From assembly GCA_903813345.2 (NCBI GenBank), contig CAIIXF020000003.1:29405248-29469247 (forward strand): a stretch of 64,000 nucleotides of DNA. Direction: 5' to 3'. Below the pieces are notes generated by a model. It was not told the DNA's origin, ran no database searches, and saw nothing but the letters and a program-made list of their open reading frames with translations. Positions 1 through 64,000 of this stretch are shown in pieces. Origin of the DNA: Owenia fusiformis. Taxonomy: Eukaryota > Annelida > Polychaeta > Sabellida > Oweniidae. Made by a program: the position numbers and the translations under genes. The stretch's first letter is position 1. Each line of letters begins with the position of its first letter.

Positions 1-1420
1 GTGATCAAGTGGAGACACCTATTGACCAACATGTCACCATAGAAACCACACAACAACCAGAAACTTAACAGAATGGTGTTTCCAAGTGAGGTACATATGA
101 GGCTCGATGATGACTGAAATGTAATAAATACAAAACTGCTAGTTATCTAAAACATCTGGACTTAATCTCATTTGTTTTAAAACAACAGAAGTGATAAGAT
201 ATCTCTGCCAACTAGCCAAAATTTTTACCAATGTTTTTTCTTCCTTACTTTGAATTGGTTAAATTAGTTGAGAGCCTCCCAAATAATTTAATCCCAAATA
301 AGACTGTGTACTAATGTCATTAAAACATTTCCTTTATACTAAAACATTTCCTTTATACTTCATTATACCAGAGTTTCACCCTGTTTTTAGCAGACATTTA
401 ACATTTTCTATTCAATTATTTCAAGTATCAACCGTTTAATGGCAGAGAGACTGGATCTTCAATTGTATCAACACTACAGTAGCACTTTGCTCACAACTAA
501 CTAAACCATGTATCACCAGCTTAATAGTAGTGATATATTGGATACTCCATTATAGCAACACATGCAAAGTTCTCTTCTGACCAAAAGAAATTTATGTCTC
601 TTCACCAATTAGCATTCTTCATGAGATTCAAACCTATCTTTAATCTCCTTCAGTAAGCAGATTACAGATTCTTTTCCATGAATCAACGCTGAATTATCAA
701 CACTGAATTATCTTTTAGGTATGAATCTTATAGAAGGAACATATTAATTACTATGTGATTATAATTAATCATGTTCTTACCATAAATATTGTCTTATTAG
801 TTAAGAAGATGAAAATAATATTTTTCTAGTGAATGGTCTACTATTCTGAGGAATACCATGGGCTTTCAACTAGAGAATTGAATGGTAATACCAAACATTT
901 AATAATCTACTAATTTTTGTAATTAGGTATAAGTACATGTAAATAGCAATAAATAGCAAAAAGCTTAAGGTATTCACATGAAAAATGGGGGTCACAAAAA
1001 TAGACACTGGCTGTAACAATATCTCACCATTTCTTGGTAGTGACATAAAAATGGTATCTCTCAATACCATGTTGTATCTCATACTTGAGTGGGTTTGCGG
1101 TAGATATCACCCGGGAATATATATCGTATCTGAGGAGCGGGCAGGATATATTGTATATGTCCCGCTCCAGGCCAAATGCGGGCAGATATAATATATCCAT
1201 CCCGCTCCCGGGAATTTTTCAAAAGTTTAAAAAAGTTTAATTATCAAGTTTTAATTTTTTAATTTTAAAATTTAATTTTTTTAAGTTTAAATGTTACAAT
1301 TTCATTGTATTGAACAAAAAGAATATTACGCAAATGTTAAACATAAATATCTTGTCATTTGAAAAAGGTGGAAAAGGTTATATCTACCCTAAAGCCACTC
1401 AAGTATGAGATACACCAGTC

Positions 1421-1553
1421 ATGCACGGTCGGTTTGGATACATGGAATATCCCTTGGGATATACAATACATCTTCCCTCGGTCCCTTCGGTCCCTCGGGA
1501 AGATATATTGTATATCCCTCGGGATATTCCCTGTATCCAAAACCTCCCAGTGC
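1421..1553. repeat. Hairpin repeat (MITE-like) with GATATTCC arms
   Basis: The left arm (TTTGGATACATGGAATATCC and onward) is the inverted complement of the right arm, which ends GGATATTCCCTGTATCCAAA. The centre repeats CGGTCCCT words. The right arm, with its CCAAAACCTCCCAGTGCATAACCC flank, recurs in diverged form at about 31320-31365 inside the large TMEM231 intron, so this is a dispersed family. Short frames crossing the hairpin on both strands are by-products of the palindrome. Confidence 0.7.
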
Positions 1554-2486
1554 ATAACCCCTATATATCCTATGCTGTATTGTATGCTTATAAACATGGA
1601 CACATACATATTATTATGTTCATATATCTTCATTTGGTTTTATTGCACTTCATACATTATATACATGTACATAGCAATGGAAAAATAAATCCATTTCTTC
1701 CTTATCTTAATTCACATAATATGAAAACATTCAATTTAGAATATTTACAAATGTACAACTATAGGAACATCTGCTAAGGCCCTTATGAATTAAATGTCTG
1801 TTTAGCCTTGAATAGCTCGTATTATGAAAACAACCCGAGTTAAAGAATGTTATCAAAGTTCTATTTATTGAGTGTATTTTTCATTTTTAGAATTAAAAAC
1901 TTGTCATGTCAAGCTATTTCCTGCAAAACAGGCAATTAATCTATAGAGGCCTTAATGAGTAAAATTCAATATTTTATGATACTTGTTACTCACTCGAATT
2001 TTAAAGCAGGTGCTATGGCTATATTATATGACACCATCCACCCTTAATTATAACTGGAAGCCTGTGCTATAGGCAACTGCAAATAAACAAATGGTTCACA
2101 TATAATAGAATAACTTATAAGGAAACATATCAGTGAACCAAATGTTTAACTATACATGGCCTTGTTAAACGAGAGACTGGATAGCAAACTGTTATCTTAA
2201 GAAAAACCCTGAAAATGAATTACTTTACGAAACTGACTGTCTACATTATCATTTTGACACATCTGTGACTACAAAAAGCTGTGGTTAGCCAACAAATCCA
2301 TTTAGAAAATCCATTTTTGTACTATTGATTATCAATCCTTACAGGCAGATATTATAACATAATTTGTCAGAATGAGACATGATTTAATAAAAATCTTACT
2401 TCATAATGTTGACATAGCTCTTGTTTATTATTAGATTAGAGTACGCAGATCTGATTATTTTGTGATTTGCCTCTTATAAATCAAAG

Positions 2487-2640
2487 AACATCATTTTGTG
2501 CGAATAAGTGGAACACCTTGGAAGTGGATTTTTTTAATTCTCAAGATCCATTGATTTCATGTTATGAACATCTGTCAGTAGAACATTTGTGAACTCAATG
2601 GTATTCAACATGCAGAGGTTTTACTGTACACAGCCAATCT
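2487..2640. repeat. Pogo/Tigger-like terminal fragment (degenerate)
   Basis: This stretch carries GTGGAACACCTTGGAAGTGG at one side and ends with GAGGTTTTACTGTACAC. The same pattern (GGAACACCTCT, a 'gacttaat' core, then a GGTTTTACTGTA end) recurs near 35305-35450 and 57255-57405. TACAGTAAAACCTC-type ends are typical of pogo/Tigger DNA transposons, so I infer a small non-autonomous family of that kind. No transposase is visible. Confidence 0.45.
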
Positions 2641-2644
2641 CAAA

Positions 2645-2750
2645 CAGTACCGTATGGTACTGTTTTGGCTACTGCACCGTAAGGTACCATGATATACGGT
2701 ACCGTTTGGTACTGTAAGCTCAAACAGTACCATATGGTACCGTGATTTCG
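2645..2750. repeat. Cluster of GGTACC palindromic words
   Basis: ACAGTACCRTATGGTACYGT-type palindromic words occur about four times within roughly 100 bp, giving nested local dyad symmetry. This looks like a small palindromic repeat, possibly a degraded element end. Nothing indicates a gene. Confidence 0.6.
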
Positions 2751-3957
2751 GAGTGCGGATTGGGGGTGTATAGTTAGGCCTAAGAGAGGTCAGAGACCTT
2801 GCACATACTAATTCCATGAATACAAATATTTGATTTTTCAAATTCACAAAGTTTCAATTTATCTTTATAGGAAACCAATGCATTAACATGACCCTCTCAC
2901 TAGTTTTTGAACATGATTGCAAACCACTGTAACATCACTGAGTATTACACAATTAGACATAACTTTAACTAATACACTTTGAAATGATCAATCTCAGTGA
3001 ATGAAGTCTACATTACACAAATACTAACTGCAATTATTTTAAATGGATGCTCTAAGAGTAAGACCTTATATCCCATCACTGATACGAGCCCATAGCCAGC
3101 TTGAAGTCAAAGGGCTTAATTTCCCAGGGGAGAACACAATATGAAAAGAAAATGATTTTGTAGTGGAATATATCTACACAGATGCTTGTATTTGATTAGA
3201 TGTTACAATGCTTGTTTAATATAATACCGTAAACCTGTTGACTTGAATAATTTACTTTAACTCACCGATGATCCGATTCATGAATGCCACGAATCAATCA
3301 TTTTACATCACATGTCAAAATAAAGAAAAATCAATCTTTGAAGATTTCAGAGGAAATTGTGGATTAATCATGCTCTGCATGTACATACATTCCTACTGCA
3401 ATACTAACATACCAAGCTGTGTTAACAACTGCAAGGGGCAAAATGATAAAAAACACCACAACACCTTATGTAAATTCCTGATATCTTAATGACCATATGA
3501 GACATGTTTTTCCAAATGTAGACTTCAACAGGGAAGACATCCTCCTCGATCATAGTCTAAGTAATTAGAATGCATCACCAACAGCTCCTCATACATCACA
3601 TGGCACCCATCACATTGGGTAAGGGACGGACAGGCAATTGGATCCAACCAGTTTTAAGATAAAGATTCTGGGCCTAAATATATTGTTAAATTTGGATTGA
3701 AAAAAACAATTGAGATGCTTTTGTGAACTGAAACATGGTTGTTAGGTATCGAAATATTATGAGCATTGATAGTACAGACAGAAAATATTCTGGACTCAGC
3801 TGTTCATCAAGAAAAAACTCAAAAAGGTCACTAATATCTAGTGATCTCTCCTAAATTGCCTATACAGCTCAGTGTGATACTTTTTCAATTGGACAGCCTT
3901 CTTTCTCGCAAAGTATGACACAAAATATTCCACAGGTTCATTCATTGAAGCCATAAG

Positions 3958-6900
3958 TTAACCATCCTTGGACTGAACAACTGTCAACAGTGTTGGCATG
4001 GAGACATTTTGTTTAATATTATCACCATGGTAACACTCGAGATCTAGCCTAGCAGTGACACCTATATGAGCTAGGTTGTAGACCCCAGGTTGGCCAACCC
4101 CTGCAGCTAGGGGAAGAGTCACTGAGCTGTTTGGGGACAGTTTTAGGGTGAGGCTGTGCTGTCGTACCCATGTGAACGCACCTAACCGCTGATCTGGGAA
4201 TGTGGATTTGTCTTCATCTCTGGAAAAGTAAAAGTTTAACGGACTGTATTGATAGTACTAATAGTCTAATACATATGATACATTTAATTGTTCTTAGAGT
4301 GTGAAAAGATGAAGATGGATGATAGAAAATAACACATAATTTGAACCAACTTTTAAAAGAGAGTTTGACCATCCCCCGCAGCTTTAAACGGCTGCCAATC
4401 AGGCTGGATATCAAGTTAAGAGAGCGTTGAAAAGAGCAATGTCTTGAACAGAGATCTCAATACTTTTTGAGGTTCTCCTGGAGGATATCTATGGAATATC
4501 TGTTCTCTACAGCTTCAACTTCCATAAGTAGCTCTGTTTTATCCATTAATATGGGCTCAATTTGAACTGAAGCATTCAAGTCAGAGTTGTTGCTCGGGTA
4601 TTCACCAATACCAAAAAGGTCTATGCAGGAACTTTTAAAAATCAATAAAAATAGCACTATACTGGTGCATTTCAAATGCTTATGAAACTTTGTAGCAATA
4701 TCTGACCCTGGTCATCTAGGGTTCATTTTATCCAGAATTAAATGCTCTTTCTAATGATATATATAATGTATGTGTACTTCTCCTAGTTAATGCTGTGGAA
4801 GGGGGGCACAACGCCATTTGACACCCTGTATATGTTACTAAGAAAATACATTCAAGAATATTGAGTAGTAAAATAAGTCTTCAGAGGAGTAGATGGCCAG
4901 TTATGTCCAGAAAATTGTTCAAAATATATTCATAAATGAAATTATTATTTTACTGACCCACTCTGTGCAGTACATGTACCATACCCATTGTTTTAACATA
5001 CCTGGTGCTAGCTGTAGTGTTGACATTGACAGACAGAGGGCATGCTGAGCAGTTCTGGAGGGTTAAGGCGACCGGCACTGAACAAAGTCTGAAATATTTA
5101 AAGTAAGAATGTTAACATGATGAAATTGCAGCAGGCAGAAATATTAGAATGGGATTACTTTAAGTACATGTATATCAGTTGTCCTGAGATTTTACAGATC
5201 AAGGGCACTTTCGGAAAACGCACTGAATTTCTTTATTTAACAACATCGGTGGTCCAAAAAGTAATCTGACTTGTAATTATTTGACCCTATTGCATATGAA
5301 GATGACCAACAACCTGCCTACCAGATAAATAATCAATTCCAACATTATTCTTGATTTAAGACATGAGCTACCCACTGCCTATTACAAAACCAGAGGTTTA
5401 TATTTGGGGACATCCTCCGATCACAGGGCCTCAAAATCAAGAATATATTCTTTCTTTTTACCCCCCCCCGCAATCTGATTGGCTGACACAACACTGCGAC
5501 AGAAATCATGTATAAGTCATTGCGCATAATTAGATGCTTATCAGATAATTATCAGTTTAATCGGGCGCTTCCAAATTGGTTATAGCAGGGGGAGAATGAG
5601 GTACAGATTCTGGATACCTGATAGGAGGATGATTTGGGGAAGGTGTTTGCAATTTTGATCTTGATTATAGGCCTCCTTCCTGAAAATATCAAGATTTGAA
5701 AACAAATCGCTCACCCACCGAGAAAACTCATGTATTAAAAGAAAGCATATAATACCTTTGTTTTTTGAAGTCATGTTGAACTAGTGAGTGTGGAGTTGTG
5801 GCTGAGCAGTGGAGCATCTCTGCAAGGAGATTGGACTCTGGTTGTGCTTCTACAACTTGTTCAATAGACTTTGAGAACTGTACAGCCTTCTGGAATACTG
5901 CAGGCTGAAAACAAATTATGGAATAATTACTATTCTAGTACCTTATAGTAAGTATACTGAGCCATGATGCATCTCTGAAACAAACTTTGATAAATTAATG
6001 TAGCTACAGTCTGTCTTTAAAAGCATGTCATTTACTACTGGTAATTCACCTTTTTAATATTTATTTATTGTTGCTTTTTAGTTACTGTACCTTGGCTTGT
6101 AGTGTATCAAGAACCTCTTCTCCAATTGTGTCTACTGCTAGATGGTGCTGACCACACACACTGCGACTCTTGCCCATGTCATCAACCAGGAATGCCTGGA
6201 AAAAACATATCCCATAATGCATCTTGCTTAAAAGCAGAAGACATTTTTTATCCACAGATAGATTAGACTGTAACTCAAATGTTCACTAGTTAAGCATCTC
6301 AACTGCCCAAACTTATTTTTCTAAAAACCAGAAATCTAATAAAATAACCTTGGTAAAATACCTTCCAAAGTATAATAAGAGAAAGTCCTATTTGTGTAGT
6401 GCACTCAAGGCCATCCCACTTTTGCCCCTGATCTACAATTTGTGAACCCTCCTTTGAGTACTGCTCAGGTTCCTCATCCATATACTCTTCAAGGGACTTT
6501 ATGGCTTTACTCCTCAGGTAAAAATCTGCACATGGACTCGCTACACTGTCAATCTGGATCATATAAAGACAAGTTTAACTTTAATTTTTATCCTAGTATC
6601 ATATTTGAACAACAAGTTGATATAAATGACAAAAAGTATTTTTAATATAACCTAAAACCAAAAATGGTAAACATATGTGTACATGTTTCTTCTTACATTG
6701 TTAACAAAAAATGCACATTATTAAGTTGACTTGCAATTATGACAAAACTTGTTTGATCTTACGATGTTACAGTTTGTCATCCAGTTTGGTTCCACAATTT
6801 TCACAAACTCCAATAGCTGAGTAACAAATCTCTGTAGTTGAGTAACAAACCTCAGTAGTTAAGTTGTAATAGTTATTGTAATTCATAGGGTGGATTCTAC

Positions 6901-9900
6901 TCACCTGGTGCTGATCAAATGTAACATTGGTGAAGACCAGTTGTTCTTTATCACATTTCTGTTTGGCTTGACATGCTTTCAGTAACATATGTAGCTTTTC
7001 ATGACTGCATACCTTCATGTCTGAAATTACACAAGATCAATATTGTACAATTATATTTAGAAATGCTTTCAGTAACATATGTAGCTTTTCATGACTGCAC
7101 ACCTTCATGTCTGGAGTTACATAGTATCAATATTACACAATTATATTTAGACATGCTTTTAGCAACATGTGTAGCTTTTCATGACTGCATACCTTCATGT
7201 CTGAAATTACATAGTATCAACAATTATATTTAGACATGCTTTCAGTAACATATGTAGCTTTTCATGACTGCATACCTTCATGTCTGAAAAATTACACAAG
7301 ATCAATATTGTACAATTATATTAGACATGCTTTCAGTAACATATGTAGCTTTTCATGACTGCATACCTTCATGTCTGAAATTACACAAGATCAATATTGT
7401 ACAATTATATTAGACATGCTTTCAGTAACATATGTAGCTTTTCATGACTGCATACCTTCATGTCTGAAATTACACAAGATCAATATTGTACAATTATATT
7501 AGACATGCTTTCAGTAACATATGTAGCTTTTCATGACTGCATACCTTCATGTCTGAAGTTACACAAGATCAATATTATACAATTATATCCAAAATGAATT
7601 ACTGCAACAGTGTTTATAAATATTATAATTATACAAAGAAGTATTAAAGTTTAATCAAACTAGATAATGGCAACTCCGCGGAGTAGCAAATCCCAACGAA
7701 CAAAATATCAATTACCGAATTCCAATCAATTATACTCATTACTTTGGTTAAAATTGAAAAAATTAGATTTTAGAATTGCGAATTCCTGCTAAGCAGCCAT
7801 TTTGAATTTTCTGAGGTACAAATCTGAAAAATAATACCATAATTGTGATCTACTCCAAAAATCCTTCAATTTGAGTATAATATAGCCATACTTTGAAGGG
7901 ATCGAAAAATTATTGCGAAATTGTACATTAGATGGCCATTTTGAATTTTACGAGGCTCGAATCAGAAAAAAGATACAATATTTGCAATCTACTCTTAATT
8001 GCCTTTCATTTGAGTATAATAAAGCTATACTTCAGAAAGATCTAAAAATTAGCGAAAATTTCTGTTTTCCTGACCCCCCATACAGGAGGGGTCAGGATGA
8101 AAAACACAGAATATATGTGAAATAGATAAATGTTGTGAATATACTACCAAAATTTCAAACAATTATATTAATTACTTTGGTTTAGAATGAAAAATTTATG
8201 ATTTTTGCGAAAAAGTCCCGTCATTTTTAAAGCGGCGGCCATCTTGAAAAAATTTTTTTTGCGTAAAACTATTCACCAATATACATCTTTCCACTAAATA
8301 TGAAGAAAATCCGTCTACTAGTATTTGAGTTATCTTCCGGACGGACAGACGGACGGACTGACGGACGGATGGACTGACTGACGGATGGAGGGCTTCACTA
8401 TATCCCTACCGAACTTCGTTCGTTGGGATAACTACGTTTTATAGAGAAGTATTAAAGTTTAATCAAACTAAGTTTTGGATCAAGCCCTTGTGCTCCAACA
8501 AGCCCACCTCTCCCCGAACATACCTCCATCCTTGATTGATTATTTAATCTAGTCATGCAAAAACCTCTTGTGTGCACAAGAAAAATTCTCTTAACTCACC
8601 CACATCATTTTGGAGAAGTGGGTAATGGGGAAATCAAATAGTTAATGCAAGAATAAATGAAGCTTTAAATGCTAACCTGTGTTGCTTTGTGTACTGAGGT
8701 GTCTCAAGGTCCATTTCTGACTGGCACAGGACACTTGTAGGATACTAAACTCTGCTATAGTACTGTCATGAATCTGAAATACATGAGAAATAAGAAAGAT
8801 AATCACAATTTGAGGAGCAATTTGGAATTAGATTAAAGAAAAGAATAAGGAATACAAACATTAGATTTTCTTTCGTTTCCTAAGATAAGGAATTAAATTA
8901 GATATTCCCTATTATTATGCAAACTTGACCTACAGAAAGAATGATTCTATGATTTTTTCCAAAAATTGTTTACATCTCAAACAAACTGAAAGATCTTACC
9001 TGATTAGCATTTTCAACTTCTAGAGCTATAATTGCACTGCTAAGGTCACGTGTGCCAGGAGTGACGCTACAAGATCTCAACGCCGAACATTTCAGGTTCA
9101 ACGACCCAACCGTGTATACAGATATACGTTGCCGTAGCAACCGATAGTTCAATTTTGGAACTTGCTGTGTTGGTTGGTAGAAAAATAGTAAGTCTATATC
9201 TTGTACCCCACTTGTTTTTGTACCTTGGAGCCACATGGACACCTACAGGAAGTAACAAATATTTCCCATAATGCAAGATGATAAGCATAAATATCATCAA
9301 ATAACATTATCCTTTTACTGAGGAATTATGTTGACTATCAATTAAAAATTGGATTCTACAATTAAATCATTGCCTCTTCATGACAAAATTTCCGATAACT
9401 GCCTCAATATGACATTAAATCAAACCGTGACGTAATTCTTCAAGCTTTATTCCCATTTACATCACTTCACTTACTTGTACACTCTCTCCAGTCTTCAACA
9501 CATCACCTTCAATAGGAATGTCCATAACATAAGATGCTGCATCGCCATTATGAAGAAACTCAGTCCCAAAATCTTTTGATGTCACTTTATATGTTCCATT
9601 TTCTGGGTCACGGCTTGGGGCCCCAAATGTCACAAGTTTAGGCTGGGCAGCCCCGACTGTGAGATTATGCAGGTCAACTGCCCCACAGTTTGTGAAGGTT
9701 ACGGGTATATGACGTACTTCCCCACAGAGTAATGTTGTTGGCATTTCAGTGAATTCCACCTGTAACATCAAAGTACAACTAAAGAATAATAGACTTGCTA
9801 GGAATCGGCACACATGATATTTTATCAGGGTGGCTAATAAAGAGAAATAAATGTTGCCTATTTGTGCTTATATTTTTTGCAAAAGCTGGGTAGCAAGCTC

Positions 9901-12900
9901 TGAATAAGCACCATATTTGAAAATAAATCACAAAAGAAACACTTGAATTTTCTGACTTCTCACTGTTCTACATTTTTAAAATCTGCTGAAATTTTGTAAA
10001 ACTTGAGCTTACCTTCAACTGTGGCATTGGTGGAGCCACAATGAGGTCTAGTCGTTTATCAGGTCCATACATACAAGTTGTTTTCTCTAGTTTGGTGGCA
10101 TTCAAACGTGGCCCTTGAGTCTCAAGCACTTGCTTGCCTCTCACACATATATTATTCTGATGGCCTGTCTTGTCTGAGTTCTGTCCAGATCCTAAGCTAT
10201 ATACAAGTCCTGTTATGGTCAGTTCCCCAGTCTGCTGTGGTTCAAGGCATAATGTCACCTAGAGGGACGATAAATAAAAGATGTCACCATAAAACCATAA
10301 AATATACAAAAACTGGAAACCATTCATTAATTTATCGATTTTTTGATAGGTTAAAATATTTTACCATAATCATCAATATAAATATTCAATGAAAATAAAT
10401 GCATATTTTAAATGACAAATAAACATCTCTATATAATATTGTATAATATCACAAGAATGATCAGTAATATACCATAAATGATCTACCTGTGTAGTTGTAT
10501 TCCCTGGTATTGTGATGTCATTCAGCACCTCTGTATGAACCAATTGGTCTGCTACGTTAGATTTCCCCCGTGATACCACCTCATTGGTGACTACTTCAGG
10601 CAGTTTTTCCTGGTTCTCCCCCTCCCTGGTATAGTCAATGGGCAATAGCTTCCATAGTAGTGTGACATCACTCAACAATAGAGGCACCTTTAGTGGGTTG
10701 TATAGGGGAATCTCCAAGGTAACTGGTTCTGTAATGAGAGAAATATAATGTAAATCCACCAATGAAAATTCAATTCACAAAATTCAATACTTCCCATAAT
10801 GCATCTTGCTCAATACATATTAATTTACATCAAATAAAATATTGGTGAACAAAACATTTACACTAAATTCATAAGACCCAACTGATGATAGAAAAAATTA
10901 ATGAGAGCTAAACGGAAAATGACTTGGAAAGATGCCACAACATTTGTCCCTGAACAAATCATTCATTGTTATTATTTAATATGGAATGGTAAATATGCAA
11001 TTTGGTTAGTCAAGTTGCACCAACCATAATCTACAATATTCATTCAGCAGTGCAACTTATTATACCTCCTTGAATGGCTATGGGACTAGATGAGTTGTTG
11101 GAGCGCCTAGAGAAACATTGTGGAGTTGTCTTGAAGGCTTCGTTAGGAATAGATTTGTTCACTAGGAGTTTCTCCAGTTGTATCCATTGTTTCTCACTAC
11201 TTTCTATAGGAGAACCATCTTTGTGAGTTTTACTACCTGGAACAACAAAATCACAGATCTATACAGGAGAATATTCTCAGAACAAGGCATTGACGTGACA
11301 AAATGTGACCACCTGATCCTAGTATTGTAAATTGTTAAAAAAGTGTAACAATTTGTTACAGATGATCATTGCTATCTGATCTAATAAATATGAATATTTC
11401 TCCAGTTCTGATTGGCTAGTCAAGATATAAATGAGCCACCACATATAGGATCTACCTACCAGTAACTATAACCTTGATGTCATTGCTCTTGATGTGTGGT
11501 AGAGGTAACACAGGCAACTTGTTGCTCTCACCACTTTCATTCAGGTGTTGCTGAAAAGAACAAGTAAAACATTGGGCCAGATGTCAATGACACATCACCA
11601 AAAGGAATGGCGTAAACGAAACAAAAGCCCTTTCATTCAAAGCCTTTCGTAGTTTATTTCTGTATTAAATGAATTGCTTTGCTGGAACACAGATGCATTT
11701 TAAGCCATTTGAAGGTGGAATGTTGTTTTTTACAAATACAATTGTACAAGTTTTTTAATGATTAAAATTAGAAGTCAAATATATACCTTATATACAAATA
11801 TATACTCTCGGAGAAAGCTGTGTTGCTGTGGTAATGATTGTTTACTCTCCCTGACAACAAGGTTCCGCAAGGCCTCAGTGGCCGCATCTAATTGTTTGAT
11901 GTTGAACGACTGACGGCCAATTGTAAAGTTGATGTGGTCCTGTAACATAAACAATAAGTGTATGTTGCAAAGGCAATCTTTTAACATGTGATATTCCCTA
12001 GCACACATCTATATCAAACAAGCAACTTCACAGCCCTATTGGTATTTCCTTCTTGAGCAGAGGTCTTATGCCCATAGGTATTTGAGTTATTGTCTGGACA
12101 GAAGAATGGAAGGACGAACAGACAGACGGACAGCTTTTCTATAGCTGTTTTACTGTATTACTATTATTTCTTTTTGATTTTTGTGTGCAAGAAATAATTC
12201 ATACATCCAAATAAAAGATGGCATTGTTTGCTACACTGATTGAAATGAAGATAAACGTTTATCAAAATAAATTCTCAGGTCGAGGGGTGAATTCAAAAAG
12301 TTAAAATTTTTCCTTTTCAAGGACAAGTCTCGGTTTGGAGAACAGTCTCCTGGGATAATAATTTTTTTATGAAAAATATAGAAATATCACCCAAATTAAA
12401 TTATGAATATTCAAAAGATGACATTGCATAATGTGTAGTAGACTTGTCTTTTTGAGATTCTGGTTATTTAGCCTTGTTATTTTTTCTTTTATTGCCCAGT
12501 TTATTTACTTTAAACTTATTAAACACTTCATTTGAGGTTTTTGATTTGCTCCCTTGTGGTACTAGTTCACAAAGTACAAACATGACAAAGTTAAAATTAT
12601 AATTAAGAAAGGTGCAGTGTATATGACTTAAAAATATATAGGCTACAAAATGGCAGCCGCTAAATCATTTATCAATGAATATACTGAACTGTTGATGTGT
12701 CCTATATGTCTAGACACAGTGAAGACACCAAAGTCACTAAAATGCCTACATTCATTCTGTGAAGGATGCTTGGGTGTATGAATTCAAGCTGAAAAGGAGA
12801 GTAGAAAAAAGACCTATCCTTGTCCAGTGTGTAAGTGTGAAACAGACATTCCAAATGGAGGTGCTAACTCGTATAGGACTAACTTCACCATGAAGTCATT

Positions 12901-15900
12901 GGCTGAAGCCCTGGAGAGAATCAAAGAACAGTTGAATGAATCTAGCATAAACTGTGACATCTGTGCACAAGGTAAACAACATACACATGCTGTATCCAGA
13001 TGTATCGAATGTGCTGAATATTTATGTGACACTTGTGACAAATGTCACGGCAGAATGAGATCAACGAAGTCTCACAAGCGTGTTAAATTGACTGGGGATA
13101 CTGAGAAGGATTCCAAGATTGCAATAGACAGTCTGGTTCAAAGAAATATTGACTGTACTGAGCACAACGACCAACCCTTAAAGTTCTACTGCAAGACTGA
13201 CAAAACCATTGTGTGTAGAGACTGTTGTATTACTGATCATTCTGGGCATTCATGTGTGAAAATTGAAGATGTGGCAAAGGAAGAACTACGCAATGTATCT
13301 GCATTGGTGGGACTAGCCATCCAAAGGAAAGATTTACTTGATAAGCAACTTAAAAACTCAGATGATTTGACTGGCACCACGGAGCAAAAACTCCAGACAC
13401 TTCTCAGTTCAATAAAATCAGATCGCAGAGCTATGATAAGTGAGCTTGACAGATACTTTAATAAACTAGAAAGGGATGCTAAGGAAGTGCATAATAACAC
13501 CCTGAAACAGATTAAATCTCAAAGAAGTGATTTAGAGCTACAGAGGGGCGTCACTGAGAGTACATTACTTCACCTGACCTCCGTACAAAAACATGGACAT
13601 CCTGTCGAGATAGTTAACTCAAGTGCTGATATCAAACAAACACTACAAGACTGGAGGTCACTGCCTTCAAGTGTGGACATTGAACATCATGACAAATATT
13701 TTGAGATTGGTACATACAAACCTGGCTACTTGGATGTATCTAAACTGGGACGAATTGTCACATCTACTGATAAGGTACATGGTAAAGCTTCAGCGACATC
13801 TTTACAATGTAAAGAAAGTCCAAAACCGTGTACGTCTAACTTATACAGAACTGAACATTTGGTAAATAAGATGAATGCATACAGTGCCATACAGGGTATT
13901 TGTGTTGGTGAGAATCAAAACATATTAGTAGTAGAAAACCATGACCCTCAGCTGATGCTTGTGACTTATGTAAACAATCCTAGAATGTTGATTCAAAAGT
14001 CAACAAAGGAAATCAACAAAGCTGGAGTGTGTACTACCAAAGACAATTGCTATGCTGTATGTGAAGAAACAAACAAATGTGTTGCTATCTTCAATCAAAA
14101 CTTGGTGCACCAGAGAAACATTGGCAAATTTAAATTTCCGGTCAATGTATGTATGAACTCTAAAGGTGAGTTGCTTGTTGCTGACAAAGCAGCCAAATGT
14201 GTGTTCATTATTGACTACAATGATGGCTCTATACTGGCTACAATAGGAGCTGGAATATTGGAGAAACCATTTTATCTCTCAACTAACAGAATATATTCAG
14301 TCATTGTATCAGATAGGCAGTGTGTAAAAATGTTCAACAGAATGGGAGACCTCATTAACAGCTATTGGCCAGAGAGTAGTGATGATAATCTATTTGACTG
14401 GCCAAGTGGTGTCTGCACTGATTCACTAGATAACATCATCATAGCTTACTATGCATACAACAGAATCAACATGTTGGACCCCACTGGGAAGTTTACAAGG
14501 TATCTCATGACCCCAAGGGACAAAGTACATTTGCCACGTGGACTTGCTATTGATCACAATGGTGACCTTTTGGTTGGTAGTGATTGTGGTGATCTCCACT
14601 TCATAAAATACATGGCTTATTCGTAATAGCAAGGATTCATGTTATTACTAATTATTAGTGTATGTACAATTAAAGGTCATGCGAAATGGTCATTTAAACC
14701 TAAAGGAAACAATTTCATTTAATAATGGATGTATTTGAACATGCCATCTTATTAATATGTTATATGTTATTAAATATAAATGTGGCAACCAGCTCACTCT
14801 ACTGAATGTGGTAGCTGTTTGATAAGCAATATTTAAATGTTATGACACATGTATATGATGACAACAATAGCACATTTTCTATTCATTTATACAAAAATCA
14901 TGCAGTTGCTATGACATAGTTAAGTATGATGTCACTGATCATGTGGGGCCCAATCTGACAGATCCGTTGATTTATTAACATTGGTATTAGACTCACGGGG
15001 TACCAACTATAAAAACATTTGTCCATCGGTGTGTCTGTTTTACCTTGTCTTGTCCATTATACCATGTATTAAGTTTAGTTTAATTTTTATGGGAGTAATA
15101 AATCAACAGAAATCACTCATCTTCAGATTTCAAAGACTCGACTCACTATTGAGGGCCACGAAAAAATTAACATTTACCCAGATAGTTTCTCTACAGTATA
15201 GTTACTTATTTCTAACAATGGACTGAATATGATGTGGCTCAAATCGAGATGGAATGCAAACCATATACTGAACCTAAACATTTACCCAAATATCTTCTCT
15301 ATAATTATTCGTTTTCTACTGCTGACCAAATGTGTTGTGGGTCAAGTCCAGATGGAATGCAAATCATACAGATCTTACCTCAGCTAGGGTCCACTCTCGT
15401 TCTCTATACACTTGTAGAGCCTGGTCATATGCCCTCAATGCGTGACGTCTCTGAGCAGCCTTGCTGAATCTGTGGCCTGCTAGGATCATGTGGAATGCAT
15501 ACTTGCGCACCATTGGTTGTTTACTGTTGATGTAGCAATGTGCCGCTTGTTCTAAGAGTAGCGCACTCCGTAGATCAGAGTCCTATAATAGGCAATACGC
15601 AACCAAATGAATAGAATATAAAATTGTACCAAATTAATAATTTATTCAGTATTCTTGATATAATTTTGATTGTGAATATCCATATCTGCACTCACCCACT
15701 ACACTGCCTTGTATGGATATATTCACAAATAAATCATAAATTATCCTATACAAAACCACTATCACCACATATAACAATACAATGTTTACCAAAGTAATGC
15801 CTAGTATAGTTTATAACACTTAATCGAATTTAAAAAAATAGACATGCACAAGAAATCTGAATTCCTAAAAGACATTACCTCACTGGTTAGTTTTATATAC

Positions 15901-18900
15901 TGCATAGCCGTCTCATTGTACAGGCCTTTACTTTTACATGCCTCTGTGCACAATAGAGTAGCCCGAGTGGCAAACAATGGGGATCTGAAATACAAGAGTA
16001 ATAATTAATACATGTACAATGTACTTCAAAAATTCGCAAGGGGAAATTCCTTTTAAGACCTTTAAGACACCTCATAATTGGATAAGATCTACTTTTTAGA
16101 CAGATTTGAAAAGGGTGGTCATTAGGAATATACAGCCACAAAATTATTGATAATAATACCAGGCTTATATTAAAGGCCTTTATAAGGAGAGGGGTAATAA
16201 ATCACTCGTGAATCAATTGTCTTCCCAGATATAAGATATAACATAAATACCACAAAAGTCAATTGAATCAATTAAATCAAATGTAATTCAAGATTTTCTC
16301 TACAAAATGAGCCACTCACTTGCAAGTGGTAAGATATGTTGATATTGCACTGTCCAAGTAATGTTGAGGGAAACTACGTTGACTTGTAGGACCTTGTAGG
16401 AAGACTGACAATGCTGCCATTTCCTGAAACATACAACATGTATTATGGATAGAATCCTAAAAGAATAATTGGCTATAACAATCATACAGTCAAACACATC
16501 ATATCTAAGATTAAAGATTATTTTGTAACTCATGCCTCATTTTTTATTTATTTACATAGAGACTGTATTTTTGCATAAGCAAACAGTTGCCTTCTCCCTT
16601 ATACAAGTAAGTGTAAAATAATGTTAAAAGAAGAAAGAGACATCTATAAAAGTCAAGGGATCCATAAGAGCAGCGACATCTACAGGGTGGGCCAAAATAC
16701 ACCTTTTTCGATATTTTCGATAAAAATATGATATGGATATTGAATACCAAATAAAAATCTACCCATATTATTGTGCATGTTCCATAGTTATGTGTATATT
16801 ACTGTAAATAAAATGGAGCGTACCAAAGAACCGGAAAAGTGTAGCCATGCATGGTCATTATTGAAGTCCTTCTTGGCTGTATGGTAAGTCTGGTATGCCA
16901 ACTCATACTGTTGAAACATGAAGGCAAGATCCCCTAGTCTTCTTAGTTGCATTTCTGGAGCCTCTGGGGTATATCTAAAACACGGCATAATCAAAATTGT
17001 TTCAGATGACTTTTTATCATTAAGAATATTTTATTCGTCTATATTTTACATTGGCATACATTATATTGATTTACAGTCAACAAAACGGATTGGACAAAAG
17101 TGTATTGCCTACACTTGCTAAACACAGACATGAAATATATGGGAAGGTTTGCATATCAAGTCTCTTGATATAACAAAGACATATTTGGCTAATCTTCAAA
17201 TGGTTAGAGATAAATGTCAGCACTAACAATAATTTATTTGTATTCAACAATGTACTTTGTGCACTCAAAGGGCATAATGTCAGGTATAAAGTTTAAGGCA
17301 CTATAAATACGATAAGGGAAATTCAGGAACAAATAGACACTTTATTTCTCTAATGATAAACACCCCTTCCACTCAAACTACAAGCAGAGATACATACACA
17401 ACAGTGGCATAATGTCAGGTATAAAGTTAGGCGCTATAAATAAGGTATGGGAAATTCAGGAACAAATAAACATCATTTCCATTCAAATTACAAGAGATAC
17501 GTACACAACAGTGGCTTTCTCTGTGGAGGTAGTCTGGCCCTGGGGTTTATTACCACTGAACCATCTCCGGGTAGCACCCAAGAATGATTTGTGAATGCCT
17601 TTTCTTGATGATATCTGGAAAGATTAAATATACTGTTTAAGGCTACATTTCAAAATCCACTTGCATGATACATGCACATATCAATTGTCATTAATATCGA
17701 CCTTTGTCTTTCCAGGAGTCCCAGATGCAATACGGATATTATTGTGTACATGAAAAAGGATGATACTGGCTCTAGTTTAATGCTTAGTCTATTTATTTGC
17801 TATGTTTACATATATAGTTCATATTATTATTAAACTGTTAGGATAACATTTCATTAGGATTTTTTCTGAAATTATACCTATATTTTAGTTTCACCAATTC
17901 TGACATAAAACTATCTATATCTGGTCTTAAGAAAGAAACTTGTACCAATTGAAAATCTCATTGACTATATTCAGTTTAACTGAATATACTGGGATTTTCA
18001 ATTGGTGCAGAGTTTTTTCAAATTAAGTGCCTGATTGGTCCAACGTTTTAAAAGATTATACATATAAAACATTGTTTCTTTCATGCAATACCTGATCATT
18101 CAGATTCCTCATTGTTCTCTCAGCCCAGGGCACCAACCCACGTATAATAAACTCATGTACAAAGATCCTCAACCTATCGTGATCGCTGACTGTGAGACAG
18201 GCCCCATGCTGCCCTGTGGATGAGGATTCTGGGAGGTGGGGGTCAGTGTAACTCTGTTCGGTTGAGGACTGGAGTGGGTTGTCTGTACCCACAGAGAGTG
18301 GATGCGATACAGACTCTTCTGAAAGAAAATTGCATGTTCCAATGTAAAATTCAATTCACAGAAAGCATACCATAATCTATATCCCTCAATTTGCATTCGG
18401 TCACCAAAATGGTCCTTCATGAAACTTCTTCATGTGTAGAACTCACTCTAATAATTGGTAAATAAATTCAGATGCTTGTACAAGAAATTAAAAATAATAT
18501 CCTACCTTCAAATGCCTCAGCAGCATCTTCTACCGATTTGACTAAGGGGTCTGTGGGTATAATTTTGTTTAAGGGGTCTCCAGAGGAGAATCCATCGGGA
18601 AGTCGTGTCAGGTCAGACACATGGTTAGCTAGGTCATAGTCCGAATCCTGAAACAAACATTAAATTATGGTATATCACCTTTTTAAATCCAGCATCTTGT
18701 TCACTATTGACATTTTAAAAGTACAATTAATGTTGGATTATACCATGGGCTTTCAATTAACATTCATAACAATTAAATGTTCTTTCAAAATTATAGCCCT
18801 CAATAAGTATCTTTTGAAGGTTATACAATGTGTTTTAATGTTGCATATACTGCAATTCAAACTTTAATTGAGATCATACATGCTTTTAATACGAACCCTA

Positions 18901-21778
18901 AAATCATTTGGTTTCTTTTGTATAAACTGTGCCCAGGGGTCAGGTAATGCTGCTCCTGTGTCTGAGTTTGAGCCCGGGGTAGATCCAGGGGTAGAATTTT
19001 GGGTAGATTGGGGAGTGCAGGAGTTGATCTGGAGCAAATGGCAGTTGTTCAGCCCATAGGTTGATTTCATGCTCTGGTATATAGCTTCTGCCCTGGAAAA
19101 GAAACAAAATGATATATCAAAAAAAATATTGCAGACATTCGCATTGATATGAACAATATACTTGTGATGTTCTCTATAAGAAATACTGAGTGATGATACC
19201 ACTTCTCAGAAAGAAGTCGCACAACTCTCTTTGGATACGTACCATCAACTTTCATGAAAACAAAATCATGGTATCCCAAATTACAATATTCTGACAAAAA
19301 TTCTCTGCAGCTCATTTAGAAAGATTGTGGACAAGCCTTTAGTATGAGTTTAGTATTGTTTATTCCTTAATTTACCACTATTAATTTCAATCACTTACTT
19401 GGCCTGTTCTGCTTCAGTCACATCATGTATAAGAACATAATAGTGCAGTACATTAGGGCAGAACCATTTAGGTAGCTTATTGGGGGACAAATGCTGTTGT
19501 TGGTGCTGTTCCTGTGTCATCTGATGGAATTGTGCCATAGGGTCAGTATTGCCACTAGACACAACAAACATACACCCCAAGTAATGCTTAGTGAACTCAT
19601 GCTCTGATGGGTACGCCATCTGGAGGAAACATTCCCTGTAGGCCTCAAACCAAGGTGTACTAGCTGAAATACACCAAATACATCAAACAAATGTTGCGAG
19701 CAAATAGTGACTGAAGACTCAGTTCTTTTACTTTTTTTCCTTGCCATGCCAACTTCAATGGTGTGTATAGTAGGTTTAAGTGTATGCAATGTGGTCGTTT
19801 GAGGTATGTATGTAAAGCTGAGGCCAAGTACTTTCTAAATGAGCCATTTTAAGAAAAAAATCGCAAGAATATAGTCCCGTAAACTGGAACTACTTTATTC
19901 GTTAATTTTCATCGGTGAAGCAGGGATTTTACCTGAAAATGAGTCCCTATGTTGGCGTAGTGATATATAAAAATCGAGACGCAAACCGTACGTTAAATAT
20001 AGTGTCAAGATGAAGGTTATGTATAGGGCAACGCAGAAATATAGTCATTGTATGGGCTAGTTCATTCGAAAATGGCGATATGTACCCCAGAACTTGAATT
20101 TTGTGATTTTTTTCAATATTTTTCAATGATTTACAGGAGTGACACCTAGACTCGCAAATTTAACTGGAAAATGGCTGGAGAAAAGAATATAAGAAAGTAA
20201 TAGATCTACAATACTGTTGATTTCCTGCCTATAATTTATTAATTTAAACGCAATGCTTTACCTGATAACTGGAGATCATATTTTCCGATAGAGAGGCAGT
20301 TACTTGATGAGCTATCTGTTGCGATATAGGCTGAGGCAACAGCATCATTCAGGATCTTTTTAGACAGAGTTGGTTGGGGAGGGAGTTGGCTCATGTCCCG
20401 AACAACCACTCGAAAATTCTGTAGGGTATGTGATATATTCCCAGGGTCTCTCACGTGAGCTGGAAAGATGCAATTTACATTTTACATAAGAGAAGCTGAA
20501 TCAGTGGGATATTCATTAGAATTTTTGACAATAGGCAAAACAATTAAAAGAAATAACAGGTAAAATTATAATTTCAACATGGGAACACATGCTATCTATT
20601 GCAAGACTTACGGCTGGCATAACCGTCACCATGTTATTCAGTGTTTTTAAGTAGCGCAAGGATCCTGCCATGACCGTGGTAGTGTTATCGTGTAAGCCTG
20701 GTATAACCATGACTACGCTGTATTATATTGCAAGGCCTGTCATGACCGTGGTAATGTTAAAGCCTGAAATGACCGTGACAATGGTTGCAATGCCTGTCAT
20801 GACCGTGGCAATGTTAAAGCCTGATATGACTGTGACAATAGTTACAATTAGGCCTCTAATGACCATGGTTGTATTAAAGTAGCAAGAGAACACCATAACA
20901 ATTTTCTTCGTGTTTAACTACCTTAAATATGTAAATCAAGACTAATATACATGTACATGGTACTCATGTTAATTGAGAAATAAAAATGTATATTAATTTC
21001 ACAACGAAACACTCATTTTTAACTCATGAATAATTTGCTAACAAACTATATCTTTACTCTCGGCATTCAAGAAGGTTCGATTCGAAAGCACATACATATA
21101 CTTTCTAAAATGATCAATCCATAAAAAAAACTAACAGCAACGGGCGAAACATGAAATAAGTCATAAATGTCATATAAAGAGGCTACGGTCGAGCCAGGCT
21201 CACACGATTACACTACCATGGTCATGGCAGGCATTGCAATATAACACAGCATTGTCGCGGTTATACCAGGCTTTCATGATAACAGAACCACAGTGATGGC
21301 AGGATCCTTGCACTACTTAAAAACACTGAATAACATGGTGACGGTTACGTCAGGCATAAGTCTTGCAACAGATAGGGTCTCCATGGAAACCTCCTGAAAA
21401 TCAACAGAAATTTGGGTAAAAACAACCTAAGTAAGTGAAATTACAAATAAACCATGGCATGTCAAAAAACATTGAATATTGTACTGTGGTTCTTTGATTG
21501 TTTATTTTAGGCTTGACTGACGCCCAAACAGTTGTACATTTACAATTTGCAAGAGGCCAGGGTTCTATATAATTCCCAATTAACTTGATCGTGTTGATCA
21601 TTAGAGATTGCAGAGACTTACCTTCTGTCCCTAACCTACAAAATGGTTGTATCAATTCAACAAATGTCAGGTTGTTTTTCTTGCAAACTTGTTCAGCATC
21701 ATGACTGCACATCCCCGCAACCATGGGACTAAATGCATCACGAATAAACTCTTGGGCAGATTGTTTACATTGTGCCAT
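3958..21778 (-). CDS. TRAPPC8: TRAPPC8: trafficking protein particle complex subunit 8
   Basis: Large subunit specific to metazoan TRAPPIII, which activates Rab1 in ER-Golgi transport and autophagy (family knowledge; yeast relative Trs85). I assembled 25 coding exons, all GT-AG with matching phases: 21622-21778, 20262-20459, 19399-19663, 18897-19092, 18506-18647, 18092-18318, 17505-17614, 16824-16974, 16320-16423, 15879-15984, 15379-15582, 11787-11939, 11460-11550, 11066-11236, 10487-10728, 10013-10258, 9475-9759, 9000-9242, 8677-8773, 6905-7020, 6362-6553, 6091-6195, 5756-5904, 5002-5088, 3958-4219. Total 4299 nt, 1432 aa, against about 1435 in human. The start is MAQCKQSAQEF. Landmarks include STPWFEAYRECFLQ, MVRKYAFHMILAGHRFSKA, DHINFTIGRQSF and VRGKQVLETQGPRLN. 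The exon 4 donor (AGG|GTTCGT at 18897) is weak and is the least certain boundary. No frame is broken. A CRE lies upstream, and a TRIM gene sits antisense in the 11940-15378 intron. Confidence 0.97.
6969..7590 (-). repeat. Tandem array copying a TRAPPC8 exon start and its 3' splice site
   Basis: Seven copies, about 83-91 bp apart, begin near 6973, 7063, 7153, 7236, 7327, 7416 and 7505. Read on the minus strand, each unit has a pyrimidine-AG acceptor, the first ~50 nt of the exon ending at 7020 (ACATGAAGGTATGCAGTCAT), and intron sequence. Only the copy at 6969-7020 continues into the rest of the exon. Copies are nearly identical, with copy 3 the most diverged, so the expansion looks recent. Each unit also holds a possible internal donor, AAG|GTATGC. 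Confidence 0.9.
7663..8444. mobile_element. Non-autonomous element flanked by a 26-bp direct duplication
   Basis: Identical 26-bp sequences at 7637-7662 and 8445-8470 bracket this 782-bp insert. Near its ends the insert carries the inverted pair TCCCAACGAAC (about 7690) and GTTCGTTGGGA (about 8420). It includes a run of GACGGACGGA-type short repeats at 8338-8390. A related fragment with the 'tatttgagttat' and 'gacagacggac' words sits at about 12070-12140. No coding capacity is seen. A 26-bp duplication is too long for most cut-and-paste elements, so the class is open. Confidence 0.75.
11940..12649. other. TRAPPC8 intron, part upstream of the nested TRIM gene
   Basis: Non-coding for TRAPPC8. 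It holds a small relic with GACAGACGGAC words at about 12070-12140, related to the element at 7663-8444. The last few hundred bases before 12650 must contain any promoter of the nested plus-strand gene. I see no clear TATA box or CpG-rich block there. Confidence 0.5.
12650..14626 (+). CDS. Nested intronless TRIM-NHL-like protein with in-frame TGA in the RING
   Basis: Probable E3 ubiquitin ligase of the TRIM family, cytosolic by family. From ATG 12650 the frame encodes a RING with all eight C3HC4 ligands (C17, C20, C32, H34, C37, C40, C58, C61), but codon 44 (12779-12781) is TGA. Past it the frame is open to TAA at 14624-14626. It continues with a B-box 1 (C102 onward, CDICAQGKQHTHAVSRCIEC), a B-box 2 (C169 onward, CTEHNDQPLKFYCKT), a coiled coil at about 215-305, and a propeller-like C-terminus at about 390-655 with NHL-type strands (GELLVADKA, NGDLLVGSD). 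Length is 658 codons plus stop. Without readthrough, the first in-frame ATG after the stop is 12890 and gives a RING-less protein of 578 aa. It has no introns and lies antisense to TRAPPC8, suggesting a retrocopy or the intronless TRIM class of invertebrates. It could be a young pseudogene, a nonsense allele or an assembly error. Confidence 0.85.
14627..15378. other. TRAPPC8 intron, part downstream of the nested TRIM gene
   Basis: Holds the 3' side of the nested gene and TRAPPC8 intronic sequence. There is an imperfect direct repeat of about 110 bp near 15170-15360 ('acatttaccca', then 'ctctacagta/ctctataatta', then 'gatggaatgcaaa'). No further coding exon is recognised. Confidence 0.5.
19997..20150. 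mobile_element. Fragment of the DNA element also present in PSMD7 intron 1
   Basis: The words ATAGTGTCAAGATGAAGG, ATATAGTCATTGTATGGGCT and CGAAAATGGCGATATGTACC occur here and again at about 50250-50340. The following AACTTGAATTTTGTGATTTT is contiguous here but about 470 bp further on (near 50812) in the PSMD7 copy. The two are copies of one family that differ by an internal indel. This copy lies in the TRAPPC8 intron between exons 2 and 3. No coding sequence is seen. Confidence 0.8.
20592..21375. mobile_element. Foldback element with long inverted repeats in TRAPPC8 intron 1
   Basis: The left end, CTATCTATTGCAAGACTTAC, is the inverted match of the right end, ending CTTGCAACAGATAG. The pairing continues inward through CACCATGTTATTCAGTG and AGGATCCTGCCATGACC for at least 150 bp. 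The left arm also carries internal repeats of TGCCTGTCATGACCGTGG and AAAGCCTGAAATGACCGTG (20680-20870), which give a spurious open frame. The element is non-coding and about 784 bp. I found no clear target duplication. Confidence 0.85.
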
Positions 21779-22080
21779 GATTGTTAGTCCTTATAGCAGC
21801 TTGAAACCTTATACATAATCCATATTTACGCAGTAAATGTAACTTGAATGCGTAAAGTCCGAAAAAATTAAATTTTGTCAAAATCCAATTATCGTCTTCT
21901 GCGCAGGTTGATGCGCACAATGACGTCACGCCCACTTCCTTGAAGAATGCGATCATATACTCACGAAATGCTAAGCGGAGAATGCAAAAACATTTCCCGA
22001 ATGCATTCTCTAGTATGTATCCAAACAATCTTCCCACAACTGACCATGAAAAACACATATGCGTTTATCTACAAATCTAG
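21779..22080 (-). promoter_or_regulatory. Probable TRAPPC8 promoter and 5' UTR
   Basis: Immediately upstream of the TRAPPC8 ATG on the minus strand lies a palindromic full CRE, TGACGTCA (21921-21928). It is followed by CGCCCAC and CTTCCTTG, which are GC-box-like and ETS-like, in a locally CpG-containing patch (21900-21990). This fits a TATA-less housekeeping promoter. The transcription start was not determined. Confidence 0.55.
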
Positions 22081-24164
22081 CATAACTCTGGTACCCATTA
22101 ACAATTCATGAATTATAATCACTTAAAAGATTAGTAAGAAGAGCAAGCCACAAGAGGTCATGGAGATTAGTGGGATCATCATGGCCATTGGGAAAGGCAA
22201 TCATATAATTTGAATATTAACATTTTTCACAATATATACAACATTGTTACTAAAATAATATGTTTTCCTCCTAGTAAGGACCCAAGTAAGTAAAACAACA
22301 ATCCGATTCTCCAAAACACTATGGATATGGACCCTGCCCCAACAAATTTTTCAAAAGAAAAATATATCAAAATCTCAGTCTTCCATGTGTTTTCTAAAGA
22401 GAGGATCTTGTTTTTTGCATGAAGATAATTAAAAGATACATAACTTATTCAAAGGTACAATGGAGAAAGTCTAATATGAAAGATGTCAATTTTGGTGACC
22501 AAAACTAGGCTGGAAACAATGAATAGCACATTTCCATATGGGAAAACAATATGGGATATGTTTTTTTAATGTAAGTGCAGAAACCTGATATGCTAGGTCC
22601 TCTTAATAATTCGACAGAGTCCTTAACAATTGATTTCCCTGCATGATAACTAGACTTCTTCATGAAAAAAAACGGATACTACCAGTATTTCACTCATACA
22701 TTCTCTGATAGAAATAGTTGATAAGACAGGCAATTTATGTCAAGACTATTATTATGACAAGACATTTAGCACTGTCATTTAGATTGAGTCTGTCATTGAA
22801 AAAGATGGACACACTTGGAAATCCCAAAGACTTATCTATATCTGTTTATTCTGGTATCCTGAAACCATGAGGGGGATAAAAAAGGCAACTTGTCTGTAAC
22901 CCATTCCCACTCATAAAATGTTAAATATTATTCATACACAAAATAAAACTAATTTACTTTATATATATATTTTTTTTTTATTTACAATGAATTTATAATT
23001 AAATTACTATTTCTAAAAAATTAAATGGAACTAACTATACAAAGTTATAAAAATGAAAAATAATATTTACAAATAAATAATTACACTTTTCAATTTCACT
23101 GATGTTTCACAACATGATGAAAACATTATTTTATTTACAAAACACTAAAAAGCTCTTTGAATGGATATGTACATATAGAAAACATTGAAAACATACAGAA
23201 AACACACAGAAATTAGATTAGCTGCATGCTGAAATTTTCCAAATAACATCAGCCATGAAGGTTACACTAGTAATATTATACATGTAATACAATTTTGTTG
23301 ACTTGATAGTGATACTAAAATTAAATTTCATTAGGATTTCTGTTTGGGATTTCATCACTTTATCTGTAGTTTCATGTTTCCTAGCAATAATTCTAAATCT
23401 AACAGATATCCATATATGCATATATTTCTGTGTTTCTTAGGAGATTAATTATTTTCATATTTTGAAGAAATATTTTTATATGCAGCAATTTGTTATACAA
23501 GTACAATTCTACTTAGACACAGAGTTTAAATCACTACTGGACGGATCAATCCTGCATGAGACAAAATATCCTTTTGAAAAATATCCTCCTTTTAAAACGA
23601 TATCTTTTTTGAAACAAAAGCATGAAGCCACTATGCCCTTCCCTATTTCCCTATCTCTCCTCTTATTAAGGAAATAGGCGTCAATGTCTCAACATTTTGC
23701 CAGAGACGTAAACAAAAGTAGTATATTTTGGAAAAGCATCCGGCACATTTTGCATATATGATTTCCATGTCCCAAGCATAGAATAAAGGACACATTCTTG
23801 TCTTAAATGAACCACATATAACTGAGTCATAGTAACGATTAGCTCTAGTTGTACTGTAGTAGTAGTAGTAGTTGTATTTTTTATATTGGAATGGATTTCT
23901 ATCTGAATGAACATACAGGCCATTACCATAATTGTGATCAGTGTATAGGTGCATTCTAGCACAAAACCAAGCTCTTGATGCATAATTCAAAATTTAGTAA
24001 CAAATTCTGATAGAGACAGGTGCTAATTATGTTCAAAAAAGCATCATATGAAAAGTATGAGATATGGTATCAATTTGGCTAACCCTAACAAACCTGTCTT
24101 TATAATGGATTTTGGTACAATGTGCGTCAGTATTTTAAAGTACACTCTACACAAAAGTAGTACA
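22081..24164. other. Intergenic region between TRAPPC8 and TMEM231
   Basis: Very AT-rich, with an AT/T run at about 22960-22985, and no supported gene. The portion near 24164 is the TMEM231 3' UTR side. An AATAAA on the minus strand lies near 22979-22984, but its use is unproven. Short frames here do not resemble proteins. Confidence 0.5.
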
Positions 24165-27100
24165 TCACAGTTTGTGTTCTTTGAAGGCTGGAATGACTAT
24201 AGTTGTTACAAGTTGGTTCTGGTAGACGAATGCTTTGATCCTATTGAAGACAAAGATGAAGACAACCAGTATGGCAAAGTATTGGATCCAGGCCCATTTG
24301 AAGAGCTGCCACAAACCTGGAGTGTATCTGAGTGTAGTTAAAGACAATAACCAAAAGCATGTACTAGTATGGTATCTAGCAAGAACTTGAACATTGAAGA
24401 GGTAAAATGATAACTTTAAAAGTCATTAAGGCAATCATGAATGGTTTACTGTGACATTTAGTTTTCAACAAATTTATACCATTCTTAAAGGCACATGCAG
24501 ATTGCAGAATGTAAATTCTTAATTTTTGGTCAACATACTGTATACAATTACCTATCACTCTCCATTGTGAAAAGCTGTATATTAAATGGTTTTGTAAAAA
24601 GCAATACTGTTTTTCTCAGTGAAAAGGATACTGTACTGTAGTTAGTGGATATCTGACTGTAGCTTGTAGCGTGAAGGGACTTCCAGCTGCTCTGCCTTTA
24701 CTCCATATTGGATAATTGTACTGGAACAATGTAGTCACTGAAATACACACACCAACATAATATTTTCATAGATTGACAGGTATATTTCACATATCTTGTC
24801 CTCCCAATATTGTAGACGTCTCAAGAAACCCCAATCTAATAAGAACTCAAATAAGCCAATCTGTCTAAGCCAATTAGCTTAAGAGTATTTCAGTGCATTA
24901 ATTTAATTTAAGGTATATGGTCAACTGAGCAGAAACATTATTTTACAGTGCCTTAATAGTTAGAAACCCATGCCTCTCTATCGTTTCAAAAAATTTACCC
25001 AACGTGGCGGTCTCTGTTAATTTATGGCATCCAAACTTTTTTGAAAGGTAACACTTTGAGGCTCAATTTTTTGCCGGATGCCCTTGCAAACTCTCATTGG
25101 TTGCTCTGTATTGTAGCATTCCGTTACCATGGTTACGCATCTATAGACATCTTACCTTAGAATCTTAAATCATTTGTAACTTTGTCATTATTTGGTCTAT
25201 AGAGATGATATTGGTATCAAATTAAACCTAATTAATTTTCTCATAAAGTAATGATATTCATTTATGCAAATTAGATAATTTGCATAAATTGTGACGTCAT
25301 CAATCAATTTTTGATTCAGAAATTTCGAGAATAGCAACATATCTATTAGAACTGAGGCCGTATGTCAGAATTTCGGCAAAGTTTGGTCCTTTAGACCATA
25401 AGAAGAATGTATAAGCAACATAAAAGTGAAAACAGATTCAAAATTGGATCAGTATTGCCAAAGTTATTAAACTTTCGAGGCAGCTACTGTGAATGTCATT
25501 ATTTGACAATTTTATTCAGACATCTTACCATGGACGTTTAAAGTGTTTGTAGCTTTGTCATTATTTGGTCTATAGATATGATATTGGTATCAAATTAAAC
25601 CTTATAAAATTTCCTGTACGATTACAATATTCAATTATGCAAATTAGCTAGTTTGCATAAATTGTGACGTCATCAATCTATTTTTGTTCAGAATATCCCA
25701 GTTAGCAACATATATATTAGAACTTAGGCCGAATGACAGAATGTGTGCATAGTTTTGACCTTTATTTGATGAGTGCAAGATAGAGGCAACATTCAAGAGA
25801 CAACAGATTCAAAATTGGGTCAGAATTAGGAAAGTTATTCAGCTTTTGGGGCAGCTACTGTGAACGTCATTGTTTGACAATTATAAAAATATTACAATAA
25901 CAAAAAAAGAAACAAACATATTTTTTCAATCTTATTGAGTAAAAATGTGCATGACTTGTTCATATTTTTCTATTGAACTGTAAATGAAAGTATGTGGAAA
26001 TATTAAATGTATTTTGACTATCATTCACAGGGGTCAAAATCATGTGATCTTGATCTTGTATTTTAAAATCTAATTTTATATAATTTACCATACACTGTCA
26101 ATGATCCATATGAATACATAGTAATGCTTTAATTATGCTATTTTGACATATGCTGACTAATATACATATCAATATTTACAAAATCTATATGGAAGAGTAT
26201 TCCTGGTTTCATTTGATTTCTAGCATGTGAAAAAGCTGAAACAAAATTTTGTTGATATTTGGACATAAACTAAATAAATCTTAACTACCATTTTATATTT
26301 AAAATACAGATAGAGTGTCAACTTTAGAACTTATACGTTAACATTTCCAAAAATCAATGCCCAAAATAAGTCAATCGGTGGCAAATGGCGAGCCCATACA
26401 GCTAATGTGATAACTACTTTAGGGGAATTTTTCAACCTTCAAAATCATTGGTGATTCAACCTTAGAATGATTTATGTTATAGCTGAAAGTAGGCACTTAG
26501 AGAAGCAAAATGAAAAGTAGTTTTTATATAATTTTACATAATATAACCTCTTCGATATGCAATGAAAAATGATGACAAAATCCATAAAAGAGCTCAGTAG
26601 TAGTGCTAGTAATCCTGAAATTAAAGTCTATTGATCAAAATAGCCACGAAGAAAAAATGCCCTTTAAAATATTTTTGAAAGAATTGATTTTTGTAGGACT
26701 TTAACTAACCCTTCCTACATCTACATATAGGTTTCCTACATCTATCTCCTATGTCCCAAAGTATGTATGGTATAGGACTTGTAATCTGAACTTGTTTTAA
26801 AAGGTTTCCAAAATATGAAATACCAAAAATCTATGAAAAATATGAGTCTCAAATGGATGGATTTCAGGTATATCCCCATAGACTATGGATACCATTCAAA
26901 ACTGAGAACCGTAACAACAGGAGATTTAAGTGCAAAATAAAGAAGTTAATCACGTAGTATGATTGACAGAGGTTGAATCTAAACTATTTTAATTTACACT
27001 TTTTATAGTTTAGAAGCTTTAATATGGAATGATCTAATCTAATGAAGAACTAATCAATACAGTGTGCATAAAAAAAACGCAACTGATTGTTATCTCGGAA

Positions 27101-30100
27101 AAGCACAAAACCAGTGATAACATGATTTCATTCAATGCACCATGAAGCCATGTGTCTCCTCTTTACAATGATATATCATTCATTGATATTTGGTCATGGT
27201 TGGGCGAGTAATCATTCCATTTATTCAAAGTGGGCCAAAATTAGCTTGGGGCCAAGTTATAAACATCGCAAAAGTCAGTGTACGGAGCCCGATGCAATAT
27301 TGGAAGAAAACATAAAACCTATGCTGACTGTATCCTTTTCATTCAATGTACCGAAAAGCCAAATTACTCCTCTTTGCCAATGGAATATCATTCATTCACA
27401 GGGAGTCATGGCTGGCTGAATAATCATTAATTTTGCAAAGTAGGGCAAAATTCAGTTCAGACTCAAGTTTCAAACATTGCAAAAGTCAGTACAAGGAGCA
27501 TAGGGGCGATTGAAAGAAGGTGTGACAGGTGTGGCATAGACAGTAAAGTGTTCATACTCATACTCTTGCAAGAATACATCCTATACCTCTCCAAATTGCC
27601 GCCACTTCCTTGCACATAAAGATGCGCTCATTTGTCCATGTCATGCATGGTTTAGCCGGGAGTCATCTGTGGGTTAAAGCAGAGAAAAGCAGCCCATGGG
27701 CAATTCTTTCTCGAGGTTTCCCAATATCTGGTGAAGGAATTGTGAGCACAGATGCTCCTGAGATAGCTCTAAAAGAAAAAGTCACAGCATTTCAAGTCAG
27801 GGGAACTTCAATAGGTACTTAGCCCTTGTACTGATTTTTGCAATATCTAAAACTTGATCCAGAGCCATTTTGACCCACTGTGCAAATGGAAGGATTTCTC
27901 ACTCAACCTTTACCACATGTGAATGAAGAGGAGGGACGTGGCTTTATGGTACATTGAATGAAATTGATGTAGTCATCACTAGTTTTGTGATTTTACGAGG
28001 AAACTACCTGTTGCGTTTTTTGAAACGCCCTGTGTAACAGATTTTATCAAAAAGTCTCAGATGTACATGTAGGCCTGGACGCTGAAGATGTGCTGAGAGG
28101 AGCTGAATCAATGTCACACCTATAGATGATGTTAACAAGGAGATTAATGTCACACAGATGATATTTGGGAGTCCAATCACACTGGTGAGGTGAACATGGA
28201 GATGTGACAAAGATGATGGAAACAATAAGAATAAAAAGCATCCCTGTCATGAAAGTTACCAATGAAATAGATTAACAAAAGAAAAATTCAACCACTGCCA
28301 TATGGGTCCTTGACATGGGTAATGCTACATGAATATCGATTTTACATATACATACATTTAGATGGCTATAACATGAATGAATGCCATAGAGGTGATGTTA
28401 ACGCGGATATCAATGTCACATGGATGACATGGTGATAATTAAACATTAATTTGTTCAAAGTTACACTATTAAGGTGTTGTTAGTTACATGGAAATAAATG
28501 TCACATGGATGTAGGAACTCTTGGGTTTAAGTCCTCGCTTCATCAACACTTAATATAAAATGCAATGCTATTTATGAACTATAATAGCTTTGGTATGATA
28601 AATAATACAAGGTGTCTCAAAAATGTACCCAAAAGTATGTTAACACCACGGTTTAACCAATCAATATTTTCAGATATTTTTGCATGGTCATGTTGCTAAA
28701 GCATGTAAGTTTCCTCCCCAATACAAAGTTTTCAGTTCAGTCTTGCATTTTGATGATTTAACCCTTTACATTTAACTTAATATTTCGATGACACCCTGTA
28801 TCCTTGTGCTACATTGTTCATCACATTTGATTATGTTTCAGGTGGAACGTTTTGACTTTCTTTTGGGGTGTTGGCTTTATGTTGTTCTAGGTCTTTCGGC
28901 TTGGGATTAGCTTAACATGCTCCTTCAAATAGCCCCAGAGAAAGTAGTTCCAAGGTTGAAGATGGCAGAACAATCACAGAGAACAAGCTCAATTATCGTC
29001 AAATGATTTAGCAGTTAATTGATAATGGAGTTCCATCTGCCAGAGTTACAGAGACTGAATGATATCCAAATGAGAACTCTGTGGTTCCAGACAGTTTGAG
29101 CCCCTCCATGTACAGCAAGGGCCACACAAAAATTCACATGAAAGCAGTTTCTTCTCTCTATATAAAGACAGAGAGAAGGCCTCCCTATTCAACAGATTTG
29201 ACACCCAAAACATTTTCTCTGGAATGACTTCAAGAACCATGTTTATGTTTATCCCAAGCTAAGAGACATAGAACAATTTGAGGTCAACATGTGAAAGGAA
29301 ATTCAAAACATTCCACCAGAAACATTGTCATATATGATAAACAATGTAGCAGTAAGAATGCAGGCTTTTATCGAAATGTAAGGAGGGGAAATTAAACACA
29401 TGGTATAAAAAGGGTTAAAGCATCAAAAATAGGCAAGACTGAACTAAAAAATTAGTATTGGAGAGAAAACTTACCTGGTTTTCCTAAATGACCATGCAAA
29501 AATATCTGAAAATATTGATTGATTTATCTTTGCTGTTGATATACCTTTGGGTCATTTTTTGAGACACTCTAGATTATAAAAATTGTCTCTTTAATGTTAC
29601 TGCCAGTAATCTGACAAAATGAGTGAAGGGAGTCGATTTGTGCTAGAAAATTCAACAAATAAGATTTCTTTCTTCAAAAAGCATATGGTATGGTAAAATC
29701 AGTTAGGTTTTAGGTGTAAGAATGGCGCAACGTCACCAGCATGCAAAAAGTCAATCTTTGAATCCACTTCAATGCAATCAATCAAAATTAATGTTCTTGC
29801 TGTGTTTTTAAATGAGGCTTTTAAAAATATATTATTTTGATATTTTTTATAACATTTTGTAAATAATTCAAACAAGGCATAAACATGCAAAATGTCTCAA
29901 CCTGCCATTTGTTACAGATGCCAAAGGCCAGACACCAGATGTCAAACGCCATCTCAAAAATGGAGAACAATATGTCACCGCTTTTGGTGGTGACATAAAA
30001 AACAGCAATGACATACATTTTGTGATATAACGTCATCAATTTGTATTAACAGGTCATGTAGATGATTACGCATTTTTAAATAGATTGACGTCTATGAAGC

Positions 30101-33100
30101 AAATCATTTCAATGATTTATAGATTACATAACAGATTTCACCATACCATTCACCCATTCACTTACTGATGAATCCATAACTTTCTCACAAACAATAAATC
30201 ATGTTACAAAATCAAAAAAAAACTGTTTTGACCCCTGTCAATCAAAGTCAAAATTATGAATACCCATATCATTTCTATCACTAGGGCAGAGCATTTGTAC
30301 TGAAAGGAGCATTTTCAGTACAAATATGTACTGAAAAATGTACTGAATTTTTAAGTATATTTTTCAGTATAAATATGTACTGATACCCTGCGTGCAGAGT
30401 CTAGTTAAACTACACTCTGCCTAGTAGAGACCATATTACAGTTTAGTAGCCCCGCCCCCACGACGGGTACCGGTGACAGTTTGGGTAATAAACCACTTCT
30501 GACCTACGCGCTGACCTTTCTTCCACCAATCAGCGAGCTTGAAGAAACATACGCTAAATGCGTTCTAATTAAATATGCGCATGTCATTGGTCAATTCCGG
30601 GCTCAACGATGACGTCAGAAGGAATGACCATATATAGAACGTCGGTCAAATTTGGCCGACGAACACTGATTGGCGCGGTGAGTTCACAGGTTTATTTTAG
30701 TTTGAAAGAGTGAAGACGAAGCTCTCTTTTAAGAAGTGAAGTCAAACGAATGCAAAGGGTAATGTACTGAAAAATATACTTAAAATTTCAGTGCAAATTT
30801 CAGTATAAATATGTACTGAAAAATGTACTGAAATTTTAAGTACATTTTTCAGTATATATTTATACTGAAAAATATACTGAATTTTAAGTGTGATTTTAAG
30901 TGCAAATATGTACTTAAAAATATACTGAAATTTAAGTGTGATTTTAAGTGCAAATATGTACTGAAAAATATACTGAAATTTAAGGGCATATTTAAGTGTA
31001 AATTTATACTGAAAAATATACTTAGATTTTGAATTACGACATCTTCCTGACTTTCACATCTTTACCATGGATTTTGCTATACTCGAACAAATGAGGTTCT
31101 ATGTTCATGTTATATATTTTAATTTTGATATCAATTAATTAATTTGCTCGAGCAATATGAGTGAAAATCTCATGAAAAACTTATTTTTAAGACTGAGAAA
31201 ATGTGTACCTTTAATGTTTTTGAATTTTAGAACTTAATAAGGTAGAATGTATCTAGAAACCTCAAAAGGTATGGAATACACATGTTATGTACGATCAGTT
31301 TTAAATAAAGGGTTTATCCCTCAGGAAATATGGGTATCCAAAACCTCCCAGTACATAACCCTTATTTATGCATTATATTTGATAGGTTTGATCGGGCTAA
31401 AAAGAAATTTATTGATGGAGAAAATGCAATCAGATATTATTACAGGATGCGTCTTAAATAATTAAATCCAAAACATAACTTATTAAAAGGAAAACACTTG
31501 ATTACAGTAGACCTAACCTCTCCAGTTTGATTAGAGTCTGCTTTAAAGGATGTGTCTAAAGAAACTTTATTAATCCATTAAGAAAACAAAATGTTTTGAC
31601 AAGGCAAAACAAACCTGATTACAGAGAGACTCTTTTAAGTTTGGTTAAAGTCTGCTGTAAAGGAAGCATCCAAAATAATTTCATAATGTAATAGCATTCC
31701 TGTTGGGGGGGGGGGGTTCAGGGGTCCAAGCGAACCCCCCCCCCCCCCCCCGGCCAAAAATTCTTTTAAAATCATGCACTTTTTCACCATTCTAAGAACT
31801 TTTTGAGTGATTTAGGCCGTTTTTAATAAATCCATAAACATAACTTCTAAAAAGGAAATCACTTGATTACAGTAAACCTAGCCTCTCCAGTTTGATTAGA
31901 GTCTGCTTTAAATGATGTGTCTAAAGAAACTTTATTAATCCACTAACAAAACAAAATATTTTGACAAGGCAAAACAAACCTGATTACAGAGAGACTCATT
32001 TAAGTTTGGTTAAAGGCTGCTGTAAAGGAAGCATCCAAAGTAATTTCATAATGTAATAGCATTCCTGTTGGGGGTTTTCAGGGGTCCAAGCGAACCCCCC
32101 CTGGCCAAAAATTCTTTTAAAATCATGCACTTTTTCACCATTCTAAGAACTTTTTGAGTGATTTAGAGTTTATAAAGTATGCCTTACATTTACGTTTTCT
32201 CTTATTTCCATTATTGGGCACAAATATTTCTCATTGCATATATTTATACTTAAAATTATTCTTAAATTTCAGTATATTTTTCAGTACATTTTTATACTGA
32301 CTTTTGCACTTAAATTTCAGTACATTTTTCAGTATATATTTGTACTTAAATTTATCCTTAAATTTTCAGTGCATTTTTCAGTATATTTTTGCACTTAAAT
32401 TTGTCCTTAAAATTCAGTACATTTTTCGGTACATATTTATACTTAAATTTGTACTTAAAATTCAGTATATTTTTCAGTACATGAATTTGTACTGAAAAAT
32501 ATACTGAAAAAAATTCAGTGCATTTTTCAGTACAAAAATATACTTAAATTTGTACTGAAACAAAACTAGTACATTTTTCAGTACATATTTGTACTGAAAA
32601 CGCTCCTTTCAGTACAAATGCTCTGCCCTAGTCAGTGTATACACCAACTACTTCAGTGACATGTAAAATATATTTTTTTCACTCAATAAGCTTGAATCAG
32701 CTTTGTTTCATTTTTGATATTTCAGTGTTTTATTTATGATTGTCAAATAGTAACGTTCATAGCAGCTCCCTCAAAAGCTGAATTACTTTACAAATACTCA
32801 TTCAATTTTGAATATTTTTTGATGTTGCTCATACCTTTTCCACTCATAGAATAAATGACGAACTATGCAGAAACTACACCATCCAGCCTCGGATCTAATA
32901 AATTTGTTGCTATACTTGGAAGTTCTGAGCCAAAAATAGATTGATGACATAATTTATGCAAATTAGCTAATTTGCATAATTGAATATCGTTACCATACAG
33001 TTTATTCAATTAGGATCAATTCAATACCAAGACCTCCTCTATAGACCAAATAATGACAAAGCTACCAAACATTTCAATTCTAAGGTAAGATGTTTAAAGT

Positions 33101-36100
33101 TAATTGTTTAATGATAACATTCATGATAGCTTCCCAGAAAGCTTAATAACTTTGTTAGTTCTGATCCAATTTTGAATCTGTTTTTACTTTTATGTTGCTT
33201 AAACCTTCTGCTCATAGAATAAAAGTCATAACATTGAAGAAATTCTACCATACGGCTTCAGTTCTTAAAGATACATTGCTATACTTGAAAATTCTGAACC
33301 AAAAATAGATTTATGACGTCACAATTTATGCAAATGAGCTAATTTGCATAATTGAATATTTTAATTATATGAGAAATTTTTTTAGGTTTAATTTGATACC
33401 AATATCATATCTATAGACAAAATAATGACAAAGCTACAAATGATTTAAGATTCCAAGGTAAGATGCCTATAGATGCGTAACCATGGTAACGGAATGCTAC
33501 AATACAGAGCAACCAATGAGAGTTTGCAAGGGCATCCGGCAAAAAATTGAACCTCAAAGTGTTACCTTTCAGAAAAGTATGGATGCCATAAATTAACAGA
33601 GACCGCCACGTTGGGTAAATTTTTTGAAACGATAGAGAGGCATGGGTTTCTAACTATAAGGTTTCATAATAAAATAAATATGTCATTTTTATGAAGGAGT
33701 GATATAGGGTTCTTCATTCCTGAAGTACAAATGCTTGTGGCTAGTTTTATTTTACAAAAAGTACAAAATAACTCACCATTTCTGCTAGAGTACTCTGTGA
33801 AGACTTTGCTGAGATCAAATGCATCCAGAAATAAACTGTTCCTGTCAAATATTGATGTCTGAAAAATGAGAATACAAAGAAGTAAGATTCAACAATTAAG
33901 AATAGATGTAAAATATTTTGCCATTTGAAAGTTACTGTATAATTAAACTTTTACAGTTAAAACAGTGCACATATTTTTTTATATATTTCAAGTCATTACA
34001 GTGGCTTTGAAAAAGTTCAGAAAATAAATAATGTTCCATCCCCTCTTTAGGAACCCCTTAATACCTTATTCACTTCCTAAATGGGAATGCATGGTTGAAA
34101 TAAGTCATGTCTGCACACAAAAAACAAGAGGCTGATCTGGTACTGGGGATGAAAACTGCATCAAAATCAATCAAAGTTGGCAAAGCTGACATTTTTTTCA
34201 AAAATTCTACAACAATAGAGTGCACTTTGGAGTATTTGGCCAACTATTCTTGAATTGGACAAATGCACCATCCTAAACACAAAATACCACCCTGCTTGAA
34301 AATAAGCACATGACCACTTTCAAATGTATTTACTGTTTCTTACATTGAATCTGGTATCCAGACCTCTGTGGGCCAAGGGTTGTCTTTGTACAAGTAGCAG
34401 ATCTCCTATAACTTTAAGCTGACCTCCAGGGAATATAGACTCATGCCTCAAATAACCCATACTTTCCATCTGCATTGTGGAGAATTTCTGAAAAGATGAG
34501 AAAGCATAAACAGACACAATAAAATAAATTGTGTGGAAAATATTCAACCAGTAAAGCTTATATCTATAATTAATTTGTTCTTTGTAAAATATTCGTGGTT
34601 ATAGTTCATATGAACTCATATGAACTCTCGGTGTCCACTGTTTCAAAAGCAAACTTAACAGGCCTAAGCAACAGGTGATTTTGTTTTTACCAAAATATGC
34701 TGTTTGGAAAAAATTTGCAATTATCTCCCTATTAAATTATAATTTCAAATAGTTTTGGTAATTTTTTTTCATTATGCCCGATGCCTGAAATTCTAATATA
34801 ACCCCTGATAATGGTACAGGTTGGATCTAAATTTCAGAAGTAGAAAGATGACATATCTAATATTTAACATATTATAAGGGATTTGTATTTTATGTCCCAT
34901 ATGGATCTGTATTTCTATGACAAAACAACATAGTGCTAAAACTTACACTCAACATGTAGTCAAAGATGAGTATAAGTTGAACAGCCTGGATGTGTTCTGT
35001 GTCCAGCAATGGCATCTCTAGCTTAAGTTGCAGCTCATCTCTGACACCGTCACCATTGTTGTCTGCTTCACGCGACTGCAAATACAATTACTATTGTAGA
35101 GTATATACAACATACATATTTTTCTCCATAAAATTAATACACAAAGTAGTTAGGTTGTTGGTCTTTATTATTGGAAAGTTTAAAGTAATTTTATCAAAAA
35201 CCAACAAGACTAGACCAGGGCGTCCAAGACTTTTGGATCGCCCCCTCATACAGCAGACTGGATAATATACTAAATACTTTTAATGATTTGATATACACAA
35301 CCAAGATACAGTGAAAGCTGTAAATTGGAACACCTCTACAAGTGGAACATTTTTCAGGGTCCCAAGACCAATGGACTTAATTTCAAATGAACAGTGTCCT
35401 CCCAAGTGGAAAACTTTCTATAGGTACAAAGGCATGGTGTTACAATGCAACAAAGCAACCAACCTGAAGTACAGGGATTCGGAGGTTGGCCTGCTGAAGC
35501 TGGTTATAGTTCTGAAATGTACTCCAGGTGATGTAGGAGTCTGATGTCTCCATGGTGACAAGCAATTGATGCTTGAACTGCACCTGGGGCTGCTCTTCAT
35601 AGTTGTCCACTCGCAACCAGAATCCTGCAAAAACATATCTTAAATCTGAACATGTACAACAAATTGGCAACTGCTACTTGTAAATATCAAATATGAACTC
35701 CATTTCTCATTATAATTTAATCCCACATATTGGTCTAAAAATAGTGGAGACAAAATTGAGTTAATAGTATTATCCATTAGAATATTAGGTGTTGACATAG
35801 AGGATATCCTATGATTTATGAGTGATATGATTTTTATCCAGGAATGGATATGATATCTGCACGAGCGAGCGTAGCGAGAGAGTGCAGATATCAATATCCA
35901 TGAGTGGATTAAAATTATATCACGAGTAAATCATAGGATGTTCTTTTTATTCCATAGTTAAAGTCATCATCAGAATCGTCGGAAATTAAGTTATTTAATT
36001 CGAATTTTCCAAACGATCCGGCGATGTTGACACTTAGCCTCCTTTTGAATCTGAAGTAGCAAAAATCCATAAACCATCGCATACGGCGCCGTATGTCATG

Positions 36101-37414
36101 GATAAAAAACCGTATGCTATGGTTAAGTGAAAATTTGTCAAAAATATCATATTTTACCACTGATTACAAAAATACCGTTTTTATTTTCACATGTTATCCT
36201 ATGAATATCATGCTAACTATGGAATAATTTTAGATATTCAATGATCTATCCATCAGTAGTATTTGAGGTAGTATCTCTTGCTTAATCAGTTCAGAGATTT
36301 TTTCTTTTTGATATTTGATACTCAATAAATACTAAATAATGTAAAAAGCTCTGACAGAATTCAATTGACAGAACCTTGTGTCCCTAATTTCATCTAATTT
36401 AGAATTTGATTTAGGATAAAGAGGTCATGGAAGTAATTTCAGACAAAAATATTGATATTTCTCATAAAAGTATACAACTTTATCATGATTATCCACATTT
36501 GCTGCAAGGCTGATATACTAGTAACACCCTAAATGATACAGTTATAAGTTAGCAAATGAACCTATCAGATTGTGAAAAGCAAGCGCAATAACCACTGATA
36601 ATAGGAAGTTCTCCATTGCAGATACATATTCAGAATGGGTATCTTGAATCAGAAAACACATTGGGTTATCTGGAGTCGGGAAACAGTGTAATTGATGAAA
36701 AATGTTGAAGAGTTGATAATTTTCAAGATGGCCTCTCAGGAAGTTGGGTAATGTGCATGCGCTTCCATGCCATGAGATTTCCGGTTACACGCATGCGCAT
36801 TGGCAAGACTTTCTGGTCTGTATTACATCTGTATCACTACTTCTTGAAGTAGTGATACAGTTGTCGACTCGCTATTTTATACATGTTCCCGGGGCCTATG
36901 ATCCAGCCATAGAATCGTGTGATTATTTAGAACAGAAATGGGTTCGGTTTTCGGATATTGAAGTCTGTGACTGAATCCGGCCACATTTTGCACCCGACTT
37001 GTCATTCCTGAGTAAAGGTCCGAGCCCTAATAGCCATCTATCTAAAGATGGCTATGTGCAAATATAGTAAGTGGCAACAGCCATGAAGAATTGGAATGGC
37101 AATTTTACTTTCATTATCTGATGAACAAAATCAGCATATAGTAGAACTTATTACTATCTGTGTACCGGATACATGGCTGTAACCTGCAGATTGCCAATAT
37201 CAACAACAAAAATGAAATAAAATTTGAAATCAATGAAATGACATTTGAAAATGATTGTATAGATCCTGTACTCACCATAACTTCGATAGGCGATGAAGAA
37301 TGGGGGGATGAATGTCAGGGCAATCACAAATATCATAAAAATCGATGCTTTTGAGCATACATGAGCATAATATCGTCTCTGTTCTGCCTGTGAAAATATT
37401 TGAAAAACCGCCAT
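24165..37414 (-). CDS. TMEM231: TMEM231: transition-zone (B9/MKS complex) membrane protein
   Basis: Double-pass membrane protein of the ciliary transition zone, part of the tectonic/B9 complex that gates ciliary membrane proteins (family knowledge). Seven GT-AG exons with consistent phases: 37276-37414, 35464-35624, 34947-35075, 34344-34487, 33777-33858, 24632-24737, 24165-24327. Total 924 nt, 307 aa (about 316 in human). I chose the ATG at 37412-37414 because MAVFQIFSQ aligns with the family N-terminus; an upstream in-frame ATG at 37456 would add 14 residues. TM1 spans roughly residues 20-43 ([18 protein letters not shown]) and TM2 about 262-285 ([19 protein letters not shown]). Conserved landmarks are [53 protein letters not shown] and [10 protein letters not shown]. 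Intron 5 (24738-33776) has swollen to 9 kb through nested transposons. The gene is divergent from a coiled-coil gene 358 bp away. Confidence 0.96.
25961..27059. other. Interior of the large element: no recognisable content
   Basis: AT-rich sequence between the left 1-kb arm and the first nested element. I see no ORF above about 60 codons with protein-like character, no repeat structure and no splice-bounded exon. Confidence 0.5.
27060..28034. mobile_element. Tc1/mariner-type element with about 90-bp inverted repeats
   Basis: The left end, TACAGTGTGCATAAAAAAAA then CGCAACTG, and the right end, CGTTTTTTGAAACGCCCTGT, are inverted, and the similarity continues inward (GTGATAACATGATTTCATTCA versus its complement near 27950). 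TA dinucleotides flank both ends, as expected for the Tc1/mariner/IS630 superfamily. The interior (about 975 bp in all) has only short frames that I cannot match to a transposase. An internal imperfect repeat occurs (CATCGCAAAAGTCAGTGTACGG versus CATTGCAAAAGTCAGTACAAGG, near 27265 and 27475). Confidence 0.75.
28608..29571 (+). mobile_element. Degenerate mariner-like transposon with transposase remnant
   Basis: The ends share GTGTCTCAAAA and a long inverted match that includes AATATTTTCAGATATTTTTG then CATGGTCAT at both ends, giving TIRs of about 150 bp. TA lies outside each end. Between about 28966 and 29382 a broken plus-strand frame still shows a C-terminal transposase pattern: a DLTP-type motif (29183 onward), then [10 protein letters not shown] and [13 protein letters not shown]. 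It contains stops and lacks the middle of the protein. This is a dead copy, with coding similarity recognised by eye only. Confidence 0.75.
30510..30690 (+). promoter_or_regulatory. Promoter-like block inside a transposable element
   Basis: In order on the plus strand: CCAAT (30526-30530), reverse CCAAT (30586-30590), a perfect CRE TGACGTCA (30610-30617), a TATATA box (about 30631-30636), a GC-richer stretch with another ATTGG (30669-30673), then a donor-like CG|GTGAGT near 30676. CRE-to-TATA and TATA-to-donor spacing are plausible for a Pol II core promoter with a short first exon. It contrasts with the AT-rich surroundings. Whether it is active, or captured from a host gene, is inference. 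Confidence 0.5.
31490..32170. repeat. Two direct copies of a ~330-bp segment, one with G and C homopolymers
   Basis: Copy 1 (about 31490-31810) and copy 2 (about 31845-32170) share words such as CCTCTCCAGTTTGATTAGAG and CAAGGCAAAACAAACCTGAT. Copy 1 contains a run of 13 G and, about 20 bases on, a run of about 16 C; copy 2 has only short runs. The end (GGCCAAAAATTCTTTTAAAA then TCATGCA) recurs near 55555-55590 in a WRNIP1 intron. Confidence 0.85.
35305..35450. repeat. Pogo/Tigger-like fragment in TMEM231 intron 2
   Basis: TTGGAACACCTCTACAAGTG, a 'gacttaattt' core, and AGTGGAAAACTTTCTATAGG match, with divergence, the copies at 57255-57405 and 2487-2640. The copy abuts exon 2, whose low boundary is 35464. 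No transposase is seen. Confidence 0.5.
35802..35942. mobile_element. Hairpin MITE (copy 1 of 2), GCGAGCG centre
   Basis: The arms begin GATATCCTATGATTTATGAG and end TAAATCATAGGATGTTC. The sequence folds back over about 140 bp around the centre CACGAGCGAGCGTAGCGAGA. A second copy lies at 44757-44896 in a PSMD7 intron. It is within TMEM231 intron 1 and has no coding capacity. Confidence 0.8.
36829..36860. repeat. Perfect 15-bp-arm palindrome
   Basis: CTGTATCACTACTTC, then TT, then GAAGTAGTGATACAG: a perfect inverted repeat with a 2-base centre, in TMEM231 intron 1. Too tight a loop for an RNA hairpin of miRNA type. Function unknown. Confidence 0.9.
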
Positions 37415-37772
37415 TTCCGGAATGACCGGAAACTCAGTCGCCTTCTTAGTTGTCACAATTTAGATTATTCTATGAACAGTCTGTAAAGTGTTTTGACGAC
37501 AAAGAAACTATTAAAATAGCAAGAATTGAAGAAGATTTTAAAATGGATCAAATTTTGTCCAGGAGAAGCATATTATTATTATTATAAAATGTTTATTTCG
37601 TGATAGCCCTGACGTAATCATTCGTATAAACAGGTGCGATGTAAACAAATCAATTTATTTGAAAATGCGTGTGTTTTATTGCTATATCTCTTCAATGATA
37701 AACCCAAATCTGGAAAACCAACATCGCTTTTATACACTATTATAAGGTTGTTCAATTTAACCAGGAGCCATT
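37415..37772. promoter_or_regulatory. Candidate bidirectional promoter, TMEM231 / coiled-coil gene
   Basis: The two start codons diverge across 358 bp. Visible motifs are GACCGGAAAC (ETS-like) near 37425, TGACGTAA (CRE-like) near 37609, and two forkhead-type sites, ATAAACA (37626-37632) and GTAAACA (37641-37647). I see no convincing RFX X-box. Forkhead sites would fit ciliary control by a FOXJ1-type factor, but these motifs are short and common. The upstream alternative TMEM231 ATG at 37456 lies inside this interval. Confidence 0.5.
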
Positions 37773-40700
37773 ATGCAGAATTGTTATGGGTCTGGGAGAG
37801 TTCCCAGAGAAGTTCAGGGCGACCAGGAAGAACGGTTGACAACCAAGCACATTCAAACTCTGTCCTTCCTACAAGACATTGCTAATGAGAATAAAGAATT
37901 AAAAGTCAAAATTGATGACCTTGAGGTGAGTTGGATACAGTATAGTCCTAAATATAGTATACTCTATATCTGTATATGTATACTGTACATGTAGTTCAAC
38001 ACAGTATGCAAGGAGATAATCGGGTTTTCGGAAAAGACCGACCCCACCGACCACCGACCGGTCGGTGTTTTCCACTGGTAGCCTCAAAACAGGGTTTGAA
38101 GAAAATGTGTAAAAGACCGACCATATCATGTAAAAGACCGAACATATTTGTAGCCTTAGAATATTAATAATTTGATTTTGAATGTCAATCGTTGGACTAG
38201 GCAACGTTTTTTACCGATTTTGTACCTTGCAACGAATGGCAAGCAAACAAATTGGTCATGACCGTCTCCTCTCGATTAATTGCCCTGCCTTAGGTCCTAA
38301 CCTATCATTAACCAACCTATCGTTTCTACGGGAATCTATCCTAATTTTTTACTGAAATTTAACAATTTCGAAACAAAAATGATTTGTTATCGTCATAGCC
38401 TACTGAATACTGAACACGATATAATGTTACATGCGTTCTCTTATCGGGATTAAAAGTGACTTACCATTTCAGTACACCATTAGAAAGCTTTTTTTGTCAT
38501 ATCAAATGTAGTTTTTACCAGTTGACGTTTAACAACTGAGAAATCAAACATAACGTTACGACGTCAACATCGACGATGTTTGTGTGTTTTTGTTATTGCG
38601 TTTCATATGAATGAAGAATGACCTTAATGCAATGTTACGTGCGTTTTTTCCAAAGTGACTAACCAGGATGAAATTGGTCTTCTAACAACTGAAACATCAC
38701 TTAAAAATATGACATTACACACCACGAAGATGTAACGTTTTCATCGTGATTTGAAATGATAATTATACGTTTTTAAATCACGACCTAGTAAAGGTACTAT
38801 AGTCATTGGATTCCCAGTTTTAGTTTTACTTCTAATTTTGCATTTTTTCATCTTTATGTAAAAGACCGTCAGCCGACCACCGACCACATGTACCTAACTG
38901 TGGAGAGTGACTGGTCGGTGGTCGGCGGTCGGTGTTTTACGAAAACCCGAGATAATCTTCCCGGGTGATATAACCCCTATCGAGAAGTCTACTACCCCAT
39001 TTCTCCCTTAGCACGGTGTAACAATATTTAGTTGATCAAGAACTATAAAGGGCGCAGATCACTACTTTGGGTTCCGTTTGTAATCTAGATGGTTGGCTCC
39101 ACTCAATGAGTGCTAGAATTTGAATTAAATATTATTCAAAAATAATTGTTAGATAAATTGTACTGAAATGGAAACTGGATATGTCATAACATATAATTCC
39201 ACCTTGGATCAATACCAATGGGTCCGCTATAAAACATAGAAGTATGTAGACTTTACAATATACAGGGAAATAAATGTAAATATGTTGAACTTTGCTATAG
39301 TTCTACAAAATATTTGTATTTATCCTGTGATGGAATGAAATGTTAATTGTCTGAACATAAAATTTGGTACCATCTTACATTATACATTTATTTCTAGGCC
39401 AAGCTAGCTGGTTGCGCTGAGCTACACAGTTTAGCAGAGAATAGTCAAGAGAGGATAAAACAAATTCAGGAGCAGTACATGAACAGATCTGATGAGATCA
39501 ATGCAATGCTCACCGAAAAACATAAAGCAGAGGTAATCGATTTATAAGCTTTTTACTGTATTCCAATCCCCATATAGGGTCATACACACAGCACAAAGTT
39601 TTATTGATTGGGACACACAATAAAAACAGTCTACCCTTATACAGGGTGTTAAACCAGGCATCCCTAAATTTTGTTATGCCACATCATGTTTTCAGATTTT
39701 ATATCTTGATTTTTTTTGCGTTTTTATGTAATAAACATATACTTGTAGATTACATTAGATCACATTCTCACTAGATCTAGATTCCAACTTGATTAGGGAT
39801 GATATAGGATCCATAGAGTCATTTTCATAAAATAAGTGAAATAGAAATGTTTTTGTTAAAATCATTCTAAAATCACTTACACAAGATGACCCAGCTCTCT
39901 GAATGAACCTTTGTTGTACTTGATCAGACTATTGTGTTATCATATTGTACTGAGCATTAATATGTCATTATGTTGTATTTGGTCACACAATTATGTAATT
40001 ATATTGAACTGGGACAGGTACACTAATATATCCTTATGTTGTGTTGCAGTATATGACTGTTGTTGAGGACAAATTGGAGCTAGAAAGACAGCTAGAGCTG
40101 CAGACAGGAGAGGTAGTCCATCTATATCATATTTTAGAATGGGTGTTGATTGAATTATGCATCACAATTTTATGATATATTTTTTCGTAATTTGTAAAAG
40201 AAGTTCCACATTGTGTTTCCTTGATTAACTTAGTTTATAATATTAATCTTTAAAAATCTACTTACACAATTATCTATACATTTACATATAGTTATTATTA
40301 CAATTTAGTTCTTATGTATATGTTTCTTTCAGTTGAGAATTAAGTTGGAGACAATGGTGCAAACTAATAAGATACTTCAAGATCAGCTAGACCTATATAA
40401 GAATGATGAGGCCAAAATGAAGGTATGTTTTGGCATGAATGACTTTTACATGTATGAATACAGTGTTCCAAAAATAACAGGACTAGTATTCTATATTCCC
40501 ATTTGACAAAATTGAGAAAATGCAGTTTTGAATTTTCTAAACTGAAATATTAAAACCCTGCTAGGCCCCTAATTGCTCGTGGAATAGTTATGTTACATTG
40601 CCTCCTAAATTCCATGTATGTTTCCTTGATTTTTTTAACTCCACGATATTGTATAGATGTCTCTCAATTCTCTGTATATGTCCCCTTAATTGTGTATGTT

Positions 40701-41871
40701 TTTCCTCCAATCTGTATTTGTGTCTCCTCAATTTGGTATATGTGTCTCCTCTAATCTGTATTCGTGTCTCCTCAATTCTATATATGCGTCGCCTCAATTC
40801 TGTATATGTGTCGCCTCAATTCTGTATATGTGTCGCCTCAATTCTGTATATATGTTGCCTCAATTCTGTACATGTGTTGCCTCAATTCTGTATATGTGTT
40901 GCCTCAATTCTATATATTATAGTTATGTGTGTCTCTTCAGGTGCTGATCCTTAAAGTGGAGACACAAAATGCAGAACTGGTGCAACTGAGAGAGGAAAAT
41001 GCACAACTGAAACTTGAAAATGCTAACCAGGTAAAATATATTATTTGTCTTTTAGGATGGAATATTTTATTATTAGAATTGAAATGGGGACATCCACTTT
41101 TTCAAAATAATTGCCAACGTCTTATACAGCATGACATGAAATGTGAGCAAAAGTAATTTGTGGAAAAAATTGTAAGAATTTATAACTCTCAACTCCTCTC
41201 TACTCAGACTTTTGCACATAAATAATAAGACTATCACTAACCTACTGACAGCCTCCTGGTAACCCCATGCTGTCAGTGGTCATGTGACCAAAATTAACCA
41301 ATGAAATATTTACTTTCAGGTGAAGGAAATTGAGAAACTTCAAGGCCAGATGCGAAAATCAGGATCTCTTGGGAACCAGCTAGCAGAAGCCCAGCAAAAG
41401 GGGAAAGAACTACAAATCAAGCTAGAAACAGTACTTAAGGAGCTCAAAGAATCACAAAATTCACCTCAACAGGATAAGGACCTTGTTGATAAACTAAAAA
41501 ACAAGCTTGGTAAACTTAACAAAGAACGATCTGTATTTGAATCTAGAGAAAAAGAACACTTGGAACTGATAGCACAGTTGAAATTAGAACTTGATACAGT
41601 GAATGGTCGTATGGAAATCATGAACATGGAGAAAGAGGAATTGATTGAGGAAGTGAAGGCTTTATCAAACGAGATTGAATTTCTGAAGAGACGATCTAGT
41701 GTCGATCAGGACAAGCAAGCATTTAAGGAATTTGTAAAAGTCAAAAGGGAGTTGAACTCTCTTAGGGCTGAAAATTTTGAATTGAAAGGAAAATTGAAAA
41801 GTAGAGCTTCATCATTCCCAAGTTTAAAATCAACCAGTGACACTAGAACTTTTAAAGGCTCTGTGAAATAG
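37773..41871 (+). CDS. Coiled-coil protein, unassigned (360 aa)
   Basis: Six exons, all phase 0 and GT-AG: 37773-37925, 39398-39532, 40050-40112, 40333-40422, 40941-41030, 41320-41871. Total 1084 nt less one rounding base per join, reading as 51+45+21+30+30+183 = 360 aa with stop TAG. Nearly the whole protein is predicted coiled coil by heptad pattern and composition (rich in E, K, Q, L): IQEQYMNRSDEINAML, QLREENAQLKLENANQ, LKNKLGKLNKERSVFESREK. The tail is basic and Ser-rich (SRASSFPSLKSTS). There are no enzymatic motifs, signal peptide or membrane segment. Length and the REENxxLxLEN motif weakly recall CCDC89, but coiled coils resemble one another by chance, so I give no symbol. Phase-0 short exons suggest an old structural gene. 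Its head-to-head position with TMEM231 allows, but does not prove, a ciliary or centrosomal role. Confidence 0.88.
38021..38948. mobile_element. hAT-like non-autonomous transposon (928 bp)
   Basis: Flanked by exact 8-bp copies of GAGATAAT (38013-38020 and 38949-38956), the hAT target-duplication length. The ends are inverted: GGGTTTTCG at left and CGAAAACCC at right. Subterminal repeats are ACCGACC words: ACCGACCACCGACCGGTCGG on the left, GGTCGGTGGTCGGCGGTCGG on the right. No transposase frame is present. It sits in intron 1 of the coiled-coil gene. Confidence 0.85.
40595..40920. repeat. 22-bp minisatellite in coiled-coil gene intron 4
   Basis: Repeats of about 22 bp (TCGCCTCAATTCTGTATATG plus TG, with variants TTGCC and TCTCC) run from about 40600 to 40915, ending some 20 bp before the exon at 40941. 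Divergence rises toward the 5' side. The unit length is not a multiple of 3, and the long open frames across it are repeat artefacts. Confidence 0.9.
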
Positions 41872-43769
41872 ATAATGGTGTAGCATGTCACATCATTCTA
41901 CAGTACTGTGATTTTATTCTCCATCCAAATTATCATCAGTAGCAGTTGGAAACAAACGATTTGTGATATAGCCTGTTGTGGATCAAATTGGCTGATTTGT
42001 AGATCCAAGTTTTTTATTTGGAGAGATTCTATTTTTCTAAATGAAATATTATATTTTATACATTTATTGCCAAATGCACATAATATGCACTTGGTGTGTC
42101 ATTTATAGAAAGTATTAATATGATCAGGTTTTCTAGTCATGGTTAAAATACATGTACATGACATACAATTATATTATGCACCATTCAAATGTTTGCCTGA
42201 GACCCACACACAGGGAGGGTCATGAATTTGACACACACATCGACAGGTTGGGATTTTGAAATGCTTCATCCCAGGTGAAGAGAATTTTGAAATCCATCTT
42301 AATGGTAATCAGAATTTTAACTATATTTGATAGCTCCCAGAGTGTGGAAATTGACTCACTTGTTTGCCCCGAGGGTAGGAAATTTGACAACCAAATTTTA
42401 TTATGTCAAAATCCCAATTCTTAGAATCCATGAAATTAATTAAAAAGAGGGTCATTTGTCTGGTGTCCAAGCTACTTTAATTAATCTGATTCAACCCCCA
42501 TCATTGAAGCAAGAAGGGGCTTCACCCACTAGATGTTTTGAAAATATTCTTGCACCCCATATTAATAGGGAGGAGAAGCGTGATCTAGCCTGATGTGATA
42601 TTAGCATTATATATTGATATGTCTAGTCTGATATTAATATATTTGACTTAAGTGAATGATACCAATATATGATATTTTTTAAAATGTACCTGCTATATTT
42701 TTAAACACACTTTACTACAGAAATATGTCAGTCTTTTAATGTCATGTCAAAATGGTTGGCATCAAATGATCTCAGTAGACTAATGGAATAATGCTATTAA
42801 TTCTTGATAAAAATCTGAGATGAAAATATCTAAAAGTTAATTGACAAAAAAATATTTTTAATATATAATAGCTTTGCCATATCATATATATACATATGAA
42901 CTTACATCTCATAAAATTGTCTGAAGTTAGTTTTAAATAGTTATGATTTCTTTCAATAGATGATAGATTCATTTTAATTACCCTATATATACTAGTAATA
43001 CGATTTCTAATTGAAACACATATATTGTATAGTGCATGTGATAAAATAAAGAAAAATATAGTATTGTATTTATAAAAATTGTTGCCTTTAGTTTGAGAGC
43101 CTGAAGTTGAGACCAAGAGGCTGGGTCAGGGTGTGACGTACACACCATCTTTTACAACATATATAGGGAAACAATTGGTCCACATTTAAATAATCCAGTA
43201 TTACATGATGCGTCCTACTAGGCCAATATAAATAGAATATTGTCCTTGTTTGAATGGTAATCCATCTGGCTCCAACCCAGTGACTAATAAGAGGTATTAT
43301 GCACAATGGAAATGTATGAAAACCTGGGCAATAGGCATAAATATCACTTTCAAATAGTGATGTGTTATTTTCACAAAATTTAATTCAAATTGGGATCTCC
43401 ATTCCAGTGTTTGAGAACTTTCTCTACAAATACTAATGGAAACACAATAACAAAAGATTGTTGCTATAAAGACTTTAAGTTTTATACAAATTTTATTATG
43501 GAATATGGAAGTATTTACACTAGCCCTGTGCTGAATATCAAACAATGTACATTCAATTTAGTCCACAAACGCCAATTTTTCCAATACATAAGCCAATTTG
43601 AAATTGTGGGCTCTGCACTAGACTGTACCAACTATTTCATTTAGTACTTCAGATTATTTTTTGGCATTTCACTGTACAGTCTATCTGAGCATACGTCCTC
43701 CAAAGTGTCGACTGTTGAGTGATATACACAATACATATTCAAGAAAATATCAACTAAGTGTCACTTCTA
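41872..43769. other. Intergenic 3'-to-3' region between coiled-coil gene and PSMD7
   Basis: AT-rich sequence holding the two convergent 3' UTRs. I see no coding exon, RNA gene or clear element. A moderately GC-richer patch at 42180-42440 (GGGAGGGTCATGAATTTGAC and similar) is unassigned. Confidence 0.5.
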
Positions 43770-51503
<7,734 letters not shown>

Positions 51504-51638
51504 AATTTATAGATTATTATCCACTGAATATAGTAGAAAACAATCAAATTTCAAAATTTTGTTTCCGATGACTTTCAATTTTTCAATGGCGGCACCGGCG
51601 GAAGCGGAAGCAGGTGGCGCCCTCACAAAACAGAAAAC
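51504..51638. promoter_or_regulatory. Bidirectional PSMD7 / WRNIP1 promoter
   Basis: Only 135 bp separate the divergent start codons. The WRNIP1-proximal half contains CAATGGCGGC (about 51584-51593, a YY1-type core) and GGCGGAAGCGGAAGC (about 51598-51612, two ETS-type GGAAG cores). The PSMD7-proximal half is AT-rich without a clear TATA box. This is the usual architecture of paired housekeeping genes. The start sites themselves were not determined. Confidence 0.7.
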
Positions 51639-54600
51639 ATGGACTGTCCGATATGTTCTCAAACTTTTCCCGTTTCCTCTTTAGAAGAGCATGTTAATGA
51701 ATGTTTAAATGTTCAGGACAAATCTATACCTGTTTCTGATCGAGATGAGCAAAGTAACGATGTTATCAAACCTGCGAAACGTCAGAAAACGAGTGCTCAA
51801 AGTTGGTCATTTTTAACAAGACCAAACAAATCTGACAGCTCAGCAAGTTCTTCAAAAGATTCAACAAAAAGTACCACCAGTCAAAATAAAATACATCTTA
51901 CAAAAGACAAGCAGACTGGTAAAAATACCAGTGATATGAATGATATCGGAGTGCTTACATCTCTGAAAACAACACCCTTCAACGATAAAGTTAATGGCGG
52001 GAAATTCAAACATGAATTTGTAGAGAAAACTCTAAATACAAATAAACACAGAAAACATATGGTCAATGATCATGTTCCACTTGCTGAAAAGATGCGACCG
52101 CTAACATTAGATGATTATGTGGGCCAAGATCAAGCAGTGGGAAAGAACAAACTTTTGCGCTCTTTGATAGATGCACGAGAAGTACCATCTATGATATTCT
52201 GGGGACCCCCAGGATGTGGAAAAGTAAGATGTTTGGCATATAAAATGATTTCAGTGTAATTACCTGAGTTTTGGTCTAGTTGCTCATAGATCCGGAGCCA
52301 GATCCATCCCCTATTGGAAGTAGGCTCAATGAATAAATAAGAAGATCGGACCATGGGCTCGGACACAAGCCAAAAGTGGTACATCCAAAAAATGACTTCC
52401 CTAAAACATGACCCTCGTACTGACCTTTATCTTTACCATTTCTCCTCAAACATTGAGTGATCAATATTTACTCTGTAATCTCTTATTCATGTATTAGTTT
52501 GAATGGTTACATGATATTGATTATTGACGCTGTAAAACCCGGGACAATAACGCAAATGCGAGTAGGTAGTTACCAGTTTCACCACCAGGTGGCTCACTCG
52601 GGTCAGATAGCATGGCGGGTATAGTAGAAAGTTCCCTTTAACTTAAATTACATCTGTTTTAGTGATTCAATTTTCATATAGCCATTATGTATCGAATAGT
52701 TATGCAAATTAAAGTATGTCCAGTAAAAGAAAATGTTATATGTCCAATACAAGAAAAGATATTTCACTTTTTGTGATTTTGTAATATGGGGTCTATGGGA
52801 AATCAACCCGAACTAGAGGTCACATTTTCAAAAAAGATTAAATTTTCAAACTTGAGAAACAATTTTCGAGACCATATTTTTAGATGTATTTTTACATGTA
52901 GATTTCAAATATGACATCACTTCGACTGAATTTTGAATATTAAATGACGTAAATCAAGATCATTTCTACTCGCATCTAGTCTATTGTTTCAAATTTTCAG
53001 AGCGTAAAGATAATGGAGTGTTTCGGTAATTTCTGGCAGTGTCCGATGTTGTTCATCTCTCAAATTACGTCACATCGCAACAAACAGCCAATGAAAGTTA
53101 AGGATCGCGTAGCCTAACAAAACATTGTTATTGTTTCTACAGGAGTTTAAGAAACATCATGGGATTTCTTTGTAATCTCTGATGTGACGTCATCCTTGAG
53201 TGGTGTCACATTCTCAGAAAAGACTCCAAAATCAAATAATATAAATTTTCCGAAGATTTTGTGTCTTGTCCTTGAGTATATTCATTGAGCCTAGACACCA
53301 AGAAGAGGTAACTGGTAGAGGTCTGTGTAGTTGCCTATGTTTTAAGCATATATAAGAAAATACAACCAAGAGTTGGTGACCCCCGAGTTGTGATCAGTAT
53401 TTGGCATCGATGTCTGTAACACATTGTTTTGTAATTTCAGCCTAGTTCTTCACATTTCTTCATGTTAGAAGGCCTTATTCGTTTTATGACCCACCACGCT
53501 GAATATATATCTCTCTTTTAAAATAACTTATAAAATATTTGTAACCTAAACCTTGAATTTGACATAAGTGGAAAGACCTTCACAGCCTCATACAATTTGA
53601 AATTCCACATTTGAAAATGGGTAAAATGATTCTTGTTATGCAATGGAAGATACCTCAAGAAAAACCAGAGATTGCTGAAGATTTGCTTTACAAAGTTGGC
53701 CGAAGATAACACGAATGTGAAAATTTTAGAAATGCACTTTGATTAATAAATATTATGTTCATTTCTGGCTTGTTAACCAATATCATAGCTTGTTATTCCA
53801 CATCAATATAAACGAAGATATATGGAATATGCTAACATCAATTAAAACATCAGAACGACGTGTTATCGAAAACTAGCTGGTGAAAAGACCAAATTTGGTT
53901 GTATGGGCGACCTTTGGCTGCATGGCATCAATGGCCCAACCTAGGTTGAATGGAAAAGGTGCTGTCCCATTGAAAACATGTTACTTTTCCAGACTACACT
54001 AGCCAGAATCATATCTGAGAACACCAAAGGAGGAAATGAGTATAGGTTTGTGAAGCTCTCTGCCACAACATCTGGTGTTGCAGATGTTAAAGAAGCTGTG
54101 AAGCATGCAAAGAATGAGTTGAAGATGTTCAAGCGGAAGACAATTCTTTTTATAGATGAGATCCATCGTTTCAATAAACTTCAACAGGTAAAAGTATATT
54201 ATATTATTATGCACCTCATTAAAATACCCAAATCTGTTTGGTTAAGAGCTGCAGGATCTATTGCCATATGTGGCAGCAAGATCTCGTTCTATCCCGTATC
54301 TTAGCAACAAGATCTCCAACCATCCCATGTGCCAGAATATCCTCGAAACAAAATACTAGGCTAAGCTTCTGTTTTAGTAAACCCATTCTTTAAAATAAAG
54401 TATTTCTCAACGGAGGTGCATAATGAAATGAATACTGGTTGACCATGAGGTGGATATGCCAGAATACCTACATGTATCCTCGGATAGGTATTCTGGCATA
54501 TCCACCTCATGGTCATCCAGTATTTGTTTAATACAGGGTGACCCAAAAAACAGAACCTCCAAAAATGAAATAACTTTTTTAATACATGTGTTAAAAATCA

Positions 54601-57600
54601 GCTTAATTTTTCATGTATAATACAAGATAATATCATATAATATAATGTTTTGATTGAAATTTAATGTAATTTGGTACCTATTCTAATTAAATTTTCACTT
54701 TTGTGGAATTAGGGTTATGGTGTATTACCAGTTATTTTAGATACATGTACATGTGTGTAATGCATTTATAACTCAATCATAACATCATCATCTTTTTTCA
54801 CAGCATTATACATGATACAACCTATATGGACTTTTTGAACGACTTATATTTGAATTTCTCACTCTGGTTTCACTCCTTGGAGTTTCATTCTTTTATTCTT
54901 TTAGGTGGCCGTTAATCTCATGCCTTTTCAGCTCACATGACGGCCAATAATATTAAATATGCCATGTTCTTCTTCATTGTAGGATACATTCCTCCCATAT
55001 GTCGAAGATGGCACTATTGTGTTGTTAGGGGCAACCACAGAAAATCCATCTTTCCAATTGAACACTGCCTTACTCAGTCGTTGTCGGGTGATTGTTCTGG
55101 AGAAATTATCTACTGATAGTATCAATAGCATCCTAAAGAGGGCTCTCAGACATTTAGGAGTTGACCTCCTTGCTAATGTTTCCTCGGTACCCTCTGAATC
55201 CATTCCACTGGAGGAAAGGTACAAGCTAATGAAAGATAGGGATATACAATCAAATCCGATTCATGTTTTTTTTAAAATGAAGCTTGGCATTTTCGATTTT
55301 ACATTCCCCTAAATAACACTTTATTAATGTTTTAAATTTCTTTCAGGCCAAAGGTGTACATTGCCCAAGATGCACTGGATACACTTGCCTGTTTTTGTGA
55401 TGGTGATGGGAGGAGTGCTTTGAATGGTCTCCAAACTGTAGTCAATTCAAGGTACAGTAGTTCAAGTACAAATCAAATAAAGTTGAGTCATTATAGTTTC
55501 CCATACTGTGGAGGTCTCATGGTCAGGCCCCTAGCCAGGGGGGTCGAACCCCCCTTGGCTAAAAATTCTTTCAAAATCATGCAGTTATTCACCATTCTGA
55601 GACATTTTCAATTGATTTTTGACAAAAGTTGTCAAATGTGAAAGGTGACCCCCTACCTCATTATTGCTTTTTGCATATTCAGTATTTTAGTCCAATCATG
55701 GGCATTCAACTAATGCCCATGGTCCAATTGTTTTAATTTTTTCACAATTTACATTGATGTTAGATCCAAAAATAGCGCATCATGGCAACAGTAGTCCTAT
55801 TGTCATCTTTTTTCCATACAATGAGCCTTTAAACTTTAGAATACTAGTAATAAAAAGTAACACTCTTAGGAAATGATCAGAAAATAGGTTAGTCATATTG
55901 ATAATGTACAATGTTTTTTATGTAGGAAGGCACATTTCAACAGCAGTTGTATATCAACACCTAAAGCCAGGAGTAGCAGTGATGGCGACAAGGAATGTGA
56001 TGTCACAAAGGGATATGTAATTGTGAGAGAAGATCATATTAAAGATGGCCTCCAGAGATCACATATACATTATGACAGGGCAGGTATGTTGGAGAATATG
56101 TCTATTCAAGGGGTAGTACTATGCATAGTTTGGAAGAACAACAGATCAAATAATCATTGAAACATATAACTCACATACTCAATCAAATATTATACAGAGC
56201 TTGATTTACAATAATATTGAGGCGAGAAAAAAATAACTCATGGAGAAAAAAGTAGGGGTGGGACGGATAACCGAAGTACCGAAAAACTGCGGTTCATAGC
56301 CTTCGGATCGGTTTTCGGATCACGGCCCTACTTTCGGATCAGCTTTTCGGATCGTTTTCGGATTAATATTTCATTGGTCAAGTATCAATAAAACAGTTAA
56401 AAACACTGTTTTACAACAACATTTTTGATATTCCTAGTCCCTACCTTGTCTGTCTTGTCTGTTGCTAGCTCACTCGTTTACTAGATTCGTTTCGTATCCG
56501 CGTATTCGTATCCCTCGGTAATCAATCATGTGGTCCCTGGTACTATATTTTTTAGTCGTGTATTCTAAATAATATGTATTGTTCATGAAATACTATAACA
56601 TAAAACTCCATCTATAAAATATTGTTATAACGTGGCATAATTGATACAAAGATTTGCGCAAATTTATATTTGCGCAGGTTCGATATAGGGTATTATTTTG
56701 TGCGCACCCACAATACATTCAAATATGGCGTCTGGATCTCAAATTCCCGTTTTCCCAAAAGAAATGAAGATTAAGAAAGTGACAGTCAGCAGTTAAGTCA
56801 GAGACAAAGCAGCTAATCATGTCAATCAATTCAAATCCTTAAAATGAATGAACCGAACCGAAAAAAACCGAACCGACGGCTGATGATCGGAAAAACCGAA
56901 CCGAACTGAACCGAAATGAACCGTCCCATCCCTAGAAAAAAGCATTTGAAGTTCAGAGATCTTTAGTACTCCTATGTTCTTTTAATTATCATCACCCTAT
57001 CCTATGACATTGTGAAATCCAAGATACATTAATTGATTCCGAAATCGTAACTTCATGAAAGCTTTTGTTAATGACCCCCCTAGGATTCAATTCCTTATAT
57101 ATTAATCTTCAATCAGAAATTCTGAAAGATTATTGAACACTTGCAAATAGTAATGCCGAGATGAAGATATTATGAATGTTTCTATCTGTCTCTATACTGT
57201 ATTAACTGTATTTCCATTCAATGATAATGTGAAATGTATATGAGTACAATTAGGCCTGTAAAGTGGAACACCTCTGTAAGTGGAACACTTCAAAATTCCA
57301 TGACCAACAGACTTAATGTTAAATGAAAACGTAACGTAAAACTCTGTAAGTGAAACACCTTCCAGAGGTACCAAAGGTGTCCCATTAAAACAGGTTTTAC
57401 TGTATACAGGGCGTTCATAATGTTCTTGCAAAAGTACTCTAATTTTTTTGTTTCTCAACAAAAAAAGTTACAGCCAGATTGACTGAGATACAAAAGTTTT
57501 AGAGCACTTTTACAAGAACTTTATGAACGCCCTGTATATTGTATATTTTATTAATTTTAGGGGAAGAACACTATAATATAATGTCAGCACTTCACAAATC

Positions 57601-60600
57601 AATCCGGGGCTCTGACTCTAATGCTGCCCTCTACTGGCTGGCGAGGATGTTAGAAGGAGGTGAGGACCCACTATACATTGCACGAAGACTCGTCGTTATG
57701 GCATGCGAAGATATAGGTATGGGTTATAGTGATGTATCTCATATTTGAGTGGGTTTTTACCCCGGGGGGTTCACTATATATAAACCTTGACGGGGATCCT
57801 CGGCGCATGTGGGGTACCTTTTTCAACGTTTGGTATGGCAATGGACCCATATTTTAGGATTTGGTATGGGAATGCCCGGAAATTTCTGACTTGGTATGGC
57901 AATGGTTGGACTTTTGCTCTTCTGGTATGAGAATGCTCATTGTAGATACGTTACCTAACATTCTTGGTATGGCATTGGTCCAGTAGTTGGAAATTTGTAT
58001 GACATTGATTCTATATTTCATTTACTTTGAATTAAGGTATGGCATTGGTCCCATATTTGGACATTTGGAATAGCATTGGTCCTACATTTTGACATTTGGT
58101 ATGGCATTGGTCCCATAATTGGGCATTTGGTATGGCATTGGTCCTATATTTGGACATTTGGTATGGCATTGGTCCTATATTTGGACATTTGGTATGGCCT
58201 TTGGGCGTTATTTTGGTTGGTATGGGAATATATTGAAATTTGACAGATTGGTATGGGAACAGATTGATATTTGAGGCTTCAGCCTAGGACCCCCGTCGAG
58301 TTTTATATACAGTGAACCCCCCGGGGTTTTTACTATAACTCGAAAAGTAGTGGAGCGATTTTGTTCATATTTGGTATGTGAATACTATAAGCATGGTACA
58401 CTGTCTAATTACACTTCTGGTAGAAGGTGGCCATTTTGAAAAATTAAGCAGATAATGTCTAAACTTAAACAAAAACTCAATTTCATGGTTACTATGGTTT
58501 GGTAACACAATGTGATGTCACCAAGGGCAAATTATTATATAGAACAGTGAATGAAAAATTCAAGACCCTCATGCTTAAAATTGTCCTTAATCTATCAAGT
58601 CCTTATATTCCGTGTTATAGGTCTGTCTGATCCAGGAGCATTACCTCAGGCTGTAGCCACATACCAAGCTTGTCAGTTCACAGGAATGCCAGCATGTGAT
58701 GTAAGTAGACATTTGATTGGTTGTTTGTTTGTTTGTTTGCTTGTTTGTTTGTTTAGGTAGTGCATGACATCATTCTCATTTCAGTGTATACTTGCCCAAT
58801 GTTGCGTATATCTAGCCAGGGCACCAAAGTCAGTAGAAGTTTACTGTGCTTATATGCAAGCTAAGGAAAGTGTCAAGAACCACAAAGGACCACTACCAGG
58901 TGTCCCCCTTCATCTTAGAAATGCATCAACAAAGCTTATGAAAGATTTGGGTAAGTTTTAGAAAATTTAGAGTTTGGCTACTTTCAATAGCAATGTTTCA
59001 TATGTATGTGATTACAAAAACACATAAAAATGATATTTTTCTCAAAAATTGCCAAATTAGTCATTTTTTCTTTTTTACCAAGTTCTTCATCAAATGTTTC
59101 ATCATTCTTTCATCAAATCGCCTCAATAAATGCAAATAAGGTAGTTGTAGTTTTAAGTGATATACATGTATATACTCTCAGATTGTGATTAAGGCTATCC
59201 TTTTCAAATAACTACTTTTTAAAGTGTACACCATCCATCGTAGAGTAATTCTCTGTTGAAGTGTAGAGTTTTAATACAGAACCTCTTTACTGGTGTGCTT
59301 CTTGGAAACTTATTACTTCCATCTCTTTTGGCTCACATCAACCTAATTGTCCATCTATTTGTTCATTTATTTTGTCCATCTAATCCCTCTGTCAACAATT
59401 TTTGGGCCAAATAAATATCCAACTCATCTGAACTTATATATCCATTTTATTGACTAGAGGTCTTTACTGGTTTTACACCATTGGTTCCAGCTCCTACCTC
59501 TGCCTCATTTTGGAGGCAAAGTATCATTGTTATCAAAATATCACATTTTTGGCAATATTGGATTTAGTATCATATTGTTTTACTTGTCGTCTCCAACTTT
59601 ATTGTGGATGGTGTTTGGAAATTGGAGTTTGGTGGCTGGTGTTCAGTATTCGGTGTCTATAACAAAAGGCAGATGGTGAAAGGACCTTATACACCCTCCA
59701 TTGGGATCTCCCCATGGGAAAAAAATAATTCATCTGATTTTTCAAAATGAGTATTCTGCTTCAATTATTACATTTATATGCACACTAGTATCTTGTTGAC
59801 CTATATTCAGCACTGTATTGATGTATAGGCCACTTATAAGGGTCATAATTCAATCATGAAGTGTAGAGGCATAGATTCCAAACCAGGAAGTATTTTTGTG
59901 TCTGTCAAAATCCATTTACATCCTACGCATCCCTGCATCTTATCCAAATAATGATCTTATAATCTTATCACATAATGAAATATAATAGTATAATCTTTGG
60001 TTTTACAAACTTGTATGATATTTGATAAGTGTAAAAGTTGTTTTTGGAGCATTTTTCTATAGCCATTTTGTAGGGAAAAAAATGATGAAAAAATGTACAA
60101 TCTTTTAATTTTAAGTATGACCTGAATCGATTGCAAACTTCATATTTGCACATTTGATGAGATAAACCATTTGTGTCGTATTGTGAAATTATTAAGTTTG
60201 CAATTGATTCAGGTCATAGTGTATTTTGGGTATTTCTGTGATAATCAATGGAAACCAATGGCCTCTATTGGGATCTGCTGATATCCTCATGTTAAGTCAA
60301 TGGTGCACAGCCCCATGTAAGTCAATACAACCTTACTGAACGAAATGATCCCTTTCTCAGCTTATGTGTGTCCGAGCTCTTTAATATTTTCCAAAGTATT
60401 ATATGACATTTTATTCTTCATGTTACACCTACGAATGATTCATTTTGACCATAGGGATATTTGCCAATAATTGCATCATGTCCTTTTGCTTGTTAATGCC
60501 TTGTTAGCTCACTTGATAAGCTATAGCTATTATTCACTTGTTTTTATTGTTCCAACAGAAAATTCATGTTGCAATTGGTGAGGGTTTCAGCTTCCCAGGT

Positions 60601-61689
60601 TCATTAGCATTGTTTAGATATCTTGTATTGCTCGTTTCAATATTTATGTTGCCCTTTTCAATTTTCTGTATTGGGTTTGTTAAGTGTCTTATATTGCCAT
60701 TTTCAATACCTTTTATTGCACTATTTCAATAACTTATCTTGCAGTTGTTTCAATATATATGTCCTTGGCCTTGTTTCAATATCTTGTATTGCCCTTGGCC
60801 TTGTTTCAATACCTTGTATTGCCCTTGTTTCAATATTTTGTATTGCCCTTGGCCTTGTTTCAGTATCTTGTATTGTCCTTGGCCTTGTTTCAGTATCTTG
60901 TATTGCCCTTGGCCTTGTTTTAATATCTTATTTTCCCCTTGGGCTTGTTTCAATATCTTATATTGCCATTGGCTTTGTTTCAATATCTTGTATTGCCCTT
61001 GACCTTGTTTCAATATCTTTTAGGTTGTGAATACTATAAGCATGGCACACTGTCTAATGAGACTTTTGGTAGAAGGCGGCCATTTTTCAAAATGGCTACC
61101 ATTTTAACGTATTTTACTATAACTCAAAAAGTAGTAGAGCGATTTTGTTCATATTTGGTATGTGAATATTATAAGCATGGCACACTGTCTAATAACACTT
61201 TTGGTAGAAGGTGCCCGTTTTGAAAAATGTTCGATGGGATTCACTACGCTTTGGCGTTGCAGTTGTTCTGGTTACCCTTGGCCTTGTTTCAATATCTTGT
61301 ATTGCTCTTGGCCTTGTTTCAATACCTTGTATTGCCCTTGACCTCGTTTCAATGTCTTGTATTACCCTTGGCCTTGTTTCAATACCTTTTATTACCCTTG
61401 GCCTTGTTTCAATATCTTGTATTGCCCTTGGCCTTGTTTCAATATCTTGAATTGCTCTTGGCCTTGTTTCAATATCTTTTATTACCCTTTGCCTTGTTTA
61501 AATATCTTGTATTGCTCTTGGCCTTGTTTCAATATCTTGTATTGCCCTTGTTTTGTTGAGCCAAAGGTTACATGGCTTTCAGGTTACGGAAAGGACTACA
61601 AATACAACCCAGCTTTCAAGGACCCTGTACAACAAGATTACCTGCCGAAAGAACTATTAAACATTGACTTTTTCAAATGGAAAATGTAG
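51639..61689 (+). CDS. WRNIP1: WRNIP1: Werner helicase-interacting AAA+ ATPase
   Basis: Replication-fork protection and translesion-synthesis factor, relative of yeast Mgs1 and bacterial RarA/MgsA (family knowledge). Nine GT-AG exons: 51639-52223, 53993-54187, 54983-55218, 55347-55451, 55926-56083, 57561-57716, 58621-58700, 58785-58950, 61583-61689. Total 1788 nt, 595 aa (665 in human). The N-terminal UBZ4 zinc finger has C3, C6, H18 and C22. After a Ser/Lys-rich linker the AAA+ core has Walker A GPPGCGKT (189-196, split by intron 1), Walker [11 protein letters not shown] (D250, E251), sensor-1 region [11 protein letters not shown] (about 274-284) and an SRC arginine near 293. The C-terminal MgsA-type region includes [52 protein letters not shown] and [15 protein letters not shown]. 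All key residues are intact. Introns carry many MITEs and a 30-bp minisatellite. Confidence 0.97.
52224..53992. other. WRNIP1 intron 1: no recognised element
   Basis: 1.77 kb without an exon or clear repeat. Words such as GAGTAGGTAGTTACCAGTTTC (52560) and AAGAAGAGGTAACTGGTAG (53290) are weakly complementary and may be the decayed ends of an old element, but the match is too short to call. Confidence 0.5.
54431..54524 (+). other. Near-perfect 40-bp-arm hairpin in WRNIP1 intron 2
   Basis: The arms 54431-54470 and 54485-54524 are complementary at 39 of 40 positions, with a 14-nt loop (CATGTATCCTCGGA). The single mismatch is at arm position 9. The hairpin would be transcribed within the WRNIP1 intron, and stem and loop sizes resemble a microRNA precursor. 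It may equally be a tiny palindromic MITE, since such a perfect stem is more typical of a recent inverted duplication than of a conserved miRNA gene. Confidence 0.85.
55500..55645. repeat. Dispersed repeat fragment (GGTCGAACCCC family) in WRNIP1 intron 4
   Basis: CCAGGGGGGTCGAACCCCCC, then TTGGCTAAAAATTCTTTCAA and TCATGCAGTTATTCACCATTC, matches the ends of the duplicated segments near 31725-31800 and 32085-32160. It is a fragment of the same dispersed family and has no coding potential. Confidence 0.7.
56253..56934. mobile_element. hAT-like non-autonomous transposon (682 bp)
   Basis: Exact 8-bp target duplication GAAAAAAG (56245-56252 and 56935-56942). Inverted ends TAGGGGTGGGACGG and CCGTCCCATCCCTA. 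Subterminal regions repeat TTCGGATCGG words on the left and CCGAACCGAA words on the right, in opposite orientation. No transposase. It lies in WRNIP1 intron 5. Confidence 0.92.
57255..57405. mobile_element. Pogo/Tigger-like small element in WRNIP1 intron 5
   Basis: It runs from about TAAAGTGGAACACCTCTGTA through AGTGAAACACC to AAAACAGGTTTTACTGTATA. It is the best preserved of three relatives (see 35305-35450 and 2487-2640). The ACAGTAAAACCTG-type end is typical of pogo/Tigger transposons. It ends where the next MITE begins. Confidence 0.6.
57408..57534. mobile_element. 127-bp mariner-type MITE next to a WRNIP1 splice acceptor
   Basis: CAGGGCGTTCATAATGTTCT at the left and AAAGTTCTTGTAAAAGTGCT in complement at the right give TIRs of about 38 bp, each flanked by TA. 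The element ends 26 bp before exon 6 at 57561, so it lies over the branch-point and polypyrimidine region. No coding capacity. Confidence 0.88.
57761..58325. mobile_element. hAT-like MITE with internal TATGGCATTGG tandem repeats (565 bp)
   Basis: Exact 8-bp duplication GTTTTTAC (57753-57760 and 58326-58333). TIRs of about 44 bp start CCCGGGGGGTTCACT on both ends, continuing TATATAAA with a few mismatches. The interior is a degenerate array of a ~26-28-bp unit (ATTTGGTATGGCATTGGTCC plus TATATTTGGAC), clearest at 58030-58200. It is in WRNIP1 intron 6. Confidence 0.9.
58334..58450. repeat. Dispersed repeat (TATAACTCGAAAAGTAGTGG family), copy 1
   Basis: TATAACTCGAAAAGTAGTGG, then TTTTGTTCATATTTGGTATG and ATACTATAAGCATGGTACAC, recurs at about 61021-61080 and 61112-61230. 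The hAT-like MITE at 57761-58325 inserted into or beside this copy. Confidence 0.8.
58951..60590. other. Last WRNIP1 intron, 5' part: no recognised element
   Basis: AT-rich sequence with only a short inverted pair (CCTGAATCGATTGCAAACTT at 60121 and AAGTTTGCAATTGATTCAGG near 60194). No exon is recognised between 58951 and 61582, and the exon phases close correctly without one. Confidence 0.55.
60600..61560. repeat. 30-bp minisatellite in the last WRNIP1 intron, split by another repeat
   Basis: About 25 copies of a 30-bp unit (TTGTTTCAATATCTTGTATT plus GCCCTTGGCC) occupy about 60600-61020 and 61272-61555. They are interrupted by about 250 bp of a different dispersed repeat (61021-61230). Because the unit is a multiple of 3 and lacks stops, five open frames of 79-135 codons run through it on both strands; none is a gene. 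The array ends about 25 bp before the last exon at 61583. Confidence 0.93.
61021..61230. repeat. Dispersed repeat copies 2 and 3 inside the minisatellite
   Basis: Two tandem fragments (61021-61085 and 61112-61230), each with TGAATACTATAAGCATGGCA or a variant and CACTGTCTAAT, match 58334-58450. They split the 30-bp array, which resumes at about 61272. Confidence 0.8.
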
Positions 61690-64000
61690 TTATCTAGAAG
61701 AATTAATCTTAATTATCTGAAGATGCAGTAGAAAAAATGCAGTAAAACATTGATCTGTTCACTGAGTATATCCGTTTTGCTTCATTAAGCTTCAGATCTG
61801 TTCTCAGATAGAATGTAGTGATTGAGCATGGGAACAGACGATGGAGTATATCAAATCTTAAGATCAATGAAAAAATATTGAAATTACTTTTAGCAATACA
61901 TGTGTAATAATTCATTCAATTTGTTTATGATGCTCCATATAAAGTACAATATATCTGAAAAAACACAAAATTGCATCATATTGAGTTTTCACATTTAAAA
62001 ATTAAGTTTTTTATTTTGAAAAGTGACAGGGTAATTTTTCAGAAAACTGCACATTTTCTGTCTATTCAAGTTTTTCTTGAAGGGATATATGGAAAATAAC
62101 CTCTATAGGAGAAAAACCTCAAATAGCGCAGTCAGATGTCCCTTTGGTAGTTCGACTTTTTCAGGAAAGCAACAAACTTGGCACAGTTGTAGAAACATAT
62201 GATCTGAATGAAAAATGATTTCGGGGCAAGTGATTCGGGTTGGTCTTCATGGCTTGTAAGCCTCTGACCCCCACCCCTATCAGGCGGGGAGGGGGTACAT
62301 TATAATAAAATAAATAAAAATAGTTGTAAAGTATATATCTTTAAATGACTTCATTTGGTGATTGCTTTGAGCCTTGAAATTGAGAAAAACCTATTTTAGA
62401 AGTGGTGTTTAGGAAGGAAAATACATTTTAACCCAATTATCTAGCGTGAATTCATATTTCAAAGGGTCAAATATGGGACATCAAGTACTGTATTTCAAGA
62501 ATGTGATGTCTGATCATCCTGAAAAAATTCATACTAATAGAGATATAGGTGTTAATCACTCATATGATATATGGCTTGTGTAGCTCATGTAGTTTTTGAG
62601 AAATAAATTATCGAAATATGGATATTTAAGCCCTTGCGGCCTAGGGTTGACCTTATTTTACCTTAATAATTTTCAAGATACGCAATGTTTGGGCCTCATA
62701 TGAATTCTAAATGTTGCATTAAGTATTGTTTTGTCATATTATTCCTAATTGAATATAAAAAAATTATTGGAAATTAAAAAAAATCAAATTTTCATTTTCG
62801 GTTCTAAAGGGCCAGGGGTTACCATATTTTACCCTAATAATTTCCCAGATATGTAATATATGCATCTCAAATTAGCTCAAGATGTTGCATATAGTTCTGT
62901 TTTATCATACTTCTTCCAATAAGATGTAGGTAATGATCGGATATATCTAAAAAATCAAAATTTTCACTTAAGCTCTTGATGGCCCTGGGGTAACCTTATT
63001 TTACCTTAATAATTTTCTAAATATGAGACATAGTCACCTCAAATGAGCTTAAGATGGTATATTTAGTCCTGTTTTATCATATCATTCTCAAGGATTGAAA
63101 AAATGATTGGAAATTATAAGAAAATGACATTTTCATATTACACCCCCAATCCGCAACATCTTCTTGCATCAGAGTACTGCACTATTGTTGGACCCCTGGG
63201 TCGGTCCAATTCATTATTAAAAGTTTATCTAATTTTGTAAAGAATGACAAACTAGTCGATTCCTTAATACTCATACTTTATTTAATAATTTTGAAGTTTA
63301 GTCCAAACAGTTACAAATTACAATACATCTTCACAATCTAAATCCAAGCCGAAAAAGGGTCCAATTCTTTACCAGTGCAGGTTTTTAAACTCAAACTGAC
63401 CAGTAATCAAAATGACTAATGGCCTTACAACAACACAGAGCAGATCAGCAATTCAGCTGGCTGATGCAAACCCCAGACTCTGGAAGTTGACCCCAGTATC
63501 CCAAGGCACCTCACAAGCTATGACCCGGTCAACGGGAATGTTTTATCTATTACTGGCTGGATCACTGAAACTCTGCGTTGAGCGTTCTTTGTTCCCAGCT
63601 CTATTCTCTAATCTCATTAAACCACTGGGTGAGGAAAACTGTTAATCTGTCAACATGTTGAGTTTCAAGTTTTTAGAAGAAACCCATAAATCTCACAACG
63701 TGACATACTGAACTTTTAAACCCATATAGATGAAACAAGTTGTTCCTTGACCAATCAAAACTGTCAACCAAATGATAAGTTCCATGCAGCAAATATTTAA
63801 TCAAAATATAAGTTTACAGTGTGTTCCTGAAAATGTCCAACACTATATAGCAATGTACAATGCTATTCTAACACCATCTGTTTTGGACAGCGTAGTACAG
63901 TACTGTTTTTACAGCTCAGGACTGTTTTAGAAAACAGCTGTGTTCAGTACTGTTTTTACAGCACTGTTTATGAAACCATGCTGTTTGATGCAGTTTGAGA
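61690..64000. other. Right flank after WRNIP1, no gene recognised
   Basis: Holds the WRNIP1 3' UTR side, a tandem repeat (62640-63150) and a GC-richer patch at 63400-63650. That patch reads as a 77-codon open frame on plus and as GLMRLENRAGNKERS plus SFSDPASNR with one stop on minus. I cannot match either to a family, so a partial exon of a neighbouring gene is possible but unsupported. The last 120 bp repeat CAGTACTGTTTTTACAGC words. Confidence 0.45.
62640..63150. repeat. Three tandem copies of a ~170-bp repeat
   Basis: The word CCTTATTTTACCTTAATAAT (or a close variant) recurs at about 62650, 62823 and 62993. Each is followed by a region with 'gcctcaaatgag' and 'tttatcatat' words and an A-rich tail (ATTGGAAATTA). 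Copies are clearly diverged. Non-coding. Confidence 0.8.

Follow-up and report, generated by a model that had tools for sequence, protein, structure and literature searches.

The window (the whole stretch of DNA analysed, 64,000 nucleotides) carries on its forward strand a TRIM gene whose reading frame is interrupted by one in-frame TGA. The features of the gene and its host locus are these:

9460-21745, reverse strand: TRAPPC8-like host gene, whose exon matches (PF12739, PF24544) flank the TRIM gene
12210-12217, forward strand: altered TATA-like box, a consensus match, AATAAAAG versus TATAAAAG in L002 and L003
12650-12778, forward strand: codons 1-43, the N-terminal part of the RING with ligands one to six (translation; Pfam zf-C3HC4 36.1 bits for this piece alone)
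12779-12781, forward strand: in-frame TGA, codon 44; TGG in the 15 paralogues compared
12782-14626, forward strand: 614 codons (remainder of the RING, B-boxes, coiled-coil region, NHL repeats) and the terminal TAA (translation, Pfam)
12890-12892, forward strand: in-frame ATG (codon 81), from which, by frame reading, a RING-less frame of 578 codons might start
13142-13264, forward strand: B-box zinc finger (Pfam zf-B_box 36.1 bits, cut-off 24.1), residues 121-161 of the 614-codon frame
14129-14209, forward strand: top-scoring NHL repeat (Pfam), residues 450-476 of the 614-codon frame

Translation from ATG 12650 places the TGA between the sixth and seventh RING ligands, and all eight ligands are encoded (C17, C20, C32, H34, C37, C40, C58 and C61); codons 45-658 then run without a stop up to the TAA at 14624-14626. 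An earlier note on this DNA had described this arrangement, with its eight ligands, the TGA at codon 44 and 614 open codons beyond, and our translation agrees with it throughout. With the stop read as X, the RING scores 38.1 bits against Pfam zf-RING_UBOX (cut-off 25.2), its actual translation being broken by the TGA. The NHL repeats (PF01436) reach 40.3 bits against a cut-off of 20, inside the range of 18.7-51.2 bits found for the four relatives tested; the first B-box region gives a sole match, to ANCHR-like_BBOX, at 17.7 bits, under its cut-off of 27, and the coiled-coil region matches PF25600 TRIM_CC at 13.5 bits, under the cut-off of 30. By sequence, the solved structures that best match the window RING are the RINGs of TRIM2, TRIM3 and TRIM56, in line with a TRIM-NHL protein.

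Matches to TRAPPC8-like exons lie on the reverse strand on both sides of this gene: PF12739 at 16827-16973, 18074-18265, 19389-19682 and 21632-21745, and PF24544 (TPPC8 third Ig-like domain) at 9460-9867 (E 1.3e-5, under the curated cut-off). From this disposition the TRIM gene (12650-14626, forward strand) appears to be nested, in antisense orientation, in an intron of the TRAPPC8-like gene. Elsewhere in the window, a MitMem_reg domain at 43773-44096 on the reverse strand marks an exon of another cellular gene, and frames resembling WRNIP1 at 51537-55641 on the forward strand are presumably exons of another cellular gene as well; at 60608-61689, open frames of short repeated units on both strands have the look of a tandem repeat. 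Upstream of the TRIM start, positions 12319-12425 share 93.5% identity over 108 bases with the flank of another family member, L005, and are apparently part of a dispersed repeat. In the related genes L002 and L003, an exact TATAAAAGATGGCATTGG lies about 410-420 bases upstream of the ATG; the window has AATAAAAG in the same block, the first T of its TATA-like box being changed. The 18-base block (at most four mismatches) was found upstream of the window gene (L001), L002 and L003 only among the 28 loci scanned; a TATA box as a family feature was therefore rejected, since a block at 3 of 28 loci is uninformative on the others.

Relatives were drawn from the window's own assembly (498 Mb, 525 contigs). 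Three intact paralogues, L002 (C5), L003 (C1) and L004 (C6), share 74-76% protein identity with the window gene over the 614 codons and 84-85% DNA identity across the whole frame, so the long open stretch beyond the TGA is not there by chance. No frameshift separates the window gene from these three; a private in-frame deletion removes two codons of its NHL part. A second copy or allele of the window gene in the assembly was considered and rejected, as nothing above 85% DNA identity occurs among the matches listed. At the site of the stop, every one of the 15 paralogues whose RING could be placed in frame has TGG (Trp), which indicates a TGG-to-TGA change in the window copy. The same column holds Tyr in TRIM2 and TRIM3 and Leu in TRIM56; Trp is thus typical of this paralogue family and not of all RINGs. 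Some members have departed from the common layout in other ways. In L008 (C6:38859790-38863818), the linker after the coiled coil consists of many tandem copies with a 96-base spacing (locus positions 2531-3878) within an open frame of 850 residues. A RING piece, L017 (C6:30085557-30085760, reverse strand), lies ~14 kb upstream of the B-box-to-NHL frame of L005 (C6:30069717-30071423, reverse strand), which suggests that a large insertion or a gained intron may have parted the two halves of one member. Long B-box-to-NHL frames with the RING undetected in the same frame are present at L019 (C10) and at L020 and L027 (C8); the start of L027, which has one stop, closely resembles that of L020.

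Selection on the window gene was estimated by maximum likelihood with a purpose-written codon model for the window gene, L002, L003, L004 and L014, with the stop masked and with alignment columns missing in the window gene removed beforehand; the alignment also contained L008 (first 388 codons), L013 (387 codons) and L015, which the codon models left out. Omega is 0.59 on the window branch (95% range ~0.41-0.87) versus 0.31 elsewhere, and raising it there improves the fit by a 2dlnL of 9.3 on the best of 15 trees (p 0.0023) and of 10.4 on a star tree (p 0.0013); the leading trees are apart by only ~1 log unit and do not fix the branching order. Applied to the three sister branches in turn, this test gave omega values of 0.31-0.36 and no improvement. 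The earlier note had proposed comparing dN/dS before and after the stop with that of the paralogues: codons 81-658 are under weaker constraint on the window branch, and codons 1-80 are not significantly relaxed (omega 0.24-0.27 versus 0.19 for the rest, p 0.64-0.76; two trees). The contrast with the rest is strongest over codons 81-380 (0.72-0.74 versus 0.25, p 0.005-0.012; two trees), and in the NHL part omega is 0.64-0.66 versus 0.42-0.43 (p 0.11-0.12; two trees). Over codons 81-658 the window branch has an omega of 0.63, which still differs from 1 (2dlnL 4.4-5.1, p 0.02-0.04); this sub-neutral value can stem wholly from the time before the stop, although it need not. Branch-wide, omega is likewise below 1 (2dlnL 6.2-7.4) yet above that of the relatives, with the reservation that a single terminal branch is indivisible at the point where the stop arose.

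Where the other four genes are invariant, the window gene has 32 private changes in 347 residues, compared with 20/335, 14/329 and 20/335 for the sisters. The excess sits in the NHL part (23 changes versus 5-10 in the sisters), with runs at 573-582 and 600-607. By mean BLOSUM62 (0.04, versus -0.14 to 0.42 in the sisters), it is not evident that these replacements are the more radical ones; together with an NHL Pfam score within the relatives' range, this argues against a picture of simple decay.

The open frame itself limits how long the gene can have evolved without constraint. At a kappa of 1.9, 4.2% of random substitutions in the window gene would create a stop, and the lack of a further one in 614 codons bounds unconstrained evolution at no more than 0.038 substitutions per site (95%), or 26-29% of the terminal branch; bounds based on freedom from indels were dropped in view of the private two-codon deletion, and the stop-based bound alone was used. 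The earlier remark that this is not what an old pseudogene looks like is thereby upheld. To explain the raised omega by itself, a neutral period would have to take up 42% of the branch (range ~15-78%); since this point estimate exceeds the bound, some of the acceleration is probably older than the stop. Either a neutral period took up ~15-29% of the branch or the speed-up preceded the stop, and in both cases the stop is late.

How unusual a lone stop is can be judged from the family as a whole, which was sampled by scoring 72 of 384 candidates: 104 matches were merged into 72 gene regions, 62 of which span the query from residue 60 or earlier to residue 595 or later. A stop falls inside a match in seven gene regions. 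In L024, L026, L027 and L028 it is the only in-frame stop of an end-to-end frame within a single unbroken alignment; three of them have a TGA in the NHL part, and L026 has a TAA in B-box 2. Left out of this count were L025, whose stop is the natural end of its frame, L013, with two stops, and L016, which has a frame change besides its stop. Counting the window gene, exactly one in-frame stop in an otherwise open frame is thus seen in 5 of 62 end-to-end members, with the qualification that the query started past the window's stop, so that RING stops of other members could escape that search. A separate search with the RING gave three matches with an internal stop among the 150 listed, the window's included; given this low number, and with the other end-to-end single stops lying elsewhere, RING-specific truncation as a recurrent device was rejected. 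If five stops were placed at random over 658 codons, the probability that at least one falls in codons 1-80 would be 0.48. The rarity that the earlier note had implied for one stop in about 658 codons thus did not hold up: the anatomy of the window gene is ordinary for its family, and stops at differing codons and in differing domains are more in keeping with redundant genes arising and dying than with a programmed site.

Several other origins of the TGA have to be weighed. One base separates it from the TGG of the paralogues, and an error of sequencing or assembly in an intact gene would suffice to produce it. The stop is, however, one of four private substitutions within the 12 bases of codons 41-44, three of them in the 9 bases that precede the stop change, and a single base-call error would not yield such a cluster; error would also leave the independent signs of weaker constraint across the whole gene to be explained. 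The other single-stop members in the same assembly speak against it too, though a general error rate would fit them as well, and we regard error as very unlikely. The cluster is at most a mild anomaly: with 8 private substitutions in the first 80 codons, one so tight arises in 1.6% of uniform reshuffles, and four-in-12-base clusters occur elsewhere in the window gene, while L004 has one of seven. Gene conversion may have been the source of the four changes, in that TTG and Gly at codons 41-42 are common to L013, L014 and the window gene, but L013 and L014 are without the rest of them. The stop could also be real and yet bypassed, by readthrough or by A-to-I editing of UGA to UGG, so that a full-length ligase is made and the gene is a pseudo-pseudogene. 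A lone stop with the frame open beyond it and RING codons not significantly relaxed speak for this, and Drosophila offers documented cases in which such genes are read through, as the part of a review devoted to it describes (PMC5615767). Against it, dN/dS is raised on the window branch. The RNA around the site folds in an ordinary way (12650-12910, z -0.63; 45 of 200 shuffles fold as well or better), a hairpin of 8 bp being predicted with the TGA in its loop, and the stop site lies outside all 22 inverted-repeat pairs listed for 10500-17000; for these structural reasons readthrough or editing driven by a hairpin was rejected. ADAR enzymes disfavour a G before the edited A, and G is the base that precedes the candidate A here; TGA followed by A is not known to be a strong readthrough context. 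In the window, no Rfam family, SECIS included, reached its gathering threshold, and the only matches with E at most 5 in 12000-16500 are two non-SECIS ones at chance level; selenocysteine was rejected because SECIS was not found and the paralogues carry Trp, not Cys. With ordinary folding and no SECIS, the suggestion of translational readthrough in the earlier note gained no positive support, and we would give bypass of the stop very little credence.

The earlier note had also raised a RING-less regulator made from ATG 12890. Re-initiation or leaky scanning would yield a RING-less TRIM-NHL protein that acts as an adaptor or as a dominant regulator of the intact paralogues; the 578-codon frame has an A at -3, L019 and L020 have long B-box-to-NHL frames in which a RING is not detected (upstream exons are possible), and RING-less TRIMs are known elsewhere, as set out in the relevant section of PMC6993854. 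A ribosome would, however, meet seven ATGs between 12650 and 12890, one of which, ATG 12855, has good context in another frame and opens a 12-codon frame that ends in overlap with ATG 12890. The codons that such a product would use (81-658) are under weaker constraint than in the paralogues, and in the rest of the single-stop members the interruption falls in the NHL part or B-box 2, so that no common design which removes the RING emerges. All 8 members aligned have the Met at 12890, and the more distant L007 and L009 lack it; it is thus an old residue of that branch and not a start gained for a RING-less product. The proposal therefore lacks positive support, and we consider it unlikely. One can speculate further that the gene works as a switch or pseudo-pseudogene, in which the bulk of translation would end within the RING, while low readthrough or re-initiation at ATG 12890 would supply a ligase-dead or RING-less TRIM-NHL protein that joins the intact paralogues and tempers them, single-stop members recurring in the family because such decoys would be useful; we judge this decidedly unlikely.

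A recent nonsense mutation, one of the options in the earlier note, is favoured by the TGG in 15 of 15 paralogues, by the raised omega and by the other single-stop members, and from the sequence we think it probable that a recent TGG-to-TGA change has made this TRIM-NHL copy a segregating null or a young fixed pseudogene. In this process, codon 44 of one copy of a large TRIM-NHL family would have mutated recently from TGG to TGA; translation from ATG 12650 would yield 43 residues and break off between the sixth and seventh RING ligands, and a working RING ligase would no longer come from this start. The outcome would be either a null allele that still segregates in the population or a young pseudogene that is already fixed, in a copy that was presumably redundant and probably under weaker constraint before the stop arose. 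The disabling change relative to intact relatives is directly visible, and beside it stand the excess of changes at conserved residues, the two-codon deletion, the altered TATA-like box and the omega of 0.59. The sub-neutral omega over codons 81-658, the unrelaxed RING codons and the NHL score within range count against a nonsense allele. We infer from the whole that the window copy has lost its function, that the stop is recent and that redundancy made the copy dispensable. Lone stops in otherwise open frames recur in this large dispersed family, and such a stop alone is no proof of recoding; should several such alleles segregate, the family would let the loss and gain of TRIM genes be watched.

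Among known cases, zebrafish ftr52 belongs to an expanded TRIM set and has a premature stop in the N-terminal region that encodes its RING; according to the passage on this gene in PMC3137616, the stop was found in a spliced transcript, and every product obtained from several fish, belonging to two strains, contained it. The window gene is, by analogy, a new example of the ftr52 kind, sharing the place of the stop and the expanded TRIM set; ftr52 differs in having RanBD/CypA C-terminal domains and, as that passage reports, an observed transcript. The mammalian genes TRIM15 and TRIM31 are comparable in that some species have them whole and others have them cut short by stops or frameshifts, TRIM15 having premature stops in mouse and rat; as far as the section on these genes goes (PMC2533329), it is the C-terminal SPRY that is lost there, while in the window gene the RING is affected. 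The olfactory pseudo-pseudogene Ir75a of Drosophila sechellia, as the portion of the review that treats it relates (PMC5615767), likewise comes from a large gene family and is intact but for one premature stop; its stop is read through and its function has been demonstrated, in contrast to the raised dN/dS of the window gene. TRIML2 and TRIM16, like the putative product of ATG 12890, have no RING, but they are established RING-less proteins in the account given in part of PMC6993854, and the window gene still encodes a RING.
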